This document shows positions 1 through 64,000 of a stretch of DNA of 64,000 nt, piece by piece. Origin of the DNA: Salinicola halimionae (GTDB taxonomy: Bacteria > Pseudomonadota > Gammaproteobacteria > Pseudomonadales > Halomonadaceae). The stretch's first letter is position 1, and each line of letters begins with the position of its first letter. The notes under the pieces are model-generated. The model was given only the letters and a program-made list of their open reading frames with translations, had not been told where the DNA came from and did not search any database. The DNA lies in the NCBI RefSeq assembly GCF_003206065.1, contig NZ_PZJQ01000002.1, positions 198,790 through 262,789 of the forward strand, given 5' to 3'. The position numbers and the translations under genes are program-made.

Positions 1-650
<650 letters not shown>

Positions 651-661
651 TCGGACGCCGG

Positions 662-1045
662 GTGTCCGATCAGCGTTTTCCTCGGCAACTGCGCTTGCTG
701 AATGCCGGGGACTACAAGCACGTTTTCGACCACGCTCCCTATAAGGTCCACGGTAAAGGAATACTGGCGTTGGCCCGTCCCAACGCGCTGGGCCATCCGC
801 GGATCGGGTTGATCTTCAGCAAGAAGAACGTGCGCCGTGCCGTCGACCGCAATCGCCTCAAGCGCCTTGTGCGCGAATCCATCCGCCATCAACAGCATCG
901 TTTACCGGCGGTGGATATCGTCATACTCGCTCGACGAGGGTTGCACGAGCAGGATAATGCCAGCGTCTCCCGCCAGCTCAATGGCATGTGGCGACGCCTG
1001 GAAAAGTCCGCTCGTCAGGCGCATCAGGACGTTTCGTCTTCTTGA
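662..1045 (+). CDS. rnpA: Ribonuclease P protein component
   Basis: Protein subunit of RNase P, which with the catalytic RNA removes the 5' leader of pre-tRNAs. The family signature is present around residues 56-76, with the basic RNR helix (AVDRNRLKRLVRE). Length is 127 residues against about 119 in E. coli. The start chosen is a GTG at 662, giving an N-terminus SDQRFPRQLRLL that fits the family; no strong ribosome-binding site precedes it. Only 105 bases separate it from yidC, so the yidD gene usually found between rnpA and yidC is absent here. Confidence 0.95.
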   Translation: MSDQRFPRQLRLLNAGDYKHVFDHAPYKVHGKGILALARPNALGHPRIGLIFSKKNVRRAVDRNRLKRLVRESIRHQQHRLPAVDIVILARRGLHEQDNASVSRQLNGMWRRLEKSARQAHQDVSSS

Positions 1046-1150
1046 TCGGCCACCCCCGCGTCGAAAGCCGGGGAGCACCGGCGAATGTTGCCGGTCAATC
1101 GCCGATGCCCGGCGCCCACTGACCCATTCCCTTACCGGGCAGACCCCAAT

Positions 1151-2851
1151 ATGGATTTGAAACGCCTCCTTTTCGTGATTCCCCTGGCCGTGTTGGCCTA
1201 TCTGCTGATCATGCAGTGGAATCAGGACTATGGTCAGAACGTGGTGAACAACCCGGCGCCGGAGATGGCGGCTTCATCGGGTGGCAGCCATAACGGTGAC
1301 GACGGTGATAACGTCGGTTCTCTTTCTGTACCGACGGACAGCGACGGCAAGGCAAAGCCGATCCAAGACGACATGCCGGCCAACGCCGACGCCGCCCAAG
1401 GCAGCAATTTGATCCAGGTCCAGAGCGATGTGCTCGATCTGCGCATCAATCCCAACGGCGGCGACATCGTCTATGCGGCGCTATTCGGCCATGATCAAGC
1501 CCTCGACTCCAATACCCCTTTCGTACTGCTCAGCGACAACAAGGTGCGCAGTTACGTCGCCAAGTCCGGCCTGCAGATTGAGGGGCATTCAGGTCGCATT
1601 CCCTTTACCGCCGATCAGAACAGCTACCAGCTCAGCGAAGGTGAGAACTCGATCAACGTCGACCTGCACGGCAGCGTCAACGGTGTCGATATCGTCAAGC
1701 GCTTCGTCATCAATCGCGATGACTACGCGGTCAAGGTCGAATACCTGATCGATAACGAGAGCCAGCAGCCGGTCACCGCACGCTTCATTGGCCAGTTGGC
1801 GCGTGATCAGAGCGCCGATCCGGCCAGCGGTTCGGGTGTCGGCATGCACTCGTTCCTGGGCGCCGCGTTCTCCTCGCCGGACGAGCACTACAGCAAGGTC
1901 AAGTTTGACGATATCCGCGACGGTGATTTCCAGAATCGAGATGTGAAAGGAGGCTGGGTCGCGGTGATTCAGCACTACTTCACCTCTGCCTGGGTGCCGA
2001 ATCCGGATCAGCAGAATCTTTATTACGGCAACGTCGACAATCGCGACCGCACCGTAGCCGCCTTCGCTGGTCCCAACCAGACTATCGAGCCGGGTGGGCA
2101 GACGACGCTCGCGGCCACGCTGTTCGTGGGACCGAAGGTGCAGGATCGTCTCGAGGCCGTGGCGCCGAATCTGGAATTGACCGTCGACTTCGGCTGGCTG
2201 TGGTTCCTGGCCAATCCGCTGTTCTGGCTGCTGACCAAGATCCATGGCCTGATCGGCAACTGGGGTTGGTCCATCGTCCTGCTGACCGTCTGCGTCAAGA
2301 TCGTGCTGTTCCCGCTCGCGGCCAAGGCCTACAAGTCGATGGCACGGATGCGCAAGATGGGCCCCGAGATGAAACGGCTCAAGGAACAGTATGGCGATGA
2401 TCGCCAGCGCATGTCGCAGGAGATGATGAAGTTCTACCAGAAGGAGAAGATCAATCCTCTGGGCGGCTGCCTGCCGATGGTCATTCAGATGCCGGTGTTC
2501 ATCGCGCTCTACTGGATGCTGATGGAATCCGTAGAACTGCGCCACGCGCCGTTCATGCTGTGGATCCAGGATCTGTCGGCCAAGGATCCGTACTTCATCC
2601 TGCCGATCATCATGGGCGGCACCATGTTGCTCCAGCAGTTCCTGAACCCGACGCCCCCGGACCCAATGCAGGCGAAGATCATGAAGATGCTGCCGATCGT
2701 CTTCACCTTCTTCTTCCTGTGGTTCCCGGCCGGTCTGGTGATCTACTGGGTCGTGAACAACAGCATCTCGATCCTGCAGCAGTGGTTCATTACCAACAAG
2801 GTGATGAAGGACGATGCGGGTGGCGGTAAGGTAGTAAAAGCCAAAGGCTGA
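1151..2851 (+). CDS. yidC: Membrane protein insertase YidC
   Basis: Inserts and folds inner-membrane proteins, alone or with SecYEG; F1Fo subunit c is a known client. The protein has 566 residues: an N-terminal anchor (about residues 5-21), a large periplasmic domain to about 345, and a C-terminal five-helix core holding the conserved PLGGCLPMVIQMP segment near 435-450 and a final FPAGLVIYWVVNN helix near 525. The ATG at 1151 (MDLKRLLF) was chosen over an in-frame one at 1085 because it places the signal anchor at the N-terminus. A hairpin terminator follows at 2878. Confidence 0.96.
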   Translation: MDLKRLLFVIPLAVLAYLLIMQWNQDYGQNVVNNPAPEMAASSGGSHNGDDGDNVGSLSVPTDSDGKAKPIQDDMPANADAAQGSNLIQVQSDVLDLRINPNGGDIVYAALFGHDQALDSNTPFVLLSDNKVRSYVAKSGLQIEGHSGRIPFTADQNSYQLSEGENSINVDLHGSVNGVDIVKRFVINRDDYAVKVEYLIDNESQQPVTARFIGQLARDQSADPASGSGVGMHSFLGAAFSSPDEHYSKVKFDDIRDGDFQNRDVKGGWVAVIQHYFTSAWVPNPDQQNLYYGNVDNRDRTVAAFAGPNQTIEPGGQTTLAATLFVGPKVQDRLEAVAPNLELTVDFGWLWFLANPLFWLLTKIHGLIGNWGWSIVLLTVCVKIVLFPLAAKAYKSMARMRKMGPEMKRLKEQYGDDRQRMSQEMMKFYQKEKINPLGGCLPMVIQMPVFIALYWMLMESVELRHAPFMLWIQDLSAKDPYFILPIIMGGTMLLQQFLNPTPPDPMQAKIMKMLPIVFTFFFLWFPAGLVIYWVVNNSISILQQWFITNKVMKDDAGGGKVVKAKG

Positions 2852-2877
2852 CGCTTGATCCAAGCTTGCCGCAACGT

Positions 2878-2910
2878 CCAGACCCTCGCTTCGGCGGGGG
2901 TCTGGCGTTT
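2878..2910 (+). terminator. Intrinsic terminator after yidC
   Basis: Inverted repeat CCAGACCC (2878-2885) / GGGTCTGG (2898-2905) with a short loop, followed by CGTTT. It separates the rpmH-rnpA-yidC transcript from mnmE. Confidence 0.65.
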
Positions 2911-3017
2911 CAATACCCACCCTCGGACAATATCCGCTTCCGCACACTATCCGATCCTGTCCGCCGGATAATGCTGACTTATCCATCCGTTATCGAACGA
3001 ACCCACTGGAGACCGTC

Positions 3018-4409
3018 ATGAACGCGCCGTCCCCGTCTACCAACGCTCCGCTTTACCGCCAGGACACCATCGCTGCTCTGGCCACGCCTCCGGGGCGCGG
3101 CGGCGTCGGCATCGTGCGCGTCTCCGGGCCGTCGGCGAATGCCTTGGCGGAAACCATTCTCGGCCACCGACCGACGCCTCGCCACGCGCACTATGGGGTA
3201 TTTCAGGGCGATGCCAGCGTCATCGACGAGGGTATCGCGCTCTATTTCCCCGGCCCCCACTCCTTCACCGGTGAAGACGTGCTAGAACTTCAGGGACACG
3301 GCGGCCCGGTTCTGATGGACATGCTGCTGGAACGCTGCGTGCAATTGGGCGCGCGACTGGCCCGTCCAGGGGAATTCTCTGAACGCGCGTTTCTCAATGA
3401 CAAGCTCGATCTGGCCCAGGCCGAGGCCATCGCCGATCTGATCGACGCCAGCTCCCGGGCCGCCGCAGAGAACGCTTTACGCTCGTTGCAGGGCGAGTTC
3501 TCGCAACGCGTTTCACAGCTGGTCGGCGAACTGATTGCGCTCCGCCTCTACGTCGAGGCAGCCATCGATTTTCCCGAAGAGGAGATCGACTTTCTGGCCG
3601 ACGGCGTGGTTGCCGCCAGGCTGGCGACATTGCGCCAGACCCTGGAGAGCGTGCGCGCCGCCGCCAATCAAGGCTCGCTGATGCGCGAAGGCATGAACGT
3701 GGTGATCGCCGGGCGGCCCAACGCCGGCAAGTCGAGCCTGCTCAACCGCTTGACCGAGCGCGATAGCGCTATCGTCACCGAGATCGAAGGCACTACCCGC
3801 GACGTGCTGCGTGAGCACATTCATCTCGACGGCATGCCGCTGCACGTGATCGATACCGCCGGCTTGCGCGACACGCCGGATGCGGTGGAAAAAATCGGCG
3901 TTCAGCGCGCCTGGGCGGAGATCGAGAAGGCCGATCGCGTACTGCTGCTGGTCGACGGACGCGAGACGTCATCACTCGACCCCAAGGAGATCTGGCCGGA
4001 ATTCGTCGAACGACTACCCGATCCTGGCCGATTGACGCTGGTACGCAACAAGATCGATCAGAGCGGCGAAGGCAGCGACTTCGATCTATCCACAACGCCT
4101 CCGGTGATTCGGATGTCGGCCGAAACCGGAGTGGGTGTGGATAACCTGAAGACCCATCTCAAGGCGGTAATGGGGTTCGACGCCACCACCGAGGGCCGCT
4201 TTTCCGCTCGCCGCCGTCATCTCGATGCGCTGGAGCGCGCCGCGCAGGCGCTGGCCAACGGCACGGCACAGCTCGAAGGCGCCGCTGCCGGCGAACTGCT
4301 CGCCGAGGACCTTCGCGAAGCCCAGCAGTCGCTCAACGAGATTACCGGCGAGTTCACCGCCGACGACCTGCTTGGCGAGATTTTCGGCAGCTTCTGCATC
4401 GGTAAATGA
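3018..4409 (+). CDS. mnmE: tRNA uridine-5-carboxymethylaminomethyl(34) synthesis GTPase MnmE
   Basis: Works with MnmG to install cmnm5 or nm5 groups on U34 of several tRNAs. The 463-residue protein has the tetrahydrofolate-binding N-terminal domain, a G domain with P-loop GRPNAGKSS (about 231-239) and G3 motif DTAGLRD (about 279), and the C-terminal CIGK motif bearing the catalytic cysteine. The start is supported by a CTGGAG ribosome-binding site. Its partner gene mnmG lies 24.8 kb downstream instead of adjacent. Confidence 0.97.
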
Positions 4410-4436
4410 GTCGGCGATGAGCTGAATAGAACCTCT

Positions 4437-4482
4437 ATTCGGCTCATAATTTGAGCCGAATATGCTATGCTTTCGGCTCATT
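4437..4482. promoter_or_regulatory. Palindromic operator/promoter of the fic gene
   Basis: A perfect inverted repeat ATTCGGCTCA (4437-4446) / TGAGCCGAAT (4452-4461) with a 5-bp spacer is followed by a third half-site TTCGGCTCA (4472-4480). A possible -10 (TATGCT, 4466-4471) lies between the palindrome and the third half-site. The array ends 20 bases before the Fic start codon. Autoregulation through the winged-helix C-terminus of the Fic protein is an inference. Confidence 0.6.
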
Positions 4483-4500
4483 GAACAAGCGAGCAGCGCC

Positions 4501-5643
4501 ATGATCACTCCCTCAGACCAGTGGATCTGGCAAAAAGCGCAGTGGCCGACATTCCACTGGCAGTCAGAAATCGTATTGCCAGTGCTGCGTAAAACTACGC
4601 TGCGCCAAGGCGAGCTGCTGGGTTTGAATCCCCCCGGTGATCCAGCGCACCCGGCGCAAGCGCTAGATACACTGTTGACCAACATCGTGAATTCTTCCGC
4701 CATCGAAGGCGAAAGATTGAATGTACAGTCGCTGCGATCTTCCCTGGCTAGGCGAATGGGGCTGAGCGAGGCATCGGCCTATCCCGTCTCGCAGCGTTCC
4801 GAAGGGCTGGCAGAGCTAATGCTCGAGGCTGTCACTACCCTGCAAACACCACTGACACCCGACACATTACTGCGCTGGCACACGCTGCTGTTCCCGGACC
4901 CAGGACTATTGCACCCTATCGCCGCCGGACAAATGCGCCAGGACGACGATGGACCAATGCAGGTGGTTTCGGGGCGCATCGACCAACCCAGAGTCCACTT
5001 CGAAGCGCCCCCGGCCACTAGCCTGGAAGCAGAACTGACACGCTTCGTCGATTGGTTCAACGCAAGTCTTGACGATAACGCGCTGGACCCCCTGATTCGC
5101 GCCGGATTATGTCACCTTTACCTGATCACGCTGCACCCGTTCGAGGACGGCAATGGACGCCTGACCCGAGCGCTGACCGACCGTGCTCTGGCTCAGGCCG
5201 AAGCGCAAAGCATCAGACTTTACGCCATGTCAGAAGCGATCATGGCGAGACGCAGCGGCTACTACACCGTGCTGGAGTCTACTCAACGCGATGGTCTGGA
5301 TATCACCCAGTGGTTGGTTTGGTTCCTGGAAACCCTGGAAGCCGCGATGAGCGAGGCCATCGCCAAGATCGAGCGCACGCTCAAACGTCAGCGGTTTTGG
5401 CAGCGTCATGCTCGAACATCTTTGTCGGACGCGCAGATCAAAGTCCTGGAGCGCCTCCTCGGAGGTGGCGAGCGTGGCTTCGAGGACGGTATCAGTGCTT
5501 CTCAGTACCAGAAGGTGACCAAGGTCAGTAAAGCCACTGCAACACGCCACCTGCAGGACTTGGTGGCGAAGGACTGTCTGGCACCACTGCCTGGTGGTGG
5601 GCGGAGTACGCGGTATCGAGTCTATGGCGAGGAAACAAGATGA
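4501..5643 (+). CDS. Fic-family protein with N-terminal inhibitory motif and C-terminal winged helix
   Basis: A 380-residue Fic protein. The catalytic motif HPFEDGNGR (about residues 211-219) contains the His, acidic residue and GNGR loop of AMP-transferring Fic enzymes. The motif SSAIEG (about 64-69) matches the (S/T)xxxE(G/N) inhibitory helix of class II Fic proteins, so activity is probably self-restrained. The N-terminus (WIWQKAQWPTFHW) resembles DUF4172. The last 50 residues (KVTKVSKATATRHLQDL) look like a winged-helix DNA-binding domain. The start at 4501 was chosen because it begins the DUF4172-like segment; an in-frame ATG at 4462 lies inside the operator. The target protein is unknown. 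No separate antitoxin gene is seen. Confidence 0.85.
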   Translation: MITPSDQWIWQKAQWPTFHWQSEIVLPVLRKTTLRQGELLGLNPPGDPAHPAQALDTLLTNIVNSSAIEGERLNVQSLRSSLARRMGLSEASAYPVSQRSEGLAELMLEAVTTLQTPLTPDTLLRWHTLLFPDPGLLHPIAAGQMRQDDDGPMQVVSGRIDQPRVHFEAPPATSLEAELTRFVDWFNASLDDNALDPLIRAGLCHLYLITLHPFEDGNGRLTRALTDRALAQAEAQSIRLYAMSEAIMARRSGYYTVLESTQRDGLDITQWLVWFLETLEAAMSEAIAKIERTLKRQRFWQRHARTSLSDAQIKVLERLLGGGERGFEDGISASQYQKVTKVSKATATRHLQDLVAKDCLAPLPGGGRSTRYRVYGEETR

Positions 5644-5717
5644 GCGGTTACCTAACCAGTCCGGAAAAGCACACTGGGCCGGCCCCCCGTTCAATGAGGG
5701 TCATTGCGTGAGGCCAC

Positions 5718-5930
5718 TCAATGCCGCCGCTGAAGCCGCGCATGAAGCTGGGTGATGATTCGACTGGCCGTGGATTCGAACAGGAACGGCAGCACGGCGT
5801 GGATCAATGCGGCCAGACCGGCCAGCCATAATTGGCCGGCGAAGACACCGGCAAAACACAAATGCTCGAAGTAGCTTTCCTCGACGGAGGCGGGGTGATC
5901 GGTAAACAGGCGAGTGAGTCGAACGGACAT
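5718..5930 (-). CDS. Small DUF6356-like membrane protein
   Basis: A 70-residue protein beginning MSVRLTRLFTDHPASVEESYFEH, with one long hydrophobic stretch (AGVFAGQLWLAGLAALIHAVLPFLF) and an Arg-rich tail. The RLFxDHPxSVxExYFEH opening matches the DUF6356 group of small proteobacterial membrane proteins of unknown function. GGAG lies upstream of the ATG at 5930, favouring it over the in-frame ATG at 5954. It is a monocistronic unit divergent from the Lrp-type gene. Confidence 0.7.
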   Translation of the reverse strand: MSVRLTRLFTDHPASVEESYFEHLCFAGVFAGQLWLAGLAALIHAVLPFLFESTASRIITQLHARLQRRH

Positions 5931-6025
5931 ATCGTGGCTCCAGGCTGGTGACAATCGAATGTCACCTATCTTATTCCACTAAAGAGCCATATTTATCCCA
6001 ATCTTCCTTTCCGACAACGAAATTT

Positions 6026-6041
6026 TGGGATATATATCCCA
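6026..6041. promoter_or_regulatory. 16-bp palindrome overlapping the Lrp-type gene promoter
   Basis: TGGGATATATATCCCA is a perfect palindrome ending 2 bases before the ATG at 6044. A half-site TATCCCA recurs at 5994-6000. The TATATA core could itself be the -10, which would make the mRNA nearly leaderless. An autoregulatory site is likely because Lrp-family proteins commonly control their own genes. Confidence 0.55.
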
Positions 6042-6043
6042 TC

Positions 6044-6511
6044 ATGAAACCTGAACTGGATAACTTCGATCACCGCATTCTCGATGCGCTGCAACAGGAT
6101 GGCACGCTCTCGGTCGAGGCGCTGTCGGAACACGTGAATCTCTCCCGCAATGCCTGCTGGCGTCGCGTCAAGGCGCTCGAGTCACGCGGCGTGATTCGCG
6201 GGCGAGTCGCGCTGCTGGATCCCGAGCGGGTCGGCTGCGGCCTTACGGTATTGATCCAGATCCGTACCAATCGTCACGATCCGGCATGGCTGGATGCCTT
6301 CAGAGATGCGGTCGAAACCCTGCCGGAGATCGTCGATGTATGGCGAACCAGCGGCGAGCTCGACTATGTGCTGCGCGCGCGTATCCCCGACGTCAAAGCC
6401 TATGATCGGCTCTACCAGCGTCTGATCGCGCGGGTCTCGCTGGCCGACGTCTCGGCCTCTTTCGTGATGGAAGAGATCAAGAGCACGACACGGCTGCCCC
6501 TGCCCCTCTGA
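6044..6511 (+). CDS. Lrp/AsnC-family transcriptional regulator
   Basis: 155 residues, the usual Lrp/AsnC length. The N-terminal helix-turn-helix (LSVEALSEHVNLSRNACWRRVKALESRGVI, shown in part) covers about residues 17-46, and the rest is the RAM ligand-binding and oligomerisation domain (VDVWRTSGELDYVLRARI). The start at 6044 gives the family N-terminus LDNFDHRILDALQQ. No ribosome-binding site precedes it. It converges on the MocR-type gene with 8 bases between stop codons. Effector and targets are unknown; amino acids are the usual ligands. Confidence 0.9.
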   Translation: MKPELDNFDHRILDALQQDGTLSVEALSEHVNLSRNACWRRVKALESRGVIRGRVALLDPERVGCGLTVLIQIRTNRHDPAWLDAFRDAVETLPEIVDVWRTSGELDYVLRARIPDVKAYDRLYQRLIARVSLADVSASFVMEEIKSTTRLPLPL

Positions 6512-6519
6512 TCGGCTCG

Positions 6520-7971
6520 CTAGGCCGGCTGCATCGGGCCAGGTGCGAGAGTCTCCCTGTATTCGCCCAGTGTTTCGCCCACCAGCTCCCCGATCCTTCG
6601 CAGCGCCGTCTTCATGGGTTCGTCGAGGAGGGTGTAGTTGATCCGCAGACAGTGGCGGTACTTGCCGGTCGCGGAAAACATGACGCCGGGCGCGATACGA
6701 ATGCCTTCCGTCATCAACCGCGTGTTGAGCGTGACGGTATCGATTCGTGGATCGCACTCCAGCCACAGCATGAAGCCGCCCTCGGGATAGCTAACCCGGG
6801 TGGTTGCGGGAAACGCATCGACGATCAGATCCAGCGCGGCGTTGCGATTGCGCTGGTACTGCGCCCGCATCTTTCTCAGATGCGGCTCGAAATGGCCTTC
6901 CCGGATGAACTCGGCGACCGCCATCTGCCCCTGCGTCGCCGTGGATCCGGTGCCCACGTATTTCATGTGCAGGGCACGTTCGAGATAACGCCCCGGCGCC
7001 ATCCAGCCAAGACGAAGGCCCGGTGCCAACGTTTTGGAAAATGAGCTGCACAGCAGCACGCGGCCATCGTCGTCGAAGGATTTGATCGTCGGTGGCCGTG
7101 GAAACGCATAGGTGAGATCACCGTAGACATCGTCTTCGATGATCGCCACGTCGAAGCGTTGCGCCAACGCATAGAGCGCCCGTTTACGCTCGATCGATAG
7201 GGTATAGCCCAGTGGGTTATTACAGGTCGGCGTGATCTGGATAGCACGGATCGGCCATTGCTCCAATGCCAGTTCCAGCGCTTCCAGACTGATACCGTGT
7301 TCGGGATCGGTGGGTATTTCCATCGCCTTCATGCCGTAAGCCCGAATCGCCTGCAGTGCGCCGTAGAAACTGGGTGAATCCACGGCAATGATGCCGCCGG
7401 GTTCGCACACGGCACGCATGGCGATCGAGATCGCTTCGTGGCAGCCGGTGGTCACGACCAGTTCCTCCGGATGCAGTCGACAGCCGTGGCCAATCGCGAG
7501 TCTGGCGATCTGCTCGCGCAACTCCAGACGACCATGCAGGGTGTCATAGTTCAAACCGACCAGGTCCTGACGGCGACTGACACGTGAGAGCGCCCGCAGC
7601 AACGGCTTCAGCGTCGGCGCATCGATATCGGGCATGCCTCGACCCAGATGGAGGACCTCGGTATCCGGCAAGATACAGGTCCCTTCACGAACCTGCTCCC
7701 ACTGCGACACCTCGACCGGTCGCTGCGCCGTGCGTCCCACTGGCGGAGGCGTCGGGCGCTCTCGCCGCGGAGAGACGAAGTAACCGGACTTGGGTCGCGC
7801 CTCGATCATCTGCGCATCCTCGAGCTGGTGATACGCCTGCTGAACGGTGGAGAGGCTGACGCCGTGCGCTGCTGCCAGCGCTCGAACCGACGGCAGCCGA
7901 TCGTCGGGCCGATAGTAGCCCGCCTGAATACGCTCACGTAGATGTTCGGCCAGTCGTTCGTAGCGGTGCAT
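6520..7971 (-). CDS. MocR-type regulator (GntR winged helix fused to class I aminotransferase domain)
   Basis: 483 residues with a GntR-type DNA-binding domain at 1-70 (LPSVRALAAAHGVSLSTVQQA) and a fold-type I PLP domain at about 110-470. The PLP lysine is K313 in SSFSKTLAPG. MocR proteins bind direct repeats and respond to PLP or amino-compound ligands; the aminotransferase fold is usually a sensor. The divergent neighbour is a DUF1127 gene, a pairing often seen in this class. The intergenic region holds four related octamers that are likely its operators. Confidence 0.9.
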   Translation of the reverse strand: MHRYERLAEHLRERIQAGYYRPDDRLPSVRALAAAHGVSLSTVQQAYHQLEDAQMIEARPKSGYFVSPRRERPTPPPVGRTAQRPVEVSQWEQVREGTCILPDTEVLHLGRGMPDIDAPTLKPLLRALSRVSRRQDLVGLNYDTLHGRLELREQIARLAIGHGCRLHPEELVVTTGCHEAISIAMRAVCEPGGIIAVDSPSFYGALQAIRAYGMKAMEIPTDPEHGISLEALELALEQWPIRAIQITPTCNNPLGYTLSIERKRALYALAQRFDVAIIEDDVYGDLTYAFPRPPTIKSFDDDGRVLLCSSFSKTLAPGLRLGWMAPGRYLERALHMKYVGTGSTATQGQMAVAEFIREGHFEPHLRKMRAQYQRNRNAALDLIVDAFPATTRVSYPEGGFMLWLECDPRIDTVTLNTRLMTEGIRIAPGVMFSATGKYRHCLRINYTLLDEPMKTALRRIGELVGETLGEYRETLAPGPMQPA

Positions 7972-8027
7972 GAAACATCTCCGTCAGGGCTCGGCCCATT
8001 GTGTATGGTCGACGGTGTGATGACACG

Positions 8028-8110
8028 ATACAGATTTCATCAATATGCAACATACAGAAGACCATCAACGCCATCTGTATTGCCAAAGTTTCGATTTTCT
8101 GGATCTGTAT
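8028..8110. promoter_or_regulatory. Four ATACAGAT-type repeats between mocR and the DUF1127 gene
   Basis: Two copies in one orientation (ATACAGAT 8028-8035, ATACAGAA 8052-8059) are followed by two in the other (ATCTGTAT 8073-8080 and 8103-8110). This nested inverted arrangement in a divergent promoter is what a dimeric MocR-type protein would be expected to bind. The assignment to the neighbouring regulator is inferred. Confidence 0.6.
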
Positions 8111-8166
8111 GACGAAGACGTCACTCCGTACCCTGAACCCATCGTTCAGCAACCGGGAGTTCCGTC

Positions 8167-8409
8167 ATGCATCTTCCCCTGTTTTCCCCGAGTTCTCTGG
8201 CCTTCATCCGCCGTCAATGGCTGAGGTCCAAATCGAGCACCATTCCCGATTCAGACCGTTTCCCCCTTCCTCGTCCTTATCGCCCGAGCCCATGGCAACG
8301 CTGGCGCACACGCCAGCAACTGGCAAAACTGGATGAGCGGCAGTTGAAGGACATCGGCCTGACACCAGCCCAGGCCCGACAGGAGATTCAGCAGGCTTTC
8401 TGGCGGTAG
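8167..8409 (+). CDS. DUF1127 domain small protein
   Basis: An 80-residue, arginine-rich protein. The C-terminal 40 residues (WRTRQQLAKLDERQLKDIGL ...) are a typical DUF1127 domain, a short family whose studied members have been linked to RNA and phosphate or carbon metabolism. GGGAG precedes the ATG at 8167. It is transcribed divergently from the MocR-type gene across the repeat array and is a plausible regulated target. Its specific role here is unknown. Confidence 0.8.
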   Translation: MHLPLFSPSSLAFIRRQWLRSKSSTIPDSDRFPLPRPYRPSPWQRWRTRQQLAKLDERQLKDIGLTPAQARQEIQQAFWR

Positions 8410-8489
8410 GTTCTTTACGAAAGGGCGGTATCGGGTCAAGGGCTTTCAAGCTCTGATTGTCATGTATCACCGTAAGTGGACGCTATACT

Positions 8490-8519
8490 GGCTCCTCGAA
8501 CAGCGCTGCTCGAGGAGCC
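8490..8519. promoter_or_regulatory. 30-bp near-perfect palindrome covering the ribosome-binding site of the lplA-like gene
   Basis: GGCTCCTCGA (8490-8499) pairs exactly with TCGAGGAGCC (8510-8519), and the inner bases contain CAGCGCTG, so 14 of 15 positions are symmetric. The right arm carries GAGGAG, the ribosome-binding site of the ATG at 8523. As RNA it would hide that site; as DNA it could be an operator. TATACT at 8484-8489 is a possible -10, which would start transcription inside the left arm. Confidence 0.6.
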
Positions 8520-8522
8520 GGA

Positions 8523-9602
8523 ATGACGGAGTCGAATGCGGGTCGTGAAACCGTACATCACGGCGAGTACAAGGTGCCGGGTGGAAAATTGCTGGTCGCG
8601 GATGTCACCGTCCGAGAGGGCCGGTTGGCCTCGGTGCAGCTGTCCGGGGATTTCTTTCTCGAGCCCGACGAGGCGCTGGAGACGATCGACCGTGCCCTCG
8701 AGGGGGCGGCGATCGACGCCGATGCCAGTACGCTGATCGCCAGGATTCGATCCGCGCTGCCGCCGCAGACAGAGATGGTCGGGCTTTCGGTGCCCGCCAT
8801 TGCTACCGTGGTTCGGCGCGCGCTCTCACAGACCTCGGATTGGCGAGATCATCGCTTCGGCCTGATTCATCGGGCGCCGGAATCGCCGCTACTGCACATG
8901 GCACTCGATGAAGTCCTGACCCGTGAAGTGGCAGCCGGACACCGCGGCCCGACGCTGCGCGTCTGGGAGTGGGATCGCGCGGCGATCATCATCGGCGTGT
9001 TCCAGTCGCTGACCAATGAGGTCGACGCCGCTGCGGCCCGCGAGGCGGATATCGAGGTCGTGCGTCGCATCAGCGGCGGCGGTGCGATGTTCGTCGAGCC
9101 GGGCAACACCATCACCTGGTCGCTGATCGTGCCGGAAACCTTGGTGCAGGGGCTCACCTTCGTCGAGAGCTACGCTTTTCTCGATGACTGGGTGATTCAG
9201 GCGCTGGGCGATATGGGCATCACGGCCTGGTATGTGCCGATCAACGACATCACCTCTCCCGGCGGCAAGATCGCCGGCGCCGCTCAGAAACGAATCAACG
9301 GGGCCGTACTGCACCACGTCACCATGGCATACGACATCGACGCCGAAAAACTGACCCGCGTGCTGCGGATCGGCCGCGAAAAGCTCTCCGACAAAGGCAC
9401 CACCAGCGCCGGAAAACGTGTCGATCCGCTCAAGCGTCAGACCGGGCTGAATCGCGAGACGATCATCCAGCGCATGATCGACTCATTCGCCGCACGTTTC
9501 ACACTGGAACCGGATTCATTGACCCAGGACGAGCTGAACGCGGCCCATGCCTTGGTCAACGATAAATTCGCCAGCGCGGCATGGCTGCGCCGCGTGCCTT
9601 GA
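8523..9602 (+). CDS. Lipoate-protein-ligase-like protein with permuted domains
   Basis: 359 residues. The C-terminal two thirds (from about 120) are a BPL/LplA catalytic fold with the RRISGGGAMFV loop and the lysine motif SPGGKIAGAAQKR, as expected for lipoate adenylation and transfer. The first 90 residues (HGEYKVPGGKLLVADVTVREG) resemble the small accessory domain that follows the catalytic domain in E. coli LplA, so the order is reversed. Likely activity is attachment of lipoate or octanoate to E2/GcvH domains in the cytoplasm. The start at 8523 has GAGGAG. It could instead be an octanoyltransferase of the LipM type. Confidence 0.8.
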   Translation: MTESNAGRETVHHGEYKVPGGKLLVADVTVREGRLASVQLSGDFFLEPDEALETIDRALEGAAIDADASTLIARIRSALPPQTEMVGLSVPAIATVVRRALSQTSDWRDHRFGLIHRAPESPLLHMALDEVLTREVAAGHRGPTLRVWEWDRAAIIIGVFQSLTNEVDAAAAREADIEVVRRISGGGAMFVEPGNTITWSLIVPETLVQGLTFVESYAFLDDWVIQALGDMGITAWYVPINDITSPGGKIAGAAQKRINGAVLHHVTMAYDIDAEKLTRVLRIGREKLSDKGTTSAGKRVDPLKRQTGLNRETIIQRMIDSFAARFTLEPDSLTQDELNAAHALVNDKFASAAWLRRVP

Positions 9603-9727
9603 AATCGCCGCCCCCGTCTGGACCACTACTGCTAAGCTGAATCGGGTCAGCTTCCTTGACGATTGGGTGAGCACCAGTGTGGTGCGCTTCGGCTGATAAC
9701 ATCTGATAAGGTTAAAATTCCGCGACG

Positions 9728-9742
9728 ATAATATCATATTAT
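9728..9742. promoter_or_regulatory. AT-only palindrome upstream of the glucosylglycerol operon
   Basis: ATAATAT-C-ATATTAT is a perfect 15-bp inverted repeat 83 bases before the ycaD-like start codon, in otherwise GC-rich DNA. A direct repeat CTGATAA flanks it on the left (about 9692 and 9702). It could hold the operon promoter or an operator; no regulator is identifiable. Confidence 0.4.
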
Positions 9743-9824
9743 AATAGCGGCGATTTTTCTGATTCACCGCCCTCTCGGCACGTTTACTGCATGGATGCAT
9801 TCAAGCAATCGCAAGGAGAGAGCT

Positions 9825-11120
9825 ATGTGGTCGTTGTTGCGACCCATTCGTGCACTGTTGGGTAGCGTAGCGCTGCTACTGCTCGGCAACGGCCTGATCA
9901 ACACACTGCTGACACTGCGTGGTGCCGACGAAGGTTTTTCGACCAGCCTGATCGGCCTCATCATGTCCGGATACTTCATCGGGTTCATCGGCGGTACCTG
10001 GATCAGCGGTCGTCTGATTCGGCGCATGGGCCACATCCGCACGTTCGCCTTCTGTGCCGGTATCTGCGCGTCGTCCGCTCTGCTCCACCTGATATTCATC
10101 AACCCCTGGATCTGGTTGGGCCTCAGGGTGATCTACGGTCTTTCGTTCATCACATTGATGACGGTAATCGAAAGCTGGCTCAATAGTCAGGCCGCCAGCC
10201 ACCAGCGAGGCCGGGTCTTTGCGATCTACATGGTGGTCAATCTGGGAGCGCTGGCCATTGCCCAGCAGATCCTGCGACTGGACTCCCCGGACGGCTTCCT
10301 GCTGTTCGCGCTCACCTCGATTCTGATCAGTTGGGCTCTGTTGCCGATCACGATCACCAAACGCAGTCAGCCCGTCATCCCCGCGCGGCCCAAGAGCAGT
10401 CTCAAAGCGCTGCTGGGGTTCGCGCCGCTGGCCGTGGCGGCTTCGGCAATGTCCGGGCTCGCGATGGGCGCGTTCTGGACCCTGACACCGGTCTACGCGC
10501 GAAGCGTCGGGTTCGACGTCGCCGGCATCGGCGTGGTGATGAGTTGCGCAATTCTCGGCGGCGCTTTGCTGCAGATACCGATCGGGCGCTTTTCCGACAA
10601 GCACGATCGGCCCCGCGTGATGACTTGCGTGGTGATACTCGCCGCGATCGTCGCCGCCGCCATGCCGTTCGCGCCCAACCAGATGACGCTTCTGGCGTTA
10701 TATTTCGTGTGGGGCGGCCTGTCGTTCTCGATCTACCCGATTGCCGTGGCCCAACTGGTCGACCAGCTGCATCCTGACGAAATCGTCGCCGGCTCAGCTG
10801 ATATGCTGGTCGTTCAGGGTGCCGGAAGTGCCATCGCCCCCATTCTCGCCGGGGTCATCATGCATAGCGTTGGCGATCAGGGCCTGCCAATCTACATTGC
10901 CACGGTCATGGCACTGCTGGCGGGCTATGCCATTTATCGTCGTCGCCGCGTGTCGGTCCTGGTCAGCGGCGAGACGGCCCATTTCGAACCCATGACACCG
11001 ACCAGCAGCCAGGCCCTGGAGATGATGTACGACGACGTTCAGAAGGATCTGTTCGGCGACCCCAGTTTCTATGAAGAGCACGAACGCCAGCGAATCGTCG
11101 AAATGGCCGGCAAGGCCTGA
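9825..11120 (+). CDS. YcaD-type MFS transporter of the glucosylglycerol locus
   Basis: 431 residues with about twelve membrane helices, MFS loop motifs (GGTWISGRLIRRMGH after helix 2; GRFSDKHDRPRVM after helix 8) and a cytoplasmic tail. It resembles the YcaD branch of the major facilitator superfamily. AAGGAGAG lies before the ATG at 9825. Ninety-four bases downstream begins the glucosylglycerol-phosphate synthase/phosphatase gene; in Stenotrophomonas rhizophila a ycaD-ggpPS pair has been described, which suggests a role in osmolyte uptake or efflux. The substrate itself is not visible from sequence. Confidence 0.8.
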   Translation: MWSLLRPIRALLGSVALLLLGNGLINTLLTLRGADEGFSTSLIGLIMSGYFIGFIGGTWISGRLIRRMGHIRTFAFCAGICASSALLHLIFINPWIWLGLRVIYGLSFITLMTVIESWLNSQAASHQRGRVFAIYMVVNLGALAIAQQILRLDSPDGFLLFALTSILISWALLPITITKRSQPVIPARPKSSLKALLGFAPLAVAASAMSGLAMGAFWTLTPVYARSVGFDVAGIGVVMSCAILGGALLQIPIGRFSDKHDRPRVMTCVVILAAIVAAAMPFAPNQMTLLALYFVWGGLSFSIYPIAVAQLVDQLHPDEIVAGSADMLVVQGAGSAIAPILAGVIMHSVGDQGLPIYIATVMALLAGYAIYRRRRVSVLVSGETAHFEPMTPTSSQALEMMYDDVQKDLFGDPSFYEEHERQRIVEMAGKA

Positions 11121-11214
11121 CCCAGAATCTGGGCCCCAAGTCATTCGACGAACGCATGAACGGCTCGCGCAGGGAAAATCGATCCGGTCCTTCGAGACCG
11201 GGCAGGAGGAAAAC

Positions 11215-13494
11215 ATGTTACTTGCAACCGATCTCGACGGGACTTTTCTTGGCGGCGACCCCGAAGCCCGCCTCAGCCTCTATCAAACCATCGCCGCACA
11301 CCCGGATATCAAGCTCGCTTATATCAGTGGCCGCAGCCTCGAGGCGATCCTTCCACTGCTGTCGGATCCCACACTGCCTCAGCCGGACTATATTGTCGCC
11401 GATGTCGGTGCCAGCCTTTATTACGGCGACAGCCTGCAATCCATTCAGCCATTGCAGAACGAGATCGATGCGCGCTGGCCCGGTGAATCACGTATCGCCA
11501 GCGCCATGCAGCGCTTTCCCGAGATCGTGCGTCAGGATGAACCGCAGCTACGTCGCTGCTCCTACTACTGCCCGCCGGAGCATGCCAAGGACGAAGCTCT
11601 GACGAGACTGGCGCAAGAGCTGGATTGTGAAATGCTCTACTCGGCCGGCCGCTATCTGGACTTCCTCCCCAAGGGCGTCAACAAGGGTAGTAGTCTGAAG
11701 AAATTGGTCGAATGGATAGAGATCGACGACGAGGACGTGCTGGTCGCCGGCGACACCATGAACGATCTCGCCATGCTGACTGCCGGATTCAAGTCGGTCT
11801 GTGTCGGTGGTTCGGAGCCCGCGCTACTCGAGCAGACGCAGAACCAGACCCGCGTAATGCATGCCGTGGAAACCGGTTGTGCCGGCATCATCGAGGCGTT
11901 CGCCCATTTCGGCTTTCTCGGCGCCCATGGTATCGCGGCGGAAAACCGGCGCGACGAGACGCAGACCGGCAAGGCCGAACTGGTCATGGTCTACCATCGC
12001 CTGCCCTATGAAGAGTACCGGGTCGACGGCAAGATTCAGCGTCGCCGCCCAACCTCACCCAACGGCATCATCCCGACATTGCTGAGCTTCTTCGCCGACC
12101 AGCGTGGCTCGTGGATCGCATGGTCGATCTACGAGGAGGACGACGAAGAGGATTTCGTTACCCATACCAGTGTCGATGCCAAGCAGTATCCGCTGTTGAC
12201 GGCGGCACGCGTGCCACTGACCAAGGTCCAGGTCGATACCTTCTACAAGCGCTTCTCCAAGGAGGCCTTCTGGCCAACGCTGCACACCTTCTGGGAACGC
12301 GCGCATTTCCGTGAAGACGACTGGGAAGTCTACTGCGAGGTCAACCGCGCCTTCGCCGAACGCACGGCCGAAGAAGCCGCCGAGGGCGCACTGATCTGGA
12401 TTCACGACTACAACCTGTGGATGGTACCGGCGTACCTGCGCGAGATGCGCCCGGATCTACGGATCGCATTCTTCCACCACACCTATTTCCCGTCGGCGGA
12501 CGTTTTCAACGTGCTGCCGTGGCGCCGCGAGATCATCGGCAGTCTGTTGCAGTGCGATTACGTGGCCTTTCATATTCCGCGTCAGGTCGAGAACTTCGTC
12601 GATGTTGCCCGCGGCGTCGTACCACTGACCACGCTATCGCGGCAGAGCTGCGCACCGCGCTTTCTGACCTACGGCTGTGCCGTCGGCCTGGAGACGATGA
12701 CCACGGCGGTCGACACCGGCTCTCGTGTCGTGCGGTTGGGCGCACACCCGGTCGGACTGGACATCGGCCGAATCCGCAATGCGTTGGAGCAGGACGGGGC
12801 CAGTTCGCGCATGGCGGAACTGAGAGAAGAATTCAGCGGCGTCAAGCTGATCCTGTCAGTGGAACGCCTTGACTACACCAAGGGCGTTCTCGAAAAACTG
12901 CAGGCCTACGAGCTGCTGCTCGACGAGAACCCGGAGCTGCGCGGCAAGGTGACACTGGTCAGCATCTGCGTGCCCGCCGCACGGGAAATGACGATCTACA
13001 ACGAGCTACAGACACAGATCGAGCAGACCATCGGCCACATCAATGGCCGCTTCGCCGACGTGGGCTGGACGCCGGTGCAGTTCTACTTCCGCGGTTTCCC
13101 GTTCGAAGAAGTCGTGGCCTGGTACGCCATGGCCGACGTGATGTGGATTACACCCCTGCGCGACGGTCTCAATCTGGTCGCCAAGGAGTTCGCCGCCACC
13201 CAGGGCATGACTCAAGGTTGCGGGGTTCTGGTGCTGTCGGAATTCGCAGGTGCCGCCGCCGAATTGAAAGGGGCGATTCTGACCAATCCGCACGATCGGC
13301 GCGATCTTGCTAGAACCTGCTATCTGGCCCTCAATCTGCCACGAGCGGATGCCGAGGCTCGTCTGCGTCAGCTCAACGATATCGTCAGCTACAACGATAT
13401 TCGACGCTGGGGCGACGAGTTCATCGCCGCGATCAAAGGAGAGGAGCCCGAAGGCACCGAAAGTCCCGTCAATCCCTCGACGGACCTGGTCTAG
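11215..13494 (+). CDS. ggpPS: Bifunctional glucosylglycerol-phosphate synthase/phosphatase
   Basis: 759 residues with two domains. Residues 1 to about 255 form a HAD phosphatase (nucleophile motif DLDGT at 6-10; [10 protein letters not shown] near 180). Residues about 260-740 form a GT20 glycosyltransferase ([37 protein letters not shown]). It would make glucosylglycerol phosphate from ADP-glucose and glycerol 3-phosphate and dephosphorylate it to the compatible solute glucosylglycerol. A strong AGGAGGA precedes the ATG at 11215. A trehalose-phosphate synthase role is the main alternative; phosphatase-first domain order and the ycaD-like partner favour GgpPS. Confidence 0.85.
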
Positions 13495-13508
13495 ACTCGG
13501 CGGCAAGC

Positions 13509-13620
13509 GCCATCTTCGGGGCGCCGTAGAGAGAACGCCAGCTTCGGCGTGCTATAGGAAGAACGCCGGCTTCGGGACGTTGTAGGATGAGCCCCGCCTT
13601 CGGGGCGCTGTAGATGTATT
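13509..13620. repeat. Four tandem 28-bp repeats
   Basis: The core CTTCGG recurs at 13514, 13542, 13570 and 13598, exactly 28 bp apart, in units of the pattern GCC..CTTCGG....G...TA. The units are imperfect. The third-to-fourth boundary forms a hairpin GCCCCG/CGGGGC (13591-13606). The array lies directly after ggpPS. Confidence 0.8.
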
Positions 13621-13647
13621 TGATGGCGGCGTTCGACGCCGCCATCA
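13621..13647. terminator. Bidirectional hairpin between ggpPS and rlmJ
   Basis: A perfect 11-bp inverted repeat, TGATGGCGGCG (13621-13631) / CGCCGCCATCA (13637-13647), with loop TTCGA. It overlaps the rlmJ stop codon. T-rich DNA on its left (as read for the leftward gene) suits termination of rlmJ; it may also end ggpPS transcripts. Confidence 0.55.
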
Positions 13648-14496
13648 CACCTCGCCGGTCCACCACTCGCTATGATGGCTGGCGCCGTTCGCCAGCATCG
13701 GGGCCAGTTCGGAGAAGGCCCCGTCGAGAGTCTGATCGAGCTGCCAGGGCGGATTGAGCATCAACAACCCGCTACCGTACATTCCCCGCTCGGCGGTAGG
13801 CTCGCGTATCTGCAGTTCACTACGCCAAAGTTTCGGAATTCCCGCGTCGCGTAGCATGGCCAGCATTGTCTGATGGCGTCCGGCCGGCAACAGCGGATAC
13901 CACACCAGTACCACCGCATGACGGACCTTGCGCACGACTTGAATCAGCGTCTCGGCAACCTCTTCGTATTCTTCTTTTCTCTCGTAACTGGGATCGATCA
14001 GCACGCACAGCCGTGGGGTGGCGACCGGTACCAGCTTGGATAACCCTTTTAGGCCATCGGCATGCCGGCGTTGCACCGCGGCATCCGCCGGCAAGGCTTG
14101 ATCCGTCAGGTGCCGATGCTCGCCAGGATGAAGTTCGAACAGCGTGAGACGATCCTGCGCCCGTAACTTGGCCCCCAGCCACCATGGCGACCCGGGGTAG
14201 CGGCTCAACTCGGCGCCGGTCTGCAGCGTCTCGAGCGCCGCCAACCACTCTCCGATCGGCGAATCCACCGCCAAACCGCGACGGCGTTGCCACAACCGCT
14301 CGACGCCCTGACGGTATTCACCGAGCTTCTGAGTCTCCGGTGCCGTCAACGGATAAAGCCCCCGCCCGGCATGGGTATCGACGAAACTGATCGCCGATGA
14401 CTTGTGTGTCAGCGCTCGAACGAGTTGCCTCAAACCCAGATGTTTATGCACATCGGCGAAATTTCCGGCGTGGTAGGCGTGCTGATAGGCAAGCAT
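13645..14496 (-). CDS. rlmJ: 23S rRNA (adenine(2030)-N(6))-methyltransferase RlmJ
   Basis: 283 residues (E. coli 280), beginning MLAYQHAYHAGNFADVHKH, the family hallmark, with the methyltransferase motif LIDPSYERKEEY (DPPY-like, about 165). It methylates A2030 of 23S rRNA using SAM. The start at 14496 was chosen over an in-frame ATG at 14514 because the family begins at this methionine. Monocistronic, convergent with ggpPS. Confidence 0.93.
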   Translation of the reverse strand: MLAYQHAYHAGNFADVHKHLGLRQLVRALTHKSSAISFVDTHAGRGLYPLTAPETQKLGEYRQGVERLWQRRRGLAVDSPIGEWLAALETLQTGAELSRYPGSPWWLGAKLRAQDRLTLFELHPGEHRHLTDQALPADAAVQRRHADGLKGLSKLVPVATPRLCVLIDPSYERKEEYEEVAETLIQVVRKVRHAVVLVWYPLLPAGRHQTMLAMLRDAGIPKLWRSELQIREPTAERGMYGSGLLMLNPPWQLDQTLDGAFSELAPMLANGASHHSEWWTGEV

Positions 14497-14606
14497 GAGA
14501 ATCCATCCAATCAAACGGGCGCAACCCGAAGATTGCGCCCGAACTCGAGATCGAGGTATCGATCGACATGCCTATGACAAGCGTACCGATCGCGACATCG
14601 ATTACC

Positions 14607-15293
14607 TCAGGACTGCTGTGTCGGCGTCAGCGTGATCTCGACGCGGCGATTCTGCGACCGACCGGCGTTGGTATCGTTACTGGCAACCGGATTCGTCTCG
14701 CCGTAGCCCACCGAGTTGATACGTCCGGACTCTACGCCACCCTGCTCGAGGTAAGTGGCTACCGACTGCGCACGACGCTCGGAGAGCTTCTGGTTATAGC
14801 TATCTGACCCGGTGCTGTCGGTGTAACCCCCGACATTGATGCGGGTCTCCGGATAGGCGCGCAGCACCGCGTTGACGTCGTTGAGCGCCTGGCGTGCCGG
14901 TGTCTGCAGATCACTGGCATCGACGTCGAAGGTCACGCTGCTCGGCATATTGAGGATCAGATTATTGCCATCACGCTCGACACCGATATCCGTGCCGTCG
15001 AGGCGGTTACGCAATTCTTTCTCCTGCGAATCCATGTAGGCACCGACTCCGCCACCCATCGCGGCGCCCGCGGCCGCACCGATCAGAGCGCGATCCCGCG
15101 TACTGCTGCCACCATCCCCGGTCAATGCGCCAGCGACGGCGCCAGCCACGGCACCAATGCCAGCGCCGCTCCAGGTTTTGGTGTGGCTACCACCTTGCTG
15201 CTGATTGTCCGGGCCGTTGGAAGCACAGCCGGTCATTCCGACGGCCATGGCAACCGGAATGGACAACCAGAACGTCTTCTTCATCATCTTCAT
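14607..15293 (-). CDS. OmpA-family lipoprotein with glycine-zipper domain
   Basis: 228 residues. A lipoprotein signal peptide ends at the lipobox GMTGC (Cys23). A glycine-rich zipper (AGIGAVAGAVAGALTGD, about 40-85) is followed by an OmpA C-terminal peptidoglycan-binding domain (about 115-225) with TDSTGSDSYNQKLSERRA. It probably links the outer membrane to peptidoglycan, like the YiaD group. AAGGAG supports the ATG at 15293. No operon partner is evident. Confidence 0.88.
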   Translation of the reverse strand: MKMMKKTFWLSIPVAMAVGMTGCASNGPDNQQQGGSHTKTWSGAGIGAVAGAVAGALTGDGGSSTRDRALIGAAAGAAMGGGVGAYMDSQEKELRNRLDGTDIGVERDGNNLILNMPSSVTFDVDASDLQTPARQALNDVNAVLRAYPETRINVGGYTDSTGSDSYNQKLSERRAQSVATYLEQGGVESGRINSVGYGETNPVASNDTNAGRSQNRRVEITLTPTQQS

Positions 15294-15360
15294 GCTCGAG
15301 GAGCTCCTTGCTTGCGACTCGCCACGTCGTATCGAGAAGAACGTGACGACGGATCCATCA

Positions 15361-16566
15361 TTACCCGGCTGTTGCCCGAGGATCAACGCGCTTCGTCGAA
15401 CTCTCTTCATCGAACAGCGCGAGCAAGTCATTCAAGAATAACAGGCCTTGCGGGCTCGCTTGCAGCCGTGACGGCGTGTCCCGCAATAGCCCCTTAAGTC
15501 GTGCCGTCTCCAACCGCGGCGTGAGTTCAGACAACGCCCGGCCGGTATGGTTTTCCCAATCCTCGGCATTCACTCCCTCGACCAGACGCAGCGCGTTCAT
15601 CAGGAATTCCAGCGGTAGTACATTGCCGTCCACTTGCTGTCCGCCGGCCACGAAGCCGCGTGGGTCATTCAAACGACGCAGGTAGGACTCCGGCTGCCGA
15701 GTTTTCCAGCGGCGTTCAATGCGCCATTCGCCTTGCGGGCCAATGGACGACAGCTTGCCGTGCGCGCCGGCACCGATGCCAAGATAGTCGCCGAAGCGCC
15801 AGTAGTTGAGGTTGTGCCGCGCCTGCCGCCCAGGCCGGGCGTAGGCGGATATCTCGTAGCGCGACAAGCCGTTGGACTCGATCAAGGCATGACCGGCGTC
15901 CTGGATATCCCACAGTCGCTCTTCATCGGGTAGCGACGGCGGATGGGAGAAAAATTCGGTATTCGGTTCCAACGTCAGTTGGTACCACGACAGGTGCGTG
16001 GGTTCGAGCGCCAGCGCCTGTTCGATATCCTCAAGCGCCGTCTCCAGCGTCTGCCCGGGCAAACCGTGCATCAGATCCAGATTGACGTTGTCGAAGCCGG
16101 CATCCTGTGCGCTGCGCATCGCACGAACCGCCTCTTCCCCGCTGTGGATGCGCCCCAGCGCTTCGAGCTGGCCCGCTGCAAAGCTCTGTATTCCAATGGA
16201 TAGCCGATTGATACCGGCTTGGCGATAGCCTTCGAAGCGGGCCTGCTCCACCGTCCCCGGATTGGCTTCCAGCGTGATCTCGATATCGGCGGCGAACGTC
16301 AGCCGCTGACGCAACCCGTCGAACAGACGTTGATACGCCGCGGCGGAAAACAGGCTCGGCGTTCCTCCGCCAATGAAGATGGAGACGATCTCGCGACCCT
16401 GCACCGCCGGCAGATCATGCTCAAGATCGGCCAGCAACGCCTCGACATAGCGAATCTCGGGAAGTTCGGCGCCGCGACCCACGCCGTGCGAATTGAAGTC
16501 GCAGTACGGGCATTTGCGGACGCACCAGGGCACGTGGATATAGAGAGCCAGTGGCGGTAAGACCAT
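15361..16566 (-). CDS. hemW: Radical SAM heme chaperone HemW
   Basis: 401 residues with the radical SAM cluster motif CVRKCPYC (Cys15, 19, 22) preceded by LYIHVPW, and the HemW C-terminal domain. HemW-type proteins bind heme and deliver it to respiratory proteins; older annotation calls them oxygen-independent coproporphyrinogen oxidase-like. The ATG at 16566 sits better behind AGGAA than the adjacent ATG at 16569. It follows rdgB by 11 bases, the usual rdgB-hemW pair. Confidence 0.93.
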   Translation of the reverse strand: MVLPPLALYIHVPWCVRKCPYCDFNSHGVGRGAELPEIRYVEALLADLEHDLPAVQGREIVSIFIGGGTPSLFSAAAYQRLFDGLRQRLTFAADIEITLEANPGTVEQARFEGYRQAGINRLSIGIQSFAAGQLEALGRIHSGEEAVRAMRSAQDAGFDNVNLDLMHGLPGQTLETALEDIEQALALEPTHLSWYQLTLEPNTEFFSHPPSLPDEERLWDIQDAGHALIESNGLSRYEISAYARPGRQARHNLNYWRFGDYLGIGAGAHGKLSSIGPQGEWRIERRWKTRQPESYLRRLNDPRGFVAGGQQVDGNVLPLEFLMNALRLVEGVNAEDWENHTGRALSELTPRLETARLKGLLRDTPSRLQASPQGLLFLNDLLALFDEESSTKRVDPRATAG

Positions 16567-16577
16567 CATTTCCTGAA

Positions 16578-17234
16578 CTACCCTAGTCCCTGGAGCTGCT
16601 CTGAATTTTTGAGCAGTTCGGAGTCCTTGAGCTGCTCCATCAGCGCCTGCAGCGCCCGCCCGCGGTGGCTCAATCGGTTTTTCTCGTCGCCGCTGAGTTC
16701 GGCGACACTCATGCCGCTTTCCGGAATCCAGAACAGCGGGTCGTAGCCAAAACCACCATTGCCGCGTGGGTAGGCCAGGATGTCCCCTTTCCAGTCGCTC
16801 TGGACGATCAGCGGCACCGGATCATCGGCATGACGCAGATAGACCAATACACACCAGTAACGCGCCGTGCGCATCCCTTCGGCAACGTCCTTGAGTGCCG
16901 CCAGCAGCTTGTCGTTATTGGCCTTGTCCTGAGATTCGCCGCTCTTCGTCGTATCGGCATAGCGCGCCGAGTAGATGCCTGGCGCACCCGACAAGGCATC
17001 GACTGCCAACCCCGAGTCGTCTGCCAGTGCTGGCAGGCCGCTGACCTTGGCAGCGGCCCGGGCCTTGAGTATCGCGTTTTCGACAAAGGTCAGTCCCGTC
17101 TCCTCGACACCGTTCAACCCAAAATCGGATTGTGGCTGCACGCTTAGACCCAGCGGTCCTAAAAGCTGCTGAAATTCAGACAGTTTCCCAGGGTTGCCGC
17201 TGGCGATGACCAGATTTCCGCTATCCACACTCAT
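16578..17234 (-). CDS. rdgB: XTP/dITP diphosphatase
   Basis: 218 residues of the Ham1/RdgB family, with [10 protein letters not shown] near the N-terminus, [16 protein letters not shown] near 70, and SHRGRAL near the C-terminus. It hydrolyses ITP, dITP and XTP to monophosphates and keeps deaminated purines out of nucleic acids. AGGAAA precedes the ATG at 17234. It is first in the leftward rdgB-hemW operon. Confidence 0.95.
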
Positions 17235-17661
17235 GACGATTTCCTGCCAAAACGTTCATTCTACGGGGCTCGGCGAGTCGGGCATAGCAACCGCGAGCCT
17301 AGCCCATGAATTTCCCATTCCCGACAGGGATGAGAAAACTCACCTCTTTGGTTAGCCACTATTCTTACCAACCCGCGAAGAAAGCGTGCTTTTTCTCGGA
17401 ATGGAAACGTCTCTCTGTAACTTTAAATTGCAACTTTGTCTTCAAATGTTTGATAGATAATGATTTTTTTGAAACCTTACCGCCATCTTAATTGTGTCCA
17501 GGCTGTCACTTTGCTGAAAGTTAGATGCAGTATATTTACAACGGATGGGTTTTATTAACATTATTGAGCTCCCAAAAACATGGAATGCGGTAGGTTACTC
17601 AGCTAGGGGTTGCAACGAAAAAAGTAAAACACTAATTAAAATCCTTCGAAGGGATCAGACC
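17235..17661. other. Long AT-rich leader of the CsgD/VpsT-like gene
   Basis: No gene is seen in 427 bases. From about 17330 the composition becomes markedly AT-rich compared with flanking genes. It contains the divergent promoters of rdgB and of the LuxR-type gene at 17662. TATATT (17531-17536) is a possible -10. Long, AT-rich, regulator-dense leaders are typical of csgD-like genes, but no individual site is recognisable. Confidence 0.5.
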
Positions 17662-18339
17662 ATGAACATCGAAAATACCGATATCGTTCTTGTTACGGAT
17701 TGCAACTCACAATCCGTCCTATTTCTGGACTACATCCATCAGAAAACCGGATGCCGCGTGTCGGCACTCAGCCCCCAGGAGCGCTTTCCCGTAGCAGAGG
17801 GGCGCCGGGTTCTGGTACTTCTGGATGGAGACCACGTTCAGGAAAAAGACTTGCTGGCCTGGAATACTCGCGCGGAAGAAAGCAGCGCAATCATTCTATC
17901 CGCCTTCAACGTCCGCGATAACAAGCAGGTCATGGAGCTGCTGATTGGCATCCATCTCCGCGGCGTCTTCTACCGTCAGGACAACCTCGAGTTGATCTGC
18001 AAAGGTATCGTCCAGTTACTGGGGGGCGAGCTGTGGATCTCTCGCCCCCTTTCCGCCATGTTGATCGACTTCTATCGTCGTCAACAGGTCAATACATACC
18101 GGCCGGTGTGCGGTCTGACACGGCGTGAGCTCGAAATCGTGACGCTGCTGGTTTCCGGCGCCAGCAATACGGAAATCGCGGAAAAGTTGTTCGTGAGCGA
18201 GCACACGGTGAAATCGCATCTCTACAACCTGTTCCGCAAGATCAACGTTCACAACCGCATTCAGGCCACCAACTGGGCGCGCCAGAACCTGGGCACGATC
18301 CCGGTGATGGCCTCGCGCTACGCGAGTGGGCGTCGCTGA
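17662..18339 (+). CDS. CsgD/VpsT-like LuxR-family regulator
   Basis: 225 residues: an N-terminal receiver-like domain (1 to about 140) and a LuxR helix-turn-helix (LTRRELEIVTLLVSGASN from about 152; SEHTVKSHLYNLFRKI). Layout and wording closely resemble CsgD. The residues W125-I126-S127-R128 sit where VpsT carries its c-di-GMP-binding W[FLM][TS]R motif; here the second position is Ile. It probably controls matrix or biofilm genes, perhaps under c-di-GMP. The start at 17662 has AAGG at a suitable distance; an in-frame ATG at 17545 would add an unrelated 39-residue leader. Confidence 0.8.
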   Translation: MNIENTDIVLVTDCNSQSVLFLDYIHQKTGCRVSALSPQERFPVAEGRRVLVLLDGDHVQEKDLLAWNTRAEESSAIILSAFNVRDNKQVMELLIGIHLRGVFYRQDNLELICKGIVQLLGGELWISRPLSAMLIDFYRRQQVNTYRPVCGLTRRELEIVTLLVSGASNTEIAEKLFVSEHTVKSHLYNLFRKINVHNRIQATNWARQNLGTIPVMASRYASGRR

Positions 18340-18380
18340 GCGCACCTAGCCAGCCGTACGCCGTAACGAGCCTTATCTGA

Positions 18381-18424
18381 TTCCCCGGAAAGCCATCTCC
18401 CAGTGGCTTTCCCGGGAATTTTTT
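18381..18424. terminator. Strong intrinsic terminator
   Basis: Fifteen-base arms (18381-18395 and 18404-18418) pair with one mismatch around an 8-base loop and are followed by a run of T to 18424. It ends the LuxR-type gene; the stop codon of the convergent gene overlaps the T run. Confidence 0.85.
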
Positions 18425-19985
18425 AGTTCAGCCGCATCCGTTCCTGAATCAACGAGGCCAGCGTCAAATTGGCATCGGGGGCCGTCGTGTCGAGATGGAC
18501 CAGATGGGTTGTCTCGTTACTGGCGAACGACTCGAAGCGTTGCAGTTGCTGCTCCAGAATCGCAAGGCTTCTCTCCGATGACTCCCCGCTGCGCCTGGCA
18601 CGTTTGACGATACGCGCTCTGAGCGTGGCCTGATCGGCTTCAAAACTGACGATCAGTACGGGCAGCCCACGCTTCTCCGCCTCGAAGCGAAGCCGTTTAC
18701 GCTGTTCCAGCAACAGACACGTCGCATCGATACACACTGGTAAACCCGCCTCGAGTACCGTGCCCGTCAGATCGGCAAGACGCCGGTAGGTCTGGTCGGT
18801 GGACGCATCGCTGTAGACCGCATCGGCATCGGCGGGCATCGCGGCGAAATCGAATAGCCGTTTGCGTTCGACGTCGGATCGAATCCGCACCCCCCCCAGA
18901 CGTCGCACGATCTCCTCGGTAAACCGGCTCTTGCCACTGCCGGAGACACCGACTGCCAGAATCAGATAGGGAAAGTGAAACTCGCTGTACGCCTGGGCCA
19001 TCATCAAATAGCGGCGGAACACTTCGATGGGTTCGCCTCCGGGCAGATCGTCCATCACGCCGGCATTCTGATCGCGCACCAGTTCGATCCGCGCTCGCAA
19101 CAGTGCCCGATAGCGCTTGTAGAAATTGAGCAGGCGGACGGTCTGATAATCCCCGGACAGCTCGAGATAGCGATTGAGCGCATAGTGGGCAAACTCGTGC
19201 TCACCACGGGCTTCCAGATCCATGATCAGAAAGGCGAGTTCGCAGGCAACGTCGCACCAGCGCAGACGATCATTGAACTCGATGCCGTTGAACAGGATTG
19301 CCTTGCCCTCGAACTGCACCGCGTTGCCGAGGTGAATATCCCCGTGGCTCTCTCGAATGAAACCGTTCTTCCAGCGCGACTCGAGGATCGGTTCCAGTCG
19401 TGCAAAACTCTCGAGCGTCAATGTCTTCACGCTGGCCAGCTGTTCGAGATCCTGCGGCGATTCCAACAGCGGCTCGATCGTCTCGAACTCATTGACCAGC
19501 ATGTCGTGAATGCTCGAAGGCGATCCCAGCGGATCATCGCCGGAGACGCTAGGCGCCGACTCATGCAGCGCGACGAGTTGATCGATCAGATCGTCGATCA
19601 GCTCCGCCGACAGTTCTCCGCTGGCCTGCAGAGAGCTCAGCAGATGGCGACTGCTGAACTGACGCATCTTGACCGCATATTCGATCGGGGCGCTGTCATC
19701 GTTGACCCGCGGTGCCGTTTCAGAGCCCGATATTGCCACACAGCCGATATAGAGCGCCGGCGCCACGCGGCGATTCAGCGCGACTTCCTGTTCGCAAAGG
19801 CGATGGCGCTTTTCCAGTGTCGAAAAATCGAGAAAACTGCCGTAATCCAGAGATTTCTTGATCTTGTAGGCGTATTCGCCCGTCGATACCACCCAGGAGA
19901 TGGGGGTTTCGAACACTTCGACAGCGCCAATCGGGTGATCGAAACAATCACTCTCCTTGAGCGCCTGTATCAGCGTTCGGCTCAT
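18423..19985 (-). CDS. Fusion of APH/choline-kinase-like domain with P-loop kinase-like domain
   Basis: 520 residues. The N-terminal half has an aminoglycoside-phosphotransferase-like fold with the catalytic-loop motif SHGDIHLGNAV (about 210). The C-terminal third is a P-loop ATPase with Walker A GVSGSGKS (about 345), resembling zeta-toxin/gluconate-kinase-type proteins. The pairing corresponds to the widespread COG2187-COG0645 proteins of unknown substrate. It lies downstream of hemL in the same direction with about 44 bases between. Confidence 0.75.
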   Translation of the reverse strand: MSRTLIQALKESDCFDHPIGAVEVFETPISWVVSTGEYAYKIKKSLDYGSFLDFSTLEKRHRLCEQEVALNRRVAPALYIGCVAISGSETAPRVNDDSAPIEYAVKMRQFSSRHLLSSLQASGELSAELIDDLIDQLVALHESAPSVSGDDPLGSPSSIHDMLVNEFETIEPLLESPQDLEQLASVKTLTLESFARLEPILESRWKNGFIRESHGDIHLGNAVQFEGKAILFNGIEFNDRLRWCDVACELAFLIMDLEARGEHEFAHYALNRYLELSGDYQTVRLLNFYKRYRALLRARIELVRDQNAGVMDDLPGGEPIEVFRRYLMMAQAYSEFHFPYLILAVGVSGSGKSRFTEEIVRRLGGVRIRSDVERKRLFDFAAMPADADAVYSDASTDQTYRRLADLTGTVLEAGLPVCIDATCLLLEQRKRLRFEAEKRGLPVLIVSFEADQATLRARIVKRARRSGESSERSLAILEQQLQRFESFASNETTHLVHLDTTAPDANLTLASLIQERMRLN

Positions 19986-20029
19986 GCGTCGTCTCCCTGT
20001 CAGTGGCGTTAATCAGTGGTATTCGTGGC

Positions 20030-21319
20030 TCATTGTTGACGCATGGTGGCGAAAGCGCGTTCGCTGGCCATCAAGGTCGTCTGAATATCGTCATGGGTGT
20101 GCGCGCTCGACATGAAACCAGCCTCGAACGCGGACGGCGCCAGATAGACACCAGCTTCCAGCATGAGGGTGAAGAAATCGCGAAACGCCTGGGCATCACA
20201 GGCCATGGTCTGGCCAAAGTTATCGACCCGCTGCTGCGCGGTGAAGAAGAGTCCGAACATGCCACCGGCTCGCTGCGTGATCAATTCGATACCGGCATCG
20301 TGGGCTCTCGCCTCGAGCCCATTACACAGCGTTTCGACGCGCGTGGTGAGCGCCTCGTGAAAGCCCGGCTGGCGCACTTTCTCGAGCAGCGTGATACCGG
20401 CGGCCATGGCCAGCGGATTGCCCGACAACGTACCGGCCTGATAGACCGGCCCCAGCGGTGAAATCTGCTCCATGATGTCGCGCTTGCCACCAAAGGCACC
20501 GACCGGCATGCCGCCACCGACGATCTTGCCCAGACAGGTGAGATCCGGGGTAATGTCGTAATGCGCCTGGGCGCCACCCAGTGCTACACGAAAGCCGGTC
20601 ATGACCTCGTCGAAGATCAGCACACTGCCATGGCTGTTGCAGACCTCACGTAGCGCCTCCAGGAAGCCGGGCTGCGGCGGGATGCAGTTCATGTTGCCGG
20701 CTACCGGCTCGACGATGATACAGGCGATCTGCTCGCCCAGCGCTTCGAAACACTCATGCACGGCCTCGATATCATTGTAGGCGAGCGTAATCGTGTGTTC
20801 GGCGAGCGATGCCGGTACCCCAGGGGAGCTGGGCTCGCCATGGGTCAGCGCACCGGATCCCGCCTTGACCAGCAGCGAATCCGAATGACCGTGATAATTG
20901 CCCTCGAATTTGACGATCTTGTCGCGTCCGGTATAACCCCGCGCCAGACGGATCGCCGACATCGTCGCCTCGGTGCCGGAATTGACCATTCGCACCATGT
21001 CGATGGAGGGAATGATCTCGCAGATCAGATCGGCCATGGTGGTCTCGATCGCCGTCGGGGTGCCGAAGGAGAGCCCGCTATCCAGCCTTTCACGGACCGC
21101 GTTCAGCACGTCCGGATCGGCATGCCCGGTGATCATCGGCCCCCATGAGCCCACGTAATCGATATAACGCTTGCCTTCGACGTCGAAGAGATAGGCGCCT
21201 TGGGCCCGCTCGACGAAGACCGGCGGCTGCGACATGCCCTTGAAGGCACGCACCGGAGAATTGACGCCGCCGGGAATGTGCCGGCAGGCGCGTTCGAACA
21301 GTTCGGCGGATGTCGTCAT
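20030..21319 (-). CDS. hemL: Glutamate-1-semialdehyde 2,1-aminomutase
   Basis: 429 residues. PLP-dependent enzyme converting glutamate 1-semialdehyde to 5-aminolevulinate in the C5 heme pathway. Signatures: [12 protein letters not shown] near the N-terminus, [10 protein letters not shown], the [11 protein letters not shown] motif (about 245) and the PLP lysine in [14 protein letters not shown] (about 265). It is last in the thiD-thiE-hemL order, a grouping also seen in Pseudomonas. Confidence 0.97.
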
Positions 21320-21340
21320 GGTGTTCTCTCTAGCAAAGTT

Positions 21341-22027
21341 CTACTGACATCGATCGATGACAGGTTTTCCATCGATGGCGGAATTCGATAACGCCACGTC
21401 GGCGAGACGGGCATTGAGTTCACGCACCGCTCGGGCGACATCCGGCATACCGAAGATCGCATGCACCACCGCCAGCATCTCGGCACCCGCCGCTCGAGCC
21501 TGGCCTGCGGTGCCGACATCAATCCCTCCGATCGCCACCCGGGGCAGTCCCAGGGATTCGACCTCGGCAAGTACCGACAACGGCGCCGGCGCGGCCTCCG
21601 GCTTGGTCCGCGAAGCGAAAAACCGCCCAAACGCCAGATAGCTGGCGCCAGCACCGGCGGCCACGCTCGCCAATGCCACGGAGTCGTGGCAGGTGGCGCC
21701 GATGATCGCGTCACGTCCCAGATGTTCTCGGGCGGACGCAACCGACACGTCGTCCTGACCCACGTGCAGCCCGATGACCTTGCCCCAGCGCTGCTGCAGA
21801 TGTAGCGCCAGTTCGAGATCGTCGTTGACGATTAGGGGCACGTCATGGCGTGCGCATAGTGCCGCCAAGGCATCGCCCTGGCGGCGACGGCGTTCGGCAT
21901 CCGCGGACTTGTCGCGATACTGCAACAGTACGAGTCCCGCTTCCAGTGCCGATTCGCAGGCAGCCAACAGGGTTCGATCATCCGGCAGCAACTGGCTATC
22001 GGTGATGGCGTAGAGCCCCTTGTTCAT
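21341..22027 (-). CDS. thiE: Thiamine-phosphate synthase
   Basis: 228 residues, TIM barrel. Joins HMP diphosphate and thiazole phosphate to form thiamine phosphate. Visible signatures are LQYRDKSADAERR (diphosphate binding, about 40), VNDDLELA and ASYLAFGRFFASRTK (about 140). The ATG at 22027 (MNKGLYAITD) matches the family start; an in-frame ATG at 22039 is the alternative. It precedes hemL by 21 bases. Confidence 0.93.
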   Translation of the reverse strand: MNKGLYAITDSQLLPDDRTLLAACESALEAGLVLLQYRDKSADAERRRRQGDALAALCARHDVPLIVNDDLELALHLQQRWGKVIGLHVGQDDVSVASAREHLGRDAIIGATCHDSVALASVAAGAGASYLAFGRFFASRTKPEAAPAPLSVLAEVESLGLPRVAIGGIDVGTAGQARAAGAEMLAVVHAIFGMPDVARAVRELNARLADVALSNSAIDGKPVIDRCQ

Positions 22028-22112
22028 AAACCGGTGCATAACTTTTGCATAAACTCTGGATTAATCCTCATCAATACGCGCGTCAGGGGCGGTTGAACCT
22101 AGCGCACCGACG

Positions 22113-22940
22113 TCATTCCAGCGTGGCATCGAAGTCCGGCGCGCGCCAGACCCGGTCTGGCAGATATTGACCCTGACCTAGCGCCAGGCCGTTATCCAGC
22201 GTATCCCAGGTGAATCGCTGGGCTTGAGCACAGGCCGTGGCCAACCCTTCGCCGGCAGCCAGCCGGGTCGCCAGCGCCGAGGCCAGCGTACAGCCCGAGC
22301 CGTGGTAATGGGCGGGAAGCCGTGGCCACTGCCACTGCCGGTTGAGTTCCGGCGTGTGCAGAGTATGCACGACATTACCCGTGGTCGACTCGTCGTCCAG
22401 CGGATCCGTGCCGGTCACCAGTACGGCGGCACAGCCCAGCGACATGACTTCCACCACCCGAGACACGTCATCGACCTCGGTGAGGGAGGTAAGCCGTGCC
22501 AACTCATGCCGATTGGGTGTCAATATATCCACAAGGGGAAACAGACGATGACGAATCGGTTCGAGCAAACCGGGTGTGGATAACTCGGCTCCCCCACCGC
22601 TACGAATCACCGGGTCGACGATCAGCGGCGTGCCGGGGCTCATCCTCGCGACATCGATCACCGCTTCCAGCACGTCGAGATTGGGGATCAACCCCACCTT
22701 GATGGCCGCGATACGAAAGTCATCGAACAGGACGCGCGCCGCACGGCGGATGAAATCGCCGCTGCAGGGTTCGACGCTGGCGACTTCGCGGGTCGACTGC
22801 ACGGTCATGGCCGTGGGTACGGTCACCGGCCAGCCGCCACAACCTCTCACGGCCTCGGCATCCGCGACCAGTCCAGCGCCGCCACTAGGATCGTGGCCCG
22901 CCAGAATCATCACCACGGGCTTGTCGGCATGACGAATCAT
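22113..22940 (-). CDS. thiD: Hydroxymethylpyrimidine/phosphomethylpyrimidine kinase
   Basis: 275 residues of the ribokinase-like family. Two successive phosphorylations make HMP diphosphate for ThiE. Signatures: LAGHDPSGGAGLVAD near the N-terminus, DPVIRSGGG (about 110), TPNRHELARLT and the catalytic HGSGCTLASALA segment near 215. The ATG at 22940 was chosen; a GTG three codons upstream (22949) is possible. No TPP riboswitch-like sequence is seen upstream. Confidence 0.93.
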   Translation of the reverse strand: MIRHADKPVVMILAGHDPSGGAGLVADAEAVRGCGGWPVTVPTAMTVQSTREVASVEPCSGDFIRRAARVLFDDFRIAAIKVGLIPNLDVLEAVIDVARMSPGTPLIVDPVIRSGGGAELSTPGLLEPIRHRLFPLVDILTPNRHELARLTSLTEVDDVSRVVEVMSLGCAAVLVTGTDPLDDESTTGNVVHTLHTPELNRQWQWPRLPAHYHGSGCTLASALATRLAAGEGLATACAQAQRFTWDTLDNGLALGQGQYLPDRVWRAPDFDATLE

Positions 22941-23141
22941 GGCGTCCACCCAGGGACATTCGTCACCGCTCGGGATCGGGTGTCGAGGTATCCGGTCATT
23001 TTTCGCATGGATGCTCTCCTCGTCGATCGCTTCGGTATGTTCTTTCTCTTGTCCGGCGTTAACGACTACGCCGCGACCCGACGACTGTCGGACAGGACCG
23101 GGGCTTATTCACAGATGTCCGTAGCGACACCGCTAAGCGTG

Positions 23142-24956
23142 TCAGCGCTTACGTCGATAATAGTTCTCGATCGCCTCGCGAGTAATGATACCGGAAATCT
23201 TTCGAATCATCGGCGCCGTGGTGTGCTCGACATATAGGGCGTCGAGACCGGATTCGTTGAGCGTGTCATAGGCCTCGGACAGCGTCGCCTCCAGATGCAC
23301 CGGCGCCAGATCGAGACGCTGCCCGGGTACTTCCTCGAGATCGATCTGCGCGTGTTCCGCGAGCCACGTCTCGTCATGCAGCACCCGCGCCAGGTGAGCG
23401 GCCTTCATCGCCAACGGCGGCTTGTCCTTGCCGTCCTGGATGATGACCAGCCAGGTCGGTTTGGAATCGAGCAGCGCCTTGGCCCGGTCATGGTCGATGA
23501 CCCGTGGCGTGCGCGCCAGATTGCGCTCCATCACCGCCGGTACCGCGACTCGTGACAGCGCCTGCATCAGTGGTTGCTGCAACGGGTGAAGCCCCTGCTG
23601 GGTCAAGCTGGAGAGAAAGAATCCCTGGCAGCGGCAGAGCTGGCGTGCCGTCAGCACCGCGACTACCACCGCCAGCATGCCTGGCAGCATGATTGCCGAG
23701 TTGCGAGTCAGTTCCAGCAATGCCAGCAGCGCCGCGAGCGGAGCCTGCAGCGCCGCCCCCATCATCGCGGCCATGCCCAGTACCGCATAGAGATCCGGCG
23801 TCGTGACCACGCTCGGCAGCAAGGTCCCGCCAATCATCCCCATCACCGCGCCCACGGCGGCTCCGGACACCAGCATCGGCCCAATCACGCCCACCGGCAC
23901 GCCGCCAGCCATGCAGATTGCGGTCAAGGCGAGCTTCACTACCGCCAGCACCAGCAGCACGTCCAGCGCCATTGGCCCGTTGAGCATCTGTTCCAGACTG
24001 TCATAGCCGATCCCCTGGACCTGGGGATACCACCACGCGACGGCGCCGGTCAGCAGTCCGATAATCGCCAGCCGCAGGGCAAAAGGCATTCGACTGATCG
24101 AAGGGTGCCCCTGAGCCAACCGCACGAAACCGCCGGCGAGAATGCCCACGACCAGCGCGGTCAGCACGATCCAGGGTAAATCCAGCAGCGAGTTCAACTG
24201 CAGCGGCGGTACGCTGAACGCCGGCTCGGCCCCGTAGACCGCCCAGGAGACCAGCGCCCCCATGGTGGCGGCAAGAATCACCGGCATGAAACCGGCGATG
24301 GTGTACTCCATCATCACCACTTCCATGGCAAAGATGACACCGGCGATCGGCGTATTGAACGAGGCGGAAATTCCCGCCGCGGTGCCACAAGCCACCAGTA
24401 CGCGAAGGCTGTTGTGCGGTAGGCGAAGACGCGACCCGATCCAGCTCGATGCCGCCGAGCCGAGATGGATCGCCGGTCCTTCACGGCCCGCCGACAACCC
24501 GCCAATGACCGAGATCACACCGACCCACCATTGATTGATCCAGTTACGCATTGGCATCTTGCCCTGATGGTAGGCAAGACGCTCGATGACGTGGCCGATC
24601 CCCATTTTCAGCGCGCGACTGGGCTGCGGCCAGAGCCACAGGCCGATCAGGGTGACGGCGACCAGTGGCAAACCGGCACGAAACAACGGCGATAGGGTCT
24701 CGAACGCTTCCGGATCGTCACCGGGGATGAAAAAAAGCGCGCCGAATTCCAGCAACAACCGGAAAACGACCATCACGGTCCCGGTCAGGATGCCGGCGAG
24801 AATGCCCAGCAGGCAGAGCTGTGGCATGGCGTCGACGCTCGCCAGTTGACGCCGAAAACGTTCGAGACTGGGGCGTCGGGGGACAAACCGCGGTACGCGT
24901 GACAAACCCTTCTCCTTGCCCGATCCAAAGCGCTCGTCTTTCTGGCGCGAAGCCAT
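23142..24956 (-). CDS. CLC-family chloride channel/transporter with C-terminal CBS region
   Basis: 604 residues: about ten membrane helices to residue 440, then a cytoplasmic CBS-like region. The selectivity and gating motifs are [15 protein letters not shown] (the Glu of GREGP corresponds to the gating glutamate that makes many bacterial CLCs Cl-/H+ exchangers), the N-terminal-half GIGHVIE and [12 protein letters not shown]. Likely acts in chloride homeostasis or acid response, which suits a halophile. A conserved gating Glu favours exchange over channel function, but this is inferred. Confidence 0.9.
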
Positions 24957-25071
24957 GCTGGCCGACGCCCGTGCGGGCCCGCAGCCACAACGTGCGAGCG
25001 GTTAACGAAACCGCCATCATACACCGATCCTTAAAGCCCGCTGGCAGACACGCACTGCGCTTGCCAAGCCT

Positions 25072-25105
25072 AAAGTTGACCCTTTTACTCGGTATTACCG
25101 ATAAT
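25072..25105 (+). promoter_or_regulatory. erpA promoter with IscR type-1-like site
   Basis: TTGACC (25076-25081) and GATAAT (25100-25105) form a promoter with 18-bp spacing. The 25 bases 25072-25096 resemble the IscR type-1 consensus: AGTTGACC then TTTTACTCGGTAT, close to the pattern in front of E. coli iscR. A [2Fe-2S]-IscR repressor would cover the -35. Confidence 0.55.
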
Positions 25106-25192
25106 GGACGTCAACAAGGCGGTTTCCCGCCCACGTCATTTTCGATAGACCGGCCAATACGATTGACGGCCGGCACGCACGGGAGCGTGACA

Positions 25193-25546
25193 ATGAGTAC
25201 AGTGGAGTCTTTCGCTCCGACCCCGATGTTCTTCACTGATGCCGCCGCTAGGCGGGTCAAGGCATTGATTGCCGAGGAGAACAACACAAGTCTGAAGCTG
25301 CGGGTCTACGTTACCGGCGGCGGCTGTTCGGGATTTCAATACGGCTTCGATCTCGGCGACCAAGCTGCCGAGGACGACACCGTCATCGATAACGACGGCG
25401 TCAGCCTGGTGGTGGATTCCCTTTCCTACCAGTATCTGGTCGGCTCGACGGTGGATTTCGAGGAAGGCTTGGCCGGTGCCCGTTTCATCATCAGGAACCC
25501 CAACGCCCAATCCACCTGTGGCTGCGGCGCCTCATTCTCGGTCTAG
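25193..25546 (+). CDS. erpA: Iron-sulfur cluster insertion protein ErpA
   Basis: 117-residue A-type carrier with the three cluster-ligating cysteines Cys45 (GGGCSG), Cys109 and Cys111 (CGCG). ErpA hands Fe-S clusters to client enzymes, including those of isoprenoid synthesis. GGGAG precedes the ATG at 25193. Preceded by an IscR-like promoter, consistent with Fe-S control. Confidence 0.95.
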
Positions 25547-25654
25547 GAGGATGGCGGTGAACTGGGTTTTGAATCGAAAATTAGCCGAGCGACGAGCAGA
25601 CAAGGCAAAAAAATTGAGAAAATAGCGGAGTTTACGCGGTGAGTATTTTGACCT

Positions 25655-25677
25655 GGCTGGCGCTCCAGCCAATTTTT
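25655..25677 (+). terminator. Hairpin with T run after erpA
   Basis: GGCTGG (25655-25660) / CCAGCC (25665-25670), loop CGCT, followed by AATTTTT. It lies about 110 bases after erpA, inside an unusual AT-rich noncoding block (25547-25700). Confidence 0.5.
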
Positions 25678-25794
25678 AACGCAGTCTGGTCGAGCACAGG
25701 CATTTCCGAACAAAACCTAGGTCGACTTGACGTTCAGTAACATCTTTCCTCAAGGTGGTTGTCGATTGTCCCATCGATAAAACTCGAGGAAACC

Positions 25795-26568
25795 ATGAAA
25801 AACAACACAACCCTGAGCTACTGGCTCGCCATCCCCACGCTCGCGCTGTCGCTGGGCGTTTCCAGTCTGGCCAATGCACAAGACACTACGCTCAAGGCCG
25901 TCACCGATCCCAGTTTCGTACCGTTCGAGATGATGGATCAGGACAGCGGCGAGATGGTCGGCTTCGACATGGACATCCTGCACGCTATCGCCGATCGCGC
26001 CGGCTTCAAGGTCGATCTCAACACCATGGACTTCAACGGCATCATCCCCGCCGTGCAAACCGGTAACGTCGACCTGGCGATCGCCGGCATCACCATCACT
26101 GACGAGCGCCAGCAGATCGTCGACTTCAGCGACCCTTACTACGATTCAGGCCTACGCATTCTGGTCTCGGATGACAGCGACGTGGGTTCACTCGACGATC
26201 TGGAAGGCAAGCGTATCGCGACCAAGATCGGCTCCACCAGCTATGACTATCTGCAGGAGAAGTTGGGTGACGACGCCGAAATCACGCCTTATCCGGGCAG
26301 CTCCGATATGTACATGGCACTGATGGGCGGTAGCGCAGACGCGGTCTTCTACGACGCACCCAATGTCGGCTATTTCGCCCAGACCAAAGGCAAGGACAAG
26401 GTCAAGACCGTTGGGCCGCTGTATGAAGGGCAGCAGTACGGCATCGCCTTTGCCAAGGACAGTCAGTGGGTCGAGCCTGCCAACAAGGCGCTGAAAGCCA
26501 TGCACGACGACGGCACCTACGACGAGATCCACAAGAAGTGGTTCGGCGAAGCGGCTGACGCCAAATGA
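25795..26568 (+). CDS. Polar amino-acid ABC transporter substrate-binding protein
   Basis: 257 residues. A cleavable signal peptide ends near LANAQD (about 28), then a family 3 solute-binding fold with FVPFEMMDQDSGEMVGFDMD, GITITDERQQ and KIGSTSYDYLQ. It resembles GlnH and HisJ-like proteins, so glutamine or another polar amino acid is plausible, but specificity cannot be read. GAGGAAA lies before the ATG. First gene of a three-gene operon; hairpins after it probably lower downstream expression. Confidence 0.88.
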   Translation: MKNNTTLSYWLAIPTLALSLGVSSLANAQDTTLKAVTDPSFVPFEMMDQDSGEMVGFDMDILHAIADRAGFKVDLNTMDFNGIIPAVQTGNVDLAIAGITITDERQQIVDFSDPYYDSGLRILVSDDSDVGSLDDLEGKRIATKIGSTSYDYLQEKLGDDAEITPYPGSSDMYMALMGGSADAVFYDAPNVGYFAQTKGKDKVKTVGPLYEGQQYGIAFAKDSQWVEPANKALKAMHDDGTYDEIHKKWFGEAADAK

Positions 26569-26581
26569 CCGACCACCTCTG

Positions 26582-26613
26582 ATCGAGGCCGGCGCGCTCG
26601 CGTCGGCCTCGAT
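26582..26613 (+). terminator. Hairpin after the binding-protein gene
   Basis: ATCGAGGCCG (26582-26591) / CGGCCTCGAT (26604-26613), perfect 10-bp arms, followed by ATTTAC. Probably stabilises the upstream message and attenuates read-through into the permease. Confidence 0.6.
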
Positions 26614-26664
26614 ATTTACGGATACCGTGACTGCCAAAGCAGTTCTGAAAGACGGCAGTCTTGG

Positions 26665-26695
26665 AAGACCTCATCGCATGCCGGTGAGGTCTTTT
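26665..26695 (+). terminator. Second hairpin before the permease gene
   Basis: AAGACCTCA (26665-26673) / TGAGGTCTT (26685-26693), then TT. It lies 28 bases before the permease start and forms a tandem attenuator with the preceding hairpin. Confidence 0.55.
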
Positions 26696-26723
26696 GCTCG
26701 CGTTGCCAACGGAGATACACCCC

Positions 26724-27392
26724 GTGGAGTTCAACTTCCAGTTCGACTGGCAGGCGGCGATCGACTCGCTGCCTTTTCTACTCAAGGGTCTGCCCTACAC
26801 CCTGCTCATCTCTTTCGTCGGCCTGGCTATCGGCTTCGTCGTCGGCATCGTTTTTGGCCTGATGCGAATCAGCCCGACGCGCTGGCTGCGATTTCCCGCC
26901 GTGGTCTACATCGAGGTTTTCCGCGGCACTCCAGTGCTGGTCCAGGTGCTGTTCATCTTCTACGGCTTGCCTACGTTGCTGGGCGGTCCCATCAACGCGC
27001 TGACGGCCGGTATTGCCGCCATTGCGCTCAACGCTGGCGCCTACATTTCAGAGATCGTCCGCGGTGGCGTGCAGTCGATCGAGCGCGGTCAGCGAGAAGC
27101 CGGGCTATCGCTGGGACTGTCGTCGACTCAAGCCTTCCGCTACGTGATCTGGCCCCAGGCCCTGCGTCGCATGATTCCGGCGCTAGGCAATCAGGGCATC
27201 GTCAGCATCAAGGATACGTCGCTGTTCTCGGTGATCGGGGTCGGCGAGCTGGTCCGTCAGGGCCAGGTCTATATCGCCAATACCTTCACTGCGCTGGAGG
27301 TCTATTTCATGATTGCCCTGCTCTATCTGGCGATTACCCTGAGTCTGTCGTTGGCTCTGAGTCTGCTTGAACGCAAGGGGTTGGTGGGATGA
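26724..27392 (+). CDS. Amino-acid ABC transporter permease
   Basis: 222 residues with about five membrane helices and the EAA-loop signature [24 protein letters not shown] (shown in part) that contacts the ATPase. Belongs to the HisM/GlnP permease family. The start is a GTG at 26724 behind GGAG; the ATG at 26694 lies within the hairpin region and is less likely. Its stop overlaps the ATPase start (ATGA). Confidence 0.9.
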
Positions 27393-28180
27393 ACGATAGC
27401 GTAAACCGAAAAGACACCGCGCAGCCGGCAGAAGCGTCGCCAATCGTGCGCCTCGACAAGGTCAACAAGCACTTCGGAAACCTGCACGTGATGCAGGAGA
27501 TCGACCTTAGCGTGGCCCACGGCGAAGTCGTGGTCATCATCGGCGCCAGTGGCTCGGGAAAGTCGACGCTGATTCGCTGCGTCAACGGTCTCGAACCGTT
27601 TCAATCCGGACGCATCGAAGTCGATGGCAAGACGTTGCTGCCCAACGGCGCCAGTGGCAAATCACTGCAGGCCGTGCGCACCGAAGTCGGGATGGTGTTC
27701 CAGCAGTTCAATCTGTTCCCGCACCTGTCGATCCGCGACAACGTCACGCTGGCGCCGCGCAAGGTACGTGGCTGGACGCGTCAGCAGGCCAACACCACCG
27801 CCGACAAGTTGCTGGAGCGGGTCGGCATCTCCGATCAGGCCGACAAGTATCCGACCCAGCTTTCGGGCGGTCAGCAGCAACGCGTGGCGCTTGCTCGTGC
27901 GCTGGCAATGGAACCTCGACTGATGCTGTTCGACGAGCCGACCTCGGCGCTGGATCCGGAGATGATCGGCGAGGTACTCGACGCCATGCGCGAGCTGGTC
28001 AACGACGGCATGACCATGATGATCGTCACCCACGAGATGGGCTTTGCCCGTGAAGTCGCCGATCGTGTGGTGTTCGTGCACGAAGGTCGAATCGTCGAAC
28101 AGGGCCCGCCCGATCAGCTCTTCGACCAGCCGCAGCATGAGCGTACTCAGGCGTTTCTGGCGCGGGTGCTCAAGCACTAG
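27389..28180 (+). CDS. Amino-acid ABC transporter ATP-binding protein
   Basis: 263 residues with Walker [10 protein letters not shown] (about 52), Q-loop, signature [16 protein letters not shown] (about 155) and Walker [15 protein letters not shown]. Closest in wording to GlnQ/HisP-type ATPases, and it completes the binding protein-permease-ATPase set. Translationally coupled to the permease by a 4-base overlap. It is the last gene before the 1-kb gene-free region upstream of mnmG. Confidence 0.93.
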
Positions 28181-29206
28181 TCGATAACCGGGTTGTGCGC
28201 GGCTTGAGGGCTCCCTTCAAGTCGCTTGCACGCGATCTGCTGCCCGGTGGATCGGCTCTCCTGTCGAGTGCCGCGGAGACCTATTTCCAGACCGAGTCAC
28301 GCTCGCTGTCTGCGCCGCTGTGCTCCTTGCCTCACTTCTCGCTCCCTTTCCCCGCCGCTTTTCTTCGGCACTGTTTTCTATGGTTTTTGCCCATCGATTT
28401 CCCCCCATTGATTTCCCCCAGCGCTTTTTCCCATGTTGATCGCCCTTCCGTTTCATTGGCGGCTGTTTCGGACTCGAACCATTGACGTTCGAATCGCCGT
28501 CTTTTCTGCGGTTGTCTGGCTCGTCGTTCTCCATCGATTTTGCCGATTCTGAACCGTCCGGCCGAACCCGCACGTTCATTCCCGCTTGTCGGAAGCAGAA
28601 AATCCGCCCAGGAAGGTCGAAATTTGTCGTTTCAGGTTATCCAGACCGCCTTTTTTCGCCTGTGGATAGTTTTTTTGCCGATCTTGCTGCAGCCCCGACT
28701 CACGCGACGCTAGCGAATGATCGAGGGGGTGTTGACCACCGCGGTAACAGATAACGTATGCAGCGGTGGATAACAGGTGTGCAGTGCGGGCTGTGCACAA
28801 ATAAGGCTTCTGTCCACAGGAATCGACGCCTCTGTCAGCAGCATGCCCCATGCTTTTCAAGCAATCGAATAACAATGCAAGTTCTCGTAATTTATAGAGT
28901 ATTTCCACTTATCCACTGAAAATGTCCACACCATTAGTTACTACCACAACAGAACTTCTTTATATATTTCTCATTAATTAATAATGACTCTGTGAGTTAG
29001 CGACTCACTGTCGAATCGGGTGTGGAAAACCCCTGACGGTTACCCACAGGAGGTTTATACTGGGCGGCTTTCGTGGCCACCCGTTCTCGGCCACCATGAA
29101 AAGCGTCGCTGCGACGGCGCTGAACCTCGTCTTGGCGAGGTCTCGAGATCCATTTGCTGTCGGTGCCGATTCGATGCGTTCGTATCAGCACCTCGTGAGG
29201 TAAATC
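28181..29206. other. Gene-free region before mnmG; second origin-like site
   Basis: No gene is seen in 1026 bases. The left part (about 28290-28480) is pyrimidine-rich, with a short direct repeat of CCCAT(C/T)GATTTCC (28390 and 28405). From 28620 to 29050 there are many near-matches to the DnaA box: TTATCCAGA (28637), TGTGGATAG (28661), GGTGGATAA (28765), TTATCCACT (28909), TGTGGAAAA (29021) and TTACCCACA (29040). They surround AT-rich DNA (28955-28985). E. coli and Vibrio have oriC next to mnmG, so this is the second candidate origin in the window. Confidence 0.55.
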
Positions 29207-31102
29207 GTGGAGTATCCCGACCGTTTTCAGGTCATCGTGATCGGCGGTGGCCACGCCGGCACCGAAGCCGCACTCGCTGCGGCTCGCAGTGGTGTCCGTA
29301 CCCTGCTGCTGACGCACAACATCGAGACGCTGGGCCAGATGTCCTGCAACCCCGCCATCGGCGGGATCGGCAAGAGTCATCTGGTCAAGGAAATCGACGC
29401 CTTGGGCGGTGCCATGGCACAGGCGACTGACCTGGCTGGCATTCAGTTTCGCGTGCTCAACTCACGCAAGGGGCCGGCGGTGCGAGCGACACGGGCTCAG
29501 GCCGATCGAGTCCGTTACAAGGCCGCCATCCGTGGAATGTTGGAAAACCAGCCCAATCTGACCCTGTTCCAGCAGGGCGTCGACGATCTGATCGTCGACA
29601 ACGACAGCGTCGTCGGTGTCACGACCCAGACCGGCATTCGCTTCATGGCGGATACCGTGGTGCTGTGTACCGGAACCTTCCTGGGTGGCGTGATCCACAT
29701 CGGTCTGGATCATCATGCCGGCGGCAGGGCCGGAGATCCGCCGGCCAATGCGCTGGCTCAGCGGTTGCGCGCCCTGCCGTTCCGGGTCGATCGGCTGAAG
29801 ACCGGTACCCCGCCGCGGATCGATGCCAAAAGCGTCGATTTTTCCAAACTCGAGCGTCAGCCGGGCGACACGCCGTTGCCGGTGATGTCGTATCTGGGCA
29901 GCCGCGAGCAACATCCGCGGCAGGTCGATTGCCATATCGGCCACACCAACGAACGCACTCATGAGATCATCTTCGCCAATCTCGACCGCTCGCCGATGTA
30001 TTCCGGGGTGATCGAGGGCGTCGGGCCGCGTTACTGCCCGTCGATCGAGGACAAGGTTCATCGTTTCGCCGACAAGAACAGCCATCAGGTCTTCGTCGAA
30101 CCCGAAGGGCTGGATACCCACGAGCTCTATCCCAACGGCATTTCCACGTCGCTGCCATTCGATGTCCAGCTGCAGGTCGTGCGCTCGATCGTCGGAATGG
30201 AAAATGCCCATATCACACGGCCCGGCTACGCCATCGAATACGACTTTTTCGATCCGCGCGATCTCAAGCACTCGCTGGAAACCAAGTTTATCCACAACCT
30301 GTTCTTCGCCGGTCAGATCAACGGCACCACGGGTTACGAGGAAGCCGGCGCTCAGGGACTGCTGGCCGGCATCAATGCTGCCAGACGTGTCCGGGGCGAA
30401 TCGGCCTGGTGGCCGCGCCGGGACGAAGCCTACCTGGGTGTGCTGGTCGACGATCTGATCACCATGGGCACGCAGGAGCCTTACCGGATGTTCACCTCGC
30501 GCGCCGAGTATCGTCTACTGCTGCGCGAGGACAATGCCGATCTGCGTCTCACCGCCATCGGCCGCGATCTGGGGCTGGTCGACGATCATCGCTGGTCGGC
30601 CTTCGAGACCAAGCGCGAGAAGATCGAAAGTGAGAGCGCACGACTGCGCGGGACCTGGATCCAGCCGAAAACGCCGGCGGCCGATCGCGTGGCCGAAAAG
30701 CTCGGCCAGCCCCTGGCGCGTGAATACAGCCTGATGGATCTGCTCAAGCGCCCTGAACTGGTCTACGCCGACGTGGCTTCGCTCAAGGGCGAAGCCGTCA
30801 GTGAAGAGCCGGTCGCCGAACAGGTTCAGATCGAGGCCAAGTACGAAGGTTACATCGCGCGCCAGCAGGAAGAGATCGACCGCCTGCGTCGACATGAAGC
30901 GACGCCGTTGCCGGAATCTCTGGATTACGCCAGAGTCGAGGGTCTCTCCAACGAGATTCGTCAGAAGTTCGAGCAGGTGCGACCGCAGACGCTGGGCCAG
31001 GCGGGACGAATTTCCGGCGTCACGCCGGCCGCCGTGTCGATTTTGCTGATTCACCTCAAGAAGCGTCGCCTGATCGACGACAGTCGGGCGTTGAGCGCAT
31101 GA
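29207..31102 (+). CDS. mnmG: tRNA uridine-5-carboxymethylaminomethyl(34) synthesis enzyme MnmG
   Basis: 631-residue FAD protein that partners MnmE. The dinucleotide fold [19 protein letters not shown] is at the N-terminus; the MnmG signatures [20 protein letters not shown] (about 48-67) and [17 protein letters not shown] (about 370) are present, along with the C-terminal helical domain that binds MnmE. It starts with GTG at 29207 behind GAGG. Its stop overlaps rsmG. Confidence 0.97.
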
Positions 31103-31749
31103 CGCCAGTCTGTGAACGCCTGCTGGACGATGGACTGGTGGCGCTGAACGTCGACATAGAGCGACCACAGCGCCAACGCTTGCTGTCGCTACTCGGCCTG
31201 TTGCACAAGTGGAATCGCGCCTATAACCTCACCGCAGTGCGCTCGCCCGAGGCGATGGTCAGCCGCCATCTGCTGGATAGCGTCAGCGTAGCGTTCGCCG
31301 TGCACGGCCCCACCTTGCTGGACGTGGGGGCTGGGCCGGGTTTTCCAGGTCTGGTATTGGCGATCCTGAATCCTGAACTTCAGGTCACGCTGCTGGACAG
31401 CAACGGCAAGAAAGTCCGTTTCCAGCGCCAGGCGGTGATGGAACTGGGGCTCGACAATGTGCGCTGCGAGCAGGTTAGGGTCGAATCGTTCGATGCCACG
31501 TTCGACCAGATCATCTCGCGCGCTTTTGCGGCGTTGGGCGATTTCATCACGCTGACCGAGCCGCTGTTGGCCGAGGGTGGTGAATGGCTGGCGATGAAAG
31601 GGGGCCTCGACTCCCGTGAACTCGAATCGCTACCGGCCCACGTCGCCGTTCACGAACGGCTCGCTCTGACGGTGCCCGGTGTCGATGATGCCGAACGCCA
31701 GCTGCTTCGCCTTGGGCGCGTGGCTGACGCCATGCCGGATACGCGTTAG
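31099..31749 (+). CDS. rsmG: 16S rRNA (guanine(527)-N(7))-methyltransferase RsmG
   Basis: 216 residues. Methylates G527 of 16S rRNA; loss gives low-level streptomycin resistance in other bacteria. Signatures: [12 protein letters not shown] (about 37), SAM-binding [15 protein letters not shown] (about 75) and [10 protein letters not shown]. Start codon overlaps the mnmG stop (ATGA), so the two are coupled. Confidence 0.96.
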
Positions 31750-31797
31750 CGGATCGCTCGCGATCCACAGGATCAGTCTCGACGAAGGGAGTCGCCA

Positions 31798-32565
31798 GTG
31801 ACTAGAATCATTGCATTGACCAATCAGAAGGGCGGCGTGGGCAAGACCACCACCGCGGTCAATCTGGCGGCCTGCCTGGCGGCACTCGATCGCCGCGTAT
31901 TGCTGATCGATCTCGATCCTCAAGGCCATGCCACCATGGGCAGCGGCGTCGATAAACATGATCTCGATGGCAGCGTGCTCGACGTGCTGCTCGGCGACAA
32001 GAGCGCTGCCGAGGTGATCGTCGACTGCGCCGTGGCCGGCTACGCACTGCTGCCGGGCAATGGCGATCTGACCGCCGCCGAGGTCGATCTGCTCGATCGT
32101 GATGGCCGCGAGCGGGTACTCCAGGCCGCCATCGAGAGCGTCGCGGCAGATTACGACGTGGTAATGATCGACTGCCCACCCTCGCTCAACATGCTGACGG
32201 TCAACGCGCTCACCGCGGCCCACGGCGTGCTGATCCCGGTTCAGTGCGAGTTCTATGCGCTGGAAGGCCTTTCGGCGCTGCTCGACACCGTCGAACAGAT
32301 CCAGGAAAGCGTGAATCCCACCCTCGAGATTTTCGGCATCGTGCGAACCATGTATGACCCGCGCAACAGCTTGACCCGAGACGTCAGCAAGCAGCTCGGC
32401 CAGTATTTCGGCGACTCCCTGCTCAAAACTACCATCCCGCGTAACGTTCGCGTCGCCGAAGCGCCCAGTCACGGCGTGCCGGTCACCAAGTACGCGCGCC
32501 TCTCGCGTGGCAGCCAGGCACATCGCGTCCTGGCCAAGGAACTGATTCGGCGGTTGGCGCTGTAA
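31798..32565 (+). CDS. parA: Chromosome partitioning ATPase ParA
   Basis: 255-residue ParA/Soj ATPase with deviant Walker A KGGVGKTTTAVN at residues 11-22, DLDPQGHATMG and DCPPSLNMLT. Works with ParB at parS sites near the origin to segregate chromosomes. Start is GTG at 31798 behind GAAGGGA; the family N-terminus RIIALTNQKGG fits. No N-terminal HTH, as for chromosomal ParA. Confidence 0.96.
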   Translation: MTRIIALTNQKGGVGKTTTAVNLAACLAALDRRVLLIDLDPQGHATMGSGVDKHDLDGSVLDVLLGDKSAAEVIVDCAVAGYALLPGNGDLTAAEVDLLDRDGRERVLQAAIESVAADYDVVMIDCPPSLNMLTVNALTAAHGVLIPVQCEFYALEGLSALLDTVEQIQESVNPTLEIFGIVRTMYDPRNSLTRDVSKQLGQYFGDSLLKTTIPRNVRVAEAPSHGVPVTKYARLSRGSQAHRVLAKELIRRLAL

Positions 32566-32593
32566 TGACGATGACTGCTGCGAGGAACACCCC

Positions 32594-33508
32594 ATGACGA
32601 CGCGCAAACGCCCTCTGGGACGCGGCCTCGATGCCTTGATCGGCTCCAGTGCCCGTCGCCGCGATAGTCTGTCGCAGGAAGCGGGAACCGACACGCCGGC
32701 CCCGGCGCAGGTCTCGCCCGAATCTCAAGGGATCGGCGAGCGACTGGAACGCTTGCCGTTGCGTCAGCTGACGCGAGGCAAGTATCAGCCGCGACGCGAT
32801 ATTCAGCCGGAGGCGCTCGAGGAACTGGCCGATTCGATTCGTGCCCAAGGCGTGATGCAGCCGATCGTGGTGCGACAAATTGGCGCAGAGCGTTACGAAA
32901 TCATCGCTGGTGAACGGCGCTGGCGAGCCTCTCAACTGGCCGAGCTCGAGACCATTCCCGCGGTCATTCGTGAGGTCAGTGACGAAGTCGCCCTGGCCCT
33001 GGCGCTGATCGAGAATATCCAGCGCGAGAATCTCAATCCGGTCGAGGAGTCGATGGCGCTCAAGCGCCTGCTCGACGAGTTCGAATTGACCCAGCAGCAG
33101 GTCGCCGACGCAGTGGGGCGTTCGCGTGCCCAGGTTGCCAACTTATTGCGTCTGCTGGCGCTCGATCCGCATGTCCTGACGTTGCTGGAACGTGGCGACC
33201 TGGACATGGGCCATGCTCGCGCCCTGCTTAGCCTGCCGGCCGCCAAGCAGCGCCATGCGGCGCATGAGGTCGTGTCGCGCGAGCTTACCGTGCGCCAGAC
33301 CGAGGCACTGGTCAAACAGATCGCCAGCGGCGAGAAAAAAGCCGAGGGCAAACGACCGCCAGCCGATGTCGGACGGCTCGAAAATCGCCTGGGTGACCTG
33401 CTAGGTGCTCCGGTCAAGATTCATCACAACGCCTCGGGCAAAGGGCGTGTCACGATCCGTTACACCAGCCTCGACGAACTGGATGGCATACTGGGACACA
33501 TCCGCTGA
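32594..33508 (+). CDS. parB: Chromosome partitioning protein ParB
   Basis: 304 residues. Begins MTTRKRPLGRGLDALIGS, the conserved ParA-stimulating tail; the CTPase motif GERRWRASQLA (about 105) and helix-turn-helix (LTQQQVADAVGRSRAQVANLLRLL, shown in part, about 158) follow. ParB spreads from parS and loads condensin. The parA-parB gap is 28 bases. I found no canonical parS 16-mer in the window. Confidence 0.96.
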   Translation: MTTRKRPLGRGLDALIGSSARRRDSLSQEAGTDTPAPAQVSPESQGIGERLERLPLRQLTRGKYQPRRDIQPEALEELADSIRAQGVMQPIVVRQIGAERYEIIAGERRWRASQLAELETIPAVIREVSDEVALALALIENIQRENLNPVEESMALKRLLDEFELTQQQVADAVGRSRAQVANLLRLLALDPHVLTLLERGDLDMGHARALLSLPAAKQRHAAHEVVSRELTVRQTEALVKQIASGEKKAEGKRPPADVGRLENRLGDLLGAPVKIHHNASGKGRVTIRYTSLDELDGILGHIR

Positions 33509-33634
33509 TCGGCTAGCGTGACGACCGTCGAATTGGGGTCGCATCGAACGGAAAATATTTAGCGCGTTAACGGGATTTGCGCACTTTTCGTGATCGTTTG
33601 GCCGAGAAGACGCATCAGATCGGTGCAGGTTCGG

Positions 33635-33663
33635 TTGAAGCAACATGATCGCTTCTCTATAAT
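33635..33663 (+). promoter_or_regulatory. Sigma-70 promoter of the atp operon
   Basis: TTGAAG (33635-33640), 17-bp spacer, TATAAT (33658-33663), 90 bases before atpI. The -10 is the exact consensus. The rest of the 245-bp parB-atpI gap shows nothing else. Confidence 0.75.
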
Positions 33664-33753
33664 CCGCCGGGATTTGTCAGGCTGACGCCGCATGGTGACA
33701 TCGCACGTCGCGACAGCGAATTCATTCCAGGAATCAACGGCGAGACCGAAGCC

Positions 33754-34164
33754 ATGCAACCAGCGGCACCGGCCAAGCTTGCAAGACCGCGAATCGCGGG
33801 GTTGATCCTGTTACAGTGCGGCGTGGTGATGGGGTTGGTTCTCATCGGCTGGGGTGTCTGGGGCCGCGGGACGGCGTTTTCCGCTTTGACCGGTGGCCTC
33901 GTTGCTGCCCTTCCCAATGCCTTCTTTGCTTGGTGTGCCTTTCGCTATCAGGGGGCGGCACAGGCAAGACACATCGTCAAAAGCTTCTATCATGCCGAGG
34001 CCGGCAAGTTCGGTTTGACGGCGGTACTGTTCACGCTGGTATTCGTGGCCGTGCCCCCCTCAAACCCCGCTTTCTTCTTTGGCGCTTATGTCGTGACGCT
34101 GCTGGTGCATTGGATGGGGCCCTGGCTCCTGCGCCGACCGTCACGCATTCAATCTCGAGGCTGA
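33754..34164 (+). CDS. atpI: ATP synthase accessory protein AtpI
   Basis: 136 residues with four hydrophobic segments (AGLILLQCGVVMGLVLIGWGV; LTGGLVAALPNAFFAWCAF; LTAVLFTLVFVAV; AYVVTLLVHWMG). AtpI helps assemble the c-ring and may aid Mg2+ or cation handling; it is not part of the final enzyme. First gene of the nine-gene atp operon, 3 bases before atpB. Confidence 0.85.
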   Translation: MQPAAPAKLARPRIAGLILLQCGVVMGLVLIGWGVWGRGTAFSALTGGLVAALPNAFFAWCAFRYQGAAQARHIVKSFYHAEAGKFGLTAVLFTLVFVAVPPSNPAFFFGAYVVTLLVHWMGPWLLRRPSRIQSRG

Positions 34165-35034
<870 letters not shown>

Positions 35035-35049
35035 GTAGCGTTCCGTTAA

Positions 35050-35355
<306 letters not shown>

Positions 35356-35425
35356 CGTCGCCGTTCGTGGCCCACGAGGCCTCCGGTGACCCTAACCCCA
35401 AACCTGTGACGCGAGAGGTGCTGGC

Positions 35426-35896
35426 GTGAATCTGAACCTTACACTGATTGGTCAGGCCATAGCCTTTGCAGTCTTCGTCTGGTTCTGCATGAAGTATGTA
35501 TGGCCGCCGGTCATGCAGGCCTTGCAGGAACGACAGAAGAAGATTGCCGATGGTCTGGATGCAGCCAGCCGTGCGACCCGTGATCTCGAACTGGCTCAGG
35601 AAAAAGCCGAAGAGACACTGCGGGAGAGCAAGGAGCAGGCGCAACAGATCCTCGAACAGGCCAACAAGCGATCCAATCAGATCGTCGAAGAAGCTCGCGA
35701 GACTGCGCGGGCCGAAGGCGAGCGCATCATTGCAGGCGCTCGCAGCGAAATCGATCAGGAGATCAATCGCGCGAAGGAAGAGCTGCGTGCCCAGGTATCG
35801 CTGCTGGCCGTGGCCGGCGCCGAGCGCATCCTGGAGTCCTCCATCGACGAAGCCAAGCATCGTGAGCTCGTCGACAAGCTCGCTGCCGAGCTCTAA
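35426..35896 (+). CDS. atpF: F1Fo ATP synthase subunit b
   Basis: 156 residues: one N-terminal membrane helix ([20 protein letters not shown]) then a long charged coiled coil (about 35-140) forming the peripheral stalk. Start is GTG at 35426, giving the E. coli-like N-terminus NLNLTLIGQ. It ends 11 bases before atpH. Confidence 0.95.
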
Positions 35897-35907
35897 GGAG
35901 GCGCACC

Positions 35908-36450
35908 ATGGCTGAATCGTCTACCGTCGCTCGACCCTACGCCAAGGCGGCGTTCGAGTTCGCGCGCGATCAAAAGGCGCTCCAAGCGTGGTCCCAGAGT
36001 CTGTCACTGGTCGCCCAGGTGGCCGCTGACAAAGATGTCCGTGAACGTATTCTAGGCAACCCGCGGCTGACTGCCGAAGACAAGACGCGTCTGCTGCTGG
36101 AAGTCTGCGGTGACGAACCCTTCGACGAGGGTGTGGGAAACTTCCTGCGCCTCGTCGGCGAGAAGGGGCGTCTGGCTGCGTTGCCCGACATCCATGACGA
36201 GTTCGAGGCGCTGCGCGCTCAGGAAGAAAAACGGGTCGATGTCACTATCGTCTCTGCTTTCGAACTGGACGACGTGCAGCAGAACGTGCTCGCCGAGGCT
36301 CTGAAGAAGCGCCTGAATCGTGAAATCTCCATTACCACTCAAGTGGACCGCGAGTTGCTAGGTGGCGTGATCCTGCGCACGGGAGACACCGTCATCGACG
36401 GTTCCGTGCGCGGTCGATTGCAACGTCTGCGCGAAGCGCTCACCGCTTGA
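35908..36450 (+). CDS. atpH: F1Fo ATP synthase subunit delta
   Basis: 180 residues, begins [17 protein letters not shown], the family opening, and ends with [17 protein letters not shown], the matching C-terminal signature. Caps the F1 head and holds subunit b. AAGGAGG precedes the ATG at 35908. Sixteen bases before atpA. Confidence 0.95.
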
Positions 36451-36466
36451 GTTCGAGGGACATGGC

Positions 36467-38011
36467 ATGCAGCAACTGAATCCTTCCGAGATCAGCGACA
36501 TCATCAAACAGCGTATCGATAAGCTGGATGTCGCCTCCGAGGCCCGTAATCAGGGCACCGTCGTCAGCGTCGCTGACGGCATCGTTCGTATCCACGGCCT
36601 GGCCGATGCGATGCTGGGCGAAATGATCGAATTTCCCGGTGGCGTCTTCGGCATGGCGCTCAACCTCGAGCGCGACAGCGTCGGTGCCGTGGTACTGGGC
36701 GACTACCTGGAACTCGAAGAGGGCATGACCGCGCAGTGCACCGGTCGCATCCTCGAGGTTCCGGTGGGTCCCGAGCTGATCGGCCGTGTGGTCGATGCGC
36801 TGGGCAACCCGATCGATGGCAAGGGTGATATCGACACGAAGATGACCGATGCGATCGAGAAGGTCGCTCCGGGCGTCATCACGCGTCAGTCCGTCGACGA
36901 GCCGATCCAGACCGGCCTCAAGTCGATCGACGCCATGGTGCCGATCGGCCGTGGTCAGCGTGAGCTGATCATCGGTGACCGTCAGATCGGTAAATCGGCG
37001 GTAGCGCTCGACGCGATCATCAACCAGAAGGGCAAGGGCGTCACCTGTATCTACGTCGCCATTGGCCAGAAACAGTCGACCATCGCCAACGTGGTGCGCA
37101 AGCTCGAAGAGCATGGTGCCATGGAGCACACCATCGTGGTTGCCGCCGGCGCCGCTGATCCGGCTTCCATGCAGTATCTGGCACCGTATGCCGGCTGCAC
37201 CATGGGCGAATATTTCCGCGATCGTGGCGAAGACGCGATGATCGTCTACGACGATCTTTCCAAGCAGGCCGTCGCTTACCGTCAGATTTCGCTGCTGCTG
37301 CGTCGTCCGCCGGGCCGCGAAGCCTATCCGGGTGACGTCTTCTATCTCCACTCTCGTCTGCTCGAGCGTGCCGCACGCGTCAATCCGGACTATGTCGAAA
37401 AGTTCACCAATGGTGAAGTGAAAGGCAAGACCGGTTCGCTGACCGCATTGCCGATCATCGAGACCCAGGGCGGCGACGTCTCCGCGTTCGTTCCGACCAA
37501 CGTGATCTCGATCACCGACGGCCAGATCTTTCTCGAGACGAGCCTGTTCAACTCCGGTATCCGTCCGGCGATCAACGCCGGTCTCTCGGTATCACGTGTG
37601 GGTGGCTCGGCACAGACCAAGATCATCAAGAAGCTGGGTGGCGGTGTACGTCTGGCGCTCGCGCAGTATCGCGAGCTGGCAGCGTTCTCGCAGTTCGCGT
37701 CCGATCTCGACGAGGCGACCCGCAAGCAGCTCGAGCATGGCCAGCGTGTCACCGAACTGATGAAGCAGAAGCAGTATTCGCCGTTGTCCGTAGCCGAGAT
37801 GGGGGTGACGCTGTACGCCGCCAACGAAGGTTTCCTGGATGACGTCGCGGTCGACAAGGTGCTGGACTTCGAACGTGCGCTGCACGACTACATGAAGTCC
37901 GAGCATGCCGATCTGCTCGACAAGATCAACCAGAGCGGCGGCTACGACGACGAGATCCAGAAGGGTCTCAAGTCGGGTCTCGAGTCGTTCAAGTCCACTC
38001 AGACCTGGTAA
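36467..38011 (+). CDS. atpA: F1Fo ATP synthase subunit alpha
   Basis: 514 residues, the usual length. Non-catalytic nucleotide-binding subunit with P-loop GDRQIGKSA (about 170) and the family motif [14 protein letters not shown] (about 365-378). Begins [17 protein letters not shown] as in other Gammaproteobacteria. Confidence 0.98.
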
Positions 38012-38089
38012 GCGACGCGGCTCGCTCCATCGCGTGATGTGAGCGGGCCGGCTTGCCCGACTGAGCGGCATGAATCAGGGTGATCCGAG

Positions 38090-38980
38090 ATGGCAGCTGG
38101 AAAAGAGATCAAGTCCCAGATTGGGAGCATCAAGAACACGCAGAAAATCACCAGCGCCATGGAAATGGTCGCTGCGTCGAAAATGCGTCGGGCTCAGGAG
38201 CGTATGGCGGCCAGTCAGCCCTATGCCAAACTGATCCGCCGGGTGGTCGGCCACGTTGCCAAGGCCAACCCGGAATACCGTCACGACTATATGATCGAAC
38301 GCGACGTCAAGCGCGTCGGCTATATCGTCGTTTCCAGTGACCGCGGGCTCGCCGGCGGCTTGAACGTCAACATGTTCAAGGCGGTGGTCAAGCATGCGCG
38401 CGACTGGGACCAGAAAGGCGTCGGTGCCGATTTCGCGGCCATCGGCAGCAAGGCCGGCGGCTTTTTTCGCAAACGCGGCGGTAATCTGCTGGCGGCGAAG
38501 AAAGGCCTCGGCGATGCGCCGGAAGCCCAGGATCTGGTCGGTAGCGTCAAGGTGATGCTCGATGCCTTCGATGAAGGCAATCTGGATCGGCTCTATGTGG
38601 TGTACAACGAATTCGTCAACACCATGAGCCAGAAACCCGTCGTGCGTCAGCTACTGCCACTCGAGGCAGTGGGTAACGAAGTCGAAGGGGAAGAACAACC
38701 CGGTCCTGGCGATACGAAGAAGAGCTGGGACTACCTGTATGAGCCGGATGCCAAGACCCTGCTCGATCACCTGCTGGTTCGCTATGTCGAATCTCAGGTG
38801 TATCAGGCCGTGGTGGAGAACGCGGCTTGTGAGCAGGCCGCGCGCATGATCGCGATGAAGAACGCGACCGACAATGCCGGCGATCTGATTGACGATCTTC
38901 AACTGGTGTACAACAAGGCGCGTCAGGCGGCCATTACCCAGGAAATTTCGGAAATCGTCGGTGGTGCCGCGGCGGTATGA
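38090..38980 (+). CDS. atpG: F1Fo ATP synthase subunit gamma
   Basis: 296-residue central rotor shaft. N-terminal helix [20 protein letters not shown] and C-terminal coiled coil ([30 protein letters not shown], shown in part) are characteristic. It links c-ring rotation to catalysis. Confidence 0.97.
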
Positions 38981-40477
<1,497 letters not shown>

Positions 40478-40504
40478 GCCTGCAGACTCCCGGGAGATAT
40501 CGCT

Positions 40505-40930
40505 ATGGCCACATTTCAGTGTGACATCGTCAGTGCCGAGAAGGAGATCTTCTCGGGCAGCGTCGAGCAGCTCATTGCTGCCGGCGTGGCCGGCGATCTG
40601 GGTATCCTGCGTGGTCACGCGCCGCTGCTGACCGAGCTAAAGCCCGGTCCGGTGCGCGTGATTCAGGAAAACGGCGAAGAAGAGCTCTACTACGTCACCG
40701 GCGGCTTCCTCGAAGTACAGCCGGACGTGGTCTCGGTGCTGGCGGATACCGCCACTCGAGCCAGCGATCTCGATGAAGCGGAAGCCGAGCAGGCGCGTCA
40801 GCATGCTCTGGCCTCGCTCAACGAGAAGCAGACCGAGCTCGACTACGCGCGAGCCTCCGCCGAGCTGGCCGAAGCCACCGCTCAACTGCGTACGCTGCAA
40901 CAATTGCGTCGCAAGGGCGGTCGCGGCTAA
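40505..40930 (+). CDS. atpC: F1Fo ATP synthase subunit epsilon
   Basis: 141 residues: N-terminal beta sandwich ([27 protein letters not shown]) and a C-terminal helical hairpin that can inhibit hydrolysis. Last gene of the operon and followed by a strong terminator. Confidence 0.95.
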
Positions 40931-40953
40931 CGGCATCGCCGCGCAAGACCCGA

Positions 40954-40981
40954 AAGGCGACTCTCCTGAGTCGCCTTTTTT
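40954..40981 (+). terminator. Intrinsic terminator of the atp operon
   Basis: AAGGCGACTC (40954-40963) / GAGTCGCCTT (40968-40977), loop TCCT, followed by TTTT. Textbook structure 24 bases after atpC. Confidence 0.92.
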
Positions 40982-41076
40982 ATGGTCGCCAGGGCAGGGG
41001 CGTTCGAGGATCTGTCAGTGGTGTCCTCAAGCGCTAGAATGACGTCCAGTTTCCATTGATCAAAAGGATAAACGCC

Positions 41077-42459
41077 ATGACCCTCGACGTCGTGATACTG
41101 GCCGCCGGCCAAGGCACCCGCATGCGCTCGAAGACGCCGAAGGTGCTGCACAAGCTGGCGGGCCGCCCGCTGGTTCAACACGTCGTCGACACGGCGGCGG
41201 GGTTGGACAATGCCCGGTTGCACGTGGTGGTCGGCCACGGCGGCGAGACGGTGCGCGAGGCTTTGTCGGCCTCGACGTCGGACGATCGTGAACTCGCCTT
41301 CTGCGAGCAGACCGAACAGAAAGGCACCGGACACGCGGTGGCCCAGGCGCTCGACGGACTCGGTGACGGCAAGGTGCTGGTCCTCTACGGCGATGTGCCG
41401 CTGATCCAGGCCAGGACTCTCGACACGCTGCTCGAGGGCGTCGACGAGCAGCACATGGCGCTGTTGACGGTGACGCTCGACGACCCCACCGGCTACGGCA
41501 GGATCGTGCGCAACGGAAGCGATGCGGTCGTCGCCATCGTCGAACACAAGGATGCCGATGCCAAGCAGCGCACCATCCGCGAATGCAATACCGGGATCAT
41601 GGCGATGACCAGCGCACAGCTGCAGCGCTGGTTGCCCCAGCTTTCCGCCGAGAACGCCCAGGGCGAGTATTACCTGACCGATGTGATCGCCATGGCCGCT
41701 GCCGACGGCGTCGAGGTCAAGGCCGCGCAGCCGAGCTCGCCGGTCGAGGTCGAGGGGATCAACGATCGGCGCCAGCTGGCGTCACTGGAACGTGCCTTCC
41801 AGCATCGTCAGGCGGATCGATTGATGGCGGCCGGCGTCAGTTTCGCGGATCCGGAACGCTTCGATCTGCGTGGCGACGTCACCGTCGGCCGGGATATCCA
41901 GATCGACGTCAACGTGATCCTGGAAGGGCAGGTCACGCTGGAAGACGATGTCGTCATCGGTCCCAACTGCGTAATCAAGGACTCGATTCTGCGTCGAGGT
42001 GCCCTGGTGAAGGCCAACAGCCATCTTGAAGGTGTCGAGATGGGCGAGGGCAGCGACTGCGGACCGTTCGCACGCCTGCGTCCCGGTACTCGGCTCGGCG
42101 GCAGAGCGCATGTGGGTAACTTCGTCGAAACCAAGAACGCCACCCTGGGTGACGGCGTCAAGGCGGGCCACCTGAGCTATCTGGGTGATACCGAGATCGG
42201 CCGCGATACCAACATCGGCGCTGGCACCGTCACCTGCAACTACGATGGCATCAACAAGCATCGTACTCTGATTGGCGAGTGCGTCTTCGTCGGTTCCAAC
42301 AGCTCGCTGGTCGCCCCGGTCACCATTGGTAATGGCGCCACGATTGCCGCGGGTTCCACGATCACCCGTGCGGTGGCCGACGACGAGTTGGCGATCGGGC
42401 GCAGTCGTCAGGTCGTCAAGCAGGGCTGGCAGCGGCCGGTGAAGATGCCGAAGTCTTGA
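41077..42459 (+). CDS. glmU: Bifunctional GlcNAc-1-P uridyltransferase/glucosamine-1-P acetyltransferase
   Basis: 460 residues. The N-terminal nucleotidyltransferase has [18 protein letters not shown] at the start and GDVPLI near 105; the C-terminal half is a left-handed beta helix of hexapeptide repeats ending near residue 430 and contains [14 protein letters not shown]. Makes UDP-GlcNAc for peptidoglycan and LPS. The ATG at 41077 lies 8 bases after AAGGAT, favouring it over 41056. Confidence 0.97.
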
Positions 42460-42883
42460 TTCATTGTCTTTGGCGCTCATTCGAGTGAAAAGAGCTAACT
42501 ACTGACGAGGTCCTTACGACCCTTGTCGTCGTTATCGCGAGGGGAAAGCTCCTCGCGCTCCCCTTTTTCGCGCCACAGGCTCAATTAGCCCCGAGTCGAT
42601 CTTCGTCGACGCTTCGGGTCGGCGCGCAAGGACGTCCCTGTCCCGGCGCGCCTCTAGCGACCTGCTTCGCTAAAACATCCTGTCCCGCTTGCAGGCCGGA
42701 GCTGGCCATCCATGGCCAGCTCGTTCGGCGAACCAAACATCACTCAGATGTCTGGTTCGCCTTACCCATGTCGCTAGACCCGGCTTGCCGGTGGTCGCTC
42801 GGGTTGAGCCTGAGAGGCGCTATCGGGTGCTTCTTTCCGACAGATGTGGAAATCCTGCCGGTTTCCACTTCGTATCCTGGCAC
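42460..42883. other. Hairpin-rich gene-free region between glmU and the DUF1615 gene
   Basis: No convincing gene in 424 bases. Several strong inverted repeats are packed here: CGCGAGG/CCTCGCG (42536-42557) overlapping a terminator-like stem; GCTGGCC/GGCCAGC (42701-42720); and a long stem GGCGAACCA/TGGTTCGCC (42727-42735 and 42753-42761) with an inner ACATC/GATGT. GC-rich phrases such as GACGTCCCTGTCC and CATCCTGTCCCG resemble dispersed intergenic repeats, which I cannot confirm without the genome. Confidence 0.5.
42540..42568 (+). terminator. Probable terminator after glmU
   Basis: AGGGGA (42540-42545) / TCCCCT (42559-42564) followed by TTTT to 42568. An alternative stem CGCGAGG/CCTCGCG uses overlapping bases. 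Confidence 0.6.
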
Positions 42884-43984
42884 TTAACGTGCCATGCACT
42901 GCTGCCAGCGGTCGTCGACCCGCTTTGCAAACCACGCCGTGGTCAGGTTGCGGGTGATCTTGGGGCTCTCCAACTTGATGCCGGGTAACCGTGCGTAGGA
43001 GATGGGCTCGTTCTCCTGCTGCCGCGCCAGCGCATAGACTTTCTCGTAGAGGTCGGTCTGCTCGAAGTCGAGAGAATCCTCTTTTTCCAGTGCGTCGCGA
43101 ATATCACCGTCGTCCATGCCCAACCTGGCTTTCAGTGTGCGTACCGCCAATTCGGTCTGGCCTGCCTTGAGCGAGCCGGGAATAATCAGGTCACCATCCA
43201 GCGCCAGCGGAATACCGGAGAGTTGAGTGACGGCCGCCTGAAATGCGGCGTTACGGCTGGCGTACCAGCCGGCGTTGAAGTCGGCGAAGCGGTAAATGGG
43301 TTTGTCGTAATTGGCGGGATAGCCGAACAGGTGGGCAATGCCGAAATAGAGCCCGCCGCGCCGGGTGAATACCTCGTGACGGATCGAGCCATCGATCGGA
43401 TAGGGATAGTTCTCGGCGTGTTCTTGCGCGAAATCGACGCTGACCTGCATCGGGCCGCCGGTGTGCACCGGGTTAAGGCTGCCGAAGAGCTGGCGACCCA
43501 GCGGTGCCATGTCGATGAAATCCTCGAAGATCTCGCTCATCTCGCGCTCGGTGGTCACCGAATTCAAGCGCTGGTTGTAGGTCTTGCCGTTGGGTGATTC
43601 GAGATTCAGGCCGGCGTCGACCAGAAAACCGGGAACGTGTAGCGCGCTGGCGCGTCGGTCGATCTCCTGCCGGGCGATGGTCGAGAGATTGGGCACGCTG
43701 GGGTCGGCTCTGTAAGTCGACTCCTGCTCGATCACTGCCAGCACCGAGCAGAGATTGTCTCGAGTCGCGGGTAGATTCTGGGCCGAGAATGCAGCGGTGA
43801 TGTCCGTTGCCCAGCCATCACGGTCATCGGCGCTCGCCGGAATGAGTGTCACCAGCTCGCTTTTCACGCTCGCCGGACGCTGCTCGAAGCCGGGTTGCGG
43901 AGCCTGCGTGCTGCAGCCGGCCAGCAGGGTGACGACAAGCGCCGAGAGCCAGCGGTAGTTCGAATAAATCGTGGCTTTTTTCAT
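42884..43984 (-). CDS. DUF1615 lipoprotein
   Basis: 366 residues. The signal peptide ends at lipobox LLAGC (Cys24), so it is probably membrane-anchored in the envelope. The rest matches the DUF1615 type: VIEQESTYRADPSVPNL, NPVHTGGPMQVSV and FGYPANYDKPIYRFADFNAGWYASRN (shown in part). The ExS/GPMQVS pattern recalls lysozyme-like folds, but function is not established. Its ATG at 43984 overlaps the argE stop (ATGA), so it is translated with argE. Confidence 0.8.
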   Translation of the reverse strand: MKKATIYSNYRWLSALVVTLLAGCSTQAPQPGFEQRPASVKSELVTLIPASADDRDGWATDITAAFSAQNLPATRDNLCSVLAVIEQESTYRADPSVPNLSTIARQEIDRRASALHVPGFLVDAGLNLESPNGKTYNQRLNSVTTEREMSEIFEDFIDMAPLGRQLFGSLNPVHTGGPMQVSVDFAQEHAENYPYPIDGSIRHEVFTRRGGLYFGIAHLFGYPANYDKPIYRFADFNAGWYASRNAAFQAAVTQLSGIPLALDGDLIIPGSLKAGQTELAVRTLKARLGMDDGDIRDALEKEDSLDFEQTDLYEKVYALARQQENEPISYARLPGIKLESPKITRNLTTAWFAKRVDDRWQQCMAR

Positions 43985-45129
43985 GCGCTCAGATGCTCCA
44001 CCAGGCGCTGCATCATCGCATCGCAGCGTTCGAGCTGATCGAGGGCGATGAACTCGTCCGGCTTGTGACCCTGATCCATGCAGCCGGGGCCGCAAACCAC
44101 GGTGGGAATGCCGGCTTCATGAAACAGTCCGCCCTCGGTGCCGTAGGCAACGGTGCCGAAGTCATCGCGATCCGACAGGGTGGCGATCAATCGCGCCACG
44201 TCGCTCGTCGCCTCGGTCGTCAGCCCTGGATAAGCCTGTAGCGGCTCGAAGACGATATCGGTATCGGGTTCGACGGCGCGCATTTTGGGGATGAGTTCCT
44301 GGTCGGCGTAGTCGCGCATCTCGCGTTCGACATCATTGGCATCGAAGCCGGGCAGCGAGCGCACTTCCCAGTCGAAGCGACACTCAGACGGCACGATGTT
44401 GAGCGCTCGACCGCCCTCGATCACGCCGGTCTGGACGGTCGAAAAGGGCGGATAGAAGCGCTCGTCATGGCGGGCGGGATCGGCCAGACGCTCGCCGATC
44501 TCGTTGAGGCGAACGATCATCTTGGCGGCAGTTTCGATAGCGTTGACGCCCTCCGGTGCATAGGCGGAGTGGCAGGGCACACCATGCACGCGGCAGCGCA
44601 CGCCGAGCTTGCCCTTGTGACCCAGCACCGGCTTGAGCTCGGTCGGCTCGCCGATGATGCAGGCGAGCGGCTTGTGCGGTCTGCCTTCCAGCATCGAGAT
44701 GATCGAGCGCACGCCGAGACAGCCCACTTCCTCGTCATAGGAGAACGCCAGATGCACCGGCGTTTCGAGCTTCGCCGCCTTGTAGCTCGGCACCGCCGCC
44801 AGCACGCAGGCAATGTAGCCCTTCATGTCGGTGGTACCGCGGCCGTAAAGCTTGCCGTCGCGCTCGGTCATCTCGAACGTCGGTACGGTCCAAGGCTGGC
44901 CGTCGACCGGAACCACATCGGTGTGGCCGGAAAGCACCACGCCACCCCGATCAGTCGGGCCGATGGTTGCCCATAGATTGGCCTTGCTGCCCTCGTCGTT
45001 GTGAATCAGCTCGCTGTCGACGCCGTGCTGGGCGAGGTAATCGCGCACGAATTCGATCAGCGCGAGATTGGACTCGCGGCTGACTGTGGCGAAGCTGATC
45101 AGCTTGCCGAGGATCTCTTGGCTGGTCAT
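43981..45129 (-). CDS. argE: Acetylornithine deacetylase
   Basis: 382 residues of the M20 metallopeptidase family. Hydrolyses N-acetylornithine to ornithine in arginine synthesis. Metal-site motifs: SGHTDVVPVDGQPW (about 68), GRGTTDMKGY (about 98) and FSYDEEVGCLG (about 130); HKPDEF near the C-terminus. The ATG at 45129 behind AGAGA was chosen because the longer frame adds 23 residues unlike the family. Divergent from glmR. Confidence 0.92.
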   Translation of the reverse strand: MTSQEILGKLISFATVSRESNLALIEFVRDYLAQHGVDSELIHNDEGSKANLWATIGPTDRGGVVLSGHTDVVPVDGQPWTVPTFEMTERDGKLYGRGTTDMKGYIACVLAAVPSYKAAKLETPVHLAFSYDEEVGCLGVRSIISMLEGRPHKPLACIIGEPTELKPVLGHKGKLGVRCRVHGVPCHSAYAPEGVNAIETAAKMIVRLNEIGERLADPARHDERFYPPFSTVQTGVIEGGRALNIVPSECRFDWEVRSLPGFDANDVEREMRDYADQELIPKMRAVEPDTDIVFEPLQAYPGLTTEATSDVARLIATLSDRDDFGTVAYGTEGGLFHEAGIPTVVCGPGCMDQGHKPDEFIALDQLERCDAMMQRLVEHLSA

Positions 45130-45251
45130 GCGATGTCTCTTCGATTGTGGTTGTTGACTAGGCGAACCATGATGCCCAGCTCGTGTGGCAGTGACCACCG
45201 CGTCGTATCATTCCTTGGGTAAGCTTGACGAATTTTAGTGTTTGGATTTTG

Positions 45252-45323
45252 ATTCGCACCTGCTATCTTTCAAATCGAAAGCTAAAACGCGAAATTCGAA
45301 ACTTACTCTAATTTAATCGAAAC
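45252..45323 (+). promoter_or_regulatory. Direct-repeat operator array of the glmR-type gene
   Basis: AATCGAAAG (45273), ATTCGAAAC (45294) and AATCGAAAC (45315) recur at exactly 21-bp steps, and a degenerate ATTCGCACC lies one further step upstream (45252). The last copy ends 2 bases before the GlmR start codon, where no ribosome-binding site is visible. A DeoR-type oligomer on one face of the helix is the likely ligand. Confidence 0.65.
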
Positions 45324-45325
45324 CC

Positions 45326-46111
45326 ATGCCGAAACGCGACACCGCTCAGCGCCGTCACGCCATTCTTGCCTACGTCAACGAACATGGGGAAACCCCGGTC
45401 GAGACGCTGGCGAGTCGTTTCGCGATTTCCGAAGTGACGATCCGCAAGGATTTGAACACTCTGGAGCGCAGCGGCCTGTTGCTGCGTCGTTACGGCGGGG
45501 CGGCACCGTTGCCCCAGGAAATGCTCGCCGAGCCGGCACAGGCACTTTCCCCCTACAAGCAGGCCATCGCCCGGGCGGCGCGAGCGCGTATTCGCGAGCA
45601 CAACCGAATTATCGTGGATAGCGGCACCACCACGGCGGCGCTGATCGGCGAGCTGGGTGGCCTGCGCGGTCTGGTGGTGATGACCAATTCGCTCGCCGTG
45701 GCCGCGGCGCTGCGTGAACTGGAGTCGGAACCCGCGCTACTGATGACCGGCGGCACCTGGGACCCGCATTCGGAATCCTTCCAGGGCCAGGTCGCCGAGC
45801 AGGTATTGCGGGCCTACGATTTCGATCAGCTCTTCGTCGGTGCCGACGGCATCGACCTCGACCGCGGTACCACCACCTACAACGAGCTGTTCGGCCTGAC
45901 CCGGGTGATGGCCGAGGTCGCCCGCGAGGTGGTGGTGATGGTGGAAGCCGACAAGATCGGCCGCCGTATCCCCAATCTGGAACTTCCCTGGGCACGCATC
46001 GATACGCTCGTCACCGACTGGCGAATCGACGCCACGGCGGCAGAGGCCATCGAGCTCCAGGGCACGACGCTGGTGGTCGCGCCCGAGCCGGCCGGCCGAA
46101 CCGACGGATAA
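45326..46111 (+). CDS. glmR: DeoR-family regulator next to glmS (GlmR-like)
   Basis: 261 residues. The DeoR helix-turn-helix (ETPVETLASRFAISEVTIRKDL, shown in part, about 22-43) is followed by the DeoRC sugar-phosphate sensor domain (VDSGTTTAAL about 94; FVGADGIDL about 170; VEADKIGR). A DeoR-type gene sits in the same place before glmS in Pseudomonas and is called glmR, which is the basis for the symbol. It would sense an amino-sugar phosphate and control glmS. It ends 18 bases before glmS. Confidence 0.85.
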   Translation: MPKRDTAQRRHAILAYVNEHGETPVETLASRFAISEVTIRKDLNTLERSGLLLRRYGGAAPLPQEMLAEPAQALSPYKQAIARAARARIREHNRIIVDSGTTTAALIGELGGLRGLVVMTNSLAVAAALRELESEPALLMTGGTWDPHSESFQGQVAEQVLRAYDFDQLFVGADGIDLDRGTTTYNELFGLTRVMAEVAREVVVMVEADKIGRRIPNLELPWARIDTLVTDWRIDATAAEAIELQGTTLVVAPEPAGRTDG

Positions 46112-46129
46112 CTTTCAAGGACATCGATC

Positions 46130-47983
<1,854 letters not shown>

Positions 47984-48025
47984 GGGGAAAGCTTCAAATT
48001 GCCGCCACGGGAAACTGAAAATCAG

Positions 48026-48058
48026 GGCGGCTCCTGAATAACCCAGGAGCCGTCTTTT
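48026..48058 (+). terminator. Intrinsic terminator of glmS
   Basis: GGCGGCTCCTG (48026-48036) / CAGGAGCCGTC (48044-48054) with one G-U pair, followed by TTTT, 43 bases after the stop. Confidence 0.88.
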
Positions 48059-48102
48059 CAAGGCCTACGAATCATTCTCGGAATCGATCGATAGGAGGAG
48101 CT

Positions 48103-48939
48103 TCAGTGTCGATCGTCGGCATCCATCGGCACCAGTTCGTAAGCGATCTCTCCTCGCCGGACGCGGCCGGTACCATACGTATGCGAACCCGCCACCATCG
48201 TATCTTCCTCGACCAGCTGCTCGAGAAGTTCCAAGCGTGTGGCTACCGCACGCTCAGGATCCATGTCAGGGACCACACTCCAATGGGGGTAGTGGAACTG
48301 GAGCACCGACGAATGCATGAGATCCGCCCACATCAACATCTGCTGACCACGGTCTTCGATCATTACGCCGGTATGGCCGGGGGAATGACCATATAAAGGC
48401 ACGAATTTCAGTCCCGGCACGATGACGGCATTATCCGGCACGACCTTGATCCGTCCTTCGTACAGCTCGAGTACCGCCTTCGTGACTTTATGGTCGCCCA
48501 TATTGCCTTCGGGAACGTGTGATCCAGTCCAGAATGCCATTTCACTTTCGCCAACGTAAAGCTGCGCATTTCGATAGCGGGAGCGACCTTCCGGCGTCAG
48601 GAGTCCTCCGGTGTGATCCTTATGAAGATGCGTGATGATGATTCCCTCGACATCTTCAGGTGCGTAACCGATTGATCGTAATTGTTCGGGGACCTTTCCC
48701 CGCTCCGGCCCAGCTTCCTGACCGCACCCTGTATCGATGAGCCACAGATGATCTTGCCACTCGATGGCGAAGGCATGAAAGGGCTCTATCGAGGGCCCTT
48801 CTGGCGGAAGCCCAGCTTTCTGGTAGAGATGCCGGCCTTCTTCGGAGCGTGCTCCCGGTATGAAATCGGGTGTACATGGGTAAGTACCGTCGAGCAACCA
48901 TGTCATCTTAAATTTTCCGACCTGAAAAAATTTTGTCAC
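48103..48939 (-). CDS. MBL-fold metallo-hydrolase (lactonase-like)
   Basis: 278 residues with the metallo-beta-lactamase zinc motif THLHKDHTGG (about 101-110), a further ligand His in GHSPGHTG (about 183), ADLMHS and a final His in AGSHTYG. No signal peptide, so cytoplasmic. The pattern is compatible with N-acyl-homoserine lactonases but also with many other MBL hydrolases. The start is GTG at 48939 behind AGGAG at ideal spacing. An 18-bp palindrome lies 18 bases upstream. Confidence 0.8.
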   Translation of the reverse strand: MTKFFQVGKFKMTWLLDGTYPCTPDFIPGARSEEGRHLYQKAGLPPEGPSIEPFHAFAIEWQDHLWLIDTGCGQEAGPERGKVPEQLRSIGYAPEDVEGIIITHLHKDHTGGLLTPEGRSRYRNAQLYVGESEMAFWTGSHVPEGNMGDHKVTKAVLELYEGRIKVVPDNAVIVPGLKFVPLYGHSPGHTGVMIEDRGQQMLMWADLMHSSVLQFHYPHWSVVPDMDPERAVATRLELLEQLVEEDTMVAGSHTYGTGRVRRGEIAYELVPMDADDRH

Positions 48940-48956
48940 TTTGACTCCTGTGAATG

Positions 48957-48974
48957 ATCGATATCAATATCGAT
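48957..48974. promoter_or_regulatory. 18-bp palindrome upstream of the MBL hydrolase gene
   Basis: ATCGATAT-CA-ATATCGAT, perfect 8-base arms, ends close to the GTG start at 48939. Likely an operator; the regulator is not evident, as no regulator gene is adjacent to the hydrolase. Confidence 0.5.
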
Positions 48975-49104
48975 TTGAGCTGCGCTACAACACTAAATTC
49001 GACGTATGAAAGTGAGTAACAAGTATCAGAGCAGCAAACACCAAGCATATCAGCATGTAGTGTAGTTCAGTTGTCGATCGATCCAAATCCAGCCCAGCTC
49101 GCCG

Positions 49105-49220
49105 TCATCGCCAGTGAGCTATCGCTGTCATCACGATCTCCAGAGATTCTCGAGGAATATCCCGGGTGATGAAGACTAGCCGCGCCCGAAGATTCCGAAT
49201 AAGCGTTCAGCCAAGGCTGG
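49105..49220 (-). pseudogene. 3' fragment of a CobW-family GTPase gene
   Basis: On the minus strand the last codons read RLVFITRDIPRESLEIVMT before a stop at 49105, nearly matching the C-terminus of the intact GTPase at 60258 (RLVFITRDIPRESLESLMV). Upstream, LNAYSES in a different frame aligns with LDAWPDED of the intact protein, so a frameshift is likely, and then the similarity ends. No start or P-loop remains. It is the decayed tail of a second, diverged copy. Confidence 0.7.
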
Positions 49221-49259
49221 TAATTATCAGCGTGGCGTTATATTTGTCCCGAACCGATC

Positions 49260-50213
49260 TCAATGCGACGAGACGTAATCCGTCTTGGCGAACGCAGGGG
49301 GTATCGCGAAGTTCTCCCTCATCCGCTTCGCCTCGGCGGCTGGTGTCAATCCGAAAAGCCGTTTGAATTCCCGATTGAACTGCGAAGGGCTCGCATAACC
49401 CACGGCGTGGCAGGCGGTTTCCGCCGTCATGCCCTGACGCACCATCAGCAGGCGCGCCTGATGCAGTCGTGTGGATTTCACGTACTGCATCGGCGAGGTG
49501 TGGGTAATGGTTTTGAAGTGGTTGTGGAACGTGGGAACGCTCATGCCGGCTTCACCGGCCAGTTGCGACAAATCGAGCGGCTGGGCATAGGTCGCGTGAA
49601 TGCAGCGCAGCGCTTTGCCGATCTTTCCGAACTGCCCCCGCATCGCCAGCGCCGCTCTCATCGCATCGCCTTGTGCCCCGGTGAGCACGCGAAAATAGAG
49701 CTCCCGAACCAGCGCCGGGCCGAGAATCGTCGCCTCGAGCGGCTGGTTCATCGCTTCGAGAAAGCGCACCAGAGACGCCCGTAACGCCGGGTCCATGGGG
49801 CTGGACATCAAACTCTGCGGCGCACTCGGCCGTGCTGTTCCAGCATCGCGCTCGATCTGGATCATCAGCTCGGCGGCGAGCTGAAAATCCAGATGCATGT
49901 AAATGGCCAGCAGCGGATGTTCCCGCGTCGCCTCGGTTTCCATCGTGAAGGGCACCGGTACCGCGACCGCCAGGTAGTGCTGCTCGTCGTACAGATAAAC
50001 CTGGTCACCGAAAAAGCCCCGCTTTCGCCCCTGGCATACGATCACGATGCCAGGATCGTACAGAACCGGAGTACGCGATAAGGGGTGATCCGAGCGCAGG
50101 ATACGCACGTCGGGTAACGCGGTCAGGTTGTAGCCCTCGTCCGGCGCCAGCGCCCGAAGCAACGCCACCATGTGCTGCTGTTCAGCCGGTGGAGCGGGAA
50201 TGGTCTTGTTCAT
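49260..50213 (-). CDS. AraC-family transcriptional regulator
   Basis: 317 residues: an N-terminal cupin-like domain of the AraC_N type (PGIVIVCQGRKRGFFGDQVY, about 54-73) and a C-terminal double helix-turn-helix (LSQLAGEAGMSVPTFHNHFK; AVGYASPSQFNREFKRLFG). It is divergent from the SDR gene at 50327 with 113 bases between; GCGTGAAAT occurs twice there (50222 and 50271), 49 bases apart, as expected of AraC half-sites. It probably activates the SDR-cupin genes. No strong ribosome-binding site. Confidence 0.88.
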   Translation of the reverse strand: MNKTIPAPPAEQQHMVALLRALAPDEGYNLTALPDVRILRSDHPLSRTPVLYDPGIVIVCQGRKRGFFGDQVYLYDEQHYLAVAVPVPFTMETEATREHPLLAIYMHLDFQLAAELMIQIERDAGTARPSAPQSLMSSPMDPALRASLVRFLEAMNQPLEATILGPALVRELYFRVLTGAQGDAMRAALAMRGQFGKIGKALRCIHATYAQPLDLSQLAGEAGMSVPTFHNHFKTITHTSPMQYVKSTRLHQARLLMVRQGMTAETACHAVGYASPSQFNREFKRLFGLTPAAEAKRMRENFAIPPAFAKTDYVSSH

Positions 50214-50221
50214 GTCGTATC

Positions 50222-50279
50222 GCGTGAAATGATAAGAATAGGCAATAAAACAAGAACAATAAGCCTGAAAGCGTGAAAT
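50222..50279. promoter_or_regulatory. Repeated GCGTGAAAT in the AraC/SDR intergenic region
   Basis: GCGTGAAAT at 50222-50230 and 50271-50279 in the same orientation. Candidate binding half-sites for the adjacent AraC-type protein. Confidence 0.35.
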
Positions 50280-50326
50280 TCAAAGGCGTAATGTGCAGCT
50301 CTCACTGATTCATTGGAGCTATTGCC

Positions 50327-51160
50327 ATGTCGTCCAGCAAACTCATTCTCATCACCGGTGTCAGCAGCGGCTTCGGCCGGGCGCTGGCTCAGGAAGCGCT
50401 CGCTAACGGTCACCGCGTCGTCGGCACGGTGCGCAACGAACAGGCCAGGCAAGCGTTCGAGAAGCTCGACCCGGCGAACGCGTTGGGCCGGGTGCTCGAC
50501 GTGACCGACTTCGATGCCATCGACGGTGTCGTGGCCGACATCGAGGCGAGCGTCGGGCCGATCGACGTTCTCGTCAACAACGCCGGCTACGGCCACGAAG
50601 GGATCATGGAGGAGTCCACGCTGGCCGAGATGCGTCGCCAGTTCGACGTGAACGTATTCGGCGCGGTTGCCGTAACGAAGGCCGTATTGCCCTACATGCG
50701 TGCACGCCGTTGCGGGCATATCCTCAACATCACCTCGATGGGCGGCTTCATCACCATGCCGGGCATTGCCTATTACTGCGGCAGCAAGTTTGCGCTGGAA
50801 GGGATCTCCGAGGTGCTCGGCAAGGAAGTGAAGCCGTTCGATATCCACGTCACCGCCGTGGCTCCCGGCTCGTTTCGCACCGACTGGGCTGGCCGTTCGA
50901 TGTCCCGCACACCGCGCTCGATTCCCGACTACGACGCGCTGTTCGATCCGATCCGGCGTGCCCGCGAGGAGAAAAGCGGCCAACAGCTCGGCGATCCGGC
51001 AAAGGCTGCCCGCGCCATGCTGGCCGTCATCGCCAGCGAAACACCGCCGGCACATCTGCTGCTGGGCAGCGACGCGCTCGGACTGGTTCGCGATAAACTG
51101 TCAGCGATGAGCGACGAGATCCAGGCATGGGAAACGCTCACGCGTTCGACCGACGGCTGA
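50327..51160 (+). CDS. SDR-family oxidoreductase
   Basis: 277 residues, classical short-chain dehydrogenase: nucleotide motif TGVSSGFG (about 11-18), NNAG (about 84), catalytic Ser in NITSMGG and YYCGSK (YxxxK). An Arg at the end of the first strand region suggests NADPH use. TTGGAGC precedes the ATG. Likely target of the divergent AraC-type regulator; substrate unknown. Confidence 0.87.
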   Translation: MSSSKLILITGVSSGFGRALAQEALANGHRVVGTVRNEQARQAFEKLDPANALGRVLDVTDFDAIDGVVADIEASVGPIDVLVNNAGYGHEGIMEESTLAEMRRQFDVNVFGAVAVTKAVLPYMRARRCGHILNITSMGGFITMPGIAYYCGSKFALEGISEVLGKEVKPFDIHVTAVAPGSFRTDWAGRSMSRTPRSIPDYDALFDPIRRAREEKSGQQLGDPAKAARAMLAVIASETPPAHLLLGSDALGLVRDKLSAMSDEIQAWETLTRSTDG

Positions 51161-51323
51161 TGTTCGAAGCCGACTTACCTTGCGGTGTCGTTTCTTCTGG
51201 GAGCGACACCGATGCCTAACGCCGGTGCGATGCAGGTCCGTTTTGTCGCTTATCACCGGGCTGCAGAGGCTGACCGGCTCGCGGCTTTCATTCTAGCGTT
51301 AGCGCTACTTTCAGGAGGGTGTC

Positions 51324-51725
51324 ATGAAAATCAATCGTGTAGGAACACAGGCCTCGACGACGGGCCCGGAAGAGTACTTCACCGGCACCGTTCGCGTAGA
51401 CCCGCTATTCAGCGCCGAATCGCCCAGTCGTACCAGCGGCGCTGCGGTCACCTTCGAACCCGGCGCACGCACGGCGTGGCATACCCATCCCGCGGGGCAG
51501 ACATTGATCGTCACCGCTGGCTTCGGACGCGTTCAGCGAGACGGCGGTCCGATCGAGGAGATTCGCCCTGGCGACGTGGTCTGGTTCCCCGCTGGCGAGA
51601 AACACTGGCACGGTGCGGCGCCAGATATCGCGATGACCCACATCGCCATCCAGGAATCTATCGATGGCAGTCCGGTCACCTGGATGGAAAAGGTTCAGGA
51701 CGCGCAGTACGAAGGTAAGTCGTAG
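51324..51725 (+). CDS. Single-domain cupin protein
   Basis: 133 residues with both cupin motifs: [15 protein letters not shown] (about 53) and [16 protein letters not shown] (about 83-98), supplying three His and a Gln/Glu for metal binding. Proteins of this length and wording are often annotated as (R)-mandelonitrile lyase-like cupins, but the reaction is not determined. AGGAGGG precedes the ATG. It follows the SDR gene by 163 bases in the same direction. Confidence 0.82.
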
Positions 51726-51837
51726 GCGGTCGTCCGCCAAGTGTCGGCTGACCCGGGTATCGGTAGCCGTGACAAGACGATGCTGCGGCATTCCAGTCGG
51801 CGGAGTCCGTGGGCGAGCGCAGGCTTTTTCAGAAAGC

Positions 51838-52533
51838 TCAACTGCCGGCGTAGGAACGCATTGTCTGCTGGTTCCAAGTCTCGAAGTGGTCGAACATGGC
51901 TTGACGCGCCAGATCCGGATCTTTTGCCTTGATCGCGGCGACGATGGCGATATGGGTTTCGTTGGTCTTCTTCAGTGATTGGGTGGACTGGCGGGCAAGC
52001 ACCCGGCGATGGTGAAGCACTTTCTTCAGAACCGACGACAGGCCTTGAAATATGATCAAAATGGCAGGATTGCCGGCCATGATCGCCAATTGTTCGTGAA
52101 ACTCGTAGTCGGCTTGGAGGCCGTCGTTTATATCCGCTGTGTTGACGATGCGTTCGCAGAGCCGCTCCAGTTTCTCCAGTTCCTGGGGTGTGTGATGGGT
52201 CGCGGCCGCTTGAATGATTTCACGCTCGAACATTTCCCGCGCCGATTCCATGTGATCGACGGAGATGTAGTTCAGCTTCAAGGCCAGTTCAAAGTAGAGC
52301 TGGATAAAGACGGGCTCGGGCATTTTAAGAAACGTCCCCGAACCTTGTCGGCGTTCGATGAACCCCAGGCTCTGAAGCACCGACAACGCGTTCCTGACCG
52401 ATGAGCGATGCATCGAGAATCGTTCGCACAGCGTCCTTTCCGGTGGCAGTTTCAGGCGTCCATCGCGGGACAGTTCCGACACCGATACGAAGTCGTGCAA
52501 TTTGGCCAGAAGGCCGGAGTCAATCTCGCTCAT
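51838..52533 (-). CDS. FCD-domain GntR-family regulator of the TRAP/transketolase operon
   Basis: 231 residues. N-terminal winged helix (LPPERTLCERFSMHRSSVRNAL, shown in part) and a C-terminal helical FCD domain with acidic/His metal-site residues (DYEFHEQLA; THIAIVAAI). FadR-type FCD regulators typically bind TGGTnnACCA-like sites and respond to small acids. It is the last gene of the leftward operon, 53 bases after the SDR gene. Two such sites lie in front of the first operon gene (59904 and 60152), which suggests feedback control. Confidence 0.88.
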   Translation of the reverse strand: MSEIDSGLLAKLHDFVSVSELSRDGRLKLPPERTLCERFSMHRSSVRNALSVLQSLGFIERRQGSGTFLKMPEPVFIQLYFELALKLNYISVDHMESAREMFEREIIQAAATHHTPQELEKLERLCERIVNTADINDGLQADYEFHEQLAIMAGNPAILIIFQGLSSVLKKVLHHRRVLARQSTQSLKKTNETHIAIVAAIKAKDPDLARQAMFDHFETWNQQTMRSYAGS

Positions 52534-52586
52534 AGGCGTTCCAGTCGCTGCCGTCGGTGGAAAGAGTTCGGCGGCAGCTTAGCATG

Positions 52587-53339
52587 TCAGTGAATGTGCA
52601 TACCGCCGTTGACGTCGATCGTGGCACCGGTGATGTAGCTCGACAGCTCGCTGGCCAGGAACAGAAAGGCATTGGCGACGTCGTCGGGCAGTCCGAGCCG
52701 CTTGAGCGGGATCCCCTCTAGAATCGGGGCCTTCATCTCTTCGGTCAGCTTGCCGGCGGTGATATCGGTATCGATCAGTCCGGGCGTCACCGAATTGACC
52801 CGAATGCCGAACGGCCCCAGCTCGCGGGCCATTGCCTTGCCCAGCCCCAGCATGCCAGCCTTGGCGGCGCTGTAGTGGGGCCCTCCGAAAATGCCGCCGC
52901 CGCGTTGGGCGGAAACCGAGGAGGTGCTGGCGATCGAGCCGCCGCCCGCCGCTTTCATGTGCGGCACCACGGCCTGGGACATGTACAGCATACCGCGCAG
53001 GTTGACGTCGAGAATGCGGTCGTAACTCTCGGAGTCGATCTCCTCGAACTTCACTGGCTGGGTAATGCCGGCATTGTTGATGAGCACATCGATCTTGCCG
53101 AATTGCTCGAGCGCGCGTTCGACCACATCGAGACATTCGTCGCGGCGGGTGACGTTGGCGACTACGACGAGACAGCGGGCTGGATCGAACTCCTGCCTCA
53201 CCGCTTCACAGGCCGATTCGTCGATATCGGAAATGACGATGTTCGCCCCGTGTTCGTGAAACAGCCGGGCAGTCTTCAAGCCGATCCCGCGGGCGCCGGC
53301 CGCGCCGGTGATGAGGCAGACCTTGTTGTCGAGAAGCAT
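52587..53339 (-). CDS. SDR-family dehydrogenase of the TRAP/transketolase operon
   Basis: 250 residues: TGAAGARGIG nucleotide loop, VISDID (Asp after the second strand favours NAD), NNAG, STSSVSAQ and YSAAK. Resembles sugar or polyol dehydrogenases of the FabG-like group. GGAG supports the ATG at 53339 over an upstream in-frame one. Seventeen bases after the TIM-barrel gene. Probably oxidises an imported polyol or sugar acid or reduces its keto form. Confidence 0.87.
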   Translation of the reverse strand: MLLDNKVCLITGAAGARGIGLKTARLFHEHGANIVISDIDESACEAVRQEFDPARCLVVVANVTRRDECLDVVERALEQFGKIDVLINNAGITQPVKFEEIDSESYDRILDVNLRGMLYMSQAVVPHMKAAGGGSIASTSSVSAQRGGGIFGGPHYSAAKAGMLGLGKAMARELGPFGIRVNSVTPGLIDTDITAGKLTEEMKAPILEGIPLKRLGLPDDVANAFLFLASELSSYITGATIDVNGGMHIH

Positions 53340-53356
53340 GCGTGTATCTCCAGGCA

Positions 53357-54190
53357 TCATTGAAGGTTATCGAGCCATTCGAGGGAACGGCCGAGTTTTT
53401 CCTCGATCAGATCGAGAGGCAGTGGACTCCTGTCCCGCCAGGGTTGTGCCTGGCGGTCCCGATGGAGCCGGAAGGGAAGTTCCAGCGAGAACGGCCGTTC
53501 GGCGGCCACGAGGGTGCGAATCACCCGGGCCTCGTCGATATCGCTGTCGCCGAGTTCGCTGAAGTCATAGCCGGATGCCACGCGCCGGCAGGGCTTGATG
53601 TGAAAATGGTCCGCCAGAGGCAGGGCTTGTTCTACGTCCGTCTCGGGATGGCGATCCGGCTGGTGGGAGAGCAGGTTGCCGCAGTCGTAGTTGATGCCGA
53701 AGGTATCGTCATCGAGCATTGCCATCAGCTTGAGGATATCCCCGGCGTGGTCGAGCATGTTCGGTTCGGCGTTGCCCGGGTTCTCGAGCAGGATTCGAAC
53801 GCCATGGTCCCGCGCGATGCGGCTCATCCGTTCGGCGTGGGCGAGAAAGCGCGCGCGGTTGCCGAGCGTTGCGGCGTTGGTGATGACGAACTTGGCGCCG
53901 AGTGCTGCGGCGAATCGGCAGCGCGCTTCGAGACGCTCCGGGGCATTGTCGAGGCCGAGATCGATATGGCCGGAGAAATAACGGCAATGCTGATCGAGAC
54001 CGCGCATCTCACTACATAGATCGTTGGCGAGCGCGAGAGTCAGGTCGGCGTCGGTGAAAGTCTCCACGTAACCGTCAATAAAGGCGAATTCGACTTGCCG
54101 CACGCCGCGACGGGCCAGGGACGGCAGAATACGGTCGAAGTCGTAACCGTCGTAGGCCGCCGTGCTGACGGAAAACGAAAGGGAGTTCAT
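53357..54190 (-). CDS. TIM-barrel sugar isomerase/epimerase-like protein
   Basis: 277 residues of the xylose-isomerase-like TIM-barrel family (AP endonuclease family 2). Metal-site type residues appear in FAFIDGYVE, RILLENPGN (Glu, about 150), NYDCGNLL and ADHFHIKPC (His). Relatives include hydroxypyruvate isomerase, 2-oxo-tetronate isomerase and tagatose epimerases; I cannot choose among them. Start overlaps the stop of the dehydrogenase gene upstream (ATGA). Confidence 0.8.
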   Translation of the reverse strand: MNSLSFSVSTAAYDGYDFDRILPSLARRGVRQVEFAFIDGYVETFTDADLTLALANDLCSEMRGLDQHCRYFSGHIDLGLDNAPERLEARCRFAAALGAKFVITNAATLGNRARFLAHAERMSRIARDHGVRILLENPGNAEPNMLDHAGDILKLMAMLDDDTFGINYDCGNLLSHQPDRHPETDVEQALPLADHFHIKPCRRVASGYDFSELGDSDIDEARVIRTLVAAERPFSLELPFRLHRDRQAQPWRDRSPLPLDLIEEKLGRSLEWLDNLQ

Positions 54191-55095
54191 GCTTGGCCGC
54201 CCCCCTCGGGATCGCAGCCATTGAGTCGGCGGTAGGTGCGAATCAACTGGCTGTCGTCCAGGCGGCCTTCGCCACCCTCGGCCGTGGCGACGAAGAGCTG
54301 ATGCGCGCTGTGGGCGAGGGGGGTGTAGGCCCGAGACGAACTGGCGGCGTCGCAGACGATGCCCAGATCCTTGCAGAAGATGTCGATGGCACTGGTGACG
54401 TCTCCCGGCGGCTCGATCATTCGCGGGCCGCGGTCGCGGAGCATCCAGCTCGAGGCCGCCGAACCCTGGACTAGCCGCAACGCGATCTGCCGGTCGATGC
54501 CGCTTTTCTCGGCCAGTGCCAGCGCTTCCGCCGCCGCCGCGATATGCACCCCGCAAAGCAGCTGGTTGACCGCTTTCATCGCGGCGCCCTGCCCGGGGCG
54601 ATCGCCGACCTCGAAGATCGCCTGGCCGAGGATGTCGAACAGCGGACGGCAGCGCTCGAGTGACGGCGCATCGCCAGCGGCCATGATGCTGAGCGTGCCG
54701 GCTTGCGCTCCCACGACGCCACCCGAAACCGGGGCATCCACGTAGTGAAGATCCGGCCGCACTGCCGCGACGTCGGCGGCCAGTGCTTCGGCATCGGCCG
54801 GCGCGACGGTGGACATCTGTACGATGCAAGCGTCCGTCGGCAATCGTGATGCCAGGCCGCCGACGACGAGTGCATCCGAGAACAGCAGCGAGCGAATCTG
54901 CTCGGCGTTGACGACCATGATCACCAGCGCCTCGATGTTTTCGATACCGTCGTTTCGGGTAGACACTTGGCGGTGAAAGGCTTCAGCGCGCTCGGTCAGT
55001 GCATCGAGACCGAGCACCTCGAGCCCGGTTCGGGCGAGATTCTCGGCCATGGGCCAGCCCATGGCGCCCAATCCTGCAACAGCGACTCTCTTCAT
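54187..55095 (-). CDS. Beta-hydroxyacid dehydrogenase (3-hydroxyisobutyrate/threonate dehydrogenase-like)
   Basis: 302 residues: Rossmann GLGAMGWPMAENLA at the start, substrate-binding DAPVSGGVVGAQAGTLS (about 120) and the catalytic-lysine segment GAAMKAVNQLLCG (about 168). Family members include tartronate-semialdehyde reductase and L-threonate dehydrogenase. It sits between DctM and the TIM-barrel gene, with 9 bases to DctM. Substrate probably a short sugar acid. Confidence 0.85.
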   Translation of the reverse strand: MKRVAVAGLGAMGWPMAENLARTGLEVLGLDALTERAEAFHRQVSTRNDGIENIEALVIMVVNAEQIRSLLFSDALVVGGLASRLPTDACIVQMSTVAPADAEALAADVAAVRPDLHYVDAPVSGGVVGAQAGTLSIMAAGDAPSLERCRPLFDILGQAIFEVGDRPGQGAAMKAVNQLLCGVHIAAAAEALALAEKSGIDRQIALRLVQGSAASSWMLRDRGPRMIEPPGDVTSAIDIFCKDLGIVCDAASSSRAYTPLAHSAHQLFVATAEGGEGRLDDSQLIRTYRRLNGCDPEGGGQA

Positions 55096-55104
55096 CTTGG
55101 TTCC

Positions 55105-56364
55105 TCAGTAAAGGATCAGTGCGGGCACGTACGAGACGAGAAGCAGCACGGCGATGGCGACGAGATAGAACGGAACGAGTTCACGCACGACGGCGCCAAT
55201 GCGCTCCCGAGCGATGGCCGATGCGACGAATAGCGTGGTACCGATGGGCGGCGTGAAGAGTCCGATGCTCAGATTCACGCACATGATGATCCCGAGCTGG
55301 ACCAGGTCCAGGCCGATGGCGTTGGCGATCGAGACGAGCGTCGGCCCCAGCAGCAGGATTGCGGCCGGCAGATCGAGGAACATGCCGATGAACAGCAGCA
55401 ACAGGTTGATCGCCAGAATTACCAGGATCGGATTGCCGAGAGTTTCTACGGCCCACTGCGCGATGGCCTGAGGGACACCACCACTGGTAAGGATATAGGC
55501 GATGATATTGGCGGCGGCGATGATCAGCATGACCATGCCCGTGGTCACGACCGTTCCCGATAACGCAGACACGACGCGGGAGAGCGTCAGATCGCGGTAA
55601 ATCAGCGCGCTGACGAGCAGCGCGTAGGCCACGGAGATGATGCTGACTTCGGTGGGGGTGGCGATGCCTGCGCGCAATAGCACGAGAATGATTACCGGCA
55701 TCATTAGCGCGGGCAGCGCCGTAGTCAACGTGCTTTTCACCTCCCGTGCCGTGTACTTCAGCGTGAGTCTAGGGAAGCCGCGTCGCTTTCCGGTCACATA
55801 GCAGGCGGTCATCATTCCGATCGCCAGCATCAGCGCCGGCAGCACCCCGGCGAGGAATAGCGACGCGATGGAAACATTGGACACCGTGGCAAACAGGATC
55901 AGCGGGATCGATGGTGGCATCAAGCCGGCAATGACCGATGAGGAAGCGGTTACCGCGGCGCCGAAGGCACCGGGGTAGCCCTCTCTCTTCTGCCAGGGAA
56001 TCAGCATCGAACCCAGCGCCGATGCCTCGGCGACGGCTGAACCCGAAACGCCGCCAAAGATGGTGGAGCCCACCACGGTCACCTGACCTAGCCCGCCGTG
56101 ATACTTGCCGACCAGCATCGATGCCAGCGCTACCAGTCTCTGCCCGAGCTTGCCGGACATCATCAGACTGCCGGAAAGCACGAAGAAAGGGATGGCCAGC
56201 AGTGGGAAGCTCTGAGTCGGCTGGAAGATTTTCATCACCACCATGCTTGAGGGCATGGAGCCGAAGACCGAGAGCGCCGTCCAGCCGCTGAGGACGAGTG
56301 AGTAGCCCACCGGCATTGCCATCAGCATGAGGAGGATGAAGGAGAACAGCATATTGATTGTCAT
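55105..56364 (-). CDS. dctM: TRAP transporter large permease (DctM family)
   Basis: 419 residues, about twelve hydrophobic segments, with family phrases GGVSGSAVAEASALGSMLIP (about 90) and LFTPPIGTTLFV (about 365). Forms the transport channel, driven by ion gradient. The ATG at 56364 behind GGAGGAA was chosen; it overlaps the DctQ stop. Confidence 0.92.
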   Translation of the reverse strand: MTINMLFSFILLMLMAMPVGYSLVLSGWTALSVFGSMPSSMVVMKIFQPTQSFPLLAIPFFVLSGSLMMSGKLGQRLVALASMLVGKYHGGLGQVTVVGSTIFGGVSGSAVAEASALGSMLIPWQKREGYPGAFGAAVTASSSVIAGLMPPSIPLILFATVSNVSIASLFLAGVLPALMLAIGMMTACYVTGKRRGFPRLTLKYTAREVKSTLTTALPALMMPVIILVLLRAGIATPTEVSIISVAYALLVSALIYRDLTLSRVVSALSGTVVTTGMVMLIIAAANIIAYILTSGGVPQAIAQWAVETLGNPILVILAINLLLLFIGMFLDLPAAILLLGPTLVSIANAIGLDLVQLGIIMCVNLSIGLFTPPIGTTLFVASAIARERIGAVVRELVPFYLVAIAVLLLVSYVPALILY

Positions 56365-56924
56365 AGGGCTTCCTCCCCGTGGGTCGCAAGCGATTCGTCT
56401 ACCGATACCCGGCGATCGAGTGCGATGAGAACATTGAGCAGGGAAACGAGCGCCAGACCAGCGAAGCCGACAACGACCGACCAGTAGGCCCATGACATGG
56501 CAATACCGGTAATGGGCAGGAGCTGATTGCCCGCGATACTGATAACTTCCAGCCCGTGCCAGGCGATGAGGGCGAAAGCGATGGCCGCCAGCAGGTTCGT
56601 GGCGAGACTGACGACCCTACGCAGTGGACGCGGCAGTCTCTCGACCACGGCTTCGATCCCGATATGTTCGTTCTTCGCAGCGGTCGCGACGATGGCGCAC
56701 ATGGTGAGCCAGGGAAACAGGAGGTTGGGAACTTCCGACGTCCAGTTGAGATTCATCTCCCACACATAGCGCACGAATACGGCCGTCAATAGCGTGCCGA
56801 ACATGGTGAGGAGGGAGACGATGCCGAACCACTTGAACAGGTGATGAATCGCGGTTTTCAGGCGCAGCGGGGGCGAACCGGGATGCCCCGGTTCGCCATG
56901 CCGACCTGCATTGACTTTAGACAT
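56361..56924 (-). CDS. dctQ: TRAP transporter small permease (DctQ family)
   Basis: 187 residues with four membrane helices and the DctQ phrase WEMNLNWTSEVPNLLFPWL (about 55-73). Pairs with DctM. GGGAG precedes the ATG at 56924. Translationally coupled to dctM. Confidence 0.88.
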   Translation of the reverse strand: MSKVNAGRHGEPGHPGSPPLRLKTAIHHLFKWFGIVSLLTMFGTLLTAVFVRYVWEMNLNWTSEVPNLLFPWLTMCAIVATAAKNEHIGIEAVVERLPRPLRRVVSLATNLLAAIAFALIAWHGLEVISIAGNQLLPITGIAMSWAYWSVVVGFAGLALVSLLNVLIALDRRVSVDESLATHGEEAL

Positions 56925-56939
56925 GGCGAACGCTCCCGT

Positions 56940-57944
56940 TTACTGTGATGCTTTCGCCTTCTTCGCGGCGTTTACGACCATATCCACCATCTTTGGATAC
57001 TTTCCGCGCCAGGTGTCGTAGACGCTGCGAGTCGCTTCGATGAACGGTGCCTGATCCACTTCGTTGAACTTCACCCCCGCTTTTTCCATCTTCACGCGCA
57101 GGTCGTTGTCCGCTTCCAGCGACGCCTGGCGCTCGAACTTGCCCGCTTCGATGGCGGCATCCTGAATGACTTTCTGGTCCTCGGGCGTAAGACTGTCCCA
57201 AACGACCTTGCTCATCAGCAGTGGCATCGACTCGTACATGTGGCCAGTAAGCGAAATATATTTCTGCACTTCATAGAGCTTCGATGAATAGATGTTCATT
57301 AGCGGGTTCTCCTGACCATCCACCACGCCCTGCTGGAGCGCGATATAGAGTTCGGAGAAGTTCATCGGTGTCGGCGTTGCACCGAGCGCATCGAAGATAT
57401 CGACGGCTATTTCGGATGGCGGCGTACGGATCTTGAGACCCTGGAGGTCGGCGGGTTTTTCGATCGGTCGGACGTTGTTGCTGACGTGACGGATGCCGTT
57501 ATCCCACAGTGCTAGCAGCACCAATCCCTGTTCTTGCGCTAGTCGTTTGAGCTCGTTGCCAACCTCGCCATCCATGACTTCCCAGGCGGTGGGCAATGAA
57601 TCGAAGAGAAATGGCAGGCCAAGCAGAGAGAACTGCGGAACGATGCTAGACACTGGCCCCTGACTGTTGGCGCTGAACCCGAGGCTTCCCATGCGCATCA
57701 GGGTCAGTGCTTCCATATCATCGCCATATTGGGCATTGCCGCCCACGTCGACGTGGATTTCTCCGTTCGTTCCCTCTTCGACGAGTTTGGCGAAGCGTTC
57801 GGAGGCTATCCATTTTGGGTTGCCCTCGGCGGCATTGTGAGCCAGTTGCAGAGTTTGAGCTGCCATTGCTGGTGTAGCGGCCGCAAGGGCAGCAGCCAAG
57901 GCCGTGGTTTTCAGAATCGCTTTAATCATTGTCGTTGCGCTCAT
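56940..57944 (-). CDS. dctP: TRAP transporter substrate-binding protein (DctP family)
   Basis: 334 residues. Signal peptide ends at AMAAQT (about 29), so periplasmic. Contains the conserved carboxylate-binding arginine region LKIRTPPSEI (about 172) and the ALQQGVVDGQENP motif (about 207-219). Substrates of this family are usually carboxylates or sugar acids. ATG at 57944 chosen; 57929 is possible. Forty-six bases after the transketolase C subunit gene. Confidence 0.92.
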   Translation of the reverse strand: MSATTMIKAILKTTALAAALAAATPAMAAQTLQLAHNAAEGNPKWIASERFAKLVEEGTNGEIHVDVGGNAQYGDDMEALTLMRMGSLGFSANSQGPVSSIVPQFSLLGLPFLFDSLPTAWEVMDGEVGNELKRLAQEQGLVLLALWDNGIRHVSNNVRPIEKPADLQGLKIRTPPSEIAVDIFDALGATPTPMNFSELYIALQQGVVDGQENPLMNIYSSKLYEVQKYISLTGHMYESMPLLMSKVVWDSLTPEDQKVIQDAAIEAGKFERQASLEADNDLRVKMEKAGVKFNEVDQAPFIEATRSVYDTWRGKYPKMVDMVVNAAKKAKASQ

Positions 57945-57990
57945 GGTTGCTGACGGGGTTTGGTGACGTCCTTGCTATGGCGCTTCCGGC

Positions 57991-59001
57991 TCAGCTGGCG
58001 TGCGTGAGCGAGATTCGGGACGCCAGGGTCTTCACCATTGCCTGGGTGGAGATGCCATAGCGGTCATGCAGGGTGGGCAGTGCGCCGGCGTCGAGAAACT
58101 CATCGGGCAGCCCGATCTGGTGGAATTCCGGGTGCACGCCAGAATTCATTAATAGTGAAGCTACGCTTTCGCCCAGCCCGCCGATGACGGAGTGGTTCTC
58201 CGCCACGTAGACGGGGCGCTGCGGATCACGTTTGATCTCATCGAGAATCGTTCGGGCATCCAGCGGCTTGATCGTGGGGGAATGGAGGACACCTACACGG
58301 ATGCCGCGTTCAGCAAGGGCATCGGCGGCTTCGATGGCGCGCATGGTCATCAGGCCGGACGAAATGATCAGCGCATCCTCGCCATCCATCAGCCTACGGG
58401 CTCGACCGATCTCGAAACGGTAGTCCGGGAAACGATCGAGCACGCGGGGGACCATGCCGCGTAGCAGACGCAGGTAAACCGGCCCGTCGTGAGCGGCCAT
58501 GGCGTGGGTGGCCTGTTCGATATCTACCGCATCACAGGGATCGACGATGGTCAGGTTCGGCATGCCGCGAAAGATGGCCATGTCCTCGGTCGCCTGATGA
58601 CTCGGCCCATAACCGGTGGTGAGGCCCGGCAGCGCACAGACGATCTTGACGTTGAGCTTCTCTTCGGCGATCGCCAAGCAGATGAAGTCGTACGCCCGCC
58701 GTGAGGCGAAGACACCGTAGGTCGTCACAAAGGGAATGAAGCCTTCGCGTGCCATGCCGGCGCCGGCACTCATCAGCAATTGCTCGGCCATTCCCATCTG
58801 GTAGTAACGCTCAGGGTAGGCCTGGGCGAAGACTTGCAGATCGGTGTATTTGCCGAGATCCGCGGTCATGCCCACGATACGGTTGTTGGCCGCAGCCGCC
58901 TCGACCAGGGCGTGACCGAACGGCGCCGAGGTGGTTGCCTGACCCTCCGCCGCCAGCGAGGCGATCATCGCCGATGTCTTGAGTCGCGTTTTGGTACTCA
59001 T
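57991..59001 (-). CDS. Transketolase-like protein, C-terminal subunit
   Basis: 336 residues covering the pyrimidine-binding and C-terminal domains of transketolase. YYQMGMAEQ holds the Glu that activates ThDP, and YGPSHQATEDMA the substrate-site His. With the adjacent N subunit it forms a split transketolase, as known for DXP-like and apulose-phosphate or sulfosugar transketolases. GGGAG lies before the ATG at 59001; 4-base overlap with the N subunit gene. Confidence 0.9.
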   Translation of the reverse strand: MSTKTRLKTSAMIASLAAEGQATTSAPFGHALVEAAAANNRIVGMTADLGKYTDLQVFAQAYPERYYQMGMAEQLLMSAGAGMAREGFIPFVTTYGVFASRRAYDFICLAIAEEKLNVKIVCALPGLTTGYGPSHQATEDMAIFRGMPNLTIVDPCDAVDIEQATHAMAAHDGPVYLRLLRGMVPRVLDRFPDYRFEIGRARRLMDGEDALIISSGLMTMRAIEAADALAERGIRVGVLHSPTIKPLDARTILDEIKRDPQRPVYVAENHSVIGGLGESVASLLMNSGVHPEFHQIGLPDEFLDAGALPTLHDRYGISTQAMVKTLASRISLTHAS

Positions 59002-59888
59002 GGATGATCGCTCCCTTCGGCGCTTGGTTGATTGGCGTAGGTATCGTCGAGTTGCTCTAGCGCGACGCGCCACTCGTCTTCGTCGACACGAATGAAGTGG
59101 GTCTTGTCGCGGTTTTCGAGCAGCGGGACGCCGCAGCCCATCAAGGTGTCGCAGATGATGACGCGGGGCTTGCCATCGGCAGGGCCTTGCGCGGTATCGA
59201 AGGCATCGACAAGCGCGGAGAGGTCGTTGCCGTCCACCCGCAGCGCCGTCCAGCCGAATGCGGTCCACTTGTCGGCGATGGGTTCGTAGCCGAGCACGCT
59301 CGAAGACTTGTCGTCGGCCTGCTGATCGTTGACGTCGACGATGGCGATGATGTTGTCGAGCTTCCAGTGTGCAGCCGAGGCAGCGGCTTCCCAGGTCGAG
59401 CCCTCGTTGAGCTCACCATCCGAGAGAAGGTTGAAGATGCGCGAACGGCTCCGTTTGCGCTTCAGACCTAGTGCCATTCCGACGCCGATCCCTAGCCCGT
59501 GCCCCAGCGACCCGCCAGTGATCTCCATGCCGGGCGTGTAGGCCGCCATGCCGGACATCGGCAGCATGCTGTCGTCGCTGCCGTAGTTTTCGACTTCGCT
59601 CTCGCTGATGACACCTGCCTCGATCAACGCCGCGTAGAGGGCGATGGCGTAATGCCCGATCGACAACAGGAAGCGATCGCGTTCTTCCCATTCGGGGTCG
59701 TCGGCGCGGAGATTCATGGCACGGAAGTAGGAGACCGCGAGCACGTCGGCGATACCCAGCGCCTGACCGACATAACCCTGGCCCTGCACTTCACCCATGC
59801 GTAGCGCATGGCGACGAATTCGATAGGCGCGTTGCCGAAGAGCGGAGATATCGGCGGGGGCGATCGCAGTAGTAGCGGCCAGATGCAT
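58998..59888 (-). CDS. Transketolase-like protein, N-terminal subunit
   Basis: 296 residues covering the ThDP-diphosphate domain. GSLGHGLGIGVGMALG and the metal/ThDP motif SDGELNEG with VDVND about 30 residues later are present; the usual Gly before DG is Ser, as in some split enzymes. First gene of the leftward operon. The ATG at 59888 fits the family start and lies 15 bases from the GntR-type palindrome; no good ribosome-binding site. Confidence 0.9.
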   Translation of the reverse strand: MHLAATTAIAPADISALRQRAYRIRRHALRMGEVQGQGYVGQALGIADVLAVSYFRAMNLRADDPEWEERDRFLLSIGHYAIALYAALIEAGVISESEVENYGSDDSMLPMSGMAAYTPGMEITGGSLGHGLGIGVGMALGLKRKRSRSRIFNLLSDGELNEGSTWEAAASAAHWKLDNIIAIVDVNDQQADDKSSSVLGYEPIADKWTAFGWTALRVDGNDLSALVDAFDTAQGPADGKPRVIICDTLMGCGVPLLENRDKTHFIRVDEDEWRVALEQLDDTYANQPSAEGSDHP

Positions 59889-59903
59889 AGATGCTGTTCC
59901 GTA

Positions 59904-59919
59904 AATTGGTTGACCAATT
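59904..59919. promoter_or_regulatory. GntR/FCD-type operator next to the operon start
   Basis: AATTGGTTGACCAATT, perfect 7-base arms around TG. The TTGGTnnACCAA core matches FadR-subfamily sites. It lies 15 bases before the first start codon, a repressor position. Confidence 0.65.
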
Positions 59920-60151
59920 AACAGTAGTGAGAGCTTTAAGAGAAAAGAAGACAGACTTTGGTCGCGGGATGAAAATCGCGTTGCGTCGATCCTCACACTT
60001 GATTGGCGGAAGATCGAGACACGGACAGAAGAAGACAACTGAAGAGCTTAAGTTAATCAATAGATTATGCGGGACGACTGGATTTCGACGCATAAGGGAG
60101 GGGCTTGTCAGAAAAACGCCACGAATTGTTGAGCGCCTTCGGACCGAGACT

Positions 60152-60165
60152 AATGGTTAACCATT
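60152..60165. promoter_or_regulatory. Second TGGTnnACCA palindrome upstream
   Basis: AATGGTTAACCATT, a perfect 14-bp palindrome sharing the TGGTnnACCA core with the site at 59904, about 250 bases away. It could serve looping by the same regulator. Confidence 0.5.
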
Positions 60166-60257
60166 CTGGTAAGCTTCTCGATGCTGTGGCATGCAAGGGG
60201 CTGGAACTTTCGCCGACGGCAAACATAACCCGGGGTCGTTTAATAGACGGATTTTTC

Positions 60258-61331
60258 TCAACTCACCGCGACCATCAAACTCTCCAGCGACTCCCGCGGG
60301 ATATCGCGAGTGATGAAGACCAGCCGCGAACGACGGTCTTCATCCGGCCAGGCGTCGAGTTCCAACGGCGGATGAAAAATGTGCTGCACGCCGTGGATGA
60401 CGGTCGGTTTCTCCCGGCCTTCGATGTTGAGGATGCCCTTGATGCGCAGCATGTTTTCGCCCATCAGCGCGAGCATCAGCTCCAGCCAGGCTTCGAAGCG
60501 GGCGAGAACGATCGGTTCGTCGAGCGTGAAACAGTGAGCGCGAATGCGATCGTCGTGGCGGTTGGGGTCGGTCGCGTCGGCCAGCCCTGGCGCCAGCAGC
60601 GAACCACGGTCGGCCGGGCCGGCGCTGAAGGCGAGCCCACCCATCGGCAGTGGTTTCGAATACGCCTGCAGCCAGCGTTCGAGATTGGGCCGGGTACCGT
60701 CGGACTCCATCAATCCCAACCCGATCAGCGATTGTGCGCCGATCCCGCCTTGAATGACCGCTTGCTGACGCGCGCCGGGATTGATTGCTTTCAGCCTCGA
60801 TCGTAGCGAATCGAGTGTCGCCGTTTCCACCAGATCCGGCTTGGTGATTAACAACAGGTCGGCGACGGCGGCTTGTTTTACCGCTTCCGGATGATGATCG
60901 AGCGTTGCCTGGCCATGGATGGCATCGACCGTCGTGACGATGCCATCCAGCCGGTATTGACGGACGATCCTGGGGTCGGTCATCAGGGTATGCAGGATTG
61001 GCGCGGGATCGGCCAGGCCGGTGGTCTCGATCACCAGGCGATCGAACTGCCGCTTCCCTTCCCGCGAGTAACGCCACGGTGCATCGCGCAGCGTGCGCGC
61101 CAGATCGCCACGGATCGTGCAGCAGAGACAGCCGCTATCCAGTGTCACCACCTCGGTTTCGTCGGTGGCACTGAACAACTGATGGTCGAGCCCGATCTCG
61201 CCGAACTCGTTGATCACCACCAGCGTGCGAGCCATGTCCGGCTGATTGACCAGTTGGTTGAGCAGCGTCGTCTTGCCGCTACCCAGAAATCCGGTCAGCA
61301 GCGTGATGGGGATGGTGGTTTTGGCAGCCAT
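60258..61331 (-). CDS. CobW-family GTPase (probable zinc metallochaperone)
   Basis: 357 residues: P-loop GFLGSGKTT (about 12-20), the metal-binding CLCC motif (about 66-69), ITKPDLV-type base-recognition region and a CobW C-terminal domain (about 250-355). Zinc-handling members (ZNG1/ZigA-like, YjiA, YeiR) share this layout. A Zur-like box covers its -10 region, favouring a role in zinc starvation. ATG at 61331 chosen over a GTG at 61337. A decayed copy of its 3' end lies at 49105-49220. Confidence 0.88.
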   Translation of the reverse strand: MAAKTTIPITLLTGFLGSGKTTLLNQLVNQPDMARTLVVINEFGEIGLDHQLFSATDETEVVTLDSGCLCCTIRGDLARTLRDAPWRYSREGKRQFDRLVIETTGLADPAPILHTLMTDPRIVRQYRLDGIVTTVDAIHGQATLDHHPEAVKQAAVADLLLITKPDLVETATLDSLRSRLKAINPGARQQAVIQGGIGAQSLIGLGLMESDGTRPNLERWLQAYSKPLPMGGLAFSAGPADRGSLLAPGLADATDPNRHDDRIRAHCFTLDEPIVLARFEAWLELMLALMGENMLRIKGILNIEGREKPTVIHGVQHIFHPPLELDAWPDEDRRSRLVFITRDIPRESLESLMVAVS

Positions 61332-61368
61332 AGGCACGATGTCTACAGGTCACTATATCGAATCAGAT

Positions 61369-61385
61369 TTGTTATATTATAACAA
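61369..61385. promoter_or_regulatory. Zur-like box in front of the CobW-type GTPase
   Basis: TTGTTATATTATAACAA is symmetric around its central base; the core GTTATAnTATAAC is the gammaproteobacterial Zur pattern. On the minus strand it contains TATAAT, a consensus -10, so a bound repressor would block polymerase. It lies 38 bases before the GTPase start. Confidence 0.7.
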
Positions 61386-61386
61386 T

Positions 61387-62331
61387 TCAGCTCAATTGAG
61401 GAGTTTGGCTCGACCAGACTGCCCCGGTCAGCTCACAGGACACCTCCCATAGCCGATCTTCCACCGAAGGGTCTTTGGCTGCCTTGCTGCGATGCGCGCG
61501 TTTGGGCTCGCCCTTGGTTTCGCTGAAGCCGCCGGGGCCGAAGTAGTCACCGGGGCGCGCATCGTCGGCGAGCGCGGCGTGAAGCGTGGGTTTGGCGCCT
61601 TCGGCGGCGGATTGGCTGATCAGTGGCATCACCAGTTTGAAGGCGCTGCCGATCAGCGCGCGGCTTTTCACGCCGGCATCGAACAGCGCGGTGCGGGAAA
61701 GCCCCGGATGTGCGGCGACGCTGAGGAGGCCCCAGCCGTGCTGATCGCTCTGTTTCTGGAGTGCCTGGGCGAACAGCAGCATGGCGAGCTTGGATTGACG
61801 GTACGCGCGCCAGGGGTCGTACTGCTTGCCGCTATCGAGATCGCCGAAATCGATCTTGCCGCTGCGATGCGCGAGGCTCGATAGCTGGACGACTCGGGGG
61901 CTGGATTCTGGTTTCGACGACGCGGCGGCAACGAGCAGTGGCAGCAACAGGCTCGTCAGCAGAAAGTGGCCGAGATAGTTGACCCCGAACTGGCGCTCGA
62001 AGCCGTCCTGGGTAAGCTCGAGTCTGGGTAGCGCCATGATCCCCGCGTTGTTGATCAGCCGTTGCAGCGAAGTCTCACGCTCCTGCAGGCGGGCGGCAAA
62101 CTGGCGCACCGATTCGAGGCTATCGAGGTCGAGCAGCTCAAAGTGAACGTCGGCGCCGGGCTGATGGGCGCGAATCGCGTGGCAGGCAAGCTTGGCTTTT
62201 TCGGCATTGCGGGCCGCGACGATGACGCGATATCCCTTCGTCGCGAGGCCCTTGGCGGTTTCCAGCCCGAGCCCGGCGGTGGCGCCGGTGACGATGGCCA
62301 AAGGGGCGGATGGTGAGGTCATATCGCGCAT
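61387..62331 (-). CDS. SDR-family oxidoreductase (retinol dehydrogenase/protochlorophyllide reductase-like)
   Basis: 314 residues: TGATAGLGLETAKGLA at the N-terminus, NNAGIMA (about 92), VVQLSSLAHR and YRQSKLAM (YxxxK, about 178). AARN after the second strand suggests NADPH. AGGAGA supports the ATG at 62331. Its stop is next to the Zur-like box, so it may read through into the GTPase gene, or the two may be independent. Substrate unknown. Confidence 0.85.
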   Translation of the reverse strand: MRDMTSPSAPLAIVTGATAGLGLETAKGLATKGYRVIVAARNAEKAKLACHAIRAHQPGADVHFELLDLDSLESVRQFAARLQERETSLQRLINNAGIMALPRLELTQDGFERQFGVNYLGHFLLTSLLLPLLVAAASSKPESSPRVVQLSSLAHRSGKIDFGDLDSGKQYDPWRAYRQSKLAMLLFAQALQKQSDQHGWGLLSVAAHPGLSRTALFDAGVKSRALIGSAFKLVMPLISQSAAEGAKPTLHAALADDARPGDYFGPGGFSETKGEPKRAHRSKAAKDPSVEDRLWEVSCELTGAVWSSQTPQLS

Positions 62332-62475
62332 CAAGCGTTCTCCTGCCGAAAAGGGGCGCTGACAAAGGGTGAGTCGAGCAAAATGGAGTCGAGAAAAGTG
62401 GGCGTGGAGCATAGCGACCCGGTCAAATTCGGGCACTTTGCTATTCTAGGGGGGCAATCAGACAGGAGTCGAACG

Positions 62476-63018
62476 ATGGCGAGCGGAGCACAAGGATTCG
62501 TAGGTCGCAGTTGGGGGATATTGATGGCATTTGGCGTCGTTGCCATCATTTTCGGGCTGTTTGCCATTTTCCGGCCGCTTGCGGCGATCGCCGCGATGAC
62601 CTGGATCATGGGCATCATGGCGCTGGCGGAGGGCGTTACCAGTCTGGTCACGCTGGCTACCGTGCCGGCAGGTGCCCGCAAGCGCTGGCTGGTATTCTAC
62701 GGTGTCATCTCGGTGCTGTTCGGGCTGTTTGCCATTTTCAATCCGCTTTCCATGGCCAGTGCGCTGTTGGTGCTCGTCGGGCTATGGCTGGTCGTTGCCG
62801 GCGTCAATCGTCTGATCCTCGGCTTGCGGGTGCGTCGTGGCGTGCCGGGTGAAGGGTGGACGGTACTGAGCGGGGTCATTGCCTTGCTACTGGGGATTGC
62901 CCTGATGGTCAGTCCGTTGAGTGGCTTGATCGCCACCGCGCTGTGGATCGGTATTCTCGCCTTGCTCTTCGGCATCGCGCAGACAGTGGCAGCATGGCGG
63001 TTGCGAAAAGCCCTTTAA
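62476..63018 (+). CDS. HdeD-family membrane protein (DUF308)
   Basis: 180 residues, six predicted helices arranged as three similar repeats; FGLFAIFRPL and FGLFAIFNPL are internal copies about 60 residues apart. The family is named for E. coli HdeD, linked to acid resistance at high cell density; biochemical function unknown. CAGGAG precedes the ATG at 62476. Divergent from the SDR gene. Confidence 0.87.
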   Translation: MASGAQGFVGRSWGILMAFGVVAIIFGLFAIFRPLAAIAAMTWIMGIMALAEGVTSLVTLATVPAGARKRWLVFYGVISVLFGLFAIFNPLSMASALLVLVGLWLVVAGVNRLILGLRVRRGVPGEGWTVLSGVIALLLGIALMVSPLSGLIATALWIGILALLFGIAQTVAAWRLRKAL

Positions 63019-63096
63019 CGCTTGAGCGAAGCCGTCTGTGCAGGAGCTAGAGCGAGTCCGTCTGAGCGAGATCAGGAACGGTCGATTCAACGGACG

Positions 63097-63124
63097 CCGC
63101 CGGAAACCATGAGATTTCCGGCGG
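63097..63124. terminator. Hairpin between hdeD-like and the last gene
   Basis: CCGCCGGAAA (63097-63106) / TTTCCGGCGG (63115-63124), perfect 10-base arms, 8-base loop, then TATCGTTTT. A second near-perfect stem, AGGAATCC/GGATTCT, lies at about 63159-63177 beside the convergent gene. Confidence 0.6.
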
Positions 63125-63180
63125 TATCGTTTTGCCTCTGAATCCACAAACGGGTTCAGGAATCCAGAAAGGATTCTGCC

Positions 63181-64000
63181 TCACGTCTCCGTCAGACGTT
63201 CCGCGCCCCAGCTACGCCGCAAATAGCCCATCACGTCGGCCAATTCCTCGCCGTGCACGTCGGCAGGCGCGCCTTGCTCCTGCGGATCGAGATGGAAGAT
63301 GTAGAGCCGAGAGGCGAATTGCGCAAAGGGGAGAGATGCCTCGCCAAAGCGTTCACCATTGCCTGCGGTGCTGACCACGACACCATCGCCCCAATCCTGG
63401 CCGCTGTCATTGTTGGGATTGAAGAAGTAGATCCGCATGGTGTCATCGGGGCCGAGTGCGGCGCGCAGAATCGTGATCGCGTGCCAACCGATGAAGCGGG
63501 ATGCGCTATCGGTCACGGCGATACCGGCTGGCTGAGGATGTACCAGCGGCTGGTTGCCGTTGTAGAACGGATGGTAGGTGGCATAGAAATGGCGATAAAA
63601 GGTCTCTGGCGCTTCAATCTTGCCGGTAGTGACATCCACAATGATATGGAAGCCACGTCCTGCCCACCAACCGTGAAATTCCGGATTGACCCAGCGATGC
63701 GGATCGCCCTCTCGATCGATGCACAATCGCCCCATTTCGGCGTAGATGCGGTCAAGATGCGGTACGACCAGTAACGACACGGGATCGAGATCCAGCGATA
63801 GTCCCGTCGAAAGCCCGGCGCCGCTGGTCATCGAAGAGATTGGCTGACCTTCGAATTGCATCACGATTTCATCGTCGCGCGCCGCCCAGGCCACCATCTG
63901 CAGCAGATAGTCCGGGTCGTTGTAAGCCCACATCGACAGCGCCCGTGCCGACTGACAGGTCGGGTTGTTGCCTTGCCCCACGCCCAGAGGCAGACCCAGC
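63181..64000 (-). CDS. Unknown protein, 5' end cut by window edge
   Basis: The reading frame stays open to base 64000, so the start is outside the window; at least 273 residues are visible. An in-frame GTG at 63981 is unlikely to be the start because conserved-looking sequence (LPLGVGQGNNPTCQSARAL) spans it. The protein is rich in aromatic residues, has no membrane segment and includes HHGW-like patches (NPEFHGWWAGRGFH) and PFYNGNQPLVHP. The GNNPTCQSAR segment, with a single Cys, could be an active-site or motif region. I do not recognise the family. Confidence 0.7.
   Translation of the reverse strand, partial: LGLPLGVGQGNNPTCQSARALSMWAYNDPDYLLQMVAWAARDDEIVMQFEGQPISSMTSGAGLSTGLSLDLDPVSLLVVPHLDRIYAEMGRLCIDREGDPHRWVNPEFHGWWAGRGFHIIVDVTTGKIEAPETFYRHFYATYHPFYNGNQPLVHPQPAGIAVTDSASRFIGWHAITILRAALGPDDTMRIYFFNPNNDSGQDWGDGVVVSTAGNGERFGEASLPFAQFASRLYIFHLDPQEQGAPADVHGEELADVMGYLRRSWGAERLTET

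Follow-up and report, generated by a model that had tools for sequence, protein, structure and literature searches.

The window, by which we mean the whole stretch of 64,000 nucleotides analyzed here, carries a self-regulated, kinase-free operon that we propose, at a probability of roughly 40%, converts a sugar acid to a free, L-erythrulose-like ketol and delivers it to a split transketolase. In relatives, an erythrulose kinase cassette would serve as the sink for this ketol. From the gene content, its co-conservation, a replacement pattern among relatives, and a rebuilt active-site pocket, we infer the substrate, acceptor, and reaction of the enzyme.

Organization of the operon

A sequence-only reading of this DNA had described nine leftward genes in a given order, their families, and close packing (overlaps or spacers below 60 bases), all of which hold (Table 1). 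Pfam and NCBIfam scans, used for the family calls of all nine genes, uphold the assignments, including those of the TRAP proteins (Pfam models over cut-off for DctP, DctQ, and DctM; TIGRFAM models for DctP and DctM). Neighboring genes overlap by 4 bases (TKN/TKC, DctQ/DctM, HIBADH/TIM, and TIM/SDR) or are separated by 46, 15, 9, or 53 bases. With the limits set by start codons, the operon spans 51838 to 59888 on the minus strand; the left end is as first described, whereas the right end given then, 60165, overshoots the first start codon on its upstream side by about 280 bases. No kinase, aldolase, dehydratase, or sulfonate gene was detected among the nine genes by these scans, as had also been claimed.

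Table 1. Features of the operon and its upstream region in the window.
Feature	Position	Strand	Details
TKN, N-terminal (ThDP-binding) subunit, split transketolase-like	58998..59888	-	296 aa; PF00456 Transketolase_N
TKC, pyrimidine-binding and C-terminal subunit, split transketolase-like	57991..59001	-	336 aa; PF02779 + PF02780 (Transket_pyr + Transketolase_C)
DctP, TRAP solute-binding protein	56940..57944	-	334 aa; PF03480, TIGR00787
DctQ, TRAP small permease	56361..56924	-	187 aa; PF04290
DctM, TRAP large permease	55105..56364	-	419 aa; PF06808, TIGR00786 over cut-off
HIBADH, beta-hydroxyacid dehydrogenase, L-threonate-dehydrogenase-like	54187..55095	-	302 aa; NAD_binding_2 + NAD_binding_11
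TIM, xylose-isomerase-like TIM barrel, ketose 3-epimerase-like fold	53357..54190	-	277 aa; PF01261 (AP_endonuc_2) only
SDR dehydrogenase	52587..53360	-	257 aa; PF13561 (adh_short_C2)
GntR/FCD regulator	51838..52533	-	231 aa; PF00392 + PF07729
Probable GntR operator, palindrome ATTGGTTGACCAAT	59905..59918		16 bases upstream of TKN

The palindrome ATTGGTTGACCAAT is an exact ATTGGT-NN-ACCAAT and the sole match in the 64 kb at no more than one mismatch (0.04 expected). In several relatives the motif recurs at TKN or ahead of it; others lack it. It is predicted to be the probable operator of the GntR regulator.

Conservation of the module

All nine genes are present in the same order in nine of nine fetched related loci from other genomes (Salinicola, Halomonas, and Vreelandella types), counting locus L004, in which the GntR gene is read as two pieces. 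Because the order is kept in all nine, the set is more than a chance assembly. Across the phylum, 21 of 398 genomes have both the SDR and the split transketolase, with the SDR in 23 and TKC in 24 (Fisher, 1e-29), and the SDR is present in all 15 TKC-bearing genomes among the 151 of the family. The sequence-only reading had staked its module on such co-conservation, which these counts bear out. Its general picture of a co-conserved, kinase-free TRAP/split-transketolase module stands, although it missed the unusual nature of the transketolase, the optional status of HIBADH and TIM, and the kinase cassette elsewhere.

The SDR and the split transketolase form a near-obligate pair, the core of the module, and HIBADH and TIM are optional members. 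HIBADH is dispensable (17 of 43 split-transketolase loci) and is absent from two family loci with a DctP identity of 74 to 79%. The phylum sample holds two SDR-positive, transketolase-negative genomes, one of which (G638) is without both the cassette and TIM; in G319, a TIM relative occurs without a transketolase, cassette, or close SDR.

Active site of the split transketolase

Transketolases are known from textbooks as enzymes acting on phosphorylated sugars, and classical members use His26 and His100 on hydroxymethyl ketones. Judged from its residues, the split transketolase is not an ordinary transketolase. In an alignment of 44 subfamily rows (E. coli TktA numbering), TKN carries Tyr in place of His26 and Ser in place of His100 in every row; both positions are His in E. 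coli TktA, a Skermanella full-length transketolase, and AptA. The phosphate or donor ligands R358, H461, and D469 of TKC are likewise replaced in 44 of 44 rows. Kept in all rows are R520, the ThDP-binding residues D155, G156, and N185, the catalytic Glu E411, and H66, H261, and H473. The best NCBIfam model for TKN, PRK05899.2-5, reaches 216 bits against a cut-off of 488. The lost phosphate ligands do not prove free substrates, because AptB, which uses phosphorylated sugars, also departs from several canonical phosphate ligands in this alignment. In addition, since His26 and His100 are lost throughout, the donor may not be erythrulose.

Replacement by an erythrulose-type kinase cassette

All six SDR-positive family genomes without a split transketolase, five of which belong to one genus, have SDR-TIM-DctM-DctQ-DctP genes adjoining RpiB, DHA-kinase-family, and TPI-like genes, accompanied in five of the six loci by a SorC-type regulator. 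Because the cassette adjoins SDR-TIM-TRAP in each of these genomes, the pathway product may be unphosphorylated erythrulose, for which the split transketolase may be an alternative, kinase-free sink. The TRAP and TIM proteins of these loci are more distant (DctP 46 to 48% and TIM 47 to 51% identical to those of the operon), and the cassette is also close to an ABC sugar importer of its own. Locus L099 carries both sinks. A kinase cassette with a fused DHA-family kinase is also found in the genome of the operon, approximately 650 kb away. The fused kinase occurs in 12 of the 15 split-transketolase genomes of the family, and the two sinks are thus not mutually exclusive. Of the 22 split-transketolase genomes outside the family, 20 are without it at E <= 1e-100, a search that separate DhaK/DhaL subunits would escape. 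Against a link between the two sinks, no more than 4 of 43 split-transketolase loci have a DHA-kinase gene at a distance of up to 8 kb.

An R. leguminosarum locus, taken here to be the ery locus, has a TPI and an RpiB to which those of this genome are 35.5% and 49.3% identical, respectively; the R. leguminosarum RpiB scores over the D-erythrulose-4-phosphate isomerase cut-off. The cassette RpiB best matches the generic ribose-5-phosphate isomerase B model, over cut-off, and reaches 173 to 188 of 240 bits with the erythrulose-specific model, below a cut-off under which 7 of 14 control genomes also give matches. LerK and DerI presumably belong to the DHA-kinase and RpiB families, respectively. 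The make-up of the cassette matches the LerK-LerI-DerI route as named in the part of PMC10733421 cited here. In Shinella, Rhizobium tropici, S. fredii, and Klebsiella, relatives of TIM have DhaK/DhaL or a cassette of this kind as neighbors.

Transporter and ligand

DctP residues R152, R173, and N213 are conserved in 97% or more of 29 rows, and a residue pattern of this sort is usual for carboxylate ligands. Some relatives (Pantoea) have, in place of the TRAP system, an MFS carrier that best matches, below cut-off, a D-galactonate transporter model. Both observations make a polyol ligand less likely, so that of the imported "sugar acid or polyol" first suggested, the sugar acid fits the data. 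The accompanying scheme of oxidation, isomerization, and delivery to the transketolase fits as well.

The galactonate-like carrier would also suit a hexonate route, in which the SDR product, 5-keto-gluconate or one of its isomers, would be cleaved by the transketolase to tartrate semialdehyde, as proposed for grapevine tartrate formation. The cited part of a review (PMC11066805) gives transketolase as a proposed 5-keto-gluconate cleaver and reports use of this compound by a mutant E. coli transketolase. However, the Pfam and NCBIfam scans found no semialdehyde dehydrogenase among the nine genes, and the link to erythrulose-type kinase cassettes is left unexplained, which makes this route very unlikely.

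Dehydrogenases and the TIM barrel

The best NCBIfam model for HIBADH is that of L-threonate dehydrogenase LtnD (NF043037; 279.6 bits, under the cut-off of 350), compared to 181.6 bits for the tartronate semialdehyde reductase model; identity is 36.9% to E. coli YgbJ (LtnD) and 34.5% to GlxR. This match would fit a tetronate route, in which HIBADH and SDR would oxidize L-threonate or a stereoisomer, TIM would isomerize the product to free 3-oxo-tetronate, and the split transketolase, standing in for the OtnK/OtnC steps, would cleave this directly into glyoxylate and a two-carbon unit. The glyoxylate could be reduced by 2-hydroxyacid dehydrogenases, whose genes are found no more than 8 kb away in 3 of 43 split-transketolase loci (the two scanned match generic 2-hydroxyacid dehydrogenase models, under cut-off), and dihydroxyacetone from decarboxylation could be used by neighboring DHA kinases. 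We nevertheless consider the route unlikely, as TIM has no usable similarity to OtnI/YgbM (blastp negative; hhalign probability 6.0), HIBADH is dispensable, two DUF1537-type kinases are encoded elsewhere in the genome, and a C3 product would make the RpiB and TPI-like genes that adjoin SDR-TIM-TRAP in relatives superfluous.

TIM has no NCBIfam match. Of the 240 Foldseek matches (E <= 0.001) to its AlphaFold model (pLDDT 86.3), ketose 3-epimerase entries make up 45 of the best 50, many being chains of the same few enzymes and two judged by title alone. Residues E136, D169, H197, and E237, presumably the E-D-H-E metal site of the ketose 3-epimerase type, are invariant in 16 rows. By sequence profile, an AP endonuclease family 2 protein and MJ1311 score above an epimerase; a weak similarity to the presumed EryC, named erythrulose-1-phosphate 3-epimerase in the cited part of PMC10733421, was also found.

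These assignments also weigh on a pentonate route without decarboxylation, in which the SDR would form 4-oxo-pentonate, the transketolase tartronate semialdehyde, and HIBADH glycerate, with TIM interconverting tartronate semialdehyde and hydroxypyruvate. The HIBADH family does take in tartronate semialdehyde reductases, and 2-hydroxyacid dehydrogenase genes adjoin the module in L022 and L098. However, HIBADH scores higher as a threonate dehydrogenase, TIM is nearer to ketose 3-epimerases than to hydroxypyruvate isomerase, and, outside the family, whether HIBADH is present tends to track the DctP clade, which fits an upstream dehydrogenase of the imported ligand. The pentonate route is therefore distinctly unlikely.

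The best solved relative of the SDR is 7krk ("FabG"; E 3e-89), presumably from Acinetobacter baumannii. SDR relatives at 66 to 67% identity occur in Paraburkholderia, which accounts for two of three L-erythrulose isolates in a table in the cited part of PMC12780249.

Proposed pathway and significance

In the favored erythrulose pathway, the TRAP system would import a sugar acid, with a five-carbon aldonate as the likeliest candidate, and the SDR would oxidize it, while the LtnD-like HIBADH would act as a further dehydrogenase on a related acid. The keto acid would lose CO2, with TIM setting the stereochemistry or aiding decarboxylation, to give L-erythrulose in its free form or a closely similar ketol, likewise unphosphorylated, as suggested by the gene replacement. 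The split ThDP enzyme would then transfer a two-carbon ketol unit from the free ketose to an acceptor, leaving glycolaldehyde, while relatives without it would direct the same intermediate through the kinase cassette to erythrose 4-phosphate. In the cited parts of the literature, the ThDP enzyme phosphoketolase is reported to cleave free erythrulose (PMC10547157), and ThDP enzymes are proposed to cleave 5-keto-gluconate (PMC11066805).

The chance is just short of even that the split enzyme represents a new functional class in the transketolase fold, namely, a ThDP enzyme devoted to free erythrulose, or to a different ketol derived from a sugar acid, whose donor and acceptor pocket has been rebuilt and which together with the SDR forms a portable two-step, kinase-free module joined to varied transporters. 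The subfamily is widespread, all members examined have several substrate-contact residues swapped, and its partner is a dehydrogenase, not a kinase. If correct, the proposal would add a new way of drawing sugar-acid carbon into central metabolism without ATP at entry, as well as a natural biocatalyst for free ketoses. According to the cited part of a 2025 paper (PMC12780249), the transporters and kinases required for bacterial tetrose use, L-erythrulose included, are unreported. The SDR/split-transketolase pairing makes the question directly testable.

Comparison with known systems

By gene content and identity, the operon fits no characterized pathway found, in line with the sequence-only reading: the apulose, L-threonate, D-apionate, and L-erythrulose kinase routes all fail on operon content or identity. 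For sulfo-sugar transketolase pathways, with subunits of the SqwGH type, the comparison covers gene content, in which the nine genes include no sulfonate gene. AptA/AptB, the apulose-4-phosphate transketolase of the D-apiose pathway in E. coli SE15, is likewise a two-gene split transketolase next to sugar-uptake genes. However, its subunits are only 36.5% and 30.4% identical to those of the operon, far from the close identity that would have refuted the earlier reading; AptA keeps His26 and His100, unlike TKN, and where the operon has TRAP genes and no kinase, the AptA/AptB cluster has an ABC transporter and the kinase AplK. An ordinary apulose-4-phosphate or sulfo-sugar pathway with its kinase elsewhere in the genome could draw on the distant fused kinase, and split transketolases of such size are known for apulose 4-phosphate according to the cited part of PMC13001218. 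We disfavor it as extremely improbable, given these differences, the missing fused kinase in most split-transketolase genomes outside the family, and the absence of a sulfonate gene from the nine genes, the sulfo-sugar side being judged by gene content alone.

The closest solved relative of both subunits by sequence, the Carboxydothermus hydrogenoformans split transketolase (6yaj and 6yak; 6yaj best for TKC), has both the canonical histidines and the phosphate ligands in place in alignments, unlike the enzyme of the operon. In Pantoea sp. At-9b, DHA-family kinase, TPI-like, and RpiB genes adjoin a dehydrogenase and a TIM barrel at what is presumably a D-apionate/L-erythrulose locus with ApnO and OiaC. 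This TIM is 33% identical to that of an S. meliloti split-transketolase locus and shows no similarity to the operon TIM by BLASTP (E 0.3). The Pantoea dehydrogenase has PGDH_C and KARI-like domains, unlike the operon SDR or HIBADH; PGDH_C marks ApnO of the D-apionate pathway, and this ApnO-type domain is absent from the operon, whose HIBADH has NAD_binding_11 instead (Pfam). With the L-threonate/erythronate pathway (LtnD-OtnI-OtnK-OtnC), the operon shares an LtnD-like dehydrogenase, under the LtnD cut-off, and a TIM-barrel enzyme, but not homologues of OtnI, OtnK, and OtnC. With the tetritol/L-erythrulose route (LerK-LerI-DerI), it probably has the intermediate erythrulose in common, and it carries the split transketolase in place of the kinase and phosphate isomerases.

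Operon structure and putative operator

The nine leftward genes described in the sequence-only reading are present on the minus strand of the window, separated by gaps of 9 to 53 bases or sharing 4-base overlaps. Pfam and NCBIfam assign them to a split transketolase (N- and C-terminal subunits, TKN and TKC), a TRAP trio, a beta-hydroxyacid dehydrogenase (HIBADH), a xylose-isomerase-like TIM barrel (TIM), a short-chain-type dehydrogenase (SDR), and a GntR/FCD regulator. Among the genomes fetched, those of Salinicola are the nearest relatives of the 3.99-Mb window genome.

An exact palindrome, ATTGGT-NN-ACCAAT, lies 16 bases upstream of the first gene as a probable GntR operator. It is the sole match in 64 kb, where 0.04 matches are expected with one mismatch permitted. 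Among the loci checked near the transketolase gene, some of which appear from their equal length to be the same contigs, the palindrome is found at or just upstream of that gene in L001-L005, L009, L067, L094, L095, and L097. A variant of it occurs in L099, whereas L006-L008, L092, L093, and L096 lack it. In Salinicola tamaricis (L004), the GntR regulator is divided between two reading frames. Elsewhere in the window, where no tRNA was found, a stretch resembles an origin-proximal region by gene content, its genes being, as we name them from translations, mnmG, rsmG, parAB, the atp operon, glmU, a DeoR-type regulator, and glmS.

Features of the operon, its relatives, and the compared loci
Feature	Location	Content
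Window	G000:C4:198790-262789	window genome
Operon	window 51838-59888, minus strand	nine genes
Palindrome	window 59905-59918	probable GntR operator
Origin-like stretch	window 29207-48000
Second cassette	G000:C4 about 900.8-907.6 kb (L104:6329-13072)	SorC regulator, transketolase, TPI-like, DHA-kinase family, RpiB
SBD_N kinase	G000:C4:112020-112694	DUF1537 type
SBD_N kinase	G000:C7:186555-187199	DUF1537 type
Divided regulator	L004:11658-12351	GntR
HIBADH stretch	L026:10489-11473	S. meliloti Ak57 pSymB
Counter-case G638	L134:9161	SDR relative
Counter-case G319	L135:8921-9780	TIM relative
Pantoea sp. At-9b plasmid region	L142:4983-13449	erythrulose-type cassette, PGDH_C/KARI-like dehydrogenase, TIM barrel

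Conservation of the operon and its core

The sequence-only reading treated the nine genes as one catabolic unit, and the same set is kept in order in 9/9 related loci from Salinicola, Halomonas, Vreelandella, and one further gammaproteobacterium. In four Halomonas/Vreelandella loci (L005-L008), HIBADH and TIM show 60-66% identity, below the other genes except DctQ.

The TKC subfamily (E ≤ 1e-80) occurs in 24/398 genomes of the phylum sample and 15/151 family genomes. We annotated 43 split-transketolase loci, a nonrandom set of 33 of the 38 places from both TKC surveys plus 10 plasmid loci hand-picked among the hits. Within 8 kb of the split transketolase, an SDR is found in 38 loci, this TRAP type in 25, a fused TRAP in 3, a transporter closely related to the Pantoea MFS in 4, HIBADH in 17, TIM in 12, and a DHA kinase in 4. 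These counts mark the SDR and split transketolase as the core, with transporter, HIBADH, and TIM exchangeable. In the phylum sample, 21 of the 23 genomes with the SDR (E ≤ 1e-72; 23/398) also hold TKC (Fisher 1.1e-29), including G556, where the two lie on separate contigs; the transketolase occurs without the SDR at this threshold in three genomes (G587, G534, and G590). On pSymB of S. meliloti Ak57, the HIBADH stretch has no annotated CDS, matches in two pieces, and looks interrupted.

Remodeled pocket of the split transketolase

By sequence, the closest solved relatives are both chains of the Carboxydothermus split enzyme. Two 47-row alignments each combined 44 subfamily rows (window included) with three references: TktA of E. 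coli, a full-length enzyme from Skermanella, and either AptA or AptB. All 44 subfamily rows retain the ThDP residues, the catalytic Glu, His66, His261, His473, and Arg520. All 44 also carry Tyr for His26, Ser for His100, Leu for His461, and, with a one-residue deletion, Tyr for Asp469, and Arg358 is exchanged; in the printed alignments, the Carboxydothermus enzyme has the classical residues. These alignments indicate that the operon transketolase pocket is remodeled.

Loss of the phosphate ligands could be taken as proof of free substrates, but AptB likewise departs at several phosphate positions, so this loss is insufficient alone and the argument was withdrawn. Given the roles we assume for these residues in classical transketolases, the His26/His100 exchange appears the more telling change, since AptA keeps both. 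The apulose-4-phosphate pathway, named in the sequence-only reading as a setting for split transketolases, is rejected for the operon enzyme because of the lack of close identity (36.5% and 30.4% for AptA/AptB versus the window subunits) and of a kinase in the operon.

A kinase cassette in place of the transketolase

Of the 151 family genomes, 21 encode the SDR, and 15 of these also encode the split transketolase, which no SDR-negative family genome has. All six SDR-only genomes, five of them from one genus, were fetched, and in 6/6 the SDR-TIM-DctM-DctQ-DctP genes adjoin a cassette of RpiB, DHA-kinase-family, and TPI-like genes, with a SorC-type regulator beside it in 5/6. One genome, G698 (L099), has this arrangement with the split transketolase inside. 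The cassette matches LerK-LerI-DerI in gene make-up, given the enzyme families that we take these to belong to. LerK-LerI-DerI convert L-erythrulose to erythrose 4-phosphate (PMC10733421, excerpts). On the simplest reading, the joint product of TRAP, SDR, and TIM is free erythrulose or a near equivalent, and the split transketolase is an alternative sink.

The cassette RpiB leaves the sugar unsettled, because it passes generic RpiB cut-offs and misses that of the erythrulose-specific model (173-188 bits; cut-off, 240), which gives sub-cut-off matches in 7/14 control genomes as well. The RpiB of a rhizobial ery-type locus exceeds this cut-off; window-genome TPI and RpiB are 35.5% and 49.3% identical to their counterparts there. 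The window genome's own erythrulose/tetritol-type cassette (L104) lies ~650 kb from the operon; genes for a zinc-type alcohol dehydrogenase and for an ABC importer of the ribose type come after it. A fused kinase (E ≤ 1e-100; a search blind to separate DhaK/DhaL subunits) occurs in 12/15 family genomes with the split transketolase, in 6/6 SDR-only ones, and in 2/22 split-transketolase genomes beyond the family. Family genomes thus usually hold both sinks, and a solitary transketolase may occur only outside.

In Shinella, Rhizobium tropici, and S. fredii, TIM relatives also stand next to DhaK/DhaL; on a Klebsiella plasmid, the TIM relative is inside the cassette. Two counter-cases were found: G638 is SDR-positive and transketolase-negative with neither cassette nor TIM, and G319 has a TIM relative without transketolase, cassette, or close SDR.

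TIM, HIBADH, and the imported ligand

TIM has no NCBIfam match and, from the single sequence, no PDB match at E ≤ 0.001. A profile search gave an AP endonuclease family 2 protein (2.6e-5), MJ1311 (1.3e-4), and D-allulose 3-epimerase (0.23). With an AlphaFold model (pLDDT 86.3; 10 sequences), ketose 3-epimerases make up 45 of the best 50 of 240 Foldseek matches at E ≤ 0.001 (TMq 0.72-0.76; 13-19% identity), many being chains of the same few enzymes. Comparison of 16 TIM rows by hhalign gave probabilities of 92.6% for the S. meliloti-type TIM, 61.8% for a presumed EryC, 41.5% for the Pantoea TIM, 22.6% for Hyi, and 6.0% for OtnI. A hydroxypyruvate isomerase function is unsupported by BLASTP and hhalign, and none is among those best 50 of 240 matches.

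The nearest model to HIBADH is L-threonate dehydrogenase, with a score below its cut-off. Beyond the family, DctP identity to the window protein is 51-65% with HIBADH versus 47-54% without it (8 versus 7 loci, one overlapping; Mann-Whitney P = 0.0006, ignoring relatedness of loci). This association suggests that HIBADH acts on the imported ligand. It might instead reduce the transketolase product, which is less likely because HIBADH tends to track the DctP clade, albeit among nonindependent relatives and with two family exceptions (L067 and L095 lack HIBADH although DctP identity is 74-79%). R152, R173, and N213 of DctP are each conserved in 97% or more of 29 rows, a pattern we take to be that of TRAP proteins with carboxylate ligands. 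Two relatives have lactonase-like genes nearby (L076, PF08450; L079, weak).

A candidate GlcD-like glycolate oxidase in the window genome, just below cut-off (549.9 of 567.9 bits), could take glycolate derived from glycolaldehyde. A very close relative of the operon SDR is the solved "FabG" 7krk (E = 3e-89), presumably from Acinetobacter baumannii, which may therefore be a split-transketolase partner dehydrogenase.

Comparison with known pathways

The operon encodes a kinase-free pathway, probably for a sugar acid. The gene set described in the sequence-only reading is upheld, and its interpretation, import and oxidation of a sugar acid or polyol, then isomerization and transketolase action, is upheld in part. 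Erythrulose is the best-supported intermediate. We put the whole model predicted from the genes, from TRAP-imported sugar acid through SDR/TIM and free L-erythrulose or similar to the split transketolase, at somewhat below even odds (about 0.4). Two points lowered this estimate: the RpiB score exceeds generic cut-offs yet falls short of the erythrulose-specific one, and the two sinks coexist in the majority of family genomes.

The threonate pathway proper does not fit: HIBADH scores below cut-off and OtnI, OtnK, and OtnC are missing from the operon. Two DUF1537-type kinases over the Pfam cut-off are encoded elsewhere in the genome. Judged by ApnO, OiaC, and the apionate steps as we understand them, the D-apionate pathway proper is likewise rejected, with no ApnO-type domain in the operon. 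The Pantoea sp. At-9b plasmid region, which we take to be a possible D-apionate locus, encodes a TIM 33% identical to that of the S. meliloti split-transketolase locus.

Among the papers searched, none joins L-threonate, a TRAP transporter, and transketolase, and none uses the phrase "split transketolase"; the titles and abstract openings covered give no description of this operon. The threonate pathway is summarized in PMC12540250 (excerpts). Among individual steps, excerpts of three papers offer comparisons: the C5 aldonate 2-deoxyribonate is oxidized by an SDR, with a 3-keto product proposed and the position undetermined there (PMC6365646); transketolase cleavage of 5-keto-gluconate has been proposed (PMC11066805); and phosphoketolase, a ThDP enzyme, is reported to be active on free erythrulose (PMC10547157).
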